The translations under genes and the position numbers were made by a program. From assembly GCF_000014045.1 (NCBI RefSeq), contig NC_008209.1, positions 3,557,001 through 3,621,000 of the forward strand: 64,000 bases of DNA. Reading direction: 5' to 3'. The notes below the pieces were generated by a model that was not told where the DNA came from, did not search any database, and was given only the letters and a program-made list of their open reading frames with translations. Source of the stretch: Roseobacter denitrificans OCh 114. GTDB lineage: Bacteria > Pseudomonadota > Alphaproteobacteria > Rhodobacterales > Rhodobacteraceae. Of the stretch, positions 1-64,000 are shown one piece after another. Within the stretch, counting starts at the first letter, position 1, and each line of letters begins with the position of its first letter.

Positions 1-2
1 TG

Positions 3-1283
3 TTGCGGGGCAATTATGCCGGAAAGGTGCTGGGGTCCGGGGCCGATGCATGGAAATACTGGGATGAGCGGCGCGCGGGGCACATCTCCAAAGAGGAATG
101 GCAAGGGCTCGAAGGGGGCATCGCGCGGTCCTATGGGCATTGCATGACCATGGGCACGGCCAGCACCATGACGGCCATCGCCGAAGGGCTTGGCCTCTGT
201 CTGCCGGGGGCGTCGTCCATCCCGGCCCCTGACGTGAACCACCAGCGCATGAGTGCCGCCTGCGGGCGACGCATCGTCGATATGGTCTGGCAGGACCTGA
301 CGCCGGATCAGATCATCACCCAAAGCAGTGTCGCGAACGCCGTGACCGTTGCCATGGCCACCGGCTGTTCCACCAATGCGATCATTCACCTGATTGCCAT
401 GGCACGCAGGTCCGGGGTGCCTCTGACGCTTGATGATCTGGACGCAATCGGAAGAACGACGCCCGTGATTGCCAATATCCGACCCTCCGGAAAGGACTAC
501 CTGATGGAGGATTTCTTTTATGCGGGGGGCTTGCCCGCGCTGATGAAAGAACTGGGCGACAAGCTGGATTTGGACGCAATGACCGTTTCGGGGCGCACGG
601 TCGGCCAGAACATCGCGGGTGCCACGAATTACAACAGCGATGTGATCCGCAGCTTGCGCAACCCGGTCTACGGCGAAGGGTCGCTGGCGGTGCTCAAGGG
701 CAATCTGGCACCGGATGGCGCGGTCATCAAACCCGCTGCGATGGATGCGAAGTTCATGACACATCGCGGGCCTGCGATGGTGGCAAATTCCTATGCCGAA
801 CTGAAGTCGATCATAGATGACCCGCAGGCGGACATTACCGCCGACCACGTTCTGATCCTGCGCAACGCGGGTCCTCAGGGCGGGCCCGGCATGCCCGAAT
901 GGGGCATGATCCCCATGCCACAAAAGCTGCTGAACGAAGGGCACCGGGACATGGTGCGCCTGTCCGATGCGCGCATGAGCGGCACGAGTTACGGAGCCTG
1001 TATCCTGCATGTGGCGCCTGAGGCATTTGTGGGCGGGCCGCTCGCGCTGATCGAAACCGGAGATATGATCTCGCTCGACATTCCGAACCGCCGCCTCGAC
1101 GTGGAATTGACCGAAGAGCAACTGGCAAAGCGGCGGCAAAACTGGGTGCCGCCCAAACCGCACTATGAACGCGGCTATGGCTGGATGTTTCTCAAACACA
1201 TCGAACAGGCGGACAAAGGGTGTGATTTTGACTTCCTGCGCACGGAATTCGGCGCATCCGTACCAGAACCAGAGATCAATTGA
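3..1283 (+). CDS. IlvD/Edd family dehydratase, 5'-truncated (sugar-acid dehydratase type)
   Basis: This is the C-terminal ~426 residues of an IlvD/Edd dehydratase, a family that removes water from sugar acids or dihydroxy acids using an Fe-S cluster. The family is usually 570-600 aa, so the first quarter lies before the window and the frame is open to the edge. Visible family marks are GHCMTMGTAST (cluster Cys) near residue 46, a GCSTNAIIHL stretch near 121, and the C-terminal SDARMSGTSYG motif. Variants such as GTAST and the PAPDVNHQR segment look more like the L-arabinonate/D-xylonate dehydratase branch than IlvD itself. That assignment is from memory of the family; the substrate is unproven. 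The stop codon is 62 bases before the next start. Confidence 0.85.
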   Translation: MRGNYAGKVLGSGADAWKYWDERRAGHISKEEWQGLEGGIARSYGHCMTMGTASTMTAIAEGLGLCLPGASSIPAPDVNHQRMSAACGRRIVDMVWQDLTPDQIITQSSVANAVTVAMATGCSTNAIIHLIAMARRSGVPLTLDDLDAIGRTTPVIANIRPSGKDYLMEDFFYAGGLPALMKELGDKLDLDAMTVSGRTVGQNIAGATNYNSDVIRSLRNPVYGEGSLAVLKGNLAPDGAVIKPAAMDAKFMTHRGPAMVANSYAELKSIIDDPQADITADHVLILRNAGPQGGPGMPEWGMIPMPQKLLNEGHRDMVRLSDARMSGTSYGACILHVAPEAFVGGPLALIETGDMISLDIPNRRLDVELTEEQLAKRRQNWVPPKPHYERGYGWMFLKHIEQADKGCDFDFLRTEFGASVPEPEIN

Positions 1284-1345
1284 TTAAAGACGCCCGGCGG
1301 AGATATGATCCGGTGCGAGGGCACAGCCAGGTTTGGAGAGCGCGC

Positions 1346-1651
1346 ATGAACAACGACGAGGACAAGATCGCCGGGCGCCTGCACGGCGAGCAGATCGAGC
1401 CTGAAGGGGCGGACAACCTGCTGGAACGGCTGATCTACGTGCTGATCATCGCCGTCATGATTTCGTTTGCGCAAACGGTGCTGGGGGTGATGACCGTCAT
1501 CCAGTTCATCATCATGCTGGTCAACAACAAGCAACCCAATGAACGGATTGCGGATTTTGGTACCGACCTGGGGATTTGGGTCGCCAAGGCGGCCAGATAC
1601 CAGACCGCGGCGAGCACCGTGAAACCCTGGCCGTGGAGCGATCTCGATTAA
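1346..1651 (+). CDS. DUF4389-like small membrane protein
   Basis: A 101-aa protein. I place the start at the ATG preceded by GGAGAG (1335-1340), rather than an upstream in-frame ATG that overlaps the dehydratase end and lacks a ribosome site. Residues ~26-57 form one long hydrophobic segment (ERLIYVLIIAVMISFAQTVL and on), followed by the conserved LVNNKQPNERIADFGTDLG pattern typical of DUF4389 proteins. The N-terminus is acidic and polar. No function is known for the family. It sits between the dehydratase and the M20 peptidase on the same strand and may share their transcript. Confidence 0.75.
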   Translation: MNNDEDKIAGRLHGEQIEPEGADNLLERLIYVLIIAVMISFAQTVLGVMTVIQFIIMLVNNKQPNERIADFGTDLGIWVAKAARYQTAASTVKPWPWSDLD

Positions 1652-1722
1652 GGGTTTACACCCAACAGGGGCACTTCGGTTTCAGGACGAAAAAGCGTAC
1701 ACAACAGACAACAGGGAATACG

Positions 1723-3123
1723 ATGACCCGCACCGCCGCACTGAAGCGCGCGCGCGCATATTTCGATCAGGGGCAGTTTCAGTCTGACCTGGCGGACCTC
1801 GTGGCCTATCGCACCGAAAGCCAGAGCCGCAGCGAAATGGCGCGAAAGGAAAGCGCGCGGTATCTGAACGTCGCCATCGGGCCGCGCCTTGCCGCGATGG
1901 GGTTCAGCTTTGAAATCATTGAAAACCCTGACGCAAATGGCGGCCCGCTATTGATCGGTGAGCGGCGCGAAAGCGACGACCAGATCACCGTTCTGACCTA
2001 TGGGCACGGGGATACCGTGCTTGCTCAGGAGGTTATGTGGCGCGAGGGCCTTGCGCCATGGACGCTGGTTGACGAAGGCGACCGCCTTTATGGACGCGGC
2101 ACGGCGGACAACAAGAGCCAGCATCTGATCAATATCGCCGCCGTCGAGGCCGTGCTGGCCACGCGCGGGCGTCTTGGGTTCAACCTGCGCATCGTGATCG
2201 AAATGAGCGAAGAGGTTGGCTCAATCGGTCTGGCGCAGGTCTTTGCACGCTACAAGGAGCGTCTTGCGGCGGATGTCCTGATCGCATCGGATGGCCCGCG
2301 CCTGCAACCCGGCGTGCCGACCATGTTCATGGGCTCACGCGGGGCGACGACCTTTGATTTGCTGGTGCAAACACATGATGGCGCGCATCATTCCGGCAAC
2401 TGGGGCGGGCTTTTGGCGGACCCTGCGATGATCCTTGCGCATGCGCTGGCGTCGATCACCGACCGGCGGGGCCAGATCAAGGTGCCCGAATGGCGCCCCG
2501 ACAGCCTGACCGTTGGGGTGCGCGCTGCCCTGAGGGATTTGCCGGTCACAGATAGGGATGGGCCAGCAGTCAAGCCCGATTGGGGCGAAGAAGGTCTCAC
2601 CCCCGCCGAGCGGGTTTTCGGGTGGAACAGTTTCGCGGTTCTCGCTCAGGTTTGCGGCACACCTGAGGCCCCGGTCAACGCGATTTCGGGATGGGCGCGC
2701 GCCACATGCCAATTGCGCTATGTGGTGGGCACTGACCCGGCGGATATAGTGCCCGCCTTGCGCCGCCATCTGGATGCGCATGGGTTTGAAGACGTCCAGA
2801 TCTTAGAGCATGCGCGCGGCTTCTTTTCGGCCACGCGTCTTGACCCCGATCACCCTTGGGCGGCATTCGTCGCAAACTCGATCCGCGAAACCAGTGGCGG
2901 GGCGCTGCATATCCTGCCCAACCTTGCCGGGTCGCTCCCGAATGACAGCTTTACCGATATTCTTGAGGTTCCCACGATCTGGGTGCCGCACTCCTATCGG
3001 GGCTGCGCGCAACATGCGCCCGATGAACATGTACTGAAATCCGTCTGTTGCGACGCATTGCAGGTCATGGCGGGTGTCTTTTGGGATCTCGGCGCGGATG
3101 GCGCAGACCTGCCGAAAAAATAA
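1723..3123 (+). CDS. M20 family metallopeptidase / dipeptidase-like hydrolase
   Basis: A 466-aa zinc hydrolase of the M20 family, which cleaves dipeptides or N-acyl amino acids. The frame is open further upstream, but the ATG here follows ACAGGGA at the right distance and gives a normal N-terminus. Metal-site motifs are in order: GHGDTV near residue 95, GRGTADNKS near 127-133 with the bridging Asp, the catalytic/metal Glu pair in EMSEEVGS near 163, and a late His in VPHSYRG. A dimerisation (lid) domain follows the EE motif. There is no signal peptide, so it is cytoplasmic. Substrate cannot be told from sequence. Confidence 0.88.
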   Translation: MTRTAALKRARAYFDQGQFQSDLADLVAYRTESQSRSEMARKESARYLNVAIGPRLAAMGFSFEIIENPDANGGPLLIGERRESDDQITVLTYGHGDTVLAQEVMWREGLAPWTLVDEGDRLYGRGTADNKSQHLINIAAVEAVLATRGRLGFNLRIVIEMSEEVGSIGLAQVFARYKERLAADVLIASDGPRLQPGVPTMFMGSRGATTFDLLVQTHDGAHHSGNWGGLLADPAMILAHALASITDRRGQIKVPEWRPDSLTVGVRAALRDLPVTDRDGPAVKPDWGEEGLTPAERVFGWNSFAVLAQVCGTPEAPVNAISGWARATCQLRYVVGTDPADIVPALRRHLDAHGFEDVQILEHARGFFSATRLDPDHPWAAFVANSIRETSGGALHILPNLAGSLPNDSFTDILEVPTIWVPHSYRGCAQHAPDEHVLKSVCCDALQVMAGVFWDLGADGADLPKK

Positions 3124-3259
3124 TACGTCCCCGCGTCGCGGCTATCTTCTTGAGGAAACCTGCCGCGGCCCTTAAAACAGCAATCTGATTTGCACCGAGG
3201 CCCGAAAACGAATGCGTTTGACGGCGGTTCAAGGAATACTGCATCTGGACCGACAGGCG

Positions 3260-3287
3260 CTTGAAACGACAGTCGATTTTCTTATGT
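3260..3287 (+). promoter_or_regulatory. Putative RpoH (sigma-32) heat-shock promoter of htpG
   Basis: CTTG at 3260-3263, exactly 17 bases, then CTTATGT at 3281-3287. This fits the published alphaproteobacterial heat-shock consensus CTTG-N17/18-CYTATNT. It lies 48 bases before the htpG start and faces it, so a sigma-32 promoter for this chaperone gene is expected on both sequence and gene identity. Confidence 0.7.
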
Positions 3288-3334
3288 TCCTGCGCACGAT
3301 CGGCCCCGACGCCACATGAAAAGAGGTTTTCACA

Positions 3335-5200
3335 ATGACTGATGCAAGCGTAAAAGAAACATTTTCCTTTCAGACGGAAGTGGGTCAGCTTCTGGATATC
3401 GTTGCTGGATCCCTTTACTCCAATCGTGAGATCTTCCTGCGGGAACTGGTGTCCAACGCCTCGGACGCCTGCGACAAACTCCGCTATGAGGCGCTGACGA
3501 ACCCGTCCCTTGCACAAAATGCGGATGAATTCGCCATCTCGCTCGCGGTTGACAAGAAGGCAAAGACGCTTTCGGTCTCCGACAACGGCATCGGGATGAA
3601 CCATGGTGACTTGCTCGACACGCTCGGCACCATCGCAAGGTCCGGCACCGGTGCATTTCTGGACGCGCTGAAATCCGAGGAAAAGGGCGACATCGGCTTG
3701 ATCGGCCAGTTTGGTGTCGGGTTTTATTCCGCATTCATGGTGGCCGAGCGTGTGGATGTGCTGACGCGCAAAGCGGGTGAGGACGAAAGCTGGCTGTGGT
3801 CCTCAGACGGAAAGGGCGAATTTTCGATCGAGCCCGGCGAGCGCGCCCAAAGCGGCACGACCGTCACGCTGCATTTGAAAAAGGACGCGAAGGAATTCCT
3901 CGAAGAGAGCCGCATTCGCCACATCATCAAGACCTATTCCGAACACATCAGCTTTCCGGTGCGGCTGGACACGGAAGCGCTGAATTCCGCCTCCGCGATC
4001 TGGACCCGCGCGCCCAAAGAGATCACCGAGGAACAACACACAGAATTCTACCACCACGTCTCGAACGCCTTCGACAAGCCATGGCATGTCTTGCACAACC
4101 GCGTTGAGGGCACGGTCAATCACACGAGCCTGCTTTATGTGCCTTCCATGGCGCCGTTTGATCTTTATGAGGCCGAGCGCAAGAGCCACGTGAAGCTCTA
4201 TGTGAACCGGGTATTTATTTCCGACAACACACGCGATCTGATCCCCGCCTACCTGCGGTTTCTGCGCGGTGTGGTGGATTCGCAGGATCTGTCGCTCAAT
4301 GTCTCGCGCGAGATGCTGCAGTCGGATCCGAAACTGGCCAAGATCAAAACCTCTGTCACCAAGAAAGTGCTGAGCGAGCTGAAGAAGAAGGCCAAAAAAT
4401 CCCCCGAGGACTATGCAGGTTTCTGGCAGAATTTCGGTCCGGTCCTCAAGGAAGGGCTGATCGAAGACCCCGCCCTGCGCGATCGCATCCTTGAAATCTG
4501 CCGCTTCTCGTCCACAAAATCCGGCGATGTGACCAGCCTTGCCGACTACATCAGCCGCTGTAAGGAGGGTCAGGACGCGATCTATTACATCGCAGGCGAT
4601 GACGCGAGAAAGATCGCGCAATCCCCGCATCTGGAAGGGTTCAGGGCCAAGGACGTCGAGGTGTTGCTGCTGTCTGATCATGTCGATGAATTCTGGCTCC
4701 AGCACATCACGGAATTTGAAGGCAAGCCGTTCAAATCCATCACACGTGGGGCGGCTGATCTGGACAAGATCAACGAGGGTGAAAAAGCGGATGATGCCGA
4801 AGAGGAGGCGCAAGCACCCGATCTGAATGATCTGATTGCCGCGCTCAAACTGGAACTTGGCGCATCGGTCAAGGACGTGCGCCCCTCCAAAAGGTTGACG
4901 GATAGCCCCGTCTGTCTGATCGCGGATGAGGGTGACATCGACGTCAACCTTGAGAGAATGCTGAAACGGCATGGTCAGTTGCAGGACGCAATGCCACGGG
5001 TGCTTGAGTTGAACCCGGATCACAGGATCATCACGAAACTGGCTGAACGGGCGAAAGGCAGCGCAGCCGCGTCTGACACGTTGCTCAAGGATGCCGCACA
5101 TTTGCTGCTGGATCAGGCGCGCATTGCGGACGGCGAGACGCCCGCCGATCCGGCCGAATTTGTCCGGCGTCTGGGCTCGGTGATGGACAGCGCGTTGTAA
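3335..5200 (+). CDS. htpG: Molecular chaperone HtpG (Hsp90)
   Basis: A full-length 621-aa bacterial Hsp90, an ATP-driven cytosolic chaperone dimer. The GHKL ATPase domain shows its ordered motifs: ELVSNASDACDKLRYE (the Mg/ATP Asn), DNGIGM, GTIARSGT and GQFGVGFYSAF. The middle domain contains the LNVSREMLQ stretch with its conserved Arg. The C-terminal dimerisation domain follows an acidic linker (EGEKADDAEEEAQ). The ATG is preceded by an AAAAGAGG-like ribosome site. A heat-shock promoter match lies upstream, and the gene appears to be its own transcription unit. Confidence 0.97.
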   Translation: MTDASVKETFSFQTEVGQLLDIVAGSLYSNREIFLRELVSNASDACDKLRYEALTNPSLAQNADEFAISLAVDKKAKTLSVSDNGIGMNHGDLLDTLGTIARSGTGAFLDALKSEEKGDIGLIGQFGVGFYSAFMVAERVDVLTRKAGEDESWLWSSDGKGEFSIEPGERAQSGTTVTLHLKKDAKEFLEESRIRHIIKTYSEHISFPVRLDTEALNSASAIWTRAPKEITEEQHTEFYHHVSNAFDKPWHVLHNRVEGTVNHTSLLYVPSMAPFDLYEAERKSHVKLYVNRVFISDNTRDLIPAYLRFLRGVVDSQDLSLNVSREMLQSDPKLAKIKTSVTKKVLSELKKKAKKSPEDYAGFWQNFGPVLKEGLIEDPALRDRILEICRFSSTKSGDVTSLADYISRCKEGQDAIYYIAGDDARKIAQSPHLEGFRAKDVEVLLLSDHVDEFWLQHITEFEGKPFKSITRGAADLDKINEGEKADDAEEEAQAPDLNDLIAALKLELGASVKDVRPSKRLTDSPVCLIADEGDIDVNLERMLKRHGQLQDAMPRVLELNPDHRIITKLAERAKGSAAASDTLLKDAAHLLLDQARIADGETPADPAEFVRRLGSVMDSAL

Positions 5201-5248
5201 AAGCGCGCGCAGGGAACTGTGCAGTAACAGGTGGTTTTAAAATGCAAA

Positions 5249-5270
5249 CCGACTGGCGTTTGCCCGTCGG
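5249..5270 (+). terminator. Possible stem-loop after htpG
   Basis: CCGACTGGC (5249-5257) pairs with GCCCGTCGG (5262-5270) with one mismatch around a four-base loop, about 50 bases past the htpG stop. No clear T-run follows, so it may be only an mRNA 3' structure. Confidence 0.3.
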
Positions 5271-5417
5271 CCGGTTGTTCATGTGATCGGTTAGGTGCTG
5301 CGCCGCGCAGCGAGCAGACCCGGCACCATTCTGCGCAAAACCTGCGAGCAGTGCCTGACATATGCGCAGACGTCAGTTAAAACCGACGGCACCCCATCGC
5401 CACCAGAGAGGTCTGAT

Positions 5418-5792
5418 TTGCCCAACGCCGACTCCACATCACATGCGCTGGCAGCACGGGTTCGCGCCCGTCTGTGCGCGCTTGCCGGGCAAGCGACGCC
5501 GATCACCTATCAGGCGCTGGCCCGCGATCTGTCTCTGTCACCGCCCAACACCATCCACCAGTTGACAGTGGCGCTGGAACTTCTGATCGAAGAGGACGCC
5601 GCCCGGTCCCACCCCCTGATCGCAGCCCTCGTGATCAGCAAAGCAAGGGGCGGTTTGCCCGCCCCCGGTTTTTTCGACTGCGCCGCGCGCGTCGGACGAT
5701 TTGCAGGCGATGATGCCGGGCCTGAAGCGGCGGCATTCCATGAAGAGGAATACACCAAGGCCGCCGCGTTTTGGGCCGGCAAGACATCCTGA
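5418..5792 (+). CDS. Small winged-helix-like protein of unknown function
   Basis: A 124-aa protein starting at TTG, chosen because AGAGAGG lies 6 bases before it; an upstream ATG in frame adds 41 residues of low-complexity sequence without a ribosome site. Residues ~10-60 look like a winged helix (a helix-turn-helix read as ITYQALARDLSLSPPNTIHQ, then LELLIEED). A distinctive ALVISKARGGLPAPGFF segment follows and ends in an aromatic-rich helix. The middle resembles alkyltransferase-like DNA-binding folds, but the active-site Cys motif is absent. I do not recognise a named family. It follows htpG on the same strand. Confidence 0.6.
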   Translation: MPNADSTSHALAARVRARLCALAGQATPITYQALARDLSLSPPNTIHQLTVALELLIEEDAARSHPLIAALVISKARGGLPAPGFFDCAARVGRFAGDDAGPEAAAFHEEEYTKAAAFWAGKTS

Positions 5793-5999
5793 GCGCGACC
5801 CGCCCCTTTCATCGAAGGCGGCTTTAGTCGCTGTGGGCAAACCAAATGCCTTACCCCACAAGGCCCGCATCGTTTCACTTCGCCCTCTGTCAGCGGACAG
5901 GTTTTTCAGAAAAACGCGCTTTGCCCGCAAGGGCAGGTTTCTCATCCTGATCGCTTTTCCGGCTGAACATCCCCTGTTTCTGCACACGCGCTGCGAGCC

Positions 6000-8516
6000 A
6001 TGTGGTATCGGATGATCATGGACATCGTCGTAATCACCACGATCATAGCATCGCTTTTCCTCGTCATCGGGCTGTCGGAGCCGTTGGCCGCGCGTCTGAA
6101 GCTGCCCTACACCGTTATTCTGGCGCTGGTCGGCATTCTGATCGGGGTGGGCGCGCTGTTCTTTCTGCGCACCGACCTGACGGATGTGCTGAACCCCGTG
6201 GCCGAAGCGATCCTTGGCCTGCCGATCAAATCCAACGTGTTTCTTTATGTCTTTTTGCCGACTTTGCTGTTTCAGGCCACATTGGGCATGAACCTGCGGC
6301 GCATGATTGATGACTGGGTTCCGATCCTGACCCTTGCCGTCGTCGCCGTGGTCGTCGCCACGCTGTCGGTAGGCTATGCGCTCGCCTCCGTCAGTGCCCT
6401 GCCGCTGATGGCCTGTCTGCTGGTGGGTGCGATCGTCTCCACCACGGACCCATCGGCCGTTGTGTCGATCTTCAGGTCCATCTCGGCACCGCGCCGGTTG
6501 TCGCGCATCATTGAGGGCGAGAGCCTGCTGAACGATGCCGCGGCCATCGCGCTCTTTGGGCTGTTCATGGGATTTGTCATGCTCGGTCTGCCTGACCCCA
6601 CCCTGAGCGACACATTCATGCAATTTCCACTGCTGATCATCGGCGGCGCGCTGATCGGGTGGCTGGCCGCGCGATGCGCGGTCTGGGTCATGGCCCTGTT
6701 CGGGCGCTATGAACTGGCGCAGATTTCAATCTCTGTCGCGCTGCCCTATCTGGCCTATATCGTTGCAGAACAAAGCGTTGGCGCCTCCGGTGTGATTGCT
6801 GTCGTTGTCGCAGGCCTCACCCTGAACCTGACCGGACCGGGCCGGTTGTCACCGCAATCCTGGGCAAACCTGCGCGAAGTCTGGGGCCTGTTGGCCCATT
6901 GGGCCGGGGCGCTGATCTTCATCCTCGCAGCCCTGCTCATTCCCCGCCTTCTTGAGGAAGTCCGCCTTGGCGATTTCGTCCTGCTCATCGTTGTGATCCT
7001 CGCGGCCATCGCAGCCCGTGTCGTGATCCTGTTCGGACTGTTGCCGCTGCTGACTGTTTTCAGGATTTCACCACCGGTCGAGCGGCAGTACCGTGTCGCG
7101 ATCCTGTGGGGCGGTCTGCGCGGGGCTGTGACGCTGGCGCTTGCTCTTGCTGTTACCGAAAGCGCGCGGGTCCCGGATGAGTTGCAGCGCGTGGTGGGTA
7201 TTCTGGCCACCGGTTTCACGCTTTTCACCCTGATGGTTCAGGGGACCACCCTGCGTCTGGTGATCCGGCGGCTTGGCCTTGACCGCTTGTCCCCCATCGA
7301 GGATGCGCTGTCGCGGCAGGTTATTGCCGTCGCCCTGCAAACCGTGCGCGAGGACGTGGCGCGCACCTCGGAAAACTACGATCTGACGCATGACATCGTG
7401 CGCGCAGAAGCAAAGCAGTTTGGGGAGCGGCTGGATGCCGCCGTGAAACTGGCTGAGGACACGGACGACATTCTGGAGCGTGATCGCGTTACTCTGGGCC
7501 TGATCGCACTGGCCGCTTTTGAGCGGGACATGATCCTCGAACGCGTCCGCGAACGCACCATATCCGCGTCGATGGCCGAACAGGTGGTCCAGAATGCGGA
7601 TCGCCTGATTGAAGCCGCACGCATCGGCGGGCGCACCGGGTATCAACGCGCCGCGCGCCGCTCTGTCGCCTATGGCAAAACATTTCGCGCCGCTGTATTG
7701 CTGCATAGCCGTGTGGGCATATCCTACCCGCTGGCCCGCATGACGGCTGATCGCTTTGAACAATTGCTGTCACAACGCTTGATCCTCAAGGATCTGGGGG
7801 CATTCATCGAGGGTCGCATTCGCCGGATCTACGGCCGCCGCCTTGCGGATCTTTTGCAGGAAATGCTCGCAAGGCGCATCGAAATGGTCGAGACCGCGCT
7901 GGAAGGGCTGCGCCTGCAATATCCGGGCTATGCCGAGGAACTGGAGCGTCGCTTCATCAGACGCACCGCACTTCGCATAGAAGAGCGGGAATACAACACC
8001 ATGCGCGACGATGGTTTGATCGGTTCCGAGGTGCATGGCATGCTGATACAGGACCTTGGCACGCGCCGGGCTGCCATCGAAGAACGCCCGCATCTTGATC
8101 TGGCGCTGCAACGGGTGGAGTTGATCCGACAGTTCCCGCTCTTTGTGGACCTTGATGAGGATGCCGTAAAACGTCTGTGCCGGACGTTCAAAACGAAATA
8201 CGCCAATGCAGGCGACATCCTGATCCGCAAGGACAACTCGGAGAAACAGGTCTATTTCATCGCATCCGGCGCCGTTGAGTTGGAAAGTGCGGGCCAATCA
8301 TGGCGCTTGGGTCGCGGAGAGATGTTCGGACAGATGGCAATTCTGATTAGGAAAAAGCTGCGTGTCGAGGCCCGTGCGATTGCCCCGTCAACCTTCCTTG
8401 TTCTGGATGAAACCCGTTTCAGGCGTTTGTTGTCGCGCAGCGAAAAACTTCGCTCGGCTGTGCGCGCCAGCGCTGAAAAACGCGGCATTGATCTTGAGGC
8501 ACTGCAGGCGGAATAG
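6000..8516 (+). CDS. CPA1-type Na+/H+ antiporter with C-terminal cyclic-nucleotide-binding domain
   Basis: An 838-aa cation/proton antiporter of the NhaP/CPA1 type. About 12 hydrophobic helices fill residues 8-420 and include STTDPSAVV and GESLLNDAAAI, the CPA1 ion-site signatures. A long cytosolic region (~420-700) is helical and charged. A cyclic-nucleotide-binding-like beta-roll occupies ~700-826 (FPLFVDLDEDAVKRL, then GEMFGQMAIL as the phosphate-cassette region). The cassette departs from the classical GELALL...RAA form, so ligand binding is uncertain. The layout resembles eukaryotic SOS1/sperm exchanger proteins. Starts at 6012 or 6018 are also possible; none has a strong ribosome site. 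Confidence 0.88.
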   Translation: MWYRMIMDIVVITTIIASLFLVIGLSEPLAARLKLPYTVILALVGILIGVGALFFLRTDLTDVLNPVAEAILGLPIKSNVFLYVFLPTLLFQATLGMNLRRMIDDWVPILTLAVVAVVVATLSVGYALASVSALPLMACLLVGAIVSTTDPSAVVSIFRSISAPRRLSRIIEGESLLNDAAAIALFGLFMGFVMLGLPDPTLSDTFMQFPLLIIGGALIGWLAARCAVWVMALFGRYELAQISISVALPYLAYIVAEQSVGASGVIAVVVAGLTLNLTGPGRLSPQSWANLREVWGLLAHWAGALIFILAALLIPRLLEEVRLGDFVLLIVVILAAIAARVVILFGLLPLLTVFRISPPVERQYRVAILWGGLRGAVTLALALAVTESARVPDELQRVVGILATGFTLFTLMVQGTTLRLVIRRLGLDRLSPIEDALSRQVIAVALQTVREDVARTSENYDLTHDIVRAEAKQFGERLDAAVKLAEDTDDILERDRVTLGLIALAAFERDMILERVRERTISASMAEQVVQNADRLIEAARIGGRTGYQRAARRSVAYGKTFRAAVLLHSRVGISYPLARMTADRFEQLLSQRLILKDLGAFIEGRIRRIYGRRLADLLQEMLARRIEMVETALEGLRLQYPGYAEELERRFIRRTALRIEEREYNTMRDDGLIGSEVHGMLIQDLGTRRAAIEERPHLDLALQRVELIRQFPLFVDLDEDAVKRLCRTFKTKYANAGDILIRKDNSEKQVYFIASGAVELESAGQSWRLGRGEMFGQMAILIRKKLRVEARAIAPSTFLVLDETRFRRLLSRSEKLRSAVRASAEKRGIDLEALQAE

Positions 8517-8522
8517 GCGCAT

Positions 8523-8563
8523 TTGCCCTGATGTTGTCAGGCAAGCCCCCGTTGTTTTCTTTT
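8523..8563 (+). terminator. Possible terminator after the antiporter gene
   Basis: TTGCC-TGA (with one bulged C, 8523-8531) can pair with TCAGGCAA (8537-8544). A T-rich tract (8551-8563) follows about seven bases later. The spacing is longer than in a classical intrinsic terminator, so support is modest. Confidence 0.3.
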
Positions 8564-8690
8564 CGGCGGCACCGACCAAACCGACAGTATGATCATGCAC
8601 CGGATGGCATCACACCCCTTTACGATATCTTAGAGCCTCACGTGGATGATGCCGCTTGGCAGGATTTGCACCACATGAGGAAAAACAAAA

Positions 8691-9935
8691 TTGGCTGAAA
8701 GAATTTCACCGACATCTTTGCAACACAAACAAGAACATATCGAACAGCCCCAGCGGGGCGCGCAGAAGGCGGACACCCTCGTTGAACTGGCAAAACTGGA
8801 ACCGCTGACGGATGGTGGCCTGCGCACATCACAGCTGCTGGCGCAAACGCTCGCCCTGGCACCCGACCATCATGAGGCGCGGGTGCTGCGCGAAAGGCTG
8901 CACCAGATGTTCGTGCCGCGCTGGCATTTCCCGATGCTTGCCGACAAGACGCGCAACAACGCTTACGCGAGGGCCATAAACGCCAAGGTGAAGCCCGGTG
9001 ACATCGTGCTGGACATTGGCTGCGGCGCGGGTTTGACCGCCATGCTGGCAGCGCGTGCGGGTGCCAAACATGTCTATACCTGCGAACAACAGCCCCTGAT
9101 CGCGCAAGCCGCCATGCAGGTGATCCGGGACAATGGCCTGAGTGATTGCATCACGGTCATCCCGAAACTGTCGCATAATCTTGTTGTTGGTGTGGATATT
9201 CCGGAGCCGGCGGATGTCGTGATCTCGGAAATAGTCGATACCGTCCTGCTTGGCGAAGGGGCGCTTGCCACTCTTACCCATGCCATGCACATGCTGGCCA
9301 AACCAAATGCACGCGCGATTCCGGAAAGTGGCAAGCTGATCGCGCAACTCGTGCAAAGCGACGCATTGATGAACCTGATGCGCCCGACTGAGGCGGAAGA
9401 GTTTGACCTCAGCGCCTTTCATCGCTTTGCCAGCGTCGCACAGCTTACGCCGAACGATGTCGCGGCCTGCGCGCTTACCCCTTTGGGACCGGCATCAGAC
9501 TTGTTCGGGTTTGATTTCACCATACCGACTGTACGATCCGCGCGTACGACAACAAACCTTGCCTGCGGTCAAACCGGCACCATTCATGCCGTTTTTGTGA
9601 GTTTCGAGATGGAGCTGGCGCCTGATATTGTGTTGTCAAATGGCCTGCAATCGGATGGGCATTGGGGACGAACGGCATTCCTGCTTGATCATCCACGACC
9701 TGCAGCGGACGGGACCCGATTGACAGTCACCGCGCAACACGACGCCGCCCAATTGAGCCTGACAATCGCTGGCGATGAACCCGCTCTCAGGGCTTCGGAA
9801 AACGCAACTGGCTGGCTGAAGCGCGCATTGGATTTGCCAGAACACCTCTGGAAAACACCCCACGTCGCCACCACAGCCAAAGTGCGAAGCAGCGCGGCAA
9901 AAAACAAGGAAGGACCAAAGAAAATGGCAGGCTGA
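8691..9935 (+). CDS. PRMT7-like class I methyltransferase
   Basis: A 414-aa AdoMet-dependent methyltransferase starting at TTG after ATGAGG. The AdoMet site LDIGCGAGLTAML lies near residue 106-118, and the acidic CEQQPLI that caps motif I follows. A double-Glu loop, SEIVDTVLLGEG near 179-190, matches the catalytic loop of protein arginine methyltransferases, especially PRMT7 (family knowledge). A short N-terminal helical repeat precedes the Rossmann domain. A beta-rich domain follows (residues ~215-390), as in PRMTs, then a Lys/Ala-rich tail. The substrate is unknown; a role on proteins is inferred from the double-E loop. Confidence 0.75.
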   Translation: MAERISPTSLQHKQEHIEQPQRGAQKADTLVELAKLEPLTDGGLRTSQLLAQTLALAPDHHEARVLRERLHQMFVPRWHFPMLADKTRNNAYARAINAKVKPGDIVLDIGCGAGLTAMLAARAGAKHVYTCEQQPLIAQAAMQVIRDNGLSDCITVIPKLSHNLVVGVDIPEPADVVISEIVDTVLLGEGALATLTHAMHMLAKPNARAIPESGKLIAQLVQSDALMNLMRPTEAEEFDLSAFHRFASVAQLTPNDVAACALTPLGPASDLFGFDFTIPTVRSARTTTNLACGQTGTIHAVFVSFEMELAPDIVLSNGLQSDGHWGRTAFLLDHPRPAADGTRLTVTAQHDAAQLSLTIAGDEPALRASENATGWLKRALDLPEHLWKTPHVATTAKVRSSAAKNKEGPKKMAG

Positions 9936-10558
9936 GGATCAGACGCGGGATGTGCCATTGCCCTTCCCTGAGACGGTGCGCACAAAAAATGCCGCTGCAC
10001 CGAAGGTCACGATTGGTAAACCACTGCGCCATTTGCACGCTGGGGGCGACGGCCTTTTTACGGTGCTTTGCGCCAAGGCTTCGCGGTTTTACTGCCCTGC
10101 ATCAACCGGGCCGACAACGTTTCTCTGCCAGGGGGTTCGCTGACTTCATGCGCCTGACCGATGCGAAAGGGCGGATGATCTATTGCCCGCTGCGCCCTGT
10201 CGAATGGTGTTTGCCAGCCGGGCCAGCACTATCGCATAGGCAGATATTGATTGGCTCATCACTGTTTGCGAACGTCATCCAACCCTTGCAACACGCATCA
10301 AAACCAAGATGAGCGTCGGCTGCAAGACTGAATTGCCTTGTCATCCCGAAGGTGGTATCCCCCTTCAAACGCCCGATCGCAGGCTTTAACCGAGTGCGCT
10401 GCGCGCCGTGATCAACCTGAGCATCTGATCTGACCCTGTCTGGGTGACAGGCGCGACCGCACAGCGCTCCGCCTGCGGCTTCAAAAACCCTGGCGCCCGT
10501 GGGGCAGACCCGCAAACGCGCGCCCGACGCTCCGTCGTGCATAACATCATGCGCGTGA
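9936..10558. other. Intergenic region without a supported gene
   Basis: A 623-base space where two genes converge. Short frames exist on both strands, but none has a ribosome site or a recognisable product. The composition is similar to flanking DNA. I see no tRNA, repeat or insertion sequence. Confidence 0.6.
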
Positions 10559-13063
10559 TCAGTTCCCGGCAAATCCTGTACTGGCATCTCTGGCAAAGAA
10601 GCTGAGAAGGTCTTCGAATGGCATCGGCTTGGCGAACAGGAAACCCTGCAGCCGATCACACCCGAGGTCGGCAAGTACCGCCGCTTGCTCCCGCGTCTCC
10701 ACACCTTCAGCAGTGACGCCCATTTCGAGCGCGAGCCCGATTTCGACAATGGAACGCACCAGACGCAAACCACTGTCACTCTCCGTCACTTGTGCAATCA
10801 AACGACCATCTATTTTCAATCGGTCCGGCGCGATGCGCTGCAACGCAACAACGGAAGCGTTTCCGCTGCCAAAGTCGTCTATTTCAATGGTGATGCCAAT
10901 GTCACGCAAACGGTCCAGCTGGAACAGGAATGCATCGTCCTCCTCTTCGACGAACATCGTCTCCAGGAGTTCAAAACAGATTTTCCCCGAATACCCTGAA
11001 ACGCGCGCTCTGATGTCATTGATGCTGTTCTCGCGCACCCGGCTGGCGCTGACGTTAAAAGACAGTGAGGGGCAGGATGGCATTCGCGGCAGCACCCCTT
11101 CGCAGTCTTTCATCGCTTTTTCAAAGATCAGCTCATCAATACTTGCCGTGATGTTCAGATCGGTTGCAATCGCCAGAAACGCTTCGGGAAGAACAATTCC
11201 CTTTTGCGGATGCTGCCAGCGCGCCAGAACTTCAACACCCGCGACATGACCTGTTTCGGCGTCGATCTGTGGCTGGTAATATGGCACGAACTCATCCTGT
11301 TCGATCGCCCGCAATATGTCGTCCGCCATCGTTTTTCTTTTGAGGATATCCTGTAGATCACTTCGGTCAAAGAAACCCAACCGTCCCCGCCCTGCACGCT
11401 TGGCCTTGTAAAGCGCAATGTCAGAGTTTGTCAGCAACTTGTCCACTTCTGAGAGCGGTGTCTCTGCGACGCCTATTGATGCACCGAACCGACATTCCTT
11501 GCCTTCGAAATAGACCGGCATCTGAAGCTCTTTGAGCAAAGTGGTTGCCAACTGAAAGGGCCGCGTGCTGCCGGTTTCGAACCGGAGCAACACCACAAAT
11601 TCGTCCCCCCCGATGCGCGCGATGACATCCTGCGGTTCGACCTCGTTCCTGATCCGGTTCGCGGTTTCCAACAACACATGATCACCCGCCGCATGCCCCA
11701 TCGTGTCATTGATCTGTTTGAAACGGTCTAGGTCAATGTGCAGCATGGCTATTTCGCCACCCTGCCTGCAGCGGGATTCAGCAAGCTGTTGAAACCTATG
11801 GGACAAATGACGCCGATTTCCCAACCCCGTGAGGGCATCATGACCGGCGATGTGGCTAATCTCTTCATTGGCGCGTTCCAGCTTTTTTGTATATCGCTCG
11901 ACCGCGCGCCGCTGATTCACCACTTCGGTGATGTTCAGCCGCAGAACCACATATTCCCCATTCTTGGTTTTGGAGCGCACAATCCGGAAGTGCTGACCAT
12001 CCGCGAATTCGAAATCCTCGACAGATCTGTCGAGAAGGTGCGGGCTATAGTATGCTTGCAGCCACTCTTCCTCCCGACCCCGGGCCGCGGGAATACGCCC
12101 GCAATAGGCCGCCTGGCGCAACAGATCCTTCAGGTTGGTGCCGGTGCGCAGCTTTTCGGGGGTGTCGGTGACAGAGCGCGCATAGGCTGGATTCCAGACC
12201 ACCAGATTATGTGACGCATCATAAATCGCGAACGGGTCCGGATAGGCATTGATGGCAGAAACCAGACGCTCCTGAACCGCCTCGAGCGCGCGGCGTTGTC
12301 GCACAAGTTCCGTTGTATCAATCCTCAGCATAACCAGATCACCGTTCTTGGCACGTGATCTCAACAACCGGTGATGGATGTCACCTGCCAACTCCAGATC
12401 CTGCACGGGTTTGGCAACATCCGCTTCCTGATGCTCAAGGGAGGCCCATTCCTTTTCCTTTCCGATGGCCTGCACGATCTTGCCGCCTTCGATGGCAATG
12501 CGGGCCGCTTCAGTGCGATGCATTCCAACATAAAGCGCCGCAGGATCATCCGTCATCGACCGGCTGTAGGCGTCGTTCCACACGATCAGGCAATCATCCT
12601 TGTCGTAAATTGCAAAGGGCGAGGGATAGGCATCAAGGGCCGCCATCAGCCGCGCGCGCGATCGGGTGGCCTTTGCTTCAGCATCCTTCAAAGCCGAAAT
12701 TTCGCGATAGGTTGCGCAGATATAGCGATCTTCCTCCGGGTTATCACCGGTGGTCAGGAACGAGATACTCGCCCAGAATTGCGTGCCATCAGCCCGCGTA
12801 AACTGCGATTGCGTTGACAGGTTTTGCGCACAGCCCGTCTCTTCCCCAGCGATCGCGTCATAGAGGCGCAACGTGGTTTGAAGCTCACCGACCTCCTCGA
12901 AAGAGCGTCCGCGCAGGTCTTCGGGGGCATAGCCAAACAGACGCGTGAAGCCCTTGTTGATATAGGCGACCCGCAGGACATCGCAGCCGGGCGAGATGCA
13001 TCCAACCACGACCGCATCGCCGGTGAGATCCATATACATCCTCTGAAGTGTCTCGAACTTCAT
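10559..13063 (-). CDS. PAS-GGDEF-EAL protein (c-di-GMP diguanylate cyclase/phosphodiesterase)
   Basis: An 834-aa c-di-GMP signalling protein without membrane segments. Order: a PAS domain (~10-125), two related PAS modules (~135-255 and ~265-395, both with YPxPFAIYD and a VVWN/IVWN core), then a coiled linker, GGDEF (~410-565) and EAL (~580-825). The cyclase site reads IGGDEF, intact. In the EAL domain the name motif reads EVLARW instead of EALxRW, while FELLE, EIDDFGSG, LKIDG and AEGVET are present; the catalytic Glu of the motif is therefore kept. Both activities are plausible. I prefer the ATG to an in-frame GTG six bases upstream. An inverted repeat lies 54 bases before the start. Confidence 0.9.
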   Translation of the reverse strand: MKFETLQRMYMDLTGDAVVVGCISPGCDVLRVAYINKGFTRLFGYAPEDLRGRSFEEVGELQTTLRLYDAIAGEETGCAQNLSTQSQFTRADGTQFWASISFLTTGDNPEEDRYICATYREISALKDAEAKATRSRARLMAALDAYPSPFAIYDKDDCLIVWNDAYSRSMTDDPAALYVGMHRTEAARIAIEGGKIVQAIGKEKEWASLEHQEADVAKPVQDLELAGDIHHRLLRSRAKNGDLVMLRIDTTELVRQRRALEAVQERLVSAINAYPDPFAIYDASHNLVVWNPAYARSVTDTPEKLRTGTNLKDLLRQAAYCGRIPAARGREEEWLQAYYSPHLLDRSVEDFEFADGQHFRIVRSKTKNGEYVVLRLNITEVVNQRRAVERYTKKLERANEEISHIAGHDALTGLGNRRHLSHRFQQLAESRCRQGGEIAMLHIDLDRFKQINDTMGHAAGDHVLLETANRIRNEVEPQDVIARIGGDEFVVLLRFETGSTRPFQLATTLLKELQMPVYFEGKECRFGASIGVAETPLSEVDKLLTNSDIALYKAKRAGRGRLGFFDRSDLQDILKRKTMADDILRAIEQDEFVPYYQPQIDAETGHVAGVEVLARWQHPQKGIVLPEAFLAIATDLNITASIDELIFEKAMKDCEGVLPRMPSCPSLSFNVSASRVRENSINDIRARVSGYSGKICFELLETMFVEEEDDAFLFQLDRLRDIGITIEIDDFGSGNASVVALQRIAPDRLKIDGRLIAQVTESDSGLRLVRSIVEIGLALEMGVTAEGVETREQAAVLADLGCDRLQGFLFAKPMPFEDLLSFFARDASTGFAGN

Positions 13064-13069
13064 CGCCAC

Positions 13070-13518
13070 CCCTACTCCGAAACCCCCGCTATAGGTGCTT
13101 TTGGTTAGGGTCTGGTGAACGATTGCCTAAAATTGTTCGCAGTGCCGCTTTGTGAACGTGGCCTGAGCACATCTTTCTTGGCATTTCGTCCACCATTCCG
13201 GTTTCGAAACGGGAACACCCGGTACTGTCGAACCTGTGCCCAGACCCGCGAACATACGGCTTTATCACGCCGTTTGACGAAACCTTTCCACCTGCACTAC
13301 AGTCGCTTTCGAAGGCGGGGGAGGTCTGAGGTGAAGAGAGCTGGGCGCAACGTTATGTCCCGAGCCAAAGGCGCAATGGAGCGGTGCAAACACAGCTTTG
13401 GCATCGCCCATGGTCCCTTTCACAGGAACACTGTCGCAAACAAGACCGCGAACACGTTTGGGCGGATGTCCAGCGCACAGCGCACCGTCAGCCAGTTGCA
13501 TAAGAGGAATAGACACGC
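13070..13518. other. Divergent intergenic region between c-di-GMP gene and DhaKL kinase gene
   Basis: A 449-base space holding the promoters of two divergent genes. I see one notable inverted repeat near the c-di-GMP gene, listed separately. No ORF here has support. A ribosome site AAGAGGA (13502-13508) belongs to the kinase gene. Confidence 0.55.
13117..13138. promoter_or_regulatory. Inverted repeat, possible operator
   Basis: GAACGATT (13117-13124), six bases, AATTGTTC (13131-13138): arms match at 7 of 8 positions. The 22-base spacing suits a dimeric helix-turn-helix regulator. It sits 54 bases upstream of the PAS-GGDEF-EAL start, where a repressor or activator could act. Confidence 0.35.
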
Positions 13519-15144
13519 ATGACGCAGTTCATCAATAAAAAGGAAACGCTGGTCACCGATGCGATTGACGGGCTGTTGGCCAGTGCTGGCGGGTCGCTGC
13601 GGCGTCTGGACGGCTATCCGCATATCAAGGTCGTCTGCCGTGCCGATTGGGATAAATCGCAGGTTGCCTTGATTTCAGGCGGCGGTTCAGGCCACGAACC
13701 CGCGCACGCCGGGTTCGTCGGGCGCGGTATGTTGACGGCAGCTGTTTGCGGTGAGGTTTTCGCCTCGCCATCGGTGGACGCGGTGCTTGCCGCACTTCTG
13801 GCCGTGACCGGGCCTGCGGGATGTCTTTTGATCGTGAAGAACTACACGGGCGACCGGCTCAATTTCGGGCTGGCAGCAGAGCGCGCCCGCGCGCTTGGCC
13901 TCAAGGTTTCCATGGTCGTTGTCGGTGATGATATCGCGCTGCCGGATCTGCCGCAGCCGCGCGGTGTCGCGGGCACGTTGTTTGTCCACAAAATCGCCGG
14001 AGCCATGGCGGAACAAGGGGCCCCCCTTGAGGATATCTGCAAGGCTGCACAAAACGCCATCGAAAGAATGGCCACGATTGGCATGTCACTCGACACCTGT
14101 ACGGTTCCCGGCGCGCAGAAAGAAGACCGCATCGCAACGGGTATGGCAGAACTTGGCCTCGGCATTCACGGTGAGCCCGGTGTGCAGCAGGTTGCCTTTG
14201 GAGACGCGCGAAACGCCATGGATATGGTGCTTGATAAACTCGCCCCAAGGATCGGTGAAGAACCTCACGTTGCCATCCTGAACAACCTGGGTGCCACCAC
14301 ACCGCTGGAGATGAGTGTCCTGACCCACGTGCTGACAACCTCGGCCAAGGCGAAAAACATCAAGCATATCATCGGCCCGGCGCCGCTGATGACATCGCTG
14401 GACATGCATGGGTTTTCCCTGTCCGTCCTGCCGGTCGATGAGACGATCCTGCCCCATCTGGGTTATCGCGTGGACATGCCCGCCTGGCCCGGCATGCAGA
14501 CCATCAGCGCGCCCGCCGTCATCGCATTGCCCGATGGGTTGAGCCCGGTTCAGCCCACGGCCTCGGACAATGACCAAACCCGCCGACTGGTCGCGCATGC
14601 CTGCGATCTGCTGATCGCCAGCGAAGCGGAGTTGAACGCGCTGGATGCGAAATCAGGCGATGGTGACACGGGCAGCACATTGGCCACTGCTGCGCGCGAT
14701 CTCAAAGGGGCGCTGGACCGTCTGCCGCTGGCGGATCCGGCACAGTTGTTCCGTGCCCTCAGCAATGAACTCAGCCAGACCATGGGCGGGTCCTCCGGCG
14801 TGATCCTTGCCATTTTCTTCGGGGCGGCAGGCGATGCGGCGGCCAAGGGTCTGCCACCCGCCAAAGCGCTTGTCTCGGGCTTGGAACGGATCAGCGAAGT
14901 GGGCGGCGCAACAAAGGGCGACCGCACGATGATCGACGCGCTGGAGCCTGCCTTGCACGCCCTGAACGAAGGCATCGCAGCGGCAGCCACGGCAGCGCGC
15001 AAAGGGGCCAGCGAGACCGCAAGCATCGGGCAGGCCAAAGCGGGCCGCGCCTCCTACGTGCCAGAGGAAAACCTGATCGGGCACAATGATCCGGGTGCCG
15101 AAGCCGTGGCACGGTTGTTCGAGGGTCTGGCAACCCTCGCCTGA
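13519..15144 (+). CDS. Fused DhaK-DhaL dihydroxyacetone-type kinase
   Basis: A 541-aa ATP-dependent kinase of the single-chain type. The N-terminal DhaK half (1-~330) opens with GGGSGHEPAHAGF and carries the substrate-binding His217 in GIHGEPG, which forms a hemiaminal with the carbonyl substrate. The C-terminal DhaL half (~345-540) binds Mg-ATP with DGDTG (381-385), QTMGGSSG and GDRTMIDAL. All key residues are present. Besides dihydroxyacetone, this family includes erythrulose kinases; the xylB, xylA and Gfo/Idh neighbours make another ketose a real possibility. Confidence 0.9.
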   Translation: MTQFINKKETLVTDAIDGLLASAGGSLRRLDGYPHIKVVCRADWDKSQVALISGGGSGHEPAHAGFVGRGMLTAAVCGEVFASPSVDAVLAALLAVTGPAGCLLIVKNYTGDRLNFGLAAERARALGLKVSMVVVGDDIALPDLPQPRGVAGTLFVHKIAGAMAEQGAPLEDICKAAQNAIERMATIGMSLDTCTVPGAQKEDRIATGMAELGLGIHGEPGVQQVAFGDARNAMDMVLDKLAPRIGEEPHVAILNNLGATTPLEMSVLTHVLTTSAKAKNIKHIIGPAPLMTSLDMHGFSLSVLPVDETILPHLGYRVDMPAWPGMQTISAPAVIALPDGLSPVQPTASDNDQTRRLVAHACDLLIASEAELNALDAKSGDGDTGSTLATAARDLKGALDRLPLADPAQLFRALSNELSQTMGGSSGVILAIFFGAAGDAAAKGLPPAKALVSGLERISEVGGATKGDRTMIDALEPALHALNEGIAAAATAARKGASETASIGQAKAGRASYVPEENLIGHNDPGAEAVARLFEGLATLA

Positions 15145-15269
15145 GCATGCAATGAATTTGGACAAGATCGATGCGGCTCACTCGAAACAGCGGCAAGGCG
15201 GCGGGGTAGCCCCGCGCATCTGACACCAAAAAACCGCGCAAAGCGGCAGAAGAACCGGGAGGAACAGAC

Positions 15270-15431
15270 ATGACAGCACGCGAAGGCCACGGCCTTTTTC
15301 CCCCGCCGTTCGCGGATATCCCTGCCGATTGGAACGCAGGTAGCTCAATCAGAATATCGCGCGCTCCTTGGGGCGGCAAGGGTGCGCCGCGGCCAGCACG
15401 GCTTTGCCGTCTGCGAGCCGCAGAAAGTTAG
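15270..15431 (+). CDS. Possible 53-aa small protein
   Basis: A short open frame that starts at ATG six bases after a near-perfect ribosome site GGGAGGA (15257-15263). The product begins MTAREGHGLFPPPFADIP and is rich in Pro, Gly and Arg toward the C-terminus. It fills most of the gap between the kinase and the Gfo/Idh gene, ends 29 bases before the latter, and is on the same strand. I do not recognise it. It could be a real small protein, a leader peptide, or the truncated start of a lost gene in the operon. Confidence 0.35.
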   Translation: MTAREGHGLFPPPFADIPADWNAGSSIRISRAPWGGKGAPRPARLCRLRAAES

Positions 15432-15460
15432 AAACAAACCTATGTTGGGGATTTCATAAT

Positions 15461-16588
15461 ATGACAAAGATCAAACTCGGTATGGTCGGCGGCGGGAATG
15501 ACGCCTTTATCGGCGCGGTTCACCGGATTGCCGCGCGCATTGATGATCGCTACGAACTGGTTGCAGGTGCCTTGTCCTCCACGCCGGAAAAGTCGCAAGC
15601 CTCCGGCAAAGCCATCGGACTGGCGCGTATCTATGATGATTTCAAACAGATGGCGATCCGTGAGGCGCGGCTGAAGAACGGCATCGACGCTGTGGCAATC
15701 GTGACCCCCAACCATGTGCACTATGCCGCCGCGCGCGAGTTTCTCAAACGTGGCATTCACGTTATCTGTGACAAGCCGCTGACCTCGTCGCTGGCGGATG
15801 CCAAGAAGATGGTCAAAGCCGCCGAAAACTCGGATGCGCTGTTTATTCTGACGCATAATTACACCGGCTATCCGATGGTGCGTCAGGCCCGCGAGATGAT
15901 CACCGGCGGTCAGATTGGCAAGATACGTGTCGTACAGGTGGAATACCCGCAGGATTGGCTGACGATCGAGCAGGATTTCAAACAGGCCAATTGGCGCACC
16001 GACCCCGCGCAATCCGGCGCGGGCGGATCAACCGGCGACATCGGCACCCACGCGCATAACCTCGCGCGCTTCATGACCGGTCTTGAGGTCGAAAGCCTCG
16101 CTGCGGACCTTGATGCATTCGTGCCCGGGCGGCAGGTGGATGACAACGGCCATGTGATGCTGCGCTTTGAGGGTGGGGCCAAGGGGATGCTGTGGTGCAG
16201 CCAGGTGGCGCCGGGCAATGAAAACGCGCTGCGCATCCGCGTTTACGGGGAAACCGGAGGTCTGGAGTGGGCGCAGGAAGACCCCAATTACCTCTGGCAT
16301 ACGCCTTTTGGTGAACCAAAACGGCTTTTTACGCGCAACGGCGCGGGCACTGGCGATGCCGCCGCCCGGATGAGCCGCGTGCCCCCCGGGCACCCCGAAG
16401 GATACCTCGAAGGGTTCGCCAATATCTACACCGAAGCGGCAAATGCGATAGAAGCCCACCGCGATGGTTCAAAGGCGGATGCAGCGGTGATCTACCCGAC
16501 AGTGATGGATGGGTTGCGCGGTGTCGAGTTTGTCGACGCCTGCGTGCGGTCGTCCGCGCGCAATGCGGCCTGGGTCAAGCTGAGGTAG
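15461..16588 (+). CDS. Gfo/Idh/MocA family oxidoreductase
   Basis: A 375-aa NAD(P)-dependent dehydrogenase acting on a sugar or inositol-like substrate. The N-terminal Rossmann fold begins KIKLGMVGGGNDAFIG (residues ~2-18), and the family's conserved CDKPLTSSL lies near 102-110, with the catalytic Lys in the DKP triplet. The C-terminal beta-sheet domain contains GDIGTHAHNLARF with the typical active-site His. I start at the ATG matching the family N-terminus; the open frame upstream covers the preceding small ORF region. The stop is four bases from xylB, so the two are co-transcribed. Confidence 0.9.
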   Translation: MTKIKLGMVGGGNDAFIGAVHRIAARIDDRYELVAGALSSTPEKSQASGKAIGLARIYDDFKQMAIREARLKNGIDAVAIVTPNHVHYAAAREFLKRGIHVICDKPLTSSLADAKKMVKAAENSDALFILTHNYTGYPMVRQAREMITGGQIGKIRVVQVEYPQDWLTIEQDFKQANWRTDPAQSGAGGSTGDIGTHAHNLARFMTGLEVESLAADLDAFVPGRQVDDNGHVMLRFEGGAKGMLWCSQVAPGNENALRIRVYGETGGLEWAQEDPNYLWHTPFGEPKRLFTRNGAGTGDAAARMSRVPPGHPEGYLEGFANIYTEAANAIEAHRDGSKADAAVIYPTVMDGLRGVEFVDACVRSSARNAAWVKLR

Positions 16589-16592
16589 CACC

Positions 16593-18029
16593 GTGACATT
16601 CATTGGCCTGGACCTCGGCACCTCATCGCTCAAGGCGATCCTGATGGACGCACAACAGAACATCCTGTCCGAACATGCTGTTCCCCTGAGCGTGGAGCGC
16701 CGGCAGGACGGATGGTCCGAACAGGACCCGCAAAGTTGGTGCGATGCTGCCATCGAAGCACTGAGCGCTTTGGCAGCACACCCGGCCTGCGGCGAGGTTA
16801 TGGGTATTGGCCTGTCGGGCCATATGCATGGCGCAACGTTGATCGGGGCAGATGATGCGCCGCTGCGGCCCTGTATGCTTTGGAACGACACGCGCAGCCA
16901 CGTCGAGGCCGCAGGCATGGACGCCGATCCGCAATTTCGCGATATCAGTGGCAATATCGTCTTTCCCGGATTTACTGCACCCAAGGTCGAATGGGTCCGC
17001 CGAAACGAGCCGCATGTCTTCGATCAGACCGCCAAAGTCCTGCTGCCCAAGGACTACCTGCGCCGGTTCCTGACCGGTGAATATTTCTCGGAGATGTCGG
17101 ATGCGGCGGGCACCGCGTGGTTTGACACCGGGAAACGGGACTGGTCGGATGCGCTGCTTTCTGAATGCGGCCTGACGCGCGCGCAGATGCCCGCGCTGGT
17201 CGAGGGGTCGACCCCATCTGGCACATTGCGCAAGGATCTTGCCGCGCAGACGGGTGTCCCGCAATGCACCGTCGCGGGCGGGGCCGGTGACAACGCCGCC
17301 GCCGCGATCGGCGCGGGCGTTGTCACGGAAGGCTCTGCGTTTTTGTCGCTGGGCACGTCGGGGGTTCTTTTTGCCGCGAACGCGGGCTACCGCCCTGCCC
17401 CTTCCTCTGCTGTGCACACATTTTGTCATGCGCTGCCCGACACGTGGCACCAGATGGGCGTGATCCTCGCGGCAACTGACGCTTTGGAATGGCTTGCCCG
17501 GCTCACGGGTCAGAGTGCGGCGGCCTTGACCCGCGACCTTGGCGTCGTGCGCGCGCCCGAAAAGACGCTGTTTCTGCCCTATCTGGGCGGGGAGCGGACA
17601 CCGCATAACGACGCGCAAATCCGTGGACAGTTCCTGCATCTTGATCATGCGACAGACGCCAAGGCCGCCGCCCGCGCCGTTTTGCAGGGTGTCAGCTTTG
17701 CCTTTGCCGATTGCAAGGACGCGCTGAGCGCCACGGGCACGAAAGTCACACGCGCGCTGGCGCTTGGCGGGGGGGCCAAATCCGATCACTGGGTCGCGAT
17801 GCTGGCCACGACATTGAACATCACGCTCGATGTCCCCAGGGACGGTGATTTCGGCGCAGCACTGGGCGCTGCGCGATTGGCGATGATGGCCAGCACAGGC
17901 GGGGGCGCGGACATTGCATCGCAGCCGCCCATCTCCCGCAGCGTTGACCCTGATCCTGCCCTGCACGCTGCCATGGCCGATGCGCATGCGCGGTATAATC
18001 ATGCCTATACACTTCTGAAGGACCTTTGA
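16593..18029 (+). CDS. xylB: Xylulokinase
   Basis: A 478-aa FGGY sugar kinase that phosphorylates D-xylulose to D-xylulose 5-phosphate. It starts with GTG; a GAGGT ribosome site overlaps the end of the previous gene. The first ATPase lobe begins FIGLDLGTSSLKAILMD. The LSGHMHGATLI segment matches the substrate loop of xylulokinases, and WNDTR follows. The second lobe has AGGAGDNAAAAIGAG and FLSLGTSGVLF for nucleotide binding. Length is normal. xylA follows after three bases, which supports the xylose assignment. Confidence 0.93.
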   Translation: MTFIGLDLGTSSLKAILMDAQQNILSEHAVPLSVERRQDGWSEQDPQSWCDAAIEALSALAAHPACGEVMGIGLSGHMHGATLIGADDAPLRPCMLWNDTRSHVEAAGMDADPQFRDISGNIVFPGFTAPKVEWVRRNEPHVFDQTAKVLLPKDYLRRFLTGEYFSEMSDAAGTAWFDTGKRDWSDALLSECGLTRAQMPALVEGSTPSGTLRKDLAAQTGVPQCTVAGGAGDNAAAAIGAGVVTEGSAFLSLGTSGVLFAANAGYRPAPSSAVHTFCHALPDTWHQMGVILAATDALEWLARLTGQSAAALTRDLGVVRAPEKTLFLPYLGGERTPHNDAQIRGQFLHLDHATDAKAAARAVLQGVSFAFADCKDALSATGTKVTRALALGGGAKSDHWVAMLATTLNITLDVPRDGDFGAALGAARLAMMASTGGGADIASQPPISRSVDPDPALHAAMADAHARYNHAYTLLKDL

Positions 18030-18032
18030 CTC

Positions 18033-19334
18033 ATGACCGATTTCTTCAAGGACATCCCCGCCATCCGCTATGAGGGACCCGATACCGAGAACGAATTTGC
18101 GTTCCGGCACTATAATCCGGATGAGGTCGTCATGGGCAAGACGCTCAAGGATCACTTGCGGTTTGCCTGCGCCTATTGGCACAGTTTTGCATGGCCGGGC
18201 GGCGACCCCTTTGGCGGGCAGACCTTTGAGCGTCCGTGGTTCGGGGACACGATGGAGCTGGCGAAACTCAAGGCGGACGTCGCCTTTGACATGTTTGAAC
18301 GTCTGGGCGTGCCCTATTTCTGTTTTCACGATGCAGACGTACGCCCCGAAGGCGACACCTTTGCCGAAAGCACCAAGAACCTCGAAGAAATCACCGACTA
18401 TTTCGCCGAAAAAATGGACGCAACAGGCGTCAAACTGCTGTGGGGAACGGCCAATCTGTTCTCGCATCGCCGCTTTATGGCCGGGGCGGCGACCAATCCC
18501 GACCCCGAGGTTTTTGCCTATTCCGCCGCGACGATCAAATCCTGCATGGATGCGACCCGGAAACTGGGCGGCGAGAACTATGTGCTCTGGGGCGGGCGCG
18601 AAGGCTATGAAACGCTGCTCAACACCGACATGGCCCGCGAACGCGCGCAGGCGGGCCGTATGTTGCAAATGGTGGTCGATTACAAGCACAAGACCGGTTT
18701 TGCAGGCACCATCCTGATCGAACCCAAACCGCAGGAACCGACCAAGCACCAGTATGATTACGATGTGGCGACGGTCTATGGCTTCCTCAAGGATTTCGGC
18801 CTCGAAGGTGAGGTCAAAGTCAACATCGAACAGGGCCATGCCATTCTTGCAGGCCATAGTTTTGAACATGAGTTGGCGCTCGCACGGGCACTGGGGATTT
18901 TCGGCTCGATCGACATGAACCGCAATGACTACCAATCCGGCTGGGATACCGACCAGTTTCCAAACAATGTCCCCGAGATGGCGCTTGCCTATTACGAAGT
19001 TCTGCGCGCCGGGGGCTTCGACACAGGGGGCACCAATTTTGATGCCAAGCTGCGCCGGCAATCGCTTGACCCGGCGGATCTGATCCTTGCGCATGTGGGT
19101 GGTATGGATGCATGCGCTGCGGGGTTAAAGGCCGCTGCGGCCATGCTGGAGGATGGCAAGCTAGAGGCCGCGCGCGAGGCGCGCTATGCAGGCTGGTCAG
19201 AAGGTTTGGGGCAAAAACTGCTGACCTCTGATCTGGCGGAGATATCAGATCTGGTGATTGCAAAAGGCATCAACCCACAGCCCCGCTCAGGACGGCAGGA
19301 GCGGCTGGAAAATCTGGTGAACAAATACCTTTAA
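18033..19334 (+). CDS. xylA: Xylose isomerase
   Basis: A 433-aa class II xylose isomerase that converts D-xylose to D-xylulose, the substrate of the preceding kinase. The catalytic His99 and Asp102 lie in [11 protein letters not shown]. Metal-site segments [32 protein letters not shown] and GSIDMNRND are intact. An AAGGA ribosome site lies inside the end of xylB, and the genes are three bases apart. No xylose regulator or transporter is next to it, so import may rely on other loci. Confidence 0.97.
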
Positions 19335-19351
19335 AACAGCGCTGTCGTTTT

Positions 19352-19382
19352 CAAAAAGCGACATGCCCGGAAATCCCGGCAT
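19352..19382 (-). terminator. Possible terminator between xylA and the monooxygenase gene
   Basis: Arms 19363-19371 and 19374-19382 form a stem with one mismatch. Read on the - strand the stem is followed after five bases by a run of five T (19353-19357), so it best serves the monooxygenase gene. A second perfect stem, CCCGCC/GGCGGG (19424-19429 and 19436-19441), lies closer to that gene's stop. Confidence 0.4.
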
Positions 19383-19453
19383 CCGGCGCTCAGTAACCTG
19401 AAGGCGCTCCGACAGGTATGCGACCCGCCAGCGAAGGCGGGCCGCTGTGGGCC

Positions 19454-21253
19454 TTAGGACAGGTGATGGACTTCCTGCAGGCCGTAGACCGGTGTTTCGA
19501 TGCCTTCCATCCTCGCCTTGATCTGAAGCGATAGAAACTGCGAATAATGTCTGGATTGGTGCAGGTTCCCACCATGAAACCAGAGGTTTTCCTGCTGGGT
19601 CGGCTTCCACATATTGCGTTGCTCCCCCTCCCATGGACCGGGGTCCTTGGTCGTGTTCGAGCCAAGGCCCCAGACCTTGCCGACCTTGTCGGCCATCTCC
19701 TGGCCCATCAGGTCCGCAACCCATCCGTTCATGGAGTTGTACCCCGTCGCATAAACAATCAGATCGGCTTCAAGCATCTGACCGGTATCAAGGATAACAC
19801 CATCCCCGACCACTTCAGTGACCTGCCCACTGGCCAGTTTGATCTCACCATCAATGATCAGCTGGCTTGCGCCCACATCAATGTAATACCCCGAGCCCCG
19901 GCGCAGGTACTTCATGAAAAGGCCCGAGTCATCATCGCCCCAATCAAGCTGAAACCCGGCCTTTTCCAGCCCGTCATAGAACTCTTTGTCCTGCTCTTTC
20001 ATCTGCGCATAGGCGGGTATCTGAAACTCATGCAGGATCGCATAGGGCAGCGAGGCAAAGATCAAATCCGCCTTTTCGGTGGTCATACCATTGCGCACCG
20101 CCTCTTCGGAATAAAGCGCGCCGAGGCCGACCTCCATCAGCGTTTCAGAGCGCACGATATGCGTTGATGAGCGCTGCACCATCGTGACATCCACATCGCT
20201 CTCCCAAAGGGCTGCACAAATATCATGCGCGGAATTGTTGGACCCGATCACCACGGCTTTCTTGCCCGCCCAGTCGTCCGGGCCGTCGTGTTCGGAAGAA
20301 TGCTGCTGCACGCCCTTGAATGTATCCATGCCGGGGAAATCGGGCATTCGCTTTTTCCCGGACATCCCCGTGGCCATCACCAGTTGCTTGGGCCTCAGCG
20401 TGACCTCTTCCCCGTCACGATCCACCACGACCGTCCATTCCTTGCTCGCCTCGTCATAGCTGGCCGACCTGGCCCAGGTTTTGGTCCAGTAGTTCAGCTC
20501 CATCACCTTCGTGTACATTTCCAGCCAGTCGCCGATCTTATCCTTGGGCGAAAAGACCGGCCAGTTGTCCGGGAACTTCAAATAGGGCAGATGGTCATAC
20601 CAGACCGGATCATGTAGGCAGAGCGATTTATAGCGGTTGCGCCAACTGTCCCCGGCACGTTCGTTGCCCTCCACGATGATCGTCGGCACCCCAAGCTGGC
20701 GCAGCCGCGCGCCCAAAGCAATGCCGCCCTGACCGCCGCCAATAATCAGGCAGTAGGGTTGCTCGGTATAGCCCAATTCCGCCAGTTCCTTTTCGCGCTC
20801 TTCCTGCCATGTGCTGCGGTTCTTGCCTGCGCCATGCTTTGCGCCCAAGGGGCGATCAAACCCTTTCGGCTCTTCATGGCCTTTCAACTCGACCATGGTT
20901 GTCAGCAGGGTCCAGATTTTCCCCTCCCGCAGCCGCACCAGCCCGTAGCCGCGCGCGACTTCGGTTTCAAACTGTATCCATGCGGTGGTCACGCCACCCT
21001 CTTCGGTGGGAACCTCCCCGTCTGCCACCTGCCAGTTGCTGGGCTTCGTGGTCGCAAGCTGATGCCTGAGCATGTCTTCGACCTGATCTTTGCCTTCGAC
21101 CGTCTTGATGTTCCACGTAAAAGTCACGAGATCCCGCCAATAGCAGTCTTGCGCAAACATCTCTGTCGCGGCCGCGATATCCCCGCTTGCCAGCGCCTTG
21201 CCGAATTGATCCAGAAACGCCTGTGTCTGGTCTTCAACCGTTGAATCGAGCAT
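19454..21253 (-). CDS. SnoaL-like domain plus flavin-containing monooxygenase
   Basis: A 599-aa flavoprotein. Residues ~1-130 look like a SnoaL/NTF2-type fold (FAQDCYWRDLVTFTWNIKT). The rest is an FMO-type monooxygenase: the FAD site IIGGGQGGIALGARL near 170, RAGDSWRNRYKSLCLHDP, an FKGVQQHSSEH segment matching the FMO/BVMO fingerprint, the NADPH site VVIGSNNSAHDICAAL, and a late ATGYNSMNG. It starts after GGGAGGA. It likely oxygenates a small organic molecule with NADPH and O2. The substrate is unknown, and no pathway neighbour helps. Confidence 0.85.
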   Translation of the reverse strand: MLDSTVEDQTQAFLDQFGKALASGDIAAATEMFAQDCYWRDLVTFTWNIKTVEGKDQVEDMLRHQLATTKPSNWQVADGEVPTEEGGVTTAWIQFETEVARGYGLVRLREGKIWTLLTTMVELKGHEEPKGFDRPLGAKHGAGKNRSTWQEEREKELAELGYTEQPYCLIIGGGQGGIALGARLRQLGVPTIIVEGNERAGDSWRNRYKSLCLHDPVWYDHLPYLKFPDNWPVFSPKDKIGDWLEMYTKVMELNYWTKTWARSASYDEASKEWTVVVDRDGEEVTLRPKQLVMATGMSGKKRMPDFPGMDTFKGVQQHSSEHDGPDDWAGKKAVVIGSNNSAHDICAALWESDVDVTMVQRSSTHIVRSETLMEVGLGALYSEEAVRNGMTTEKADLIFASLPYAILHEFQIPAYAQMKEQDKEFYDGLEKAGFQLDWGDDDSGLFMKYLRRGSGYYIDVGASQLIIDGEIKLASGQVTEVVGDGVILDTGQMLEADLIVYATGYNSMNGWVADLMGQEMADKVGKVWGLGSNTTKDPGPWEGEQRNMWKPTQQENLWFHGGNLHQSRHYSQFLSLQIKARMEGIETPVYGLQEVHHLS

Positions 21254-21655
21254 GTCGTCCTCCCTTAGCTCATTTATTGTACCGTGAAACCTGCCCGTAA
21301 CGAGGGCGGGATGCCACCGAAATTGATAACGCGAAGGTGCACCGCACCTGCAACCGCAGGCGGATGTTGGCCGCCCAAATCAATTTGACAGGGTAAAGTC
21401 ACACATAAATCTGTGCAGTTTTCAATAGCTCCCAAGGGCGCGGTTCACAGGCCGCTGTCACGCCGGATTGCAAAGCGATCAACGGCACCATGTGCAAAAA
21501 GCGGTATGCTAAAACCTGAAACACCCGACGCCGCCTGAAACCAAAGACTTCAATGCGTTGGATCATACTTGAAGTTTCGGGTACGTCGTCAGCCGCTTTA
21601 AAGCGGCGAACCCAAACCTGTTTGCGCCTTGGCCATTTCGGTCTGGACAGCGCGT
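21254..21655. other. Intergenic region with a perfect 16-base palindrome
   Basis: A 402-base space between two - strand genes; it should hold the monooxygenase promoter. GCCGCTTTAAAGCGGC at 21592-21607 is a perfect palindrome located 49 bases past the end of the upstream operon. It could be a 3' mRNA hairpin or a protein site. No gene is supported. Confidence 0.5.
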
Positions 21656-22846
21656 TCAGGGCGCGCCGCGCACCGAACGGAAAAACATATCCAGTGTTGG
21701 GGTGGGCGATGTGGGGTGGAAGGTATCGTAAAACGCCTGATCAATGATAGACGGGTGCGAGACGATTTTTTGCGACAGGATTTCAAAGAACCGAGCGACG
21801 CGCAGCGCCCGTTCGGGGTCATCCCCATAATCCAGCCGCCCGAATATTGCATATCGGTCGGTGGTGAAGGTCCGGTTTCCGTTGGTGAAATCACAGCCGG
21901 GAATGTTGCTGACATTGGCGAGAATGATCTCCCTGTCGCCAATGTAATTTCCGATCTGGCCGTTGCAAAAAGCCTCTGCTGCCTGCTCATGCGAGCGAAA
22001 CATCATGACGGAGCCGCTGATCTCGCCATTCAGATTGTTCTGCAAAATACTGATCGCCTGTCTTTGTTGCGCACTCAGATCACAATTGGATTCGCCACGC
22101 AGAAAAGCGATCAGCGCGTCGCGATACTGCGGCATTTCGTTCGTCGCGAGCAAGGCCCGGATGCCCGAGCGCGCCGATGACGTATTGCCAACCAGCCCAA
22201 ACAGGAATTTGGCAGCCTTTGGATTGTCGGGCGGAATCTGTGGGCAGGAACCGTCATCAATGCCGCCGATCTGGCGGCTGATACCGGGCTGCGTGAGATA
22301 AGACACCCCGGTCAGATAAACCGGCGGCGAAATGATCAGACCGGTGCGCCGGGCGTTGGTGATTGTCGCGGGATCACACAGAATGTCGATTGTCGGCGCC
22401 ACCGTCTCTGTCCTGACGACCTGAGTGGCACTGTCATCTCCCTCTGCTTCGATCTCGACTTCATAGCCCTTCAGCAGGCCGAACCGTCCTTCGCTCGGCT
22501 GTTTGTCAAGCTTTGCGATTTCCTTGTCGAGGTCCACGATCTGTACGCCGTCGCGGGCAAGGCCGACAGGCCCATCCGCATCCAGCATCATCTCGATCAG
22601 CACGGAGTCGCAGATGCGGGTGATGTAACCGGTATACCTCTGCGTGGACAGGGGACCCGGCGTCGCCGCTGTCAGAACATCCACCATCGTTTCGGCCTGA
22701 AAGGAAAACGGCATCGCCTTGGAGCGCACCCCGATGCGCAGTTGATAATTGTCCTGCCGGGCGCTCGTGTCCGTTTGAACCTCATCGCTTGCGCCGGCAG
22801 AAAACGCCATGCAGATTGCCGCCACTGTGCCAACCAGCCTGCGCAT
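21656..22846 (-). CDS. Secreted periplasmic-binding-like protein of unknown function
   Basis: A 396-aa protein with an N-terminal signal peptide (MRRLVGTVAAICMAFSAGA, cleavage near residue 19-20). After a Gln/Asp-rich stretch the sequence LRIGVRSKAMPFSF looks like the first strand of a type 2 periplasmic-binding protein, and the FCNGQIGNYIGDREIIL region resembles its second lobe. Four or five Cys residues may form disulfides. Its start overlaps the stop of the preceding membrane-protein gene by one base (TAATG), so translation is coupled. A joint role, such as sensing or capturing a ligand for the membrane partner, is inferred. Confidence 0.65.
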   Translation of the reverse strand: MRRLVGTVAAICMAFSAGASDEVQTDTSARQDNYQLRIGVRSKAMPFSFQAETMVDVLTAATPGPLSTQRYTGYITRICDSVLIEMMLDADGPVGLARDGVQIVDLDKEIAKLDKQPSEGRFGLLKGYEVEIEAEGDDSATQVVRTETVAPTIDILCDPATITNARRTGLIISPPVYLTGVSYLTQPGISRQIGGIDDGSCPQIPPDNPKAAKFLFGLVGNTSSARSGIRALLATNEMPQYRDALIAFLRGESNCDLSAQQRQAISILQNNLNGEISGSVMMFRSHEQAAEAFCNGQIGNYIGDREIILANVSNIPGCDFTNGNRTFTTDRYAIFGRLDYGDDPERALRVARFFEILSQKIVSHPSIIDQAFYDTFHPTSPTPTLDMFFRSVRGAP

Positions 22847-24825
22847 TACGCAACATCCTTTTGGGGAGGGAGGCCCGCGTCTTTCGCAGCCGGTTTGCCT
22901 TCAACGAACTTGCGCAGCCAGCCTGTCGGCTTTCTCTGCTCACCTGCGGCCTCCTCGCCCTCTTCATCCTCGGAGCGGTCCTCGGTCAGTTCAATGAAGA
23001 ATGCAAAAAGCACAAGGAAGAGCATCGGCAAGAAGGCCTGAATCAGCCAATCCCGTTTCTTGTAGGTGATCCACTGATTGCCCTCAAACAAGGGGAAATC
23101 ATCAAATTTATAGCTGAAAAAGACCACCGCGGCGACGAGGAAACCAACAAAAATGGCGCAAGGCACAGCCAGCGTCAAGATCGTGCGCAGGCGGCTGAAA
23201 TCATCGTGTTTATCCAGAATGACCAATACGCCAAAGCCAACCGACAACCCGACCAGTGGCATCATCGCGTAGTAGATAAAGTCATTGTCGATCTGCAAAA
23301 TGATCTGCGACTGCGTCACCTGAAAATTACTGTCAAACGCGAGTTCCAGCAATGATCCGGCAATCGCCAGAATAAACGCCAGAACCGCCGGGACGACGCA
23401 CAAACCCAGCAAGCGCAAAAAGGGGATGCGATGCATGCTCCACCCCGGCTTCCAGCTTTCCTGTTCCATTCGGACATCCCGCCCGAAGATCACAGCACCT
23501 GCGGCGGCTAGCGTGACAAGGGCCATCTGCAAGGTGTCCCATGCCGCCTGAACCAGCAGATCAGGGCGGATGTCGTATTTATAGGCGACCTTGCCCTGAT
23601 TGATCACATAGACGCAGGCGTCGCTTGGATTGGTCACAAAACACCCGGTCAAGGTCAGCGGCGCGGCTTGCTCAAAGCGTTTCGGTGGGTTCGCGTTGAA
23701 AGATGCAATACTCGTCTCAATCTGGTCAGCCGCTCTGTGCACTTCCTTGTCGACCATCCCCTGATGCCAAAAGGCATAAATCATGAACACAGCCACAACC
23801 GATAAAAAGGACGAAAAGAACGCCGACAGCGCGAAGGAATTTTTTTCCGGCACGTAATTGCGATCAATCACATGCACGATCTTTGCCAATGGCGTCGCAG
23901 GATCGAGGTTTTTCACCGATTGATTGTTGCGGATATAGTGCACGGCAAACAGGGCCTTGGTGTTTTCAGCAACCCGCAGCGCCGTTTTGTGCAGTGTCAC
24001 CAGCCCGTCAGTCGTTGTGGGATCATAGCCCAAAAGCAGATCGGACAGCTCCGTCAACTCGCACTCCAGCTGGCGCGACATCTTGGTCAGCTCTTCAAGC
24101 TCTGCCACGGGGAAATACTGCGCCCGTTTGCTGGGCGTCACTGCAAGCGATAGCGCATCGATAATGGTCAGCGCCTTGTCGATCTCTTCGCGCCGCCCGG
24201 CAAGGTCAGGGGCGAGCTTATCTTCGGGGTTTGCGCCGTCTTCTTCATCCTCCGCTTCCAGCGCTTGTGCCAGTGTCTTGCGAAAATGGGCCGTCAAAGC
24301 GCCGGGTTTGCGCGTCTTGCAAATCCGTGTTGTTTCCTGCGTTTGAAGCGCGTCGATCACGCGATAGACCCCGCGTGGAATACCGGCAATGCGGTGCGCT
24401 GCAGACCGCACCATATTCTCAATCGGTCGCATCACGCCTACCGACATGATGGCAATCAGAAAGGCGGAGACGAAAATCGGCTTTGCGTAGACCGTGCCCT
24501 CAAGGTTCAGTATATCATTGCCAAAGGGGTCAAAACTCGCCGTGGCGCCGACCTCAAGTTTTGCCATATTGGCGTTGCGGATCAACTCATAGAGTTCAGC
24601 GGACGACAGGATGATGCCGTATGACACAAGGTACAGCATCGAATAGATAATGAACCCGAAAAAGCCGTCCTTTTGCGTGCAAAGATCGGAGACGCGCGCG
24701 TTTTGCAGGATCGGATGGCGCTGGAAAGGTGTCTGCGTCAGCGACTCGCGGTAGTTTCTGCGCGCTTCGATCAGCAGCGCAATCGCACCAAAACAAACCA
24801 CGCCGATGTAAATCAGCCAGTTCAT
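22846..24825 (-). CDS. Polytopic membrane protein of unknown function
   Basis: A 659-aa protein with about nine hydrophobic segments: near residues 1-20, 50-75, 115-135, 335-355, ~430-450, 475-500, 520-545, ~555-580 and 605-625. A large cytosolic, charged, helical region separates the first three from the rest. The extreme C-terminus is rich in Glu and Lys. I recognise no transporter or enzyme motif and no ATP-binding site. It is translationally coupled to the secreted binding-like protein downstream. The pair may form a sensing or transport unit. Confidence 0.7.
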   Translation of the reverse strand: MNWLIYIGVVCFGAIALLIEARRNYRESLTQTPFQRHPILQNARVSDLCTQKDGFFGFIIYSMLYLVSYGIILSSAELYELIRNANMAKLEVGATASFDPFGNDILNLEGTVYAKPIFVSAFLIAIMSVGVMRPIENMVRSAAHRIAGIPRGVYRVIDALQTQETTRICKTRKPGALTAHFRKTLAQALEAEDEEDGANPEDKLAPDLAGRREEIDKALTIIDALSLAVTPSKRAQYFPVAELEELTKMSRQLECELTELSDLLLGYDPTTTDGLVTLHKTALRVAENTKALFAVHYIRNNQSVKNLDPATPLAKIVHVIDRNYVPEKNSFALSAFFSSFLSVVAVFMIYAFWHQGMVDKEVHRAADQIETSIASFNANPPKRFEQAAPLTLTGCFVTNPSDACVYVINQGKVAYKYDIRPDLLVQAAWDTLQMALVTLAAAGAVIFGRDVRMEQESWKPGWSMHRIPFLRLLGLCVVPAVLAFILAIAGSLLELAFDSNFQVTQSQIILQIDNDFIYYAMMPLVGLSVGFGVLVILDKHDDFSRLRTILTLAVPCAIFVGFLVAAVVFFSYKFDDFPLFEGNQWITYKKRDWLIQAFLPMLFLVLFAFFIELTEDRSEDEEGEEAAGEQRKPTGWLRKFVEGKPAAKDAGLPPQKDVA

Positions 24826-25219
24826 CTCAGTTCACGCGGTCCGGGTGATGCCCTACCAACATTTTTGAACTGCAGGATTACAAGGTCCCGCAGCAATGTC
24901 ATTCGACTGATCGGAAACCTGCAAAAGCTGCAAGCTTGCGAAAGTGAACAAGGTTATCAGGGCAATAATGCGGAGCATCGAACTAATCCATTCTCTTTAA
25001 ACATCGACATCTTATCGCCAAAGTTGAAAAAAATCAATAGTTCCAACGCAGGAGGCGAATAAGCAGGATTGTTCAAAAATCGCGCAGACCGGTTCAATCA
25101 GTCTGTACGCGTTGCGTCTATCTCTAGGGGCAGCACAAGGATGACCGCGCAAACAATCAGGACCGACAGTAAGTTCGAAAAGATTGGCGGACATCGCCCC
25201 CCCAAGAAAGGCCATAACC
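24826..25219. other. Divergent intergenic region
   Basis: A 394-base stretch that should hold promoters for the membrane-protein pair (-) and the small secreted protein (+). Part of it (24950-25060) is AT-richer than the flanks. I see no supported ORF, RNA gene or clear operator. Confidence 0.5.
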
Positions 25220-25714
25220 ATGAAACACATCATTCTCGCCGCCCTGCTTGCGGTGCCGCTTCCTGCCGCTGCGGATGACGAAGCGGCCATCCTGACCACG
25301 ATCAAGGGCATCGCGACAGCTGCCGATGCTCAGGATTGGAGCCGTCTGGATATGAAATTCGGCGATCATGTGACTTTGAACCAGTTGTCACTGGAAACCG
25401 ATCAGGGAGCCCGGGTCAAAGAGCGGACGGTGATCGAGATATGGGCAGAATTGCTGCCGCGTTTTGACAGCACGCGCCATGAGATATCGCAGATCGAAGT
25501 GTTGGGCGTGTCCTCGATCGTTGCACGCGCGACAGCGCGCTATCATGCCACTTACGATCTGGGCGGGCAAACGTGGGAGCAGACAGGTCGCCTTGACTAC
25601 GTTTTGAAAAACACCGACGCAGGCTGGCGCGTGGTTGCTCTCAATACGACACCTGAGTGGGAAAACCGGCACTTGTCCGATCTGTTTATGCCGGAACAGC
25701 CGCAAAACAGTTGA
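25220..25714 (+). CDS. Secreted SnoaL-like (NTF2-fold) protein
   Basis: A 164-aa protein starting at the ATG after AAGAAAGG; a frame start 36 bases upstream would spoil the signal peptide. Residues 1-~18 (MKHIILAALLAVPLPAAA) are a signal peptide. The mature part fits the NTF2/SnoaL fold: a helix with AQDWSRLDMKFGDHVTL, then strands ending YVLKNTDAGWRVVAL. Such proteins bind small ligands or catalyse varied reactions; nothing here shows which. Confidence 0.7.
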   Translation: MKHIILAALLAVPLPAAADDEAAILTTIKGIATAADAQDWSRLDMKFGDHVTLNQLSLETDQGARVKERTVIEIWAELLPRFDSTRHEISQIEVLGVSSIVARATARYHATYDLGGQTWEQTGRLDYVLKNTDAGWRVVALNTTPEWENRHLSDLFMPEQPQNS

Positions 25715-25881
25715 GCCCGGTTTCCACCGCAAAGATCAGTCTGCGCGGATCGCGCCCCGGGGTGACAAAACAGGCGACACATACGTCAGAAATGTCGAAA
25801 CGTCAGATCGTGCCGGATTTTCGGCGTAATCCGCCAACCGCCGTCTTGTTGTTCCACGATGGCTGAGGCAAGATCAGCGCT

Positions 25882-26664
25882 ATGCAAGACGCACCGCCTC
25901 TGTTGGTCTTCACCGATCTTGACGGCACATTGATTGATCACGACACGTATGAGTGGGCCGCCGCACGGCCCGCACTTGATGCGCTTTCACGGGTATCGGC
26001 TGGCGTCGTTCTGGCCAGCAGCAAAACCGCACCTGAAGTCAGCGCCCTGCGCGCGCAACTGCAACTGGGCGCCTGGCCTGCCATCATCGAAAACGGCGCC
26101 GGGGTGGTGCCCGCGCATACCCACGCCACGCCCGACCCTGACGCATACCAACAGATCAGGGCCGCTCTGCGCGAGATACCTGATGCGTTGCGCCAGCATT
26201 TTACCGGGTTTGGCGATCTCAGACCGGCCGAAATCGAAAAACTGACAGGGCTATCCGCAAAGGCCGCAGCACAGGCGAGGGAACGTGCCTTTTCCGAACC
26301 GGGGCTTTGGGGGGGCGATGACGCCGCATTGGTCGAGTTCAAAGCGGCCTTGCGTGCATTCGGTATCAGCACGCGCGAAGGTGGCCGGTTCCTTACCCTG
26401 TCCCATGGAAAGAACAAATCCGACCAGATGGCCAGGATCATCAACCACTACAAACCGCGACATACAATCGCCCTGGGCGATGCACCCAACGATGTGGAAA
26501 TGCTGGAAACGGCAGACTTCGGTATTGTGATCCCAAATCCCAAGGGCCGCAGGCTGCCTGAGTTGAAAGGCGAAGCGCAAGGCCACATTATCCGCGCGCA
26601 ACAGGCTGGCCCCGTCGGGTGGAACACAGCCATACTGGGCCTGCTTGAGCGGCTCGACTTATAA
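25882..26664 (+). CDS. HAD-IIB phosphatase, glucosyl/mannosyl-3-phosphoglycerate phosphatase type
   Basis: A 260-aa HAD-IIB phosphatase of the MpgP type. The nucleophile motif is VFTDLDGTL (residues ~9-17), motif II is VLASSKT, and the last motif is IALGDAPNDVEML with its Mg-binding Asp residues. The NGAGVV stretch is typical of mannosyl-3-phosphoglycerate phosphatases. The next gene, 15 bases on, encodes a GpgS-type glucosyltransferase, so the natural job is likely dephosphorylating glucosyl-3-phosphoglycerate to glucosylglycerate. Sequence alone cannot separate glucosyl from mannosyl substrates. Confidence 0.85.
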   Translation: MQDAPPLLVFTDLDGTLIDHDTYEWAAARPALDALSRVSAGVVLASSKTAPEVSALRAQLQLGAWPAIIENGAGVVPAHTHATPDPDAYQQIRAALREIPDALRQHFTGFGDLRPAEIEKLTGLSAKAAAQARERAFSEPGLWGGDDAALVEFKAALRAFGISTREGGRFLTLSHGKNKSDQMARIINHYKPRHTIALGDAPNDVEMLETADFGIVIPNPKGRRLPELKGEAQGHIIRAQQAGPVGWNTAILGLLERLDL

Positions 26665-26679
26665 AAAGGACACTCCCAC

Positions 26680-27900
26680 ATGGCCGATTTCCATCAGAAT
26701 GGAAACATCACGACCCTTCATAACCTGCGGACGCGCGCGCTTGCCGAGATGAATGACGAGTTGGTGACCTTTGCCCAGACGCGCAAAATTTCGTTGATCC
26801 TGCCTTGTCTCTATTCGGAACTTGAAGGCGACGCGATGCCCAACATTCTGTCTGAACTGTCGCAGGTCACCTATCTGCACCGCATCATCATCGGCCTTGA
26901 TCAGGCGGATGCTGCGCAATTTCGCCATGCAAAGCAGTTTTTCAAGGGCCTGAACCAGAACCATGTGGTGATCTGGAATGACAGCCCGCGTATGTTGGAA
27001 CTTGGCGCGCGCCTTGATGCAATGGGCCTTGCCCCCGCAGAACAGGGCAAGGGCAAGAACGTCTGGTCGGCTCTTGGGTATCTGATCGCCTGTGCGGACA
27101 GCGCGGTGATGGCCATCCACGACTGCGATATCCTGACGTATAAGAACGAAATGCTGTCCCGCCTCGTTTACCCTGTAGCCAATCCGAATTTCCCCTATCA
27201 GGTCGCCAAGGGCTATTACCCGCGCATTGGCGGTGACAAGATGAACGGGCGGGTAACGCGGCTGCTGGTCAGCCCGCTGTTGATCGCCTTGAAACGTGTG
27301 ATCGGTGACAGGGATTACATCGATTACCTGCGCAGTTTCCGCTATCCGCTGTCGGGCGAATTTGCCATGCGCACCGCGATCCTGCCGGATTTGCGCATCC
27401 CTTCAGACTGGGGGCTGGAGATTGGCGTGTTGTCCGAGGCCTGGCGCAACCTCGCCCCCAAAGCGGTGTGTCAGGTCGAGATTTCAGATGCTTACGACCA
27501 CAAACATCAGACGCTGAGCACTGATGACGCCGATGCTGGCCTCAGCAGGATGTCCACGGATATTTGCAAGGCGATCTTTCGCAAACTGGCCGCTGACGGG
27601 ACGGTTTTCACCGCCAATACCTTTCGCGCGCTGAAAGCCACCTATTACCGCAGCGCACTGGACCTGCTGGAGGGCTATTACAACGACGCCAAAATGAATG
27701 GTCTGTCGCTTGACCGCCACGAAGAGGAAACCGCGATTGAACTGTTTGCCGAAAACATCATGCGCGCCGGTCAGGTTTTCATCGAAAACCCGCATGAGAC
27801 GCCCTTTATCCCGACGTGGAACCGGGTGCATTCGGCGGATCCGCGATTCCTGACCGATCTACGTGCGGCCGCCGCAGCGGATGAAGCAGAATACGAGTAA
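26680..27900 (+). CDS. Glucosyl-3-phosphoglycerate synthase-like glycosyltransferase (GT81 type)
   Basis: A 406-aa retaining glycosyltransferase that joins a sugar from an NDP-sugar to D-3-phosphoglycerate, the first step to glucosylglycerate. GT-A fold marks: SLILPCLYSE at the nucleotide site, GKGKNVW near 125, and the metal motif DCD at 148-150. Residues YQVAKGYY, NGRVTRLLVSPLL, YPLSGEFAMR and WGLEIGVLSE follow the GpgS pattern as I remember it. Mannosylglycerate synthases differ in these segments, so glucosyl transfer is favoured. It pairs with the phosphatase upstream and converges on a GH13 phosphorylase gene 14 bases away. Confidence 0.82.
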   Translation: MADFHQNGNITTLHNLRTRALAEMNDELVTFAQTRKISLILPCLYSELEGDAMPNILSELSQVTYLHRIIIGLDQADAAQFRHAKQFFKGLNQNHVVIWNDSPRMLELGARLDAMGLAPAEQGKGKNVWSALGYLIACADSAVMAIHDCDILTYKNEMLSRLVYPVANPNFPYQVAKGYYPRIGGDKMNGRVTRLLVSPLLIALKRVIGDRDYIDYLRSFRYPLSGEFAMRTAILPDLRIPSDWGLEIGVLSEAWRNLAPKAVCQVEISDAYDHKHQTLSTDDADAGLSRMSTDICKAIFRKLAADGTVFTANTFRALKATYYRSALDLLEGYYNDAKMNGLSLDRHEEETAIELFAENIMRAGQVFIENPHETPFIPTWNRVHSADPRFLTDLRAAAAADEAEYE

Positions 27901-27914
27901 CGGGGGCCGCGAGG

Positions 27915-29672
27915 TCAGCCCGGTTGCGCCCGGTTGGTAATCCACCGGCATTGATAGGGGGCGAGTTCGATCGTATCCGCGAAGGTATCGATCTTTTCAC
28001 CGCTCAGAATGTCAATCCAGTCTTCATCCTCAATGAGGTTCATGGAAACAGCGGGGATTTCAACGACCTCATCGCTGACGTTATGCAGGGCAAAGATCGA
28101 CTGAAACCGATCGAGGCTTTGGCGCCAGACCCCGAAAACCCGATCCTCCAACGCCATGGTGAATTGAGTGGCATTGGGGTGAAACGCGGACTGACGCGCC
28201 CGCAAACGCAACCGCGCGGACAAGGCCGCGAGCACGCGCGCATGTATCGACCCGGTATCCGCCAGATGCGCCTGCAAAGTGGGGTAATCCCATCTGTGCC
28301 GGTTGATCGCCCGGTTCATCCCGCGCCGCGCGACCTGTGCGTGATCATTCGGAGTGGCGAGCATGGCGTGGATGTAGAAGGCGGGGATTCCTTCCAGCGA
28401 CATCACGATGGTCTGCGAACAGACAAACCGGTCGAAATGCAGGGCATCCTCTCCTTTGAAAGTGCGTGATGTGGCCTCGAAGAAGGTCGTGTTCAACTCG
28501 TAAGGGGCCTCGCCGCCATCCGGTAGCGCGCGCATCGACACAAGCCCTCCGATGTCGCGCACCGTCTGGATCATGCGCGCCTGCTCTTGCGGCGGTAGCA
28601 CCCCTTCTGCGGGGCGCATGCCGATCCCATCGTGGCTGGCCGTGAAGTTCAGATAGGCACAGCCCAGTTGCGCGGGCGGCATCCCGCTTTGCCAGCGCCG
28701 AAGATACCGCGCGGACCCCGACATCATGGCATGCAGGATCAGCGGCGGCAGCGGGAAGTTGTAAATCGCATGCGCCTCGTTGCGATTCCCGAAATAACTG
28801 AGATTTTCGGCCTTGGGCACGTTGGTCTCGGTCAATAGAATGATCGTCTCCGCCGCGTAGTCGCACAGCATGCGCATCAGCTGCACAATCGCATGTGTTT
28901 GGGGCAAATGGATGGATGACGATCCCACCTCCTTCCACAAAAACGCAACCGCATCGAGGCGGATGATCTGCACCCCGTTGTCCACATGCAGCCGGATGAT
29001 ACGCAGGAATTCCAGCAAGACCTCCGGATTGCGGAAATCCAGATCAATCTGATCATGGCTGAAGGTACACCAGACATGGCGCGGCCCGTTCACCGTGTCG
29101 ACTTGTTGCAGCAAAGGCGTGGTGCGGGGCCGGACAACTGCCGACAGATCATCATCGGGGGACGCCTCGAAAAAGAAGCGATCATAGGGCGCCTGCCCCT
29201 GCCGGTAGGCATTGAACCACGCGCCCTGACTGGACACATGGTTCAGCACCAGATCGGACATCAGGTGAAACGCATCCCCGATCCGGTTGATATCGGCCCA
29301 GTCGCCAAGCTGCGGGTTCACCGCGCGAAAATCGGACACCGCAAAGCCATCGTCGGACGTGAATGGAAAAAACGGCAGGATGTGCACGCCATTGACCACG
29401 CCTTTCATGTAGCGCAGCAAAAAGTCATGCAGCAGGTCCAGCGGCTTGTGAGACCCGTCCAGTATAGAGTTGCCATAGGTGATCAGCAGCGCGTCTTTTT
29501 CCGTCCACAGGTTGTTGCCCGGCAAACGCCCGCGTTTGCGCGGCTTGGTGCCCTCGGGCCAGAACGCCTCAACGATCTTGCTGGAGAGGATATCAGCATC
29601 AATGTCGGGGTAAATCTGGCGGACGAGCGATGCGAGGCGCATGCTGAAGGAGGTCGTCTTGCTGGCTTTCAT
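27915..29672 (-). CDS. GH13 sugar phosphorylase (glucosylglycerate/sucrose phosphorylase type)
   Basis: A 585-aa GH13_18 phosphorylase that splits a glucoside with phosphate, giving glucose 1-phosphate. The barrel motifs are in order: LNHVSSQG (region I), IIRLDAVAFLWKE with the nucleophile Asp, LLTETNVPK with the acid/base Glu, and FTASHDGIGMRP with the transition-state Asp. The HILPFFPFTSDDGFAVSDF start is typical of this subfamily. It resembles the YcjM (glucosylglycerate phosphorylase) branch. The neighbouring glucosylglycerate synthesis genes favour that substrate; sucrose or glucosylglycerol are alternatives. Confidence 0.85.
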   Translation of the reverse strand: MKASKTTSFSMRLASLVRQIYPDIDADILSSKIVEAFWPEGTKPRKRGRLPGNNLWTEKDALLITYGNSILDGSHKPLDLLHDFLLRYMKGVVNGVHILPFFPFTSDDGFAVSDFRAVNPQLGDWADINRIGDAFHLMSDLVLNHVSSQGAWFNAYRQGQAPYDRFFFEASPDDDLSAVVRPRTTPLLQQVDTVNGPRHVWCTFSHDQIDLDFRNPEVLLEFLRIIRLHVDNGVQIIRLDAVAFLWKEVGSSSIHLPQTHAIVQLMRMLCDYAAETIILLTETNVPKAENLSYFGNRNEAHAIYNFPLPPLILHAMMSGSARYLRRWQSGMPPAQLGCAYLNFTASHDGIGMRPAEGVLPPQEQARMIQTVRDIGGLVSMRALPDGGEAPYELNTTFFEATSRTFKGEDALHFDRFVCSQTIVMSLEGIPAFYIHAMLATPNDHAQVARRGMNRAINRHRWDYPTLQAHLADTGSIHARVLAALSARLRLRARQSAFHPNATQFTMALEDRVFGVWRQSLDRFQSIFALHNVSDEVVEIPAVSMNLIEDEDWIDILSGEKIDTFADTIELAPYQCRWITNRAQPG

Positions 29673-29846
29673 GTCTTCAATCGTCCGGTGTTCTTGAGGT
29701 CTTGCCCTCTAGCCAACATCCTTTGGCGCGATTTGCCCAGAAAATTCCGCCGAAACCGGTGCATGGGGTTATCGGGAAGACGCCCCTGACTAATTCTTTG
29801 TCGAATGTTCGGGCGTGTCATCCGATTTTCCCGCCGTAAAGCACCG

Positions 29847-30779
29847 TCAAAAACGGCCGTAGGGCGAGACACCGTTCACATTCAGGAAAACCGAATAAAG
29901 CGATGTGGTGCCACAGATAAACAATCGGTTCAGTTTTTCGCCACCAAAACAGACGTTGGCCACAAACTCCGGTATCAGGATTTTACCGAGCAGTTTCCCA
30001 TCCGGGGACAGGCAATGCACGCCATCCGCCGCAGAGGTCCAGATGCGACCGTCCGTGTCCAGCCGGAACCCATCGAAAAAACCGCTGTCACAGGTGGCAA
30101 AGACATCGCCACCGCTCAGCGTGCCATCAGCTGCCACACTGTGGCGCCGGATATGCGCGGGGCCATCAGGCATATGTGTGCCGCCGGTATCCGCGATATA
30201 AAGCTGCGTTTCATCCGGGGAAAAGGCCAGCCCGTTCGGTTTGACATAATCATCGGCGACGATCCGAATGTCCCCGTTGGGATCGACACGGTAAACGTGA
30301 CACGCCCCGATTTCACTGGGCGCGCGCCTCCCCTCGTAATCCATCATGATGCCGTAGGACGGATCCGTAAACCAGCTTGATCCATCGGATTTGACCACAA
30401 CATCATTCGGCGAATTCAGCCGCTTTCCCTGGTAGCTGTCAGCGATCACGGTGATGGAGCCATCAGGCTCGGTGCGCGTCACCCGGCGGGACAGATGCTC
30501 GCAAGAAACCAGACGCCCCTGCCGGTCCACGCTGTGTCCGTTGGAATTGTTCGAAGGCTGGCGAAAGGTCGAAACACTGCCATCGGTGTCATCCCAGCGC
30601 AGAATCCGGTTATTGGGAATATCCGACCAAAGCAGGTAGCGCCCCGCCGCAAACCAAACAGGCCCCTCGGACCAGCGCGCACCGGTCCACAACCGCTCCA
30701 CGCGCGCGTGACCGATCAGGCAATCGTCAAAGCTGGGGTCAATTGCGTTGAAGCCGGTCCCGTCGATCATCCCGAACAT
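29847..30779 (-). CDS. SMP-30/gluconolactonase/LRE family protein
   Basis: A 310-aa six-bladed beta-propeller lactonase that hydrolyses sugar lactones with a divalent metal. The metal ligands sit in WSEGPVWF, the SPNDVVV motif and the YVKPNGLAFS segment, with a further Asp in SGFFDGFRLD. No signal peptide is seen. I prefer the ATG preceded by AGAAGGAAG over one 21 bases upstream. Its first 41 bases overlap the end of the b561-like gene in another frame, which points to one transcript with the sugar importer. Confidence 0.85.
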   Translation of the reverse strand: MFGMIDGTGFNAIDPSFDDCLIGHARVERLWTGARWSEGPVWFAAGRYLLWSDIPNNRILRWDDTDGSVSTFRQPSNNSNGHSVDRQGRLVSCEHLSRRVTRTEPDGSITVIADSYQGKRLNSPNDVVVKSDGSSWFTDPSYGIMMDYEGRRAPSEIGACHVYRVDPNGDIRIVADDYVKPNGLAFSPDETQLYIADTGGTHMPDGPAHIRRHSVAADGTLSGGDVFATCDSGFFDGFRLDTDGRIWTSAADGVHCLSPDGKLLGKILIPEFVANVCFGGEKLNRLFICGTTSLYSVFLNVNGVSPYGRF

Positions 30780-31503
30780 CGCGTTCTTCCTTCTGTTCAT
30801 CAGGTATATTCATACGGCGCACGCCCCACCCCGGTGCCGCGCGCTGGTTGCCCGGATGCGCCGGGTCCGCGCCCCAGATGGCCTGATAGGTGTCCACGGC
30901 AAAACCCTTGCGCTGCAACACGATGAATGCACATAGCAGCATGCTCCACCACAGCCCCAAGGTCAGCCACATCCAATGCGGTGCATTCGCGTGCCACAGC
31001 CCGAAAATGATTGTCGCCAAGGCCAACAGGATCGCCGCATATCCAACAGATTTATGTGCATGTTCAAAGAACAGGCGCCATGGTGTCATGTCATAGTGAT
31101 CCCCGCGCATGGTGCCGCCCGGCATGGTCGGCCCCCCCTTGTCACCGCGCATGAAGCCGAGCGTGACCTGCACAAAAAGGGCCGCAAGCACACCATAGCC
31201 CAGCCACCCGTGCCACGACAAAGGCCCGTCAGAAGAGACCCAGTAGAGCAAAACGAACCCCACGACGGAAAGCGCGGCAACCGTCAACTGCCCGAACAGA
31301 TGACAGCGCCACCAGACCTGCACATCCAATTCGCGTGGCCAGTCCTGACCCGGCAAAACCTTGAAAAACCGCGCGATCAGAACGGCCAGCGGGGCAATCA
31401 CGCCCCATGCAATGACCATTGTCCGCGCGTGCCATGAAACCGCAAAGCCGACATCATGCACCCGTGTCGGGTCAATCGGCGCAAGCAGCCAGTCCCACAT
31501 CAT
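30739..31503 (-). CDS. Cytochrome b561-like membrane protein
   Basis: A 254-aa protein with about six membrane helices and His residues where b561-type haem ligands are expected: SWHARTM, RCHLFGQ, SWHGWLGY and EHAHKSVGY. A further GLWHANAPHW lies in the last loop. The C-terminal ~45 residues are polar and charged. The start codon overlaps the stop of the upstream permease as ATGA, so translation is coupled. It could pass electrons across the membrane for an oxidation linked to the lactonase next to it. That link is inference; haem binding is not shown. Confidence 0.75.
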   Translation of the reverse strand: MMWDWLLAPIDPTRVHDVGFAVSWHARTMVIAWGVIAPLAVLIARFFKVLPGQDWPRELDVQVWWRCHLFGQLTVAALSVVGFVLLYWVSSDGPLSWHGWLGYGVLAALFVQVTLGFMRGDKGGPTMPGGTMRGDHYDMTPWRLFFEHAHKSVGYAAILLALATIIFGLWHANAPHWMWLTLGLWWSMLLCAFIVLQRKGFAVDTYQAIWGADPAHPGNQRAAPGWGVRRMNIPDEQKEERDVRDDRRDRLQRN

Positions 31504-32435
31504 CCCTTGACCGCGCCCGCCGTCATGCCGGTAATGATCTGACGGCTCGCAAAGAGCGTGAAGATGATCGGTGGGATGGCAAGCAGCATGCCAGTGGCCA
31601 TGATCACGCCCCATTCGACATTGAATTCCGACATGTTGTTTACGATCAGAATGGGTACGGTGCGGGTATCACGATCACTCAGAGCCGAGGCCAGCAGGTA
31701 TTCGTTCCATGCAATCCGAAAGGTAAAAATGGCCGCCGCCGCGAGGCCCGGTTTGATCAGCGGCAAAACGATCTTGAAAAACACCTGAAACGGGCCGGCC
31801 CCGTCCACGCGCGCGGCTTCTTCCAACGATCGTGGCACCTGAACAATGAAACTCTGGAGGATCCAGATCACAAAGGGCAGGTTCATCGCGACATAGATCA
31901 GGATGATCCCCGAATGCGTCCCGGCCAGACAAACATCACCGCGCCCGCCAAAGGTGTCGCGGATCATGCCGCCGATCAACCCATCGCGATCAAGGCAGAA
32001 TTCATTGTTCCACAGCCCGAACACCGGCACCAGCAACACGGCGGGCGGGACCATGCGCACCATCAGCGTGCTCATCGACACTGTGTCACGGCCCATGAAT
32101 CTGAACCGCACCAACGCATAAGCCGCCATACAGCCGATAATCAGCGTCAGCAGGGTCGAGATCAGCGCGATGATCAGCGAGTTGATGAATGCGCCCCCGA
32201 ATTTCAACGAGCAGAAATCAAGGTGGTCGATTTCGTACCAGAGAATATCACATAGCGCTGTTTCATAATTCTGGATCGTGGGCAAAAACAACAAGCCCGT
32301 ACCGCCCGACAGGATGTCGACATCCAGCTTGAACGAATTGACCAGCATCAACAGAACCGGCCCCACAGACATAAAGACCAGCGCCACGATGATGGCGTAA
32401 AAACCGACCGGTTGGCGTTCTTGTCTGGCGGCCAT
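31500..32435 (-). CDS. Sugar ABC importer permease (MalG type)
   Basis: A 311-aa inner-membrane permease with six expected helices. The EAA loop that contacts the ATPase reads EEAARVDGAGPFQVFFKIVL (residues ~205-225). It has an unusually long loop before it (WNNEFCLDRDGLIGG through DVCLAGTHSG) carrying two Cys. I start at the ATG preceded by GAGGAGGA; its T also begins the upstream stop (TGATG). It partners with the other permease, the binding protein and the ATPase. Confidence 0.9.
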   Translation of the reverse strand: MAARQERQPVGFYAIIVALVFMSVGPVLLMLVNSFKLDVDILSGGTGLLFLPTIQNYETALCDILWYEIDHLDFCSLKFGGAFINSLIIALISTLLTLIIGCMAAYALVRFRFMGRDTVSMSTLMVRMVPPAVLLVPVFGLWNNEFCLDRDGLIGGMIRDTFGGRGDVCLAGTHSGIILIYVAMNLPFVIWILQSFIVQVPRSLEEAARVDGAGPFQVFFKIVLPLIKPGLAAAAIFTFRIAWNEYLLASALSDRDTRTVPILIVNNMSEFNVEWGVIMATGMLLAIPPIIFTLFASRQIITGMTAGAVKG

Positions 32436-33349
32436 CAGCTGTCCTCCTCCTGAATCATGGCGTTCAGCCGGGCCGCGCGCGCCTCTTGCCAACGGGTGAA
32501 GGCGAACATGCCCAGGGTCAAAAACAGCAGCAGAATAAGCAGATAATTCGACATGGCCGCGGCCACCCCAAGTTCGCGAAACTCCGTCGCGGTGCGGGAA
32601 ATGCGCAAGGCAAGGATTTCCGTGGACAGACCCGGCCCGCCTTCGGTCATCACAAGGATCACCTCGAGCACCTTGAAGGCATCAATCAGACGCAAAAGCG
32701 CGGTGACGATCAGCACGGGCATCATCAGCGGCAGTTTGATATGCCAGATTTGCTGCCAGCCGGTCGCACCGTCAATCCGCGCCGCTTCAAGTGCGGAGCG
32801 GGGCAAGGACTGCAGCGCTGCCAGTGACAGAATGAAAATGAAGGGCGTCCACTGCCAGATATCGGCAATGATGATCGACATCAGCGCATGTTCGCCCAGC
32901 CAGTCCACCCGGGGCAGACCCAGCTTGTCCAGAAAGCCGTTAAATGTGCCGATGGTCGGGTGGTACATGTAGCGCCACATCAGCCCCACCACCACCGGTG
33001 CGATCATCATCGGCAGAATGAACAATGTGCGCAAAATGGACATGCCGCGGATGTTGCGATCCAGCAGCAGCGCAAGGCCTACACCAATCAGCATCTCCAA
33101 TGTCACAACGAAGAACGCAAACTTCAGCGTGACCACAAGGCTTTCGTGGAAATTCGGATCCCCCCAAAGGGTAATGTAGTTTTTCAGACCAACGAATTCG
33201 GCCTCGCCGATTGTCTGACTGGGGTTCCATTCGCGAAAACTGCCCCAGATCATGTAGCCCAGCGGATACATCAGCGCGATGGCCATGATGAGCACGGCAG
33301 GGGCCATGAACATGTAAGGCGTCAATCGGTTGGCCATGGCGATGCGCAT
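32435..33349 (-). CDS. Sugar ABC importer permease (MalF type)
   Basis: A 304-aa inner-membrane permease. Six helices are visible, and the EAA loop reads LEAARIDGATGWQQIWHIKL. I chose the ATG with AAAAGAG eight bases before it; a GTG nine bases upstream and an ATG at 33337 are alternatives. It overlaps the next permease by one base. The operon order (ATPase, binding protein, permease, permease) is common for carbohydrate importers in Rhodobacteraceae. Confidence 0.9.
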   Translation of the reverse strand: MRIAMANRLTPYMFMAPAVLIMAIALMYPLGYMIWGSFREWNPSQTIGEAEFVGLKNYITLWGDPNFHESLVVTLKFAFFVVTLEMLIGVGLALLLDRNIRGMSILRTLFILPMMIAPVVVGLMWRYMYHPTIGTFNGFLDKLGLPRVDWLGEHALMSIIIADIWQWTPFIFILSLAALQSLPRSALEAARIDGATGWQQIWHIKLPLMMPVLIVTALLRLIDAFKVLEVILVMTEGGPGLSTEILALRISRTATEFRELGVAAAMSNYLLILLLFLTLGMFAFTRWQEARAARLNAMIQEEDS

Positions 33350-33385
33350 GAAAACCACTCTTTTCCGGTTCAGCTAAAACAGGCC

Positions 33386-33413
33386 CGGGGCGCACAAAAC
33401 AGCGCGCGCCCCG
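33386..33413 (-). promoter_or_regulatory. Intercistronic stem-loop after the binding-protein gene
   Basis: CGGGGCGC (33386-33393) and GCGCCCCG (33406-33413) pair perfectly over eight bases around a 12-base loop. It lies 13 bases after the binding-protein stop and before the permeases. Such hairpins often protect the 5' message so that binding protein exceeds permease; that role is inferred. Confidence 0.5.
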
Positions 33414-33425
33414 AACGCTGGGAGG

Positions 33426-34754
33426 TTACTGCCAGGTATAATAGCCGGCGTCTTCCATCACGGCGCGCGTCCGCTCGGCAACGCCGTCCAGTGCTTCCTG
33501 GATATCGAGATCTTCGGTCAGCACCTTGGACATCGTGGTGCCGATATCAGCGTTGATCTTGCCCCAGACGGGGATGATCGGGCGCCAGTCCGGGTCTGCA
33601 TATTTCAGCGCCTCACCGAATGTGGCCGAGAACGGGAATTTCTCGTTCAGGCCGGGGTCCTGATAGGTGGAGAACCGCGAAGGGTTGCCGCCGGCCATCG
33701 CGACCTTGAGGTCCCCTTGTTTGGAGGTGAGCCACTGCATCAGCAAAAAGGCGGCTTCCTTGTTTTCAGCATTCTTCGGGATCGCGATTCCGAAGCCACC
33801 TGTCTGGCTGCCCCGGCGCACACCTTCGGGGTGCATGGCATAGCCGACTTTGCCCACAACCTTGGAGCGGTCAGGGTCTTCAAACCCGGGCATGAAGGCG
33901 ATGGAGTCAAGGAACATGGCCGCCTCGCCGTTGGAAAAGGCCGCCGCCGCCTCGGATGGTCCAAAGCTGAGCGATCCTTCGGGGCCACAATCCACGATGG
34001 TCTTCAGCGCCTCGGCCGCCTGCTTGCCCGCGGCGTTGTTGATGATCGGGTTCCACGCATCATCAAACACGCGCCCGCCCAATGGCGCGAGGTGCAGCAA
34101 AAACGCATGGCTGGCCTGGTGTCCGGATGCGGCACGCGATGCCATACCGCCCATGCCGGGTTCCAGTTCGGGTATTTTACACGCCGCATCCAGCAATTGG
34201 TCGTAGGTTTCAGGCTTGGCGATCCCGTGCTTTTCAAAGATGTCCTTGCGATAGGCCAGCACGGAAGTTTCCGACCCGAAAGGTATCCCGAAGAGCGAGC
34301 CCGTCGGACCGGGCAGATAGCCTTTTTCCCCGCCCGCAACACCGATGTTCTGAACGTACCCGTCGATCAGGTCTTCGGCATCATAATTCGGGTCAGCCAG
34401 CTTGGGGTTCATGAAATATTTGGCAAGGTTTTCAAGCTGATCCGCGAAAACGTAGTCCGCCTTTGAAAACACAACATAGGAAATCAGGTCGTATTCCCCC
34501 TCGTCCTGCGCAAGCTCCAACGTCTGACGTTCGCGCATCTTGAGGTAGGGAAGTTGATCAACCTCAACCTCGATCCCGGTTTCTGCGGTGAACTCAGGCA
34601 GAACCTTCATTGCCGCATTGTAATGCGGGTGTGCGGGAAAGTTCACGATCAGCGTCGTGCCCGCGTATTCAGCATAAGGGTTAGCGAAAGCCGCACCCGT
34701 CATGAAGAGCGCAGCGGAAACGCTGATCCCTGCCCGTTTTAGTGTCGTATACAT
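33426..34754 (-). CDS. Sugar ABC importer substrate-binding protein
   Basis: A 442-aa family 1 extracellular solute-binding protein. Residues 1-~24 (ending TGAAFA) are a signal peptide. The lobes follow the usual pattern, with YDLISYVVFS, FGIPFGSETSVLAYRKD, FSNGEAAMF and TGGFGIAIPKNAENKEAA. It starts after GGGAGGA. It should bind an oligosaccharide or glycoside in the periplasm and deliver it to the permeases. The GH13 phosphorylase in the same direction suggests glucosylglycerate or a similar glucoside, as with E. coli YcjN next to YcjM. Confidence 0.92.
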   Translation of the reverse strand: MYTTLKRAGISVSAALFMTGAAFANPYAEYAGTTLIVNFPAHPHYNAAMKVLPEFTAETGIEVEVDQLPYLKMRERQTLELAQDEGEYDLISYVVFSKADYVFADQLENLAKYFMNPKLADPNYDAEDLIDGYVQNIGVAGGEKGYLPGPTGSLFGIPFGSETSVLAYRKDIFEKHGIAKPETYDQLLDAACKIPELEPGMGGMASRAASGHQASHAFLLHLAPLGGRVFDDAWNPIINNAAGKQAAEALKTIVDCGPEGSLSFGPSEAAAAFSNGEAAMFLDSIAFMPGFEDPDRSKVVGKVGYAMHPEGVRRGSQTGGFGIAIPKNAENKEAAFLLMQWLTSKQGDLKVAMAGGNPSRFSTYQDPGLNEKFPFSATFGEALKYADPDWRPIIPVWGKINADIGTTMSKVLTEDLDIQEALDGVAERTRAVMEDAGYYTWQ

Positions 34755-34783
34755 CTGGTTCCTCCCATAAAAAATTCAGGCCG

Positions 34784-35872
34784 CTACAGTGCAACCTCAC
34801 TCTGGCGGTCAAAGAGATGTATCCCCCCTGAATTGACCGCAAACGTCAGCGTCTGGCCCAATGCGACAGGCGTGTCCGAGCCAAGTTCAACCATGATTTT
34901 TGCCCCGCCGCAGGTGCAGAGCAAAACAGACTGCGCACCTACGTATTCCGACACCATCACATGCAATTCCAACGCATGCTCCCTGTCGCAATCGGGCGCA
35001 TAGGTCAGGTCGGATGGCCGTACGCCAATGATCACATCCTTGCTTTTGTTCCGCAGGGCCGCCGACGCCCTCTCGCCCTGCAGCAACAGATCAAACCCGT
35101 CACCCTTGGCATAGACCTTGTTGTCCCGCTGCTCGATTTCGGCGTTGAGAAAATTCATCGGTGGCATGCCCAGAAAACCCGCCACGAATTTGTTGACCGG
35201 GTGCTTGAACAGCTCTTCTGGGGTGCCCTGCTGCTGAATGTACCCACCATGCATCACCACAATCCTGTCCGCCAATGTCATCGCTTCGATCTGATCATGC
35301 GTGACGTAAATCATGTTCTTATGAACACGCTGGCTCATCAGTGCCAGTTCGGCGCGCATCTGACCGCGCAGCTTGGCATCAAGGTTCGAAAGCGGTTCAT
35401 CAAAAAGAAATGTGCTGGCATCCCGTGTCAGCGCGCGCCCCATGGCAACCCGCTGACGTTGACCGCCTGATAGCTCACCCGGTTTGCGGTTGAGATAATC
35501 GCTCAACCCGAGGGTCGCTGCGACGGTGCGGACCTTTTCGTCGATCTCTGCCTTGGGACGCTTTTGCAGGCGCAAAGCGAAGGACATGTTTTTAGCGACG
35601 TTCATATGCGGGTAAAGCGCGTAATCCTGAAACACCATCGCCAGATCACGGTCTTTTGGCTCAAGTCGGCTGACGGGCCGCCCATCCACGTAGATTTCAC
35701 CCTCTGTCACATCCTCAAGCCCTGCGATCATGCGCAACGTCGTGGATTTTCCGCAACCCGAAGGCCCGACAAGAACCGTGAATTCGTTATCGGCCATCTC
35801 AAGTTCGATGCCGTGCAAAACCTCTACGTCACCGTATCGCTTGATCAGGTTTTCCAGATGAATAGTCGGCAT
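34784..35872 (-). CDS. Sugar ABC importer ATP-binding protein (MalK/UgpC type)
   Basis: A 362-aa cytoplasmic ATPase that powers the importer as a dimer. All motifs are intact: GPSGCGKST, the Q-loop in MVFQDYALYPHM, signature LSGGQRQRVAMGRAL, Walker B FLFDEPLSNLDAKLR, and the H-loop in YVTHDQIEAMTLADR. A TOBE-type regulatory domain fills residues ~235-360. It is the first gene of the importer operon, and a LacI-type operator lies 44 bases upstream. This family often serves more than one importer. Confidence 0.95.
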   Translation of the reverse strand: MPTIHLENLIKRYGDVEVLHGIELEMADNEFTVLVGPSGCGKSTTLRMIAGLEDVTEGEIYVDGRPVSRLEPKDRDLAMVFQDYALYPHMNVAKNMSFALRLQKRPKAEIDEKVRTVAATLGLSDYLNRKPGELSGGQRQRVAMGRALTRDASTFLFDEPLSNLDAKLRGQMRAELALMSQRVHKNMIYVTHDQIEAMTLADRIVVMHGGYIQQQGTPEELFKHPVNKFVAGFLGMPPMNFLNAEIEQRDNKVYAKGDGFDLLLQGERASAALRNKSKDVIIGVRPSDLTYAPDCDREHALELHVMVSEYVGAQSVLLCTCGGAKIMVELGSDTPVALGQTLTFAVNSGGIHLFDRQSEVAL

Positions 35873-35915
35873 TCAGCCCGCACCTTATGTCACATTTTCA
35901 CGCCACCGTATTGAT

Positions 35916-35929
35916 TGTGACCGGTAACA
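35916..35929 (-). promoter_or_regulatory. LacI/GntR-type operator upstream of the importer operon
   Basis: On the - strand the site reads TGTTACCGGTCACA, a 14-base near-palindrome with one mismatched pair. It differs from the E. coli GntR core TGTTACCGGTAACA at one base. It lies between the repressor gene and the importer ATPase gene, 44 bases before the latter's start, where a repressor would block transcription. The adjacent regulator has a GntR-like recognition helix, which supports the match. Confidence 0.65.
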
Positions 35930-35969
35930 CAAGTAATTTTTGAAGGTGTCAGCTTCGTTTCTTTTAAAT

Positions 35970-37061
35970 TCAGCCGGATTTGGTACTGCCGCGAAAGCTC
36001 AACTCGGCCTTCACAGCGACCGTCCTTGGGGCCGCGTTTGCGGCATACGCTTCAGAAAACAGGTCGGACAAAAGGGTCCCTGTCGCCTGACCGATACGTT
36101 TTGGGTCCACAATTACGGTCGTGATTGATGGGTTTGAAAACCGCGACACTTCAAAATTACCGAAACCCGCGACGCCGATGTCATCAGGCACCGATTTGTT
36201 CAACCCGGTCAGCGCGGACAAAACCCCGAACGCCGGAACATCCGAGACGCAAAAGATGCAATCCACATCCGGATACCGACGCAGCAGTTCCGGCGTTGCC
36301 ACGGCACCATCCTGGATCGAGAGCGGCGGTTTTCCCAGTTGCAGGATCCGGTGTGCAGACAAGCCCGCAGCTTGCATGGCCTGCGAAAAGCCGCGCCGCC
36401 GCGCCGCGCCGCGTGTCCACGCGTCATCCGCTTCACCCAGAAAGGCGATGTTGCGATATCCACGCTGGATCAGCCCATGCGTCATTTCGGCCGCTGCCTC
36501 GCAGTTGGAAAACCCTATAGTGTGCCCGATGGGATTGTCCGGTCGTTCCCATAGTTCGATAACGGGAACATTGGCCTCGCCGAGCAATTGAATGGTTCTG
36601 TCAGAGTGGCCATCGTAGGACAAAACGATCGCCTCCGGCCTGCGCCGCATCATGCTTTCAACGAGCTTTTCCTCGCGTTCGACTGAATAATCCGTGTAAC
36701 CGAGCAGGATTTGCTGACCAATTTTTTCTAGCTCTTCCGTCAAAGCCTGCACTGTCTCGGCAAAATGCAGGTTGTTCAGCGAGGGGACCAGAACAGCCAC
36801 AAATCCCGATCTTTTCGTGGTCAGGCTGCCGGCCATTTGATCAGGCACGTAGTTCATATCGCGCACGAGTTGCAAAATGCGCTCACGTGTTTCAGATGAA
36901 ATGGGACTGTTTTCGCGCAACGCGCGCGATACTGTCATACGGGAAACGCCTGCGGCCCGCGCAACGTCCCGCATTGTAACGGGCGATCTTGGCTTTGATG
37001 ATTTGGGCAAGGTTAATCTACTCTTGTATCGCCGATCCCATACTGCGCAGAGTCGAACCAT
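35970..37061 (-). CDS. LacI-family transcriptional regulator
   Basis: A ~363-aa repressor. The N-terminal helix-turn-helix reads MRDVARAAGVSRMTVSRALR (residues ~30-49), with SRMTVSRALR close to the GntR branch. The hinge and a periplasmic-binding-like effector domain follow (VAVLVPSLNNLHFAE, ending FGNFEVSRFSNP). The start is uncertain: the listed ATG has no good ribosome site, and the DNA-binding motif begins at residue 30, later than usual, so a start some 15-25 codons downstream is possible. It probably controls the importer operon immediately downstream in answer to its sugar. Confidence 0.85.
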   Translation of the reverse strand: MVRLCAVWDRRYKSRLTLPKSSKPRSPVTMRDVARAAGVSRMTVSRALRENSPISSETRERILQLVRDMNYVPDQMAGSLTTKRSGFVAVLVPSLNNLHFAETVQALTEELEKIGQQILLGYTDYSVEREEKLVESMMRRRPEAIVLSYDGHSDRTIQLLGEANVPVIELWERPDNPIGHTIGFSNCEAAAEMTHGLIQRGYRNIAFLGEADDAWTRGAARRRGFSQAMQAAGLSAHRILQLGKPPLSIQDGAVATPELLRRYPDVDCIFCVSDVPAFGVLSALTGLNKSVPDDIGVAGFGNFEVSRFSNPSITTVIVDPKRIGQATGTLLSDLFSEAYAANAAPRTVAVKAELSFRGSTKSG

Positions 37062-38017
37062 GTTGCAAGTAAAGCGCTGTGACGCTCATGGCGTTCGTTT
37101 GCTCGCTCGCGCGGCGGCACTGCGTTTGATGCTTTAGCCTGCCAACGGGGTGCGGTGGGTTTGGTGCTTTATAATGCTGGACTCGCCAGCGAAACACCTC
37201 AGGATCACCCGCGCAGAAAGAGCGTGACTGGTCCGCACCGATTCATTTTCCTCGCAGCAATCAAGCTGATGCACAACACAACAAAGGCAGTATCGCAGGC
37301 CATGATCAAGACACAGAAAACTGGACAGCCATCGCCTGCCTGATCAAGGCCTGTACAATCAACGGAAGCGAACCCTTAGGCTGTCAGTCCTGATTGCTAA
37401 CCGCCATTTCTGGCAGGCAAAACAAACGGGCACCATCAAAAAACTGCCTTCGACCCGCGCCACTTCCGTCTATCCAGCGCAACAACCGCAACCTTGACAG
37501 CCTGTGTTAAAGACGCCTCGAGTATAAGCTATGGCCATTCCGGGCACCCTAGTCATGCCATTGAACGTCGGTGCGGCGAACACCATGAGACCAACTGGAA
37601 AATGCTATCACTTCCCAGAGCTTTACAGACCAACCTTGCGGTCGAATATCTTCTGCTCGGGGTTCAAAACCGTCGCACCGGTCGAGATGGCAAAAAGCAA
37701 GCGCATAAACGCTGTATTGGCGCGCGCAACCTCCTTGGAATGTTCGGAACGCGCTGGGGTCACTGCTCAGTCGTCTCATCCGAGGACGATCTGTGCGCTT
37801 TTGTCCTCGCCGGTTGCCTTACAGGTTTTGAGGCAGAAACAATGAACAGTGTTAGATCAATTCCTCGCAACCCCAACCTTTGCGCGAGTGGCAGCTGGCT
37901 CACAAGGATTGCCCCGCTTTCAAGTCCTCATAGAGCTTCTGAGTGTAACGCGGCTTACCGGCTGCCTGCACAAACGAGTCTCGGCACCTGACTTCGGTGG
38001 CTTACCGCAGCCACGTT
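37062..38017. other. 956-base region without a recognisable gene
   Basis: Several overlapping frames of 60-165 codons occur on both strands, but they lack ribosome sites and recognisable products, and no single frame dominates. It could hold an eroded gene, or regulatory DNA of the repressor gene. I see no transposase motif, terminal repeat or tRNA. Confidence 0.5.
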
Positions 38018-40588
38018 TCACCAATCCTGTCGCTCATAGGTTTCCGCGACCTCAAACGTTTGTTCCGCGCCCTGACCGCTGGCGACAGCTTCGTCCAATA
38101 TGTCGTCATCACCGGAACTGCTATCACGACCCCCGTCGGTCGCATCGGCGGACCACCCTGACGTCTGCTCGGAATCATCTGATTGTTCCAGCAGCACGAG
38201 ATCTTCCTGACCTCCATTTCTCTCCAAACTTTGCTCGTCGGTGACAACACTGATCTGAAAGGACGTACTGACTTCCTGTTCGGAGCCGTTCAAGGCGTAA
38301 GAAGGCACTGACACATCAACATTTATATCGCCCAAGAAACCGGGAGGGGGCATGACTTCGATCAAATCGAGGTTCCAGCCCTCAAGCACAACATCATTCC
38401 CATCTGCGACCGCAGTCATATCACCACTGACCAGAATGGTGTCCGCAGGCAGACCAGACAGCGTGGCAGGTCCGTGAGACATAAAACCGGAGGTATCAAG
38501 ACGAATGTCGATCGCGCCATTCTGCTCCGCAGTTAAATCACTATCCGCCTGAACAAGCTCCCGGCCATTTGTTCCCGGGCCGTCCCACTCCAGCTTCAAC
38601 CCTGCAACGCCGTGGTTTTCAAAATAACGAATTTCGATTTCATGCGTCCCGGGCTCAAGCTCAATTTCGCCGGCGCGGGTCCGAAAGGAATGCAGCCCGT
38701 CGTCTTCAACCACTTCCTCACCATTCACGTAGAGGACAACGCCATCGTCACCACCGAGGTAGAAATTGTATACGCCGCCCTCCTCAACGGTAACGTCGCC
38801 CGTAATTCTTGCACCAAATGTATCCTTGGGACCACCCTCCCAGAACGATCCTGCACCGTTCTCATAATCAATTTCGCCGACGACTTCCTCATGCGTCGGC
38901 GTGCCAGACCAGTCGATCTGATCCAGCGCGCTCAAACTGTGGTCGACATCGAAATAGGTAGCTTTGAAACCCGTTTGGACATCTAGCTCAGGTGTGTACA
39001 TGTCCAGAGCGTTGACCTTGAAACCCATCGGAGTTTGGCTTGTTGCAACACCACCACCCTCAAGCGTCACCGTCGTTTTCAAGATCGCAGAGACATCACC
39101 TGTAAAATCAACCGGTGGCGTGATTTGAACGACAGAAACATCCTTGCCAGAGATATCGATACTGCCTGTTTCGCCAACCTCTACGAGCTGGTCACCAAGC
39201 TGAACGATACTACCGTCGGGCAAGCCTTTTATCGTGTGAGATGTATTTTCATACCCTTGTTCAATATCCAGACGGACAGAAAGCGGCATGCCAGTCACCG
39301 TCTGCAGATCATCAACGGGTGGCGTCGTGACCAATTCACGGCCTTCAATTCCTGGTCCTTCCCATTCGAGCTTCAGGCCCGCGTGGCCGTAATTCTCAAA
39401 ATAGCGTATCTCGATCACATGGGTGCCGGGTTCGAGGTCGATCTCGCCTGACCGCGTCCGGTAGGAATGCAGGCCATCATCCTCAATAACTTCTATGCCA
39501 TTGACGTAAAGAACCACGCCATCATCGCCGCCCATGAAGAAATTGAACGTACCACCTTCTTCCACCTCAATGTTTCCGCTGATCTGTGCACCAAATGTAT
39601 CTGTGGCGCCTCCCTCCCAGAAGGAACCCCTGCCATTGGTATAATCAATATGCTCTACGAGTTCCCGATGCGTTGGTTCTGCGCTCCAGTCTATATCATC
39701 CAGTTTGCGCAGGGTCTGGTCTACATCGAAATACCTGGCATGAAACCCGGCGTCGAGGCTGACCTCAGGCATATCAACAACATTCACAGAAAACTGCTCG
39801 GTTACGGTACCGCCTGCGCTATCTACTGCTGTGATCTCCAGCGTAAGACTGGCAGCATCATCCATGCTCAGGCTTTCGCCTTCCTTAAGTTTGACGACAC
39901 CCTCCAGTATCTCGAACCTATCATCCGAAACAGAAAAACGGTGCACATCACCCACGTCAGCATCACTGACGCTCAACCGCCCCAGAACGGCCCCCTCGAC
40001 GTTTTCCGCGATTGCAGCATTCGAAAGGTGGACTGCTTCGGGCGCGGCGTCCTCAGAACCCTGTGATTGAGTGGTCTCTGCGCTCATCTGGCCGCCCGCT
40101 GGCAGCTGCCGTTGACCCATTTGCGCGACCATCCCTTCTTCTTGGTCGATCACAGCGGCAGGGCTTTGGGCAGATGTCACCTGCGGAATGTCGAGGTTTT
40201 CGCCTGCGCGCGCCGAGCGGTTCGCGCTTGAGTGCGGCGCGGCATCCGTAAGTGAGAGCGCACCCTCGGTATAAGAAAACTCGCTCGCGCCAGGCCCGGC
40301 GGCGTTTGCCGGCAAGTCAGGCGTTGGTCCCGTGCCTAATTCGCTCTGTGATGCAATGGTGTCTTCTGCCCCGCCCTGCTGAGGAATCAAAGGCGCGGCA
40401 CCGTCGAGGAACGCTTCGTTCGCCGTCTCAGGATCTTCGTCTTTGCCATAATGCAGCGATCCGCGTGCAGGGTCTTCATAAACCTGCCCTGCAGATTTCA
40501 GTGACTGCTCTGCGACCTTCTTTTTAAGATCTTCCGCGTCTGATTGTGGCGCACCTTGCGACCCGTCTGCATAGTCATCGTCAACCAT
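38018..40588 (-). CDS. Large PA14/cadherin-like protein, putative type I secretion substrate
   Basis: An 856-aa acidic protein. I start at the ATG five bases after GGAAG (a further ATG 42 bases upstream lacks one). There is no signal peptide; residues 1-~180 look disordered. A cadherin-like domain spans ~186-268 (IAENVEGAVLGRLSVSDADVG). Two PA14-like domains (~277-420 and ~538-681) follow, each with ARYFDVD/ATYFDVD, GDDGVVLYVNG and GTHxIEIRYFENxG; linker and end domains separate them. The C-terminus is Asp/Glu/Gln-rich with no RTX nonapeptides. The divergent exporter genes suggest secretion by that system. PA14 folds often bind glycans, so an adhesin is plausible. Confidence 0.75.
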   Translation of the reverse strand: MVDDDYADGSQGAPQSDAEDLKKKVAEQSLKSAGQVYEDPARGSLHYGKDEDPETANEAFLDGAAPLIPQQGGAEDTIASQSELGTGPTPDLPANAAGPGASEFSYTEGALSLTDAAPHSSANRSARAGENLDIPQVTSAQSPAAVIDQEEGMVAQMGQRQLPAGGQMSAETTQSQGSEDAAPEAVHLSNAAIAENVEGAVLGRLSVSDADVGDVHRFSVSDDRFEILEGVVKLKEGESLSMDDAASLTLEITAVDSAGGTVTEQFSVNVVDMPEVSLDAGFHARYFDVDQTLRKLDDIDWSAEPTHRELVEHIDYTNGRGSFWEGGATDTFGAQISGNIEVEEGGTFNFFMGGDDGVVLYVNGIEVIEDDGLHSYRTRSGEIDLEPGTHVIEIRYFENYGHAGLKLEWEGPGIEGRELVTTPPVDDLQTVTGMPLSVRLDIEQGYENTSHTIKGLPDGSIVQLGDQLVEVGETGSIDISGKDVSVVQITPPVDFTGDVSAILKTTVTLEGGGVATSQTPMGFKVNALDMYTPELDVQTGFKATYFDVDHSLSALDQIDWSGTPTHEEVVGEIDYENGAGSFWEGGPKDTFGARITGDVTVEEGGVYNFYLGGDDGVVLYVNGEEVVEDDGLHSFRTRAGEIELEPGTHEIEIRYFENHGVAGLKLEWDGPGTNGRELVQADSDLTAEQNGAIDIRLDTSGFMSHGPATLSGLPADTILVSGDMTAVADGNDVVLEGWNLDLIEVMPPPGFLGDINVDVSVPSYALNGSEQEVSTSFQISVVTDEQSLERNGGQEDLVLLEQSDDSEQTSGWSADATDGGRDSSSGDDDILDEAVASGQGAEQTFEVAETYERQDW
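38545..39757 (-). repeat. Tandem PA14 domain repeat within the large secreted-type protein
   Basis: Copies at about 39757-39330 and 38975-38545 encode ~143-residue units that agree at most positions, including FWEGG, DTFGA, EEGG, GGDDGVVLYVNG and GRELV. About 355 bases between them encode a different, beta-rich linker. The likeness points to an internal duplication. Confidence 0.8.
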
Positions 40589-40761
40589 TTGAACTTCCCA
40601 CGTCAATTTTGGGCAGCATGAAAGAAACATGGAAAAAAAGTCTTAACGCGTTCTTTCAATACAGTTCAAAGTTTACTTATCTTTATGTTCATACGCAGTC
40701 AGGTTAAGTGATTTGTAAACGCACCGGCACTATCCAAATCCTGTAAGGAAAGTGGGCCGGC
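40589..40761. promoter_or_regulatory. AT-rich divergent promoter region of the type I secretion locus
   Basis: A 173-base space between the PA14 gene (-) and the exporter operon (+), clearly AT-richer than most of the window. TGAAAGAA (40619-40626) and TTCTTTCA (40651-40658) are perfect inverted arms 24 bases apart. The exporter ribosome site is AAGGAAAG. Shared control of substrate and exporter is inferred. Confidence 0.5.
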
Positions 40762-42489
40762 ATGACCTCATCAGACGAAGCGACAGTAGCAAAAGAAATT
40801 CGGCCAAGGGTTGGCGCCGCCGTTTTGTCGGCCACTTTTGCTTTAAATATACTCGCGCTCGCCCTGCCGCTTGTTGTTCTGCAGATTTTCGACCGCGTGA
40901 TCCCTTTCCAAGCGACTGAAACGCTCGTCATCCTTTTCTTGGGGATGTGTTTGGTCGCCATACTGGAATTCACATTGAAGTGGGCCCGCGTCGTCCTGTT
41001 AAGCAACGTTGGCGAGGTGTTTGACCAGACGCTGACAACTCGTTTCATGCAAACGAGTCTTAACGCCGATCCGACCGCTTTCGCCAAGGTGACACCGGCT
41101 GCGCATCTGGATCATTTTGGCGCAATTTCCCAAGTCAGAACCTTTTATGCAGGTCAGGGGCGAATTTTAGCGATAGATTTACCTTTCGCTGCACTGTTCG
41201 TTGCGATGATCGGTTTGATCGGTGGCTGGCTGGTTCTTGTTCCTTTGGCCAGTATTGCCTTGCTTATCATGTTCAAAATCGGGCTGAAGCAAGTCCAGTC
41301 CTCGGTTTTTGAGGAACGCAAGAAACTGGATGACAGGCGGTACTCCTTCCTCGTTGAGGTCCTGTCGCAAATCAAGACACTCAAAGCCAATGCGATGGAA
41401 GCCCAGATCAAACGACGCTACGAATTGTTGCAGGATCAGACCGTCGACATAAGTCAGCGCGTTATCAAGATTTCCGGCTTTTCGCAGTCTTTTGGCGCAT
41501 TATTTTCGCAGATGGCCGTGGCGGCAATGGGGTTGTTTGGCGGATACCTGATTATAGTCGGTAATTTAGGTATCGCCGAACTTGCAGCCTGCATGCTTCT
41601 AAACGGCCGCACGATACAACCCATGTTAAAAACACTCAACCTGTGGGTTCAGTCTGAAAACCTATCGTTGTCCCGTTCAAAATTGGACGCAACTTTTGCG
41701 CTTCCCTCCCGTACAACGGCAAATGGAAACGAAACGCCGCTCGCGGGACGCGTTTGTTTTGAAGACGTTGCGCTGAAACACCCGACAAAGGATGGCTATC
41801 TCTTTCAAGGGTTAAACGCCGATATCATGCCCAATCAAAGCCTTGCTCTGCTTGGGAATGCGAGTTCGGGCAAATCCGCGCTTATGCAACTGATACTGGG
41901 CGAGAAAAAACCGACAAAGGGACGCGTGCTTGTCGATGGCGTTCCTGCACATGACATGATTCATGCCAGAGGCACCGGTGGAATTGGTTATGCCGACCAA
42001 CAACCTGTTGTTTTTGCGGGTACGGTCCTCAGTAATATTTCCGCTTTCGGGGATGGCGAAAGCATTGCACGGGCGCTGGAGTTTTCAGAGCGTTTGGGGC
42101 TCGACAAAGCACTTCATCGTTTACCACTTGGCTACAATACGCTGATGCAAGACTGCCCGGCCTTAACGAACAACCAGGCAGCTTTGCTGGGGATTTCTCT
42201 TGTCAGGGCCATGGCGCTACAACCAAAAATCCTGCTTCTCAACGATGTCACTGCGACGATGGATAAAGTTACCCGCGATGGCTTTCTGTCGCTGATCAAG
42301 GACATTCACCAACACACGACACTCATAATCGCAAGTATGGACCAAGAGCTGCTGGAATACGCGGACGCAAGTTTGAATCTCAACCAACCTGAGGCCAAAA
42401 ACATCGATGCTTGGATTGAAGACGGTCATGCCGACAGACGAGCGGCCAAACAATTGATGATCGGGCCCTTACAAGAGCGGAGCGCGTGA
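40762..42489 (+). CDS. Type I secretion-type ABC exporter subunit with degenerate ATPase motifs
   Basis: A 575-aa membrane-ATPase fusion like PrtD/LapB, without a C39-like N-terminal domain. The membrane part spans residues ~15-290. In the ATPase, Walker A is intact (LGNASSGKS) and the Q-loop Gln is present (YADQQPVVF). The signature LSGGQ is replaced by LTNNQ-like sequence, Walker B ends LLLND rather than LLLDE, and the H-loop His is Ser (IIASMDQE). Hydrolysis may be impaired or unusual. It overlaps the next exporter gene, so a heterodimer is likely. Confidence 0.85.
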   Translation: MTSSDEATVAKEIRPRVGAAVLSATFALNILALALPLVVLQIFDRVIPFQATETLVILFLGMCLVAILEFTLKWARVVLLSNVGEVFDQTLTTRFMQTSLNADPTAFAKVTPAAHLDHFGAISQVRTFYAGQGRILAIDLPFAALFVAMIGLIGGWLVLVPLASIALLIMFKIGLKQVQSSVFEERKKLDDRRYSFLVEVLSQIKTLKANAMEAQIKRRYELLQDQTVDISQRVIKISGFSQSFGALFSQMAVAAMGLFGGYLIIVGNLGIAELAACMLLNGRTIQPMLKTLNLWVQSENLSLSRSKLDATFALPSRTTANGNETPLAGRVCFEDVALKHPTKDGYLFQGLNADIMPNQSLALLGNASSGKSALMQLILGEKKPTKGRVLVDGVPAHDMIHARGTGGIGYADQQPVVFAGTVLSNISAFGDGESIARALEFSERLGLDKALHRLPLGYNTLMQDCPALTNNQAALLGISLVRAMALQPKILLLNDVTATMDKVTRDGFLSLIKDIHQHTTLIIASMDQELLEYADASLNLNQPEAKNIDAWIEDGHADRRAAKQLMIGPLQERSA

Positions 42490-44579
42490 TGGACAAAGCT
42501 GTTTCACCCAGCTTCAACCTGCTCAACCAATTGATGTCAGCTGCAGGTTGGCACAGCAGTCAAAATCGGTTGTTTGAAGCTGTGCCACACATGTCCGACG
42601 AACTCACTCCGTTTGACATGGTGAGCACATTTCGAAATCTGGGTGTCCCCACATCTTCGCAACGCTGCAAACTCAATGAAATAGAAGCTGACGATTGCCC
42701 TGCCTTGTTCGTTGATACCCAAGATTGCATGCAAGCAATTCTTGACGCCGACCAAGGCAACCTTCTCGTTTGCCAACTGGGAGACACCGACCCTCGCTGG
42801 GTCAAAGCAAGTAGTTTGGCGGGACGACTGGTCCGCCTTGAGCGGTTCCAAAACGAACAAAACGCGAAAACCAGGTATAGTTTCAGCCAGATTACCAGGC
42901 CCTTCAAAGGTCTGATGCCATGGTTGTTCATTGCCTCGTTCATGTCCAACTTGGCAAGTCTTGCAACACCCTTGCTGATAATGGTGATCTATGACCGTGT
43001 GATCCCGTCAGGCTCCGTTGACCTGATAACGTCCTTGGCTCTGGTAGCCCTCATTCTATTGGCAACCGACGCTGGTTTTCGCCTCATCAGATATCGGGTT
43101 ATCGCTCATATGGGGCGCGAAACCGAACTTGGTCTTGGCCTCGCTTTGTTTCAAAAGATACTTGCTCTGCCGGTATCGCAAATCCAAAAGGCCAGCGTTG
43201 AACAACAATTGGCGAGGTTTAGACAGTTTGAAAGCCTGCGCGATGTATTTACCGGCCAGATTTTGGTGGCGGTACTCGACTTACCCTTCACACTGATTTT
43301 TCTGGCCGTTTTATACATTTTATCACCTCAAATCGCTTTTTTGATCGTAGCGCTGATCATCGTATTCGTTGTCATCACCTGCATTACCTTGCCGATACAA
43401 ACGTCGCGCAACGCCAGTGCGGCAGAGCACAAAGCAGCTTTGCAAAGTTACATGTTTGAAACCGCGCAAAATCAACAAGCAATTCAGCGACTTGGCCTAA
43501 TTGACCACTGGACCAAGCAAGGTGAAGCTATGAACCGGAAAGCTGCGCGCGCAACGCGTCTTGCATCACAACTCCAGTTGGTCACGCAAAACCTTGGCCA
43601 AAGCCTGATGGCAATCGCTGGATTGGGCGCCGTAATTCTTGGCACGCTCAGTGCCATGCAAGGCACTATGTCCTTTGGCGCTTTGATTGCCGTTTTGTCT
43701 TTGGTTTGGAAAGTGCTGACACCGCTACAGGCTCTTTATGCAAACTCAGCGCAGATTGTTTCGTTTCAAAACAGCAAGACGCAAAGTGACCGCGTTTTGA
43801 ACCTGCCCGAAGAGATGGTACGCGGCGTAGCACAGAACCATCAGAAAACACTCAAAGGTCAGATTTCTGTTTCAGGCGTTACACATCGTTACGATTCCGC
43901 AAGCGCGCCGGTCTTGTCACAAGTATCAATGGACATCAAAGCAAACGAGTTTGTCGTGCTCGGTGGCAGCAGCAACAGCGGAAAGACAACTCTGTTGAAC
44001 CTCCTGCAGGGCTTTTATCAACCCAGCTTGGGCTCAATTCAGATTGATGATCTGGATTTAAGGCACATCGCAGTCGATGACTTGCGACGCTCCGTGAGTT
44101 ATTGCCTCTCACCGCCAGAGTTGTTTTACGGCACGATCTATCAGAATTTCAAACTGGCCGCACCGTCTTTAAGCCGGGATGACGTCATTGAGGCCCTTGT
44201 GCAGATGGACCTTCTCGAAGAAATCGACGGATTTACCGATGGCTTGGATACACGGCTATCCGAGGCGTTTCGCAGCACGCTGCCACTGTCAACCCTGCGA
44301 GCTCTGGGGATATCGCGCACGATCGCAAGGGGTGGTTCTGTTTGCATGCTTAATGAACCGTTCGCGGGTTTGGACACAAAGCACCGCGCTGCATTGCTCC
44401 GCACCATGCAAGACCTCAAAGGCTCTCGCACGTTCATCGTTGCGACGCAGGACATCAGTGTTGCCCAGTTGGCAGACCATTACATATTTTTGCAAAACGG
44501 CAGGGTCGTCGCGGATGACCTTGGCAATGCAGGCCTCAAAAAATTCAACGCTTTGTTAAACCGCACGGGAGCAAGTTGA
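42489..44579 (+). CDS. Second type I ABC exporter subunit with C39-like N-terminus and degenerate ATPase motifs
   Basis: A 696-aa protein; the start ATG shares its A with the preceding stop (TGATG), and a GTG one codon earlier is an alternative. Residues ~25-125 resemble the C39-like domain of RTX exporters but lack a catalytic-site Cys context, so it should bind rather than cut substrate. The membrane part follows (~135-420). The ATPase keeps Walker A (GSSNSGKT); the Q-loop Gln, LSGGQ signature (here LPLSTLR) and H-loop His (ATQDIS) are lost. Walker B reads MLNEP, with Asn for Asp but the Glu kept. It probably dimerises with the preceding subunit. Confidence 0.85.
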   Translation: MDKAVSPSFNLLNQLMSAAGWHSSQNRLFEAVPHMSDELTPFDMVSTFRNLGVPTSSQRCKLNEIEADDCPALFVDTQDCMQAILDADQGNLLVCQLGDTDPRWVKASSLAGRLVRLERFQNEQNAKTRYSFSQITRPFKGLMPWLFIASFMSNLASLATPLLIMVIYDRVIPSGSVDLITSLALVALILLATDAGFRLIRYRVIAHMGRETELGLGLALFQKILALPVSQIQKASVEQQLARFRQFESLRDVFTGQILVAVLDLPFTLIFLAVLYILSPQIAFLIVALIIVFVVITCITLPIQTSRNASAAEHKAALQSYMFETAQNQQAIQRLGLIDHWTKQGEAMNRKAARATRLASQLQLVTQNLGQSLMAIAGLGAVILGTLSAMQGTMSFGALIAVLSLVWKVLTPLQALYANSAQIVSFQNSKTQSDRVLNLPEEMVRGVAQNHQKTLKGQISVSGVTHRYDSASAPVLSQVSMDIKANEFVVLGGSSNSGKTTLLNLLQGFYQPSLGSIQIDDLDLRHIAVDDLRRSVSYCLSPPELFYGTIYQNFKLAAPSLSRDDVIEALVQMDLLEEIDGFTDGLDTRLSEAFRSTLPLSTLRALGISRTIARGGSVCMLNEPFAGLDTKHRAALLRTMQDLKGSRTFIVATQDISVAQLADHYIFLQNGRVVADDLGNAGLKKFNALLNRTGAS

Positions 44580-44580
44580 C

Positions 44581-45897
44581 ATGACGCAGACCAAGTTGAA
44601 ACGGGGCAAAAAGGGTGTTTTCGCGAAGTCTGACGCCCGCGCAGCGCGGCGGGGCCCGAAACTGGCCAGCCTGCTGATCCTGACGCTTGTTGGCTTTCTT
44701 GGTGGTTCCTTGTGGATGGCCGCCTCCACAGTCGTTCCTGAGTTGACACGCGCAAGCGGCGCGCTTGTTCCGACCGGAAGATACCACCAGATTCAGGCAC
44801 CAGAAAGCGGGACAGTCGTTTCAGTTCACGTTCACGAAGGACAAGTGGTTCAAACCGGTGACGTTTTGGCTGAGCTATCCTCCGCATCCCTGGACCAACT
44901 CGAACAAAACCTGCGCCAAGAGCTTCTGGCGATTGAAACAAAAGTGAAAAATTTTCAGGCAATAATTGCAGGTGTTACAACCGACAATCCGACGACTGAG
45001 CCCTTGTCCAATCCTGAGATGGAGTTTGCTGATACCCAACTGCAACTCTTTGAGAGCAGACAGCGCGCGCAGAAGGAATTGATAACAAGGCTGGAAGAAA
45101 CGCTCGCAACGCTTGAGCGTGCGCGAAAACTAGCCGAAAAGCGCGTGATCGCCAAAACACTGTCAGTCCAAAAAGATGAAGACCTGTTCAACAAAGGGCT
45201 GACCACTTCGCGCGATCTTGATGCGCAAAAGGACCGACTGGACCAATTGCAGGCGCGCCTCGTTGATGTAGATGTACGACTGTCCCAACTTCAAAAGGAG
45301 GTTAGCCTTTCGCAATCCTCGGTCGTGCAAAACCGCCTGTCTATGGAGGAAAAATACACCGAAAAGCTGTTTGAACTGGAATTGCAACGCGAGGCGCTGA
45401 AGGGTCAATTGGAAACCGTTGTGCAACAACGCGACAAGCTGAAATTACGCTCGCCCGCAAACGGCGTTCTACACGCAATTGGCTTCCCAAATCCGGGCGA
45501 AATCGTGAATGTTGGGGACGTACTTTTTGAACTTCTTCCAACTCAGCAAAGCCTTGTTGCAGAGATTGAAGTGAACCCATCTGACATCGGTCATGTTTCA
45601 ACGGGTGATCCGGTTGCATTGAAGTTCGACACCTTCGATCCGAGACGATACGGGCAAGTGGAGGGCGAAATCATAAGTATCTCACCTAATTCGGTGATGG
45701 ATAGCGATACGGGTCAAGAACACTTTCGTGCCACTGTTGCCTTGGGCAACGCCTCGATAGGTGAAGGTGTCTGGCAAAGGGATTTGAAATCCGGCATGAC
45801 TGCAACGGCCGAAATTGTGACTGATGAACGAACGGTATTGGCATATCTGCTAAAACCAATCAGCCGTTCGCTGGAAAACGCATTTGGGGAGAGGTAG
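44581..45897 (+). CDS. HlyD-family membrane fusion protein
   Basis: A 438-aa periplasmic adaptor of type I secretion. A basic, cytosolic N-terminus (~1-32) precedes one membrane helix (~33-52). The lipoyl half-motif ESGTVVSVHVHEGQVV is followed by a long alpha-hairpin (~95-295), the second lipoyl half (LRSPANGVLHAIGF) and a beta-barrel region. The gene begins one base after the second ABC gene. No outer-membrane TolC partner is encoded nearby, so a channel from elsewhere must serve. Confidence 0.92.
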   Translation: MTQTKLKRGKKGVFAKSDARAARRGPKLASLLILTLVGFLGGSLWMAASTVVPELTRASGALVPTGRYHQIQAPESGTVVSVHVHEGQVVQTGDVLAELSSASLDQLEQNLRQELLAIETKVKNFQAIIAGVTTDNPTTEPLSNPEMEFADTQLQLFESRQRAQKELITRLEETLATLERARKLAEKRVIAKTLSVQKDEDLFNKGLTTSRDLDAQKDRLDQLQARLVDVDVRLSQLQKEVSLSQSSVVQNRLSMEEKYTEKLFELELQREALKGQLETVVQQRDKLKLRSPANGVLHAIGFPNPGEIVNVGDVLFELLPTQQSLVAEIEVNPSDIGHVSTGDPVALKFDTFDPRRYGQVEGEIISISPNSVMDSDTGQEHFRATVALGNASIGEGVWQRDLKSGMTATAEIVTDERTVLAYLLKPISRSLENAFGER

Positions 45898-46080
45898 CGC
45901 TCGCAATTTCCATATCCGTCACAGCCTAAGCACTCACACAGGCAAACTCGGCATCTGTCCAAGGCGGTAACCGATTTCTCGAACGTTTTTCTCGCACCCG
46001 TTACCCGCACTCCCGCTCAGTCACGCTAAAATGGCACGAACCTCCATTGCCGTGCGGTACTTGCCACCTACGTCAAGCCC

Positions 46081-47406
46081 ATGATTGATAGAGCTGACGA
46101 TCCCCGCGCCTTGGCCGTCCCGTCAGGGCGTATCGCCCGTTTGGGCCGTCTGAGTTCCATGACAGCCGGCGTGGCCGGGAGTATGGCCGTAAACGGCTTG
46201 GCGCAGCTCGGCCAAGGTCAGCGCCCTTCGATGCGGGATCTGTTGCTTACACCGCAGAATGTCACGCGCGTTGCCAATCAACTGGCAAAGATGCGCGGCG
46301 CCGCGATGAAAATCGGTCAATTGATGTCAATGGATACGGGTGATGTTTTGCCACCTGAACTCGCGCAGATCATGGCTCGACTGCAAGATGATGCACATTT
46401 CATGCCGCCGGCACAACTCAAACAGGTACTTGCTGCAAATTGGCCTGAAGGCTGGCTGCAAAAATACAAGAAATTCGACGTCCGCCCCATTGCCGCGGCG
46501 TCCATCGGGCAAGTGCATCGTGCGCAACTGAAAGACGGGCGTGATCTTGCAATCAAAGTGCAGTACCCCGGTGTCGCAAGGAGCATTGACAGCGATGTGG
46601 CAAATGTCGGCGTTCTGATGCGGATGTCAGGCCTTTTGCCGAAAGGCTTCGAACTCGCCCCTTATCTGGAAGAAGCGCGCAAACAACTGCATGATGAAAC
46701 CGATTACGTATTGGAAGGCGCGCAACTGATGCGTTTTGGCACACTGCTGCGCAATGATCCGGCCTTCATCATACCGGAACTATACCGCGATTGGACAACA
46801 GCCGGCATTCTTGCCATGAGCTATGTCGAAGGCGAACCCATCGAAAGCGCGCAGGATGCGCCGCAGGAGACGCGCAACCGGATTGCGAAACATCTGATTG
46901 AATTGACGTTGAAAGAACTCTTCGAGTTTGGTTTGATGCAAACCGATCCGAATTTCGCAAACTATCGATATCAGCCTGACACGGGCCAAGTCGTCTTGCT
47001 TGACTTTGGCGCAACGCGCACGCTCGATCCGGTCGTCGTGCAACAATACCGTGTGTTGATGCGCGCCGGGTTGCAGGACGACACAGCCGCGATCTTTCAA
47101 ACGGCACAGGACATTGGCTTTTTTGCCGCCGACACGCCGGAGGTACACAAAAATCGGATCGTGAAGATGATCCGGCTCGCCTTTGGCGCCCTGCGCGACA
47201 GCACAGAGTTTGAATTTGCCGCAACCGACCTGTCGCAACAGATGCAAACCGAAGGCATGGCACTGGCCCAGGAGGGGTTCGTACCGCCGCCCTTGCCAAT
47301 TGATGTCCTGTTGTTGCAGCGAAAATTTAGCGGCGTCTTCCTGCTTTGCGGACGCTTGGGGGCCAAGGTCGATTTGTCATCTCTTTGGGAGGCTTATGTT
47401 ACGTAA
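46081..47406 (+). CDS. AarF/UbiB/ABC1 family atypical kinase
   Basis: A 441-aa protein of the ABC1 atypical kinase/ATPase family, linked in other organisms to ubiquinone synthesis or quinone handling. Family marks: the KxGQ motif in AMKIGQLMSMD near 75-84, the alanine-rich loop AAASIGQVHRAQL, the Lys in LAIKVQYPG, QTDPNFANY and the metal-binding LLDFGATR. No C-terminal membrane helices are seen, unlike UbiB itself. The start is set by the conserved N-terminal SGRIARLGRLSSM, though a ribosome site is weak. Confidence 0.9.
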   Translation: MIDRADDPRALAVPSGRIARLGRLSSMTAGVAGSMAVNGLAQLGQGQRPSMRDLLLTPQNVTRVANQLAKMRGAAMKIGQLMSMDTGDVLPPELAQIMARLQDDAHFMPPAQLKQVLAANWPEGWLQKYKKFDVRPIAAASIGQVHRAQLKDGRDLAIKVQYPGVARSIDSDVANVGVLMRMSGLLPKGFELAPYLEEARKQLHDETDYVLEGAQLMRFGTLLRNDPAFIIPELYRDWTTAGILAMSYVEGEPIESAQDAPQETRNRIAKHLIELTLKELFEFGLMQTDPNFANYRYQPDTGQVVLLDFGATRTLDPVVVQQYRVLMRAGLQDDTAAIFQTAQDIGFFAADTPEVHKNRIVKMIRLAFGALRDSTEFEFAATDLSQQMQTEGMALAQEGFVPPPLPIDVLLLQRKFSGVFLLCGRLGAKVDLSSLWEAYVT

Positions 47407-47573
47407 GCGCAAATGCAAAAGGCGTTGCCGGACTGGGATGCCTGGGAGCGATCCGACGCAGAGGTCAAGACAAATAATGCTTAAATGTTGGAACCGGGTA
47501 TTATGGTTTCCAGCGCACCGACGAGGCAGGGAATTACGCGCGGGTTAGGGCGCCGCAAAACGGAGGGTCTGTC

Positions 47574-48338
47574 ATGTATCGTTTCGTCATCCTGTTTGTT
47601 CTGAGCTTCGCTGGTCCGGGATCTGCATTGGATTTGAAACTGACCGGACAGTTCGATCTGAATTACCCGTCCAGCCTTGATTATGACCCGGCTTTTTGCG
47701 GGCTATGGATTGCCAATGAAGGCCCCGAAGCCATTCTGATGACGCTTGACGGGCTGGAACTGCGCCGCATTTCCTCCGGGCTTTCAAGGATCAAGGCGAT
47801 CACGCTCGAAGGGGATAATCTGCTCGTGGCCGATGGCGCCGGGCGGTTCCAGCGCATCACGAAAAATGGCGCAGCGCTGGCTGATCCGTTCCGGATTTCG
47901 TCGCAATGGGCTGATACCGAAGGCCTGGCGGTGGACGCAGATGGCACGCTGATCATGGTTGAGGACGACCCCGAATACCTGACCTGGATGACCCCATCCG
48001 GCGAAATTATCCGCCGCATCGACACCATGACACTGACGCCCCCTTTGAGCGAAGCACAAGGCATCGCCCGTGACCCACGCAGCGGGCACCTTCTGATCGT
48101 TGACGATATGGAGGGCACCAACAGCCTGTACGAATTTGATGCTGACGGCCAGTTGCTCGCCACCGCGTCGCTGCTGGAATATGGCATGGACCCCGAAGGC
48201 ATTGCGATACGTCCCGGTTCGAACCAGCTGTTCATCGCATTTGACAGCGGGACAAGCATTGCAAGTTTCGAGTATACGCCCACGCTGCCAGAGGGCGCAG
48301 AGCCCCTGCCGCCGGGCGCGGATTGCGCATTGATGTGA
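47574..48338 (+). CDS. Secreted beta-propeller, SdiA-regulated/phytase-esterase-like protein
   Basis: A 254-aa protein with a signal peptide (MYRFVILFVLSFAGPGSA). The mature part has repeating strand units with LWIANEGPEAILM, LLVADGAGRF, TEGLAVDADGTL, LLIVDDMEGT and DPEGIAIRPGSNQLFIAFD. This pattern fits the SdiA-regulated propeller family, which shares acidic metal-binding loops. It is periplasmic or lipid-free secreted. Activity is unknown. Confidence 0.75.
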   Translation: MYRFVILFVLSFAGPGSALDLKLTGQFDLNYPSSLDYDPAFCGLWIANEGPEAILMTLDGLELRRISSGLSRIKAITLEGDNLLVADGAGRFQRITKNGAALADPFRISSQWADTEGLAVDADGTLIMVEDDPEYLTWMTPSGEIIRRIDTMTLTPPLSEAQGIARDPRSGHLLIVDDMEGTNSLYEFDADGQLLATASLLEYGMDPEGIAIRPGSNQLFIAFDSGTSIASFEYTPTLPEGAEPLPPGADCALM

Positions 48339-48494
48339 CTGCGCGCGCGGCAAAAAAACGCGCCGGACACGCGCAAAACCGCCGAATTGGGCCACAATCG
48401 GTGCAGTTAAACGCGCAGCATTTGTTTGCACTTACCGGTTGCAAAGAAAACAGATGATGCTTAAGGCCAAAAGAGTAACCGCAGGAAGAATTGC

Positions 48495-50777
48495 ATGCTC
48501 ACTCGTTTCGCGCTGCCCTTAATTGTCTTTATTTCTTTGCTTTTCATCGCAATTGCGGCCCCCGGACCGGGACTTCATGCACAAACAGTAGATGGTGAGG
48601 CTGCCGCGACACAGATGCCAGAACCGCTGTCGTCTGAAGCCATTCGCGAAATGGTTGCGCGCATGTCCGATGATCAGGTGCGCGTCATGTTGTTGGAGCG
48701 GCTGGATGCGGTCGCGACGGAATCCACCGAGGAAACGGTTGAGTTTCAATCACTTGCCGTGACACTGACGCGGACATGGGAAGCGTTCTACACCCCCGTG
48801 GTCGAAGCGGTGCAGCGCATTCCGATCCTCTTTGCACGCCAGATCGAAGCCTTCGCCACCTTTGCAGGCAGTTTCGGCGCAAGCGGACTGGCGGTTTTAT
48901 TCGGGCTTTTGGTCGGCATCCTTGCTCTGGGCTATGCGGCCGAACTCTTGGTCACCAAAACGTTGGAACGGCGCACAAAAAAGACGCTTGCGCAAGATAC
49001 AGGTTCGCTGCGCGACACGCTGGTTTTTCTGGCCAAGCGCTTTGGCCGCGAAATTCTGGGCCTCGCCGTTTTCTACATCGTGATCCGCATCATCGGCGCG
49101 TCGTTCCTGAGCCCGCAGCAGATTGCCATCCTTGCACCGGCCGTTCGTCTTTTGATCCTTATACCGAGGCTGATTGCGGCGCTGTCACGCTTTGCACTTG
49201 CGCCTTACGAGCCGCAATATCGTCTGGTGAGTGTGAATGACCATTGGGCGAAATACCTGCATCGCAACCTGATCGGGTTGGGTCTGCTGGGCGGATTCAC
49301 CATGTTTATCATCGGGTTCAACGCCCAGTTCGGCGTGCCCATCGGCGAGACGCGTCTGGGGTTCTGGCTCACGCTGGCGCTGCACATCTACATTATTGTC
49401 ATTGCCTGGACAGCCCGCGAAGGTCTTGTGGAAATGATGCTGGGCAATGACCCCGACAGAACCAGATATGACGTTCAGGTGGCGCAATTTTATCCCATGT
49501 TTGCGATCTTTGTATCCGCCTTTATCTGGGTGGTTTCGACGATCGTGGCAGGCTTTGGCAACATCGCGTTGCTGCTCAAGGCACCGCACTACACAACGAT
49601 GTTCTGGCTGCTCATGGCTCCGATCATTGACACGATCATCCGCGGTCTGGTGCGCCACCTCCAACCGCCGATGATCGGTGAAGGCCCCGTGGCAGAGCAG
49701 GCGTATAAGTCCAACAAACGCAGCCTGATCCGCATCGGGCGCGTGCTCGCCTTTGGGATGATCGTGCTGATTATCGCAAGTGCGTGGGAAATTGACCTGT
49801 CCAACGTGGGTGCAAACAGTGCAGGTGAACAGTTCATCGGCAATCTGGTTGAGTTTCTGGTGATCTGTGCGATCGGCTACATCGTGTTCGAACTGATGTC
49901 GCTGTGGATCAACCGACGCCTTGCGCGCGAGCAGTCCTCCAGCATGACATCTGATCAGGAAGCCGGTGAAGGCGGCGGCGCGGGTGGCTCGCGCCTCGCA
50001 ACGGTTTTACCTCTGGTTCTGATGACCGCGCAGATTGCGATTGGTGTGATCTTTGGGCTGCTTGCCATCGGCACGTTGGGTATTGATATCACGCCCTTGC
50101 TGGCCGGGGCCGGGATTTTGGGTCTGGCCATCGGTTTTGGCGCGCAGAAACTCGTCACCGATATCGTGTCGGGCGTTTTCTTTCTGATTGATGATGCTTT
50201 CCGCGTTGGTGAATATGTGGACGTGGGCGGGACAATGGGGGCGGTCGAGAAAATCTCGATCCGTTCCATGCAATTGCGCCACCATCGCGGCAACGTGCAT
50301 ACGATCCCCTATGGCAGCGTGGAAAAGGTGACGAACTTCAGCCGTGACTGGGTCATCATGAAACTGATGTTCACCGTGCCCTTTGACACCGACCCCAACA
50401 AGGTCAAGAAGATCTTCAAGAAGATCGGCGCAGAGATGCTCGAAGACCCGCTCTTCAAGAACGATTTCCTTGAGCCTTTCAAAAGCCAAGGGGTGTTTCA
50501 GTTTGACGATGTGGGCATTGTCATGCGCGGTAAGTTCATGGCAAAACCCGGCACGCAATTCACCATCCGCAAGGAAATCTACAACCGTGTACGCAAGGAA
50601 TTCGAGGCAAATGGCATCGAATTCGCCCGTCGCGAAGTGCGCGTTGCACTGCCCGGTGTAGATGATCAGGACGGCATGACCGAAGAGCAACGCACCACCA
50701 TCGAGGCCGCCGCAAGCGGTGCGGTTCAGGCACAGGTGGAGCAGGAAGCAGCCGAGGCCGCAGCGGCCAAGAAATAG
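48495..50777 (+). CDS. Large MscS-family mechanosensitive channel
   Basis: A 760-aa channel with a signal peptide (cleavage after ~GLHA) and a periplasmic helical region before about 9-10 membrane helices (~130-560). The pore helix and beta domain follow the MscS pattern: LLAGAGILGLAIGFGAQKLVTDIVSGVFF near 535-563, then DDAFRVGEYV and GAVEKISIRSMQLR. The cytosolic alpha-beta domain and an Ala/Glu-rich tail close it. It likely releases solutes on hypo-osmotic shock, which suits a cell that makes compatible solutes. Confidence 0.9.
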   Translation: MLTRFALPLIVFISLLFIAIAAPGPGLHAQTVDGEAAATQMPEPLSSEAIREMVARMSDDQVRVMLLERLDAVATESTEETVEFQSLAVTLTRTWEAFYTPVVEAVQRIPILFARQIEAFATFAGSFGASGLAVLFGLLVGILALGYAAELLVTKTLERRTKKTLAQDTGSLRDTLVFLAKRFGREILGLAVFYIVIRIIGASFLSPQQIAILAPAVRLLILIPRLIAALSRFALAPYEPQYRLVSVNDHWAKYLHRNLIGLGLLGGFTMFIIGFNAQFGVPIGETRLGFWLTLALHIYIIVIAWTAREGLVEMMLGNDPDRTRYDVQVAQFYPMFAIFVSAFIWVVSTIVAGFGNIALLLKAPHYTTMFWLLMAPIIDTIIRGLVRHLQPPMIGEGPVAEQAYKSNKRSLIRIGRVLAFGMIVLIIASAWEIDLSNVGANSAGEQFIGNLVEFLVICAIGYIVFELMSLWINRRLAREQSSSMTSDQEAGEGGGAGGSRLATVLPLVLMTAQIAIGVIFGLLAIGTLGIDITPLLAGAGILGLAIGFGAQKLVTDIVSGVFFLIDDAFRVGEYVDVGGTMGAVEKISIRSMQLRHHRGNVHTIPYGSVEKVTNFSRDWVIMKLMFTVPFDTDPNKVKKIFKKIGAEMLEDPLFKNDFLEPFKSQGVFQFDDVGIVMRGKFMAKPGTQFTIRKEIYNRVRKEFEANGIEFARREVRVALPGVDDQDGMTEEQRTTIEAAASGAVQAQVEQEAAEAAAAKK

Positions 50778-50819
50778 CCAGCACTTGTCACGTCTGACTA
50801 AGAACCCGGCACATCATCT

Positions 50820-50866
50820 ATCACATAACGCGTTGAAATCTCTGATTTCAGGCAGCGTTATATGAT
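50820..50866. repeat. Nested inverted repeat between convergent genes
   Basis: An outer pair of 12-base arms (50820-50831 and 50855-50866) agrees at 11 of 12 positions. Inside it TGAAATC (50834-50840), TCT, GATTTCA (50844-50850) forms a perfect hairpin. The element lies between the ends of the MscS gene (+) and the giant-gene run (-). It has no T-run. It could be a two-way transcription end, a structured repeat or a recombination site. Confidence 0.6.
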
Positions 50867-50913
50867 CGGTGTATTTCGCATGACGCTCTAGAATACCTGA
50901 ACGCCACTTTACC

Positions 50914-53900
50914 TCAGGCCAAAAGGGCTGCGAGAAACAGCGACAGGTTGGCGCCGTCACTGCCGTCGGGGTCTGCAACCTCCGCTGTCTGCGCAATCAC
51001 AGCAGCGTCTGTCGGCCCGTCCCAGTTTGGTTCTAACCGGCCAAGCCCGCCCTGTTCGACAAGGTCCCGCACCAATGAAAATGCCGCAGCCGGGCGCTGC
51101 AAGCGGATGAAATCGGACGATGGCAGCCCGCTGGCGTCTCTGGGCGAAATGCCAAGACGTGCCGCCATCGACTGGATACGCTGATTTCTGACCTTGGCGC
51201 TATAGCCCTGCGCGATGGCGTGATCGACAGAGGCGACCGCCGCGCTGCCATCAAAACTGACGCCGCGCCTGCGCAGATGCGTGGCACCGGTCAGCGAATA
51301 GACATCATCCACAACGACAGTCGTACCCTGCAACCGTGCCGCCCGTCCCGGAAAGGCCCCCGGGTGAAAGGCGACGACACGATCGGCGGCCACGCTTTGT
51401 AACGCCAGAAGTGCTTCGTTGCGCAATTGGATCGCGGCGCGCACAAATGGCGGATCGACAAAATCGGTCTCGCGCGGCGTGCACAGTATGACCTTGAGCC
51501 GTGGTTGCACAGCCAGACGGTCCGCCAGTATCTGGATCAGGTCGACCGTGACCGCGCCACTGCCAGCACCGGTATGGACCGTGCGGGCCAGGCCTGCGGT
51601 TTCCACATAGACCAGCTCCTGCGCCTCGTGAAAGGCGCGTGCCAAAGACCACAGCGCATCGCGCGCGCCATGGACCGACAGCTCATATTCGCGGCGCAAC
51701 TCGTTCAGCAAGCGGTTGCCGTTGGTGACATCCACCGTGGGGGCCGGCAGGCCCAAAGCAGCGGCCACATCATTGATCACCGTTTGCAAATCAAGCGGGG
51801 TGGCTGAGTTGAGCGGGTTGCCATCAGGCAACAGCGACAGTTCTGGCGTTTCAGCCACCGCCGCGATGGAGTGCAGCAAAACGCCCGATGATGTGGCGCC
51901 CGCTGGCGCCGCACCTGCCCGTACCGGCGGGTTCATGTTATCCCCGCCCGACATCGCCAGCCAGCCCGGTGCCTGCCCGACAGGAGGTCCACCGGGCAAG
52001 GGAATGAACGGCTGCACGCGGCGCACTGCGTGGCGTGCGAGGTCATAGCCAAGCGCCCCCTCGACCCGAACGGCGCTGCTGTGGGTATCGGGTCCGGGCG
52101 GGTTGCCCGGGTTGCCCTGCGCATGGCTGGCTGACATCGTGTCGCGCGACCAGGGTGCAGCACTCAGCACCCCGTCCCAGTCAAGCCCGGCGCTTACGTT
52201 GGCCGAACCGATACCACTGACGACGATGCCTTCGAGACGCCCCATGGTCGGCAGCCTCGGCCCGGTGCGCGGCACCGTTTCGGACGCAAGCGCACGCGCG
52301 GCATCCACAGGCGTGCCCGCGGCGCCGTCATCCGGCCCGTCATCCGTGCCGAAAATCGGAACCGGGGCTACCGATTTCAGATTGTCGGACAGCCCACCCA
52401 TACGGTCGAGCGCGGGCGCGAAAACATCGGGGGGCAAGGCGGCAGGCCCCGGCGCAATCAGCAAGGTGCGCGCAGCAAACAGGCGGCGGTTCTGGCCACG
52501 CGGTGTGACCACCAGATCAAAGACCAGCGTTGCCGGATCGGGTTTGGGATCCCCTGCGCCTAACCCAAGCGGATTATGCACCCGGATGAGCGTCGGCTGG
52601 GTTGCCACGGCGATTGCCGCCCCGCCATCGCCTCGCTTGAAAGATGGTGTCTCTCCGATAGCGGGAATGGAAACGAACTGCTGGGAATAGAGCCTGACGG
52701 CGCTGCCATCGGGCACCGCGTCGGCCGGGATCTGCACGATCACGTCTTCATCAGCGCTCCATGTCGCCGTGGCGCCCACGATTGGCGCCGGGTTCGGCCC
52801 GAACATGCCAGCGCCCGCCGGGGTGGGAAACGCGGGCCAGCGGGCCGCGGCACCGGGCGCAGCAGGCGTTGGGACCTCATCTTCGATGATCGGTGCGACG
52901 ACAAACATGAGCGGGTCGCCGGGGGCCCCCTCGACCCGCGCCAGCACAGCATCCGCACGTGCCATCAGGTCGGGGCCATCGACCACATAGTCAATCACAA
53001 CTTCGCTGCGCACCTGCGGTTTCAGATCGGAGGGCATGTCGCCATCCTCGCCCGGCACGCCCGCAACGGCGCTTGTGGTGCGGTTGCCCCGCAGATGCCA
53101 ATCCAGATCAACCGCATAGGCGCGCAGGAATTGGCGCGGCAACGATATGCCACCCGGCAGCGCAGGCTGCGTCAGGGGCCCTGCCCCCATGGTGCCACCG
53201 GTTGCCCATCCCAACCGCATGCGGCTTGCGGCATTCGCCCCCGTGGCCGCAACCGTTTCAGCCGCGGCCAAAGTCATCAGACCCGACGCATTAGGCACAC
53301 CTGTCGACGTGGTATCTGCCGCCTGTTTTTCGATGCCAACGTCACCCAGATGCCCCACAAAGGGTGATCCGTGCAAATCCACCACCTGCACCAGAACGCC
53401 CGTGCCCGCGCCCAACCCGGTCGCAATCGTCCCAACGCCGCCCGGCCCGCCCGTGCCCGCGCCATTTGAGAAATCGAGGGCCGGAAAAGTCGTGATCAGA
53501 TCATCAAACAATGCTGCGATCGAAATCGGGTCAATGATCAAGCCGCGTGCGTCGTGAAAACTCATGGGTTCCGTGCGACCAAGACTCTCACCCGGCTCAT
53601 AGGTTTGCGGCGACCGGTCCGGCGTCGGTACCGCGCCTGTAAAGACCAGCGTCTCCGGCACGGGGCGGTGGTGCGGCGCAGGGGCCACGGCATAGCGTGC
53701 CATCAGGCGGCTGAGGCGCTCAACGGCTTGAGGATGCAAACGAAATGCCGCAACCGGCCCGGCAATCCCCGCCCCCGTGACATCACGAAATTCATGCCCC
53801 TGATCCAGATACTCAAGCGTGCCGCGAAATGGGGCCAGCGCGTTGCCCGATGGCGTCAATCGCAGCGTGTTTGCATCAAAGGCCGGGTTGGCGCTGCCCC

Positions 53901-54009
53901 AGACATTGGACAGGCGCGCCATGGTCAGGCCCAGAGCATCCAGCCCATTATCCTGCAGGGCCTGTGCAGCGGCCTGCGGTGTCAGCGTAAAGACGTTAAG
54001 CTGTGTCAT
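50914..54009 (-). CDS. Giant protein of unknown function with a phospholipase-D-like C-terminal fold
   Basis: A 1031-aa protein with no signal peptide or membrane segment. I start at the ATG eight bases after GGGAG; a GTG at 54018 would overlap the previous stop. Residues 1-~760 are Gly/Pro/Ala-rich and unknown. Residues ~775-970 follow the PLD half-domain order: ALWSLARAFHEAQELVYVETAG, LKVILCTPRE, then VVVDDVYSLTGATHLRRRG (compare IVDDxxxxIGSANLNxRS). In that alignment the HxK pair is replaced (Gln and Thr at the sites), so the fold is probably non-catalytic. It is the last gene of the run. Confidence 0.7.
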   Translation of the reverse strand: MTQLNVFTLTPQAAAQALQDNGLDALGLTMARLSNVWGSANPAFDANTLRLTPSGNALAPFRGTLEYLDQGHEFRDVTGAGIAGPVAAFRLHPQAVERLSRLMARYAVAPAPHHRPVPETLVFTGAVPTPDRSPQTYEPGESLGRTEPMSFHDARGLIIDPISIAALFDDLITTFPALDFSNGAGTGGPGGVGTIATGLGAGTGVLVQVVDLHGSPFVGHLGDVGIEKQAADTTSTGVPNASGLMTLAAAETVAATGANAASRMRLGWATGGTMGAGPLTQPALPGGISLPRQFLRAYAVDLDWHLRGNRTTSAVAGVPGEDGDMPSDLKPQVRSEVVIDYVVDGPDLMARADAVLARVEGAPGDPLMFVVAPIIEDEVPTPAAPGAAARWPAFPTPAGAGMFGPNPAPIVGATATWSADEDVIVQIPADAVPDGSAVRLYSQQFVSIPAIGETPSFKRGDGGAAIAVATQPTLIRVHNPLGLGAGDPKPDPATLVFDLVVTPRGQNRRLFAARTLLIAPGPAALPPDVFAPALDRMGGLSDNLKSVAPVPIFGTDDGPDDGAAGTPVDAARALASETVPRTGPRLPTMGRLEGIVVSGIGSANVSAGLDWDGVLSAAPWSRDTMSASHAQGNPGNPPGPDTHSSAVRVEGALGYDLARHAVRRVQPFIPLPGGPPVGQAPGWLAMSGGDNMNPPVRAGAAPAGATSSGVLLHSIAAVAETPELSLLPDGNPLNSATPLDLQTVINDVAAALGLPAPTVDVTNGNRLLNELRREYELSVHGARDALWSLARAFHEAQELVYVETAGLARTVHTGAGSGAVTVDLIQILADRLAVQPRLKVILCTPRETDFVDPPFVRAAIQLRNEALLALQSVAADRVVAFHPGAFPGRAARLQGTTVVVDDVYSLTGATHLRRRGVSFDGSAAVASVDHAIAQGYSAKVRNQRIQSMAARLGISPRDASGLPSSDFIRLQRPAAAFSLVRDLVEQGGLGRLEPNWDGPTDAAVIAQTAEVADPDGSDGANLSLFLAALLA

Positions 54010-54014
54010 TAAGC

Positions 54015-57000
54015 TCACTCCCGATCTGAACTTGAGACGCGCCGCCCATCCGGCATGATGATCTCAAAGGTGATCGCCCGCAGGTCAGCACGCGCGAATA
54101 CGGTGATGCCCGTGCGTCCCCCGATGCTCTGACGGCTGGCGGAAAAAAGGGGCGATTTCTTGGCTGTGCTTGCCGGAACACCGCCCACAGGCACGTCATC
54201 AAGGGCTGCTTCATAGACAAGGTTCTTGCCGTCCGTGATGAACTGCGACTTGGGCCTGTTGGAGCCCAGATCAATGATCGGACCGGGGCGCGGTTCAAAC
54301 CGCCGTATGATCCGGCCTTCGGAGATGTCCCGCTCGCTGCCGGAGCGGCGGCCAAACCGGCCAATCTCCTCTGTCCGGCCCCGCAAGGCGCGCAGCCGGT
54401 CCGGCCCGAAAACACCGCCCTTTTGCGACAGTGGTCTGATTGTGATCCGAACCCTGTATTCCAGCGGCCCGGTGATGGGCGCATTTGTCGTGACCGAATA
54501 TACCGTCCCACGGCCCGCAATGCTGAAGCTGTCGACATCGCTCAGGCTCGGGGGCGGAATTATGGAGCCCTGCGCAAACCGGGCCATATGCTCGGTCACC
54601 CGGCCAAGCGGGTCCGTGAGTCTCAGCGTGATGCTGCCACCGGGCATTGCGGCGGGGCGGCGAATAAAGAGGCGATAGTTGCGCGCCTGACCATCCGGTT
54701 CACGCCAGAACCCGGTCTGCGTTGTTTCAGGGGTTTCCGAAACCAGTTCCAATGGCGTCGCGCCCGGCAGTTTCTGGCCCGGAGTGCGCGGGTCGTCAGC
54801 AGGTTCCGCCGGGACGGTTAAGAAATGCGGCTGTTCCTGCCCCTCAAAGCGCACATCAACCGAAATCGTATGAGATCCCAGTTCGGTGGCATCAACCGGC
54901 GCGGTGGAGGTAAATGAAACCAATATATCGCCAAGGTTCCCGCCGCCGGGCCAGATCAGCACCGGTGGCGTCATCGGCGGTGGGCCAGCAGGCGGGATCA
55001 CAACCGACACGGCGGGCGATGGTCGGCCGCGGCCCTTGCGCACGCCGCGTTGCGGATCATCCAACCCCCAGGCGATGGCGCGATACCACTGCGGTTTCCA
55101 CGACCCGGCCGGCGCATCCGTGCCGGTCACATCCGTGATCCATGTTTCCGATCCATTTGTGTCGGACCCGGCCACCCAGTCGGGAGTGCTGCCTGTCAGC
55201 GACGCCAGCGGCGGCCCCATACTATCCAGGCGGCGCGCCGCGTCCGCGACACGCGTGCGATAAAGATCAATACGGCCCGGTCGCGCCCCGGACGCGGGGC
55301 GGGTTTCAACACGGATGCGCGCAGCAAACCCGCCCGGTCCTTCCACTGGCAGGGCTTCAATGGTGGGGGGCGCGGGCGTTGCGATGCGCGGGGCCACGAA
55401 GGGGATCAGCGCCTTGTCCGCATCAGGCCCGCTGGGCCAGGGGCCTTCAATGCCGCCGCTGCTGACGGGGAGGACGACAAACAGGTGAATCGCCTGCGAG
55501 CCGCGCGGCAAAGCCACATCCAGATTGGTGCCCGTCAGCAGTTTCTTGTTGACCCGGTTGAAATCCCTGCGGTCCGGCTTGTTTGCAAATGCCCCCTTCA
55601 GCGTGGCGAGCCGGTCGCTCAGAGAGACACCGGACAAAGCCTCTGGCAGGTTCCGGCTCGCCAGCATTCTGGTTTCTGTGCTTTGATAGAGGATGTAGCC
55701 CTCCGCCCCCGGCACGCTTTGCCATTCGACAATGGCGTGGCATTCGCCCTTGGCATCCGGCAGGCTGGCAAGACGCACGATATCAATGACTTGCGTGGGC
55801 CGCGCGCGCGGATCCGACGCATAGGTCAGCTTGCTGCGGGGGCCATAGCCCCCTGCCCGCCCCGGTGCGACTGCCTCGCGCAGACGCGCCTGAAGCGCCA
55901 GCCCCACATGCGGTGTTGCAGCGTAGTCCAGCGAAAAGGCAGGGATGGTCACCCGGTAGCGCCGCGCGTGACCCTGCGTGGCAAAACCCGGCGTCGCCAC
56001 TTCGACACTGCCTTGCGCATCAAGGTTCACCACGCTCGCAACACCGTCCAACCCGGGCACGCCTGGATCAACCAGGGCCCCAGTATCACCCGAAAAGGTG
56101 ATATGCACATTCTGAACCGCCCCGCCGATGGATTTTTGCAGACCGGCCCCGGGCAAACCGCCCGGCGGTTCGCTATGCCGTGTGGGGGCTGCGAAAAGAC
56201 GACCGCGAAAGTCAATGCGCGCGACCGATCGCACGCGCCAGTCGACGACGAATTCTACAACAAGATCCGCCGGGCATACCGTGCCGCTGCCGGTATCAAT
56301 CGGCCTGAGTTCAGCGGATACGATGTTGACCGGGTCAGGCGGCGGCTGTGTGCTGGAAAATGCGCGCGTGGCCCATGGGCTCCAGATCCCAAAGAGATTT
56401 TGGGTCGCGATCCCATATTCCGCGCTGACCGCACCGGCGGCATTGGGGATCAAAAACCCGGTATCGGACGCGGATTGGCGCGGGTATTCCGGGTCTTTGC
56501 GGTTTTCATTGTTTCCGATTGGCATGTGCCCCTTGCCCGAAGGTCGCCGCTCCATCAGCGGCGTTGCGGGGTCCGTCGTGCCGCTCTCTGCGCGACTGAA
56601 GGCAAAACTTGAAACGGGATTCAGGTTATCAAGCGGCAGGCGCTCCCAACTGGCGCGGCTGGTCGCAATCCAGGGTCCATCCGGGACGGCGGGCCGCTGG
56701 TGCGACAGGAAATGCACACGCATATCAGCCGCCGTCAGAGGGCGCATCACCCGGCGGGGTCGCGGGATAATCGCAGCCAATTCGCGCGGTTCTCCCTTGC
56801 CGTTCAGGTCATTCGCCCACAGACCCGTGATCATGTAGTCGTAATCAGCCATGTCGGAGGAGCCAAGGAAGCTGCGGTCACCAAACACAATCGGGTCAAG
56901 ATTGACATAGGGAAACCCGGTGCCGAACCCCATCAGCACCGATTGCATCGGATCGGTGCCCACGGCCATCTGCAACAGCTTTATCGGCGATACATTCGCC

Positions 57001-58001
57001 TCGCCCTTTTCCGCGGGCATGGCCTCACCGCTCAGGTTTTCCGGTGGGTTTATCACATGCGTCTCAAGCACATTCACCTGTTGGTTGGGCGGGGCCTGCA
57101 ATGCCTTGTGCAGCATCTGCAACAGCGTCTTTTGCGCATCATCAATCATGCCCGCCGGATCCGGCATTTCCCAAACCGGCCCTTTGGCCCCGCTTGGAAA
57201 GGTCGGATACCACCCGAACGGGTTCAGGCCGCGCGAAAACCGCTGTTTCGCAGCCTCCATGGCGGACAACTCGGCGCCCACAAGACCCTGTTCCTTGCCA
57301 TGTGCCTGTCCGCCAAGGTCAGCGAATTTGTCCGGGTCCACCGGCAGGCCGACGGTTTCGATCAACTCCCACCCTTCGATCTCATTGGCATGGGATACAG
57401 GTTCGCCGATGATGCTGACCTCCTGACCGTCCGCACCGCTGATCAGCAGCGCGGTGATATGCGGGGCGTAGAACTGATAGCGCCGCTGGCCATTTGCGGG
57501 GATGTTCAGGCTCTCAAAGCCGAGAATGTTTTCAAAGCCGACACCATTTGCGAGCGGCGCGATGTTGACCGTCAGGGGGGGGCCGTTGCTCTTGATCGTG
57601 ACGTTGACCGACATCATCGGCTCAAAGAACTGATGCACCGTGCCCAGCGGCGGCAAGTCCAGTTTTTGCGCCATTGCCGCAACCGGTTTGGACAACAGCG
57701 GAAAGGCGATCCGCCGCCAAACCTTGAACGGCTCGGAAGGCAGGCCAACAGATGGGTTGAGCTGCCAGCGCAGAAAGACCGAAAAGACGTGATTGCCAAA
57801 ATCATTGAGGTCGATGCCCTGCGTTTCGCGCCGGGCCGTTCCGCGCAAGGCGTCCGCCCCGGCGGCGGTATCCCCTGTGGGACCAAATGGCGCCGTCACA
57901 ACATCATTCTCATCAGCAAAGGGTCGCAAAACAGAGCTTGCCGTGATCATCGCGCCCTGACCGCGGAACCAATATGGGAAAAATGTCCGTTTCACCGCCA
58001 T
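54015..58001 (-). CDS. Giant protein of unknown function with fibronectin-III-like stretch
   Basis: A 1328-aa soluble protein with no signal peptide. The first ~500 residues are unrecognised and include aromatic segments such as MAVKRTFFPYWFRGQGAM and GLNPFGWYPTFPSGAKGPVWE. Around residue 750-770 (55690-55760) VEWQSVPGAEGYILYQST resembles a fibronectin-III strand pair. The C-terminal half is Pro-rich and beta-rich. The gene begins three bases after the upstream giant's stop and ends five bases before the next ATG, so all three are one transcript and probably form one structure. Confidence 0.7.
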   Translation of the reverse strand: MAVKRTFFPYWFRGQGAMITASSVLRPFADENDVVTAPFGPTGDTAAGADALRGTARRETQGIDLNDFGNHVFSVFLRWQLNPSVGLPSEPFKVWRRIAFPLLSKPVAAMAQKLDLPPLGTVHQFFEPMMSVNVTIKSNGPPLTVNIAPLANGVGFENILGFESLNIPANGQRRYQFYAPHITALLISGADGQEVSIIGEPVSHANEIEGWELIETVGLPVDPDKFADLGGQAHGKEQGLVGAELSAMEAAKQRFSRGLNPFGWYPTFPSGAKGPVWEMPDPAGMIDDAQKTLLQMLHKALQAPPNQQVNVLETHVINPPENLSGEAMPAEKGEANVSPIKLLQMAVGTDPMQSVLMGFGTGFPYVNLDPIVFGDRSFLGSSDMADYDYMITGLWANDLNGKGEPRELAAIIPRPRRVMRPLTAADMRVHFLSHQRPAVPDGPWIATSRASWERLPLDNLNPVSSFAFSRAESGTTDPATPLMERRPSGKGHMPIGNNENRKDPEYPRQSASDTGFLIPNAAGAVSAEYGIATQNLFGIWSPWATRAFSSTQPPPDPVNIVSAELRPIDTGSGTVCPADLVVEFVVDWRVRSVARIDFRGRLFAAPTRHSEPPGGLPGAGLQKSIGGAVQNVHITFSGDTGALVDPGVPGLDGVASVVNLDAQGSVEVATPGFATQGHARRYRVTIPAFSLDYAATPHVGLALQARLREAVAPGRAGGYGPRSKLTYASDPRARPTQVIDIVRLASLPDAKGECHAIVEWQSVPGAEGYILYQSTETRMLASRNLPEALSGVSLSDRLATLKGAFANKPDRRDFNRVNKKLLTGTNLDVALPRGSQAIHLFVVLPVSSGGIEGPWPSGPDADKALIPFVAPRIATPAPPTIEALPVEGPGGFAARIRVETRPASGARPGRIDLYRTRVADAARRLDSMGPPLASLTGSTPDWVAGSDTNGSETWITDVTGTDAPAGSWKPQWYRAIAWGLDDPQRGVRKGRGRPSPAVSVVIPPAGPPPMTPPVLIWPGGGNLGDILVSFTSTAPVDATELGSHTISVDVRFEGQEQPHFLTVPAEPADDPRTPGQKLPGATPLELVSETPETTQTGFWREPDGQARNYRLFIRRPAAMPGGSITLRLTDPLGRVTEHMARFAQGSIIPPPSLSDVDSFSIAGRGTVYSVTTNAPITGPLEYRVRITIRPLSQKGGVFGPDRLRALRGRTEEIGRFGRRSGSERDISEGRIIRRFEPRPGPIIDLGSNRPKSQFITDGKNLVYEAALDDVPVGGVPASTAKKSPLFSASRQSIGGRTGITVFARADLRAITFEIIMPDGRRVSSSDRE

Positions 58002-58004
58002 CCC

Positions 58005-61000
58005 CTACTCTTCTTCCCAGGGCGCGCGGGCCAGGTCCGTTGCAATGATCTCGATCTCGACGTTCCCCGAAAACCCTTCATCAAGATAGGGTTCGTCAAA
58101 GGCCTTGCGGATCATATCCATGCGCAGGCTCTTGCCACGCGACCCGGCCTTGAGCGTGACAAGCGCGCGCTGTGCCCCCGGCGCAAACAATATCTTGTCC
58201 ACGATGTCATCCGATGCCGCATTTTCGGCGATGGATAACCACGGCGCAGGTTCAAGACGCCAGCGGGTGGCCGCAATGCCGTCGGGGTCCTCTTCGGTGA
58301 CTTCCTGCGGGATCGGACGCATCCGGTGCATCGGCTCGCTGGCATCCAGCAGCAAGGCGGCTGGCTGCGGATCGGCGGCCGGGTTCGCCTGCTCCCAAAA
58401 GACGATGACACGGGCCGCACCGGGCACGTCCATCGGTTCGAGACCCGCACCGATCAGTTCCTCATCCAGTTCCGGCCCCATGGTGCTCAGAAGTTCCTGA
58501 CCGGCGAGGATGCTGTCCAGCCTGCGCCCGGCAAAACGCGGATCATTCCCGATCGCCTGCAACGCGCCGCTTTGCACAAAGCGATGCTCGTAAAGGGTGG
58601 CCTGAAAATCACTGGCAAAGTCTTCCATCTGGCCGAACTGACCGGTGGAGAAGTTCAACCGGTAGACCCGATCACCGACCGTTTCGGCATCCGCGCCGAT
58701 GTCGACCGCCTCGATATCAATGACATAGTCGGTATAGGGATCAAGCGGGATCGGCAGGGTCAGCATCGAATGACGCACCCGGTTTTCGTCAATGGGCACA
58801 CAAGGACCGCTCTCGCCAAGCACGTCTTCGACCACCGCTTCAAACGGGGAAAGCACATGGGCTTTGACGTATTCCAGCGTGCCTGCATCAATAGGAACGG
58901 GATGCGGCGCGCCCGGTTCATCGACCTGCCGGAACGACGCGGCCTTGAGCCTGACGCGCAACTCCTTGCCATAGGCTGCAAAGAGCTGATCGACCGAATT
59001 CGTCGCAAAGACAAAGCGCGGCGCATCAAGGCCGAAGACATGTGCCTCCCCCTCCGTTGGCAAGGTGCACAGGATCCACGGATCAAGGCGCTTCGGGGCC
59101 GCGCGGTCTGTTTTGAACCAGAAGGTTGCTTCCTGATCCGCACCGTCGCTCTCATCGCCTTCTTCATCAAGGATGCGCACATCGGCGCGACATGTGACAC
59201 GGTAAAGCGCGTCCGGGAACAGCAATGCAACATCCGCGCTCGCGCCGCTGACCAGGTCTTCGATCACCTGACGGTCTTTTTCGATCTCCGTGTTGTCGTA
59301 GGCCTCGCGTCGTGCTTCGCTGAGGCGGGTCAGTTCAATCGCGCCCACATAATAGGGCCGTCCCTCTTGCTCAAAACGCTGCGCCTGTTTTTCGTCAAGA
59401 TAAAGCACACCGATCCTGAAGCGTTCCGTGCCCTCGGGCGGCGAAAGCTCCACACAAACGGGCTGGCGCGGGCTGAGGCGCATCTGTCCATAAAGCACCG
59501 TGTGATAGAGATCCTCAAACCACGGACCATTCATATCCATCCAGTTCGCAGGCAGGCTGGTGACAGTCAGCAAATCCGACACCCGCACCGGGCGCATCCC
59601 CAGAATATCCCCATCCGCATCAAGGAAGTGGATCATCAGACCCCGCCCGGTGCCTTGCTGATCATCATTCAGAAGACCACGATTGACCCACATCAGCACA
59701 TGACCCGACAGGATGGCGCCGCTGTCCACTTCGATCACGTCGGACAGGGGGCCGTGTTTGAGGCCAAGGGCCGCAAGCTGATCTGCGATCTCGTCCGAAC
59801 GGCTGCGATCTCCGAAAACGACCGGCGCGCCCGTGTCCCAAAGCGGCGAGGCCAGCACGCGGCCCGGACACTTGGGTTCATCGACCTGTCCACCCCCCGG
59901 CACCGTTGTGCCATGCGGGCCCGCAGCACTCGCCCCAGCCAGCACGCCCAGCAGGGCGCTGCGCTGGATTTCAACGCCACGCGTGACCCGGCGGATGGCT
60001 TCGCCAAGCTCCAGATGCTCCGCCGAAAGCTCATCGACCGGGCTGATCGTACCAAAAGATCCGGCGATCGCGCGGTTGACCTTTTCGCGCTCCGCCGTGC
60101 GTTTCAGCTTGGTGTTCAACGTTGCCTTGGCCGTCATCTTGTCACCAAGACTCTTGTTCAACGTACCTGCCCCCAAGGACATGTTCCGCGTCAGCGTCCG
60201 CATCTTCAACGCGGAGATGCCGGTTTCATCTATCTTGTTGAGCGTGCCCGTCAGATCGCGCCCTGAGGTGACAATCGCACCCGTCAGATCACCGCCCCTG
60301 ATGCCTGTCGTCAGGCGGCCAGTTTCAAAGCCGCCGCGATTTAGGTTTCCGTCGCGGTCCTCGGGCGCGCAATCAACCAAGCCCCCTTCGACGACCGCGG
60401 GGACGATGCCGCGCATCTGATCGAGCGCGAAATCACCCGAACGCCATGTTTCATGCACATGCAGTTCAACGTCCGGATCACGCGAGCGCTTGGCATCAAC
60501 AGGATCGGGCCATGCGGTGCCTTTAAGATCCCAACCTGTGGCCGAGGGGCCGAGACGTTCGTCCGAAAAGGTCCACAGAACCGGAGCCGCAGGGGCTGCG
60601 GGCTCACATACCTTGCCCCATCTTTCGCGGATCGTTTCCTCAAGAATTTCCGTGCGTTCCAGCGCTTTGGGTGCCGGGTTCGGCACCCAGTTCAGCAAGG
60701 ACAGATGCGTGGTCAGGTTTTCACCATCGGGCGGTTCAAGCGTCCACCATGTTGACGGCGTATTTCCGGCCATGACCGCATCGGTCTCCCCGACCCGTTC
60801 CAGCGTGACCTCGGTCATTGTAAAGCGGTAGGCGAAATCACCCCGCGCGATAAAACCACCCGCGGGGGCGCCGGTGTTGCCACCCGGCGTTTCACCCAGC
60901 GGAGTGATGCCCCCGTCCAATGCGGGCATCGCAAGGCTGATCACCGGGATCGCATCAATCGGCACGACGGGGATGTCCGCATCCGCAGGGGCGCTGGTGC

Positions 61001-64000
61001 CGCGCGGCATGTCTCCGATTTTGCTGTCGATGCCACGATCCACCCCGGTGCCTTCGGCAAGTGCGGGCGTGCGGCTGACCAAGACGGCCCCCGCATAAAG
61101 ATCGGGGGGCGGGGGCAGTATCTTGGAGTCTTCGCCGATGTGGAAATCGACGCAGCCCTTGATGGAAAAGAAGAAGAGGTCCAGCTCACCGCAAACCTCA
61201 CCATCAATGCGGCTGACCTGCGTGCCATCCGCCCGCTCCCCGACCTGCGCAGACAGAGCCGCAGAGGCCGACAGGCTGATGATGAACAGCTTCAACTCGC
61301 CCCGGATATAGAGTAGCCCGCCCACGTAAAATGGCTGGAACCCGATGATCGCGTTAAAGCCCGCCGTCACCTTGAGGTAGAGGTTGATCGAGGTGTTCCC
61401 CCAGATGATCGACACCTCAAGCCCGGCGGCGATCCCAAAGCCATTGACCTGGCTGAGCGCGGGCAGATTGTTGCCCGGCGGCTGATAGCTGGGGATACCA
61501 TGCCCGGAGAACATCACATAACCGGAGCCGTCAAAGGCCCCGAGGATGGACGCACGGATCGGACCCGGCAACGGGTTGTCCTGCAAGTCCTTGCCCGCAA
61601 AACTGCCGAGATACACGTGCCAGAATTTGCCATCCCTGAGGTTGAAGAACGCCTCAATCGGGATTTTGATTTCCACCAGCGGGTCGATGGTGAAGTCAAT
61701 GGAAATGCCGATGGTCAGCGTCCCGCGCCCGAAATCCAGATCAATGACACAGAGGAACGTGCCTTCGGCGGTCTTGTCCTTGAGCGCTGGCAGCACCGCC
61801 AGCAGATTGGCCTTGACCACCAGCAGGACACGCGGCCCGGGCAATTCCAGCAGGAACATGCCCTTGACGTTAAAGATGATCGGACTGCCCATCGTGCCCA
61901 GCGTGATCCCCACCCCAAAGGCCCAACTGTCGAGGTTGGTTTTCCAGGCCCGTAAATTCGTAGGATCCCCATTGGCGCGGTTTTTCAGCCATTCCAGCGC
62001 CGGGGTGAGCGAGGTGATCCCGTCTTCGTCACGCGCGTAATGCATCGCAAAAAGACCGACAAAACCGTAAATGCCAAAGCCCGATTGCGCCAGCGGGATG
62101 GCGACAGGCAGTTCGACCTCAAGCGCGATGGCCACACCTGTTGCCGGGCCGCCCGCAGATTCCGGGATCTGCGCAATCGCGATTTGCGCCGCAATCCGCA
62201 TCTTGACGGGGATCAGGCGGACATCAATGCCGCCCTTGATCTCGGTGCCGGCATCCCCGTTGTTGAACTCCAGATAGCCCGATCCCTCCAGCACACCCGG
62301 CACTTTCAACCCCGCGCCAAAGGCGGTCAGTTCCGGCGGTCCCAGCGGATCAATCGGCATGCGCACCCGCGCGCGATCCACCGACACCACGCCCAGATCA
62401 ATGGCAAAGCCGAGGTCAATTTCAAAATTCAGCGGGTTTGTCCGTGCAATCCGCGCGCCCAGCACCTGTAAAATCTGCCCCAGAGGGTCAGCCACGCGGA
62501 TGGCGCCGGGGCCGGACACATCAATGGAATAGCCTTTGGAACTGTCGAAAACGGGTCTCAGGTCGAACTGACCGCCCCCGCCGGGCGGCACACCAAAGCT
62601 CAGCCCAATGGCTTTGTAGCGCACGGCGAGCGGTGTATCGCGCGGGATTTCCAGCAGCGGGTCGCCATCGCCAAACGCGATATTGACGGATACGGCCGTC
62701 TCCACATCGAACAGGAAACTCATCAGCCAGCGATCCCCCTGCCGCCGGAACGCGCCTTCCCCGCCGAACAGGATCACCCGTTCGATGTTGAAAAACCCCG
62801 CCTGTGCCAGCCCCGTTGCAACACCCACCGCGGCAGCCGACGCCACAAGAGGTGCGATGCTGCCATCCGAGCCCTGCGCTGGCGTGCTCTCCGCCAGCAA
62901 GGGCGTGAAAATCGTGGTCATGCCCAGCAGATCGCGCCCGAAGTTCTTGGGCTTCAGGGTTTGCCCCGGCAGTTGCCCGGTCATCAAAAGCCCGTCTTTA
63001 TCCGCCGGGTCCGCGCCGATATAAAGCTTGACCTCATCGGTCTGGCTTGCCGGGTCGGTCTGGTAGAGAAACAGGAAATCGGTAATACCGTCCGCCGGAT
63101 TATTTCCAATCCCGCGAATATCATCCGGCAGTTCGGTCGCCCCGCCGTTTTGCAGCGTGCTTTCCAGACCGGTCTGGAAATCAATCTTGCCCGAAAGCTC
63201 AAGTGCGACGAACTGGTTGCGGATTATGCGCACTTTCAGACGCGCCGAATGGAACCAATCCGGGGTGGCGGGATCATTGGGCGGTGTATCGGGCACCACG
63301 GGGGGCGGCAATGGCTCGGGCGCTGCCGGCCTGCGCACGGTGCCGGTGATGACCTCACCCGGCAGGTTGACCGAAAAGCCGCTGATAGTCGCTTTCCAGT
63401 ATTGCGATCTATTGGTCGGACCTTGGGTTTTCCAGACGCTGTCGCGCCAACTGGCGGTGAAGGTCTCGCCCGAGGGTGCGTTGGCGCCGGTGAAACTGGG
63501 TGGAAAACGATCCTCGATCAAGGCGCGCATCCCTTCTGCACGCCGTTGGCTCAGCTTCCAGTTATACTGCGCCTTGGAATCGTCCCCGTCCCAACTGGCC
63601 GTGCCGGTGATGGTGACATCCTTGGGATTGATGCGCGACAGAATATCCGCGTAGGCGACATCAAAGGCCCGCGCCCCCGGTTGCCAATCTGATGTTTTGC
63701 TCGCGGTCAGTGCTTCCTTGTCACGGATATGCCCCGGCACGCGCGCATAATCGGTGTAATCCACCTTGGGTGGCGTATCAAAACGGAAAAACCCGACGAG
63801 CGATGTCACCGCATCGTCCGGCGTGCGCGCCTCGATCGCGCGGGACTGACCGCCCGTCACTTCGATATCCACCGTCACGCCGACCGTGGGCGGGCCGCCG
63901 TCAATGCGCCACTCGGTTGCGGGTGGCACGCTGAACCCCGCCAGACTGACCCTGACGCCGCCCGTCTCGCGGTTGTCGCTGAGCAAGGCCAGCGGCGGTG
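58005..64000 (-). CDS. Giant protein (>1993 aa), 5' end outside window; OmpA-like and DUF6603-like regions
   Basis: The reading frame is open to the window edge, so the N-terminus is missing. Near the visible start (about 63800-63500) FFRFDTP, VTITGTASWDGDD and LSQRRAEGMRALIED follow the OmpA C-terminal (peptidoglycan-binding) order, though HTD is replaced by TAS. A long middle region (about 62300-61100) of amphipathic beta strands, with FGIYGFVGLFAMHY, FLLELPGPRVLLVVKANLL and FYVGGLLYIRGELKLF, resembles the DUF6603 type as I recall it. The C-terminal third is beta-rich with many Pro/Asp. No membrane helices are certain. Function unknown. Confidence 0.7.
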   Translation of the reverse strand, partial: PPLALLSDNRETGGVRVSLAGFSVPPATEWRIDGGPPTVGVTVDIEVTGGQSRAIEARTPDDAVTSLVGFFRFDTPPKVDYTDYARVPGHIRDKEALTASKTSDWQPGARAFDVAYADILSRINPKDVTITGTASWDGDDSKAQYNWKLSQRRAEGMRALIEDRFPPSFTGANAPSGETFTASWRDSVWKTQGPTNRSQYWKATISGFSVNLPGEVITGTVRRPAAPEPLPPPVVPDTPPNDPATPDWFHSARLKVRIIRNQFVALELSGKIDFQTGLESTLQNGGATELPDDIRGIGNNPADGITDFLFLYQTDPASQTDEVKLYIGADPADKDGLLMTGQLPGQTLKPKNFGRDLLGMTTIFTPLLAESTPAQGSDGSIAPLVASAAAVGVATGLAQAGFFNIERVILFGGEGAFRRQGDRWLMSFLFDVETAVSVNIAFGDGDPLLEIPRDTPLAVRYKAIGLSFGVPPGGGGQFDLRPVFDSSKGYSIDVSGPGAIRVADPLGQILQVLGARIARTNPLNFEIDLGFAIDLGVVSVDRARVRMPIDPLGPPELTAFGAGLKVPGVLEGSGYLEFNNGDAGTEIKGGIDVRLIPVKMRIAAQIAIAQIPESAGGPATGVAIALEVELPVAIPLAQSGFGIYGFVGLFAMHYARDEDGITSLTPALEWLKNRANGDPTNLRAWKTNLDSWAFGVGITLGTMGSPIIFNVKGMFLLELPGPRVLLVVKANLLAVLPALKDKTAEGTFLCVIDLDFGRGTLTIGISIDFTIDPLVEIKIPIEAFFNLRDGKFWHVYLGSFAGKDLQDNPLPGPIRASILGAFDGSGYVMFSGHGIPSYQPPGNNLPALSQVNGFGIAAGLEVSIIWGNTSINLYLKVTAGFNAIIGFQPFYVGGLLYIRGELKLFIISLSASAALSAQVGERADGTQVSRIDGEVCGELDLFFFSIKGCVDFHIGEDSKILPPPPDLYAGAVLVSRTPALAEGTGVDRGIDSKIGDMPRGTSAPADADIPVVPIDAIPVISLAMPALDGGITPLGETPGGNTGAPAGGFIARGDFAYRFTMTEVTLERVGETDAVMAGNTPSTWWTLEPPDGENLTTHLSLLNWVPNPAPKALERTEILEETIRERWGKVCEPAAPAAPVLWTFSDERLGPSATGWDLKGTAWPDPVDAKRSRDPDVELHVHETWRSGDFALDQMRGIVPAVVEGGLVDCAPEDRDGNLNRGGFETGRLTTGIRGGDLTGAIVTSGRDLTGTLNKIDETGISALKMRTLTRNMSLGAGTLNKSLGDKMTAKATLNTKLKRTAEREKVNRAIAGSFGTISPVDELSAEHLELGEAIRRVTRGVEIQRSALLGVLAGASAAGPHGTTVPGGGQVDEPKCPGRVLASPLWDTGAPVVFGDRSRSDEIADQLAALGLKHGPLSDVIEVDSGAILSGHVLMWVNRGLLNDDQQGTGRGLMIHFLDADGDILGMRPVRVSDLLTVTSLPANWMDMNGPWFEDLYHTVLYGQMRLSPRQPVCVELSPPEGTERFRIGVLYLDEKQAQRFEQEGRPYYVGAIELTRLSEARREAYDNTEIEKDRQVIEDLVSGASADVALLFPDALYRVTCRADVRILDEEGDESDGADQEATFWFKTDRAAPKRLDPWILCTLPTEGEAHVFGLDAPRFVFATNSVDQLFAAYGKELRVRLKAASFRQVDEPGAPHPVPIDAGTLEYVKAHVLSPFEAVVEDVLGESGPCVPIDENRVRHSMLTLPIPLDPYTDYVIDIEAVDIGADAETVGDRVYRLNFSTGQFGQMEDFASDFQATLYEHRFVQSGALQAIGNDPRFAGRRLDSILAGQELLSTMGPELDEELIGAGLEPMDVPGAARVIVFWEQANPAADPQPAALLLDASEPMHRMRPIPQEVTEEDPDGIAATRWRLEPAPWLSIAENAASDDIVDKILFAPGAQRALVTLKAGSRGKSLRMDMIRKAFDEPYLDEGFSGNVEIEIIATDLARAPWEEE

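What the first reader, a model, noticed from the sequence alone, without database searches (positions are those of the whole stretch)
50914..64000. Uncharacterised run of three giant genes, likely one structural system
More than 13 kb encodes three proteins of >1993, 1328 and ~1031 aa with 3- and 5-base gaps on one strand. None has a signal peptide, known enzyme motif or link to a named phage, T6SS or toxin complex I can recognise. OmpA-like, DUF6603-like, Fn3-like and PLD-like folds together suggest a large cell-envelope or particle assembly. The run continues beyond the window.
Basis: partly seen in the sequence, partly recalled or inferred. Interest (0 to 1): 0.8.

Follow-up and report, generated by a model that had tools for sequence, protein, structure and literature searches.

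The report
Undescribed mobile three-giant-gene module
Three giant neighbouring bacterial genes form a compact unit that recurs in distantly related bacteria and seems to have been passed between them; no description of it was found, and it probably builds one large protein complex that may touch lipids or membranes.

Summary
Gene A is 2457 aa once read past the window edge, B 1328 aa and C about 1031 aa, on one strand with 3- and 5-base gaps. The run ends there: a ribokinase lies upstream of A.

In 41 loci found by a scan for the A core, B follows A in 39 of 39 testable loci and C follows B in 25 of 39. Hosts include proteobacteria, Bacteroidota and Actinomycetota. No other gene is widely shared in the flanks that could be seen (mostly upstream). 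Distances of A, B and C correlate at 0.98-0.99, and dN/dS is well below 1.

A carries a long amphipathic run of beta-strands (DUF6603 region) with porin-like topology and an OmpA-like insert. B ends in Fn3- or Ig-like sandwiches. C ends in a phospholipase-D-like fold whose catalytic His and Lys are absent in all 23 rows covering the motif. Searches for DUF6603 in the paper library found nothing.

I read it as one co-inherited, undescribed, beta-rich complex. Complex formation is inferred; a lipid or membrane role is a guess. No constant link to a sheath, phage, defence or Type 1 secretion system was found in what was searched.

The parts
58005..64000 (-). Gene A, first of the run; 2457 aa, begins at genome position equal to window 65378 (outside the window)
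   Evidence: homologues in all 41 loci by selection; one copy in each of 25 genomes searched
63294..63698 (-). A residues about 561-695: OmpA-like domain; the Asp of the usual motif is Ser here, the N..LS..RRA half is kept
   Evidence: profile A3 against PDB, best E 4.9e-6 to an OmpA-family chain; alignment
61122..62804 (-). A residues about 859-1419: amphipathic antiparallel beta-meander that contains the DUF6603 match (residues 980-1223)
   Evidence: Pfam DUF6603 2.1e-7, 30.4 bits over cut-off 27; AlphaFold2 model; Foldseek/VIA matches to outer-membrane barrels
54015..58001 (-). Gene B, 1328 aa; no Pfam or NCBIfam match
   Evidence: next to A in 39 of 39 testable loci
54567..55799 (-). B residues about 735-1145 (limits transferred by eye from the L056 homologue): tandem Fn3- or Ig-like sandwiches
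50914..54009 (-). Gene C from its likely ATG, 1031 aa (1034 aa from the GTG at 54018); no NCBIfam match and only a weak chance-level Pfam match
   Evidence: next to B in 25 of 39 testable loci
51028..51717 (-). C residues about 768-997: phospholipase-D-like region
51304..51333 (-). C residues 896-905, place of the second HxKxxxxD motif; His and Lys absent
   Evidence: 0 of 23 C rows that cover the motif keep His or Lys, 5 of 5 comparison PLDs do

Best explanation
The three genes are one compact, apparently horizontally spread module whose products most likely form one large beta-rich complex. A is the core: a long amphipathic antiparallel beta-sheet (porin- or apoB-like in topology) with an OmpA-like insert. 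B is its constant partner with a tandem of Fn3- or Ig-like domains. C is an accessory part whose PLD fold has lost its catalytic residues and is probably used for binding. Shown: order, co-occurrence, matched divergence, selection, absence of the PLD residues. Supported by models or trees: the folds and the transfer. Inferred: that the proteins bind each other (about 0.75). Guess: that the A sheet holds lipid or lies on a membrane and the dead PLD domain recognises a head group (about 0.3).
For: B directly after A in 39 of 39 loci whose contig does not end inside A; C next in 25 of 39. Plasmid searches started from B or C hit 2 records, both with A beside B (R. tropici A-B-C, P. aminophilus A-B). 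On a Mycetohabitans plasmid distant relatives of the three lie together as B-C-A with an intact PLD. Distance correlation A-B 0.982 (38 loci), A-C 0.991 and B-C 0.984 (21 loci). The widest shared flank group covers 6 locus ids, two of them the same gene. The A tree mixes phyla. A about 860-1420 is a run of long strands; of 25 strands of 8 or more residues, 19 have one clearly more hydrophobic face.
Against: No binding or localisation data. C is missing beside B in 14 of 39 loci, so it is not essential. Linked genes share ancestry, so matched divergence alone does not prove interaction. Both AlphaFold2 models are middling (pTM 0.45). Most barrel matches have large rmsd (about 11-14 A; a FimD row has 6.2 A). 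A lipid role rests on amphipathicity and topology alone; a soluble sandwich or solenoid would look alike.
Confidence: 0.55

Rival explanations
1. A is an outer-membrane beta-barrel or S-layer-like surface protein (as Deinococcus SlpA or PapC/LptD), anchored to peptidoglycan by the OmpA-like domain, with B and C as surface arms.
Against: No signal peptide seen at the N-terminus by eye and hydropathy; no aromatic enrichment at strand ends (1032 of 2000 shuffles as high); the Asp of the peptidoglycan-binding motif is Ser in the window's clade; module occurs in Actinomycetota, which lack a classical outer membrane (recalled).
Confidence: 0.15
2. It is a large secreted or released complex acting on other cells or surfaces (tripartite toxin-like or adhesive particle), exported without an N-terminal signal peptide, for example by a Type 1 exporter.
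For: Three giant proteins without a visible signal peptide and with binding-type domains; hosts include soil, root-nodule and endofungal bacteria. Type 1-like exporter genes with an HlyD partner lie 5 kb from C here and in the flanks of 2 of 41 loci, L071 and L078.
Against: No toxin, RHS or effector family match; PLD residues absent. Of 25 module-bearing genomes, only G000 and G588 (L078) have an HlyD match at E 1e-12 within 20 kb of A, and 7 of 25 have no such match at all, so a Type 1 system is not a constant partner.
Confidence: 0.15
3. It is an undescribed anti-phage or anti-plasmid defence module.
For: Compact, sporadic, apparently transferred between phyla, on plasmids in some hosts; PLD folds occur in defence enzymes (recalled).
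Against: No PADLOC match for A, B or C; Pfam finds no nuclease, ATPase or kinase domain in them; PLD residues absent.
Confidence: 0.08
4. A phage-tail-like or other viral particle remnant.
For: Giant structural-looking genes in a row.
Against: No match to A among 50,697 phage records, 0 of 49 candidate stretches confirmed in viral contigs with the A1 patterns, PHROGs only E 0.12 or worse. B and C were not searched in phages or viral contigs.
Confidence: 0.03

Closest known systems
PF20248 DUF6603 (family of unknown function)
   Same: A matches over the cut-off, 2.1e-7; 14 of 39 A members match at E 0.01; profile comparison with a classical DUF6603 cluster gives 96% probability over 387 columns
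   Different: Classical DUF6603 genes lie in a different cluster (about 700 and 1300 aa partners) whose other genes do not align with A, B or C; the family search of whole genomes scored no match in G000
Outer-membrane beta-barrels (SlpA of Deinococcus, PapC/FimD, LptD, OprD)
   Same: Antiparallel meander of long strands
   Different: No visible signal peptide, no aromatic enrichment at strand ends, also in Actinomycetota, mostly high rmsd
Phospholipase D superfamily
   Same: C residues about 768-997 align with PLDs
   Different: His and Lys of HxKxxxxD absent in 23 of 23 rows that cover the motif; large N-terminal part without a known family
OmpA C-terminal-like domain
   Same: Profile matches OmpA-family chains
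   Different: Asp replaced by Ser in the window's clade; inserted in a giant protein without a visible signal peptide; motif not seen in the short A proteins (L076, L077, L078, L080)
Mycetohabitans plasmid locus (hypothetical, PLD-like, DUF6603)
   Same: Distant A, B and PLD genes side by side
   Different: Order B-C-A, small PLD with intact motif

Membership tests
PF20248 DUF6603 | Score above the curated Pfam cut-off | tested here: met
   30.4 bits against 27 for full A, 33.8 for residues 500-1500; partial, profile positions 20-260 of 502. Against: the whole-genome family search reported no match in G000
Phospholipase D superfamily, active enzymes | HxKxxxxD motif | tested here: not met
   0 of 23 C rows keep His or Lys; 5 of 5 comparison PLDs keep both, four of them picked by likeness to C
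Phospholipase D superfamily, fold | Sequence similarity to PLD proteins over the second half | tested here: met
   C profile hits four HxK-bearing proteins (E 5e-12 to 2e-16 in a set of a few frames) and the Mycetohabitans PLD (1.4e-14 in a small set). Against: PDB profile search only E 2.7, no Pfam PLD match in 15 C rows
OmpA-like domain | Overall domain similarity | tested here: met
   Best E 4.9e-6; Pfam OmpA below its cut-off, 6 of 39 members at E 0.01
OmpA-like peptidoglycan-binding domain | Asp and Arg that bind diaminopimelate (recalled) | tested here: not met
   Arg kept, Asp is Ser in the window's clade, Asp kept in the Halomonas clade
Outer-membrane beta-barrel proteins | Signal peptide | tested here: inconclusive
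   None by eye or hydropathy; no dedicated predictor was available
Outer-membrane beta-barrel proteins | Aromatic residues at strand ends | tested here: not met
   1032 of 2000 shuffles reach the observed value; rests on a middling model and on 25 of the 30 strands in the stretch
Outer-membrane beta-barrel proteins | Closed barrel | tested here: inconclusive
Fn3 tandem proteins | Fn3 fold in tandem | tested here: inconclusive
Known anti-phage defence systems | Match to a PADLOC model | tested here: not met
   0 families for A, B and C (library of 2023)

The most novel reading that the evidence does not exclude
A new kind of bacterial lipid-handling or membrane-wrapping assembly: A is a giant amphipathic beta-sheet that carries or lies on lipid, much as the apoB belt does, B supplies Fn3-like arms, and C is a phospholipase turned into a head-group reader. 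The whole is exchanged between phyla as a three-gene cassette.
Probability: 0.2. Interest if true: 0.9.

Novelty: categorically new. Interest (0 to 1): 0.62.

Why it matters
A module of some 14 kb of coding DNA is kept under purifying selection and recurs in proteobacteria, Bacteroidota and Actinomycetota with a tree that mixes phyla. Yet B and C have no usable match in the curated libraries searched, and no paper in the library names DUF6603. Such a cost implies a function worth having. The minimal set (A plus B) is small enough to test directly, and a dead phospholipase fold next to a giant amphipathic sheet makes lipid binding a concrete hypothesis.

Full report
What is there. The window is G000:C1:3557001-3621000. 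Three minus-strand genes lie at its right end. A runs from window 58005 to 65378, 2457 aa, B from 54015 to 58001, 1328 aa, C from 50914 to 54009 or 54018, 1031 or 1034 aa. About 380 bases before A lies a ribokinase gene, followed by RbsD/FucU and a sugar ABC ATPase; after C comes an MscS-type channel in the opposite direction. The part of the run inside the window is 62.7% GC against 57.0% for the rest of the window.

One module. A scan of genome contigs with a two-row alignment of the A core (A and its Paracoccus salsus relative) used two peptide patterns and gave 41 loci. Iterated profiles were built from each of A, B and C without regard to position, first inclusion at 1e-10 and later at 1e-6; scores of rows already included are high by construction. 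B lies directly after A on the same strand in 39 of 39 loci; two further loci (L052, L073) end inside A and cannot tell. C follows B in 25 of 39. The 14 without C next to B are seven loci of the Cellulomonas-Phycicoccus-Nakamurella branch (L060, L062-L066, L079), three of the Sphingomonas-Roseococcus-Demequina branch (L070, L071, L074) and four with a short A of about 1750 aa (L076, L077, L078, L080). C could lie elsewhere in those genomes; this was not tested. The 39 include L057 and L082, whose A and B frames are broken. Because the scan started from A, I also searched plasmids starting from B and C: two records were hit, and both carry A beside B. Rhizobium tropici plasmid pRtrCIAT899c carries A-B-C in order. 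In 25 of 25 module-bearing genomes searched, the A core occurs once.

Neighbours. Flank frames of 100 aa or more were clustered over the 41 loci plus this genome's own flanks from window 50001 on (288 frames). The widest group covers 6 locus ids, two of which (L002, L003) are the same gene; its member here is an ABC ATPase. The flanks seen are lopsided: median 7.5 kb upstream of A, but only 14 of 41 loci hold 1.5 kb or more after the last module gene, and in G+C-rich loci the frame picker can choose the wrong strand. This genome has a Type 1-like exporter set 5 kb downstream of C, which one search did not include. Tested apart, its ABC genes have matches in the flanks of 5 and 6 of 41 loci, its HlyD gene in 2 of 41 (L071, L078), its PA14 gene in none. 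In 25 module-bearing genomes HlyD matches at E 1e-12 lie within 20 kb of A only in G000 and G588, and 7 of 25 have no such match (the weaker L071 match falls below that limit). So an exporter is at most an occasional neighbour.

Co-evolution and transfer. Pairwise distances of A and B correlate at 0.982 over 38 loci, A and C at 0.991 and B and C at 0.984 over 21 loci; L023, L033, L057 and L082 were left out. Linked genes share ancestry, so this shows joint inheritance, not contact. dN/dS against L043 is 0.05, 0.09 and 0.06 for A, B and C with dS above 2; against L044 it is 0.17-0.21. In a quick maximum-likelihood tree of 39 A proteins (duplicates L023, L033 and broken L082 left out) the phylum labels need 4 changes where 2 is the least; Demequina (Actinomycetota) sits with Sphingomonas and Roseococcus, Streptomyces and Frankia with Mesorhizobium, Thauera with Paracoccus. 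The tool warns that this is no proof of transfer. The window row is nearest to Tateyamaria (83% at best). In 5 relatives with a close ribokinase match, ribokinase and MscS are not neighbours, so the site here is not shared with them.

A distant form. A Mycetohabitans endofungorum plasmid holds a 1322-aa protein (B profile 1.3e-12, best over its end), a 463-aa PLD with an intact motif (C profile 1.4e-14) and a 2496-aa DUF6603 protein (A profile 1.6e-56) side by side in the order B-C-A; E-values are for a set of 45 sequences. The B and PLD matches alone could be generic; ordinary PLD-motif proteins score as well against C. Their standing beside an A relative is the point. It suggests that a PLD enzyme was the original partner and lost its chemistry in this lineage; this is inference.

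How it may work. The best-supported claim is that A and B, with C where present, act together, most likely as one complex. The mechanism I think likeliest is that the A sheet rests on or holds lipid, B reaches out with its sandwich domains and C reads a ligand with its dead PLD fold. Only order, sequence changes and modelled folds are shown; binding, place and substrate are not.

Novelty. DUF6603 and PF20248 occur in 0 papers of the library, and a search for the combination of domain words gave 0. The library lacks most subscription papers. I found no described system to which the module could be assigned.

Noticed in passing
L024, L030, L031, L040/L041 and L025-L029 (genomes G075, G012, G014, G051, G052, G061, G126, G190, G123): A second, different cluster type with a strong DUF6603 protein (up to about 3280 aa); in four genomes its partners are about 700, 340, 1270 and 1110 aa, in L025 a kelch protein follows. 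PF20248 found in 9 of 196 genomes of the order; clusters.
   Followed up: partly
L083:8201-21222: Mycetohabitans endofungorum plasmid locus with B-like, intact PLD and DUF6603 genes in the order B-C-A, with transposase genes on both sides.
   Followed up: partly
window 38018-45897: Type 1 secretion-like set: two ABC exporters and an HlyD protein next to an 870-aa protein with two PA14 matches. Similar exporter plus HlyD pairs lie near the module in L071 and L078 but not as a rule.
   Followed up: partly
L057:7467-18407 and L082:2-10892: A and B frames broken in the Methylobacillus glycogenes and Piscinibacter aquaticus records: decay or sequencing error.
   Followed up: no
L076, L077, L078, L080: Streptomyces, Mesorhizobium and Frankia carry a short form: A of about 1750 aa without the OmpA-like motif plus B of about 1030 aa, no C next to it.
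   Followed up: partly
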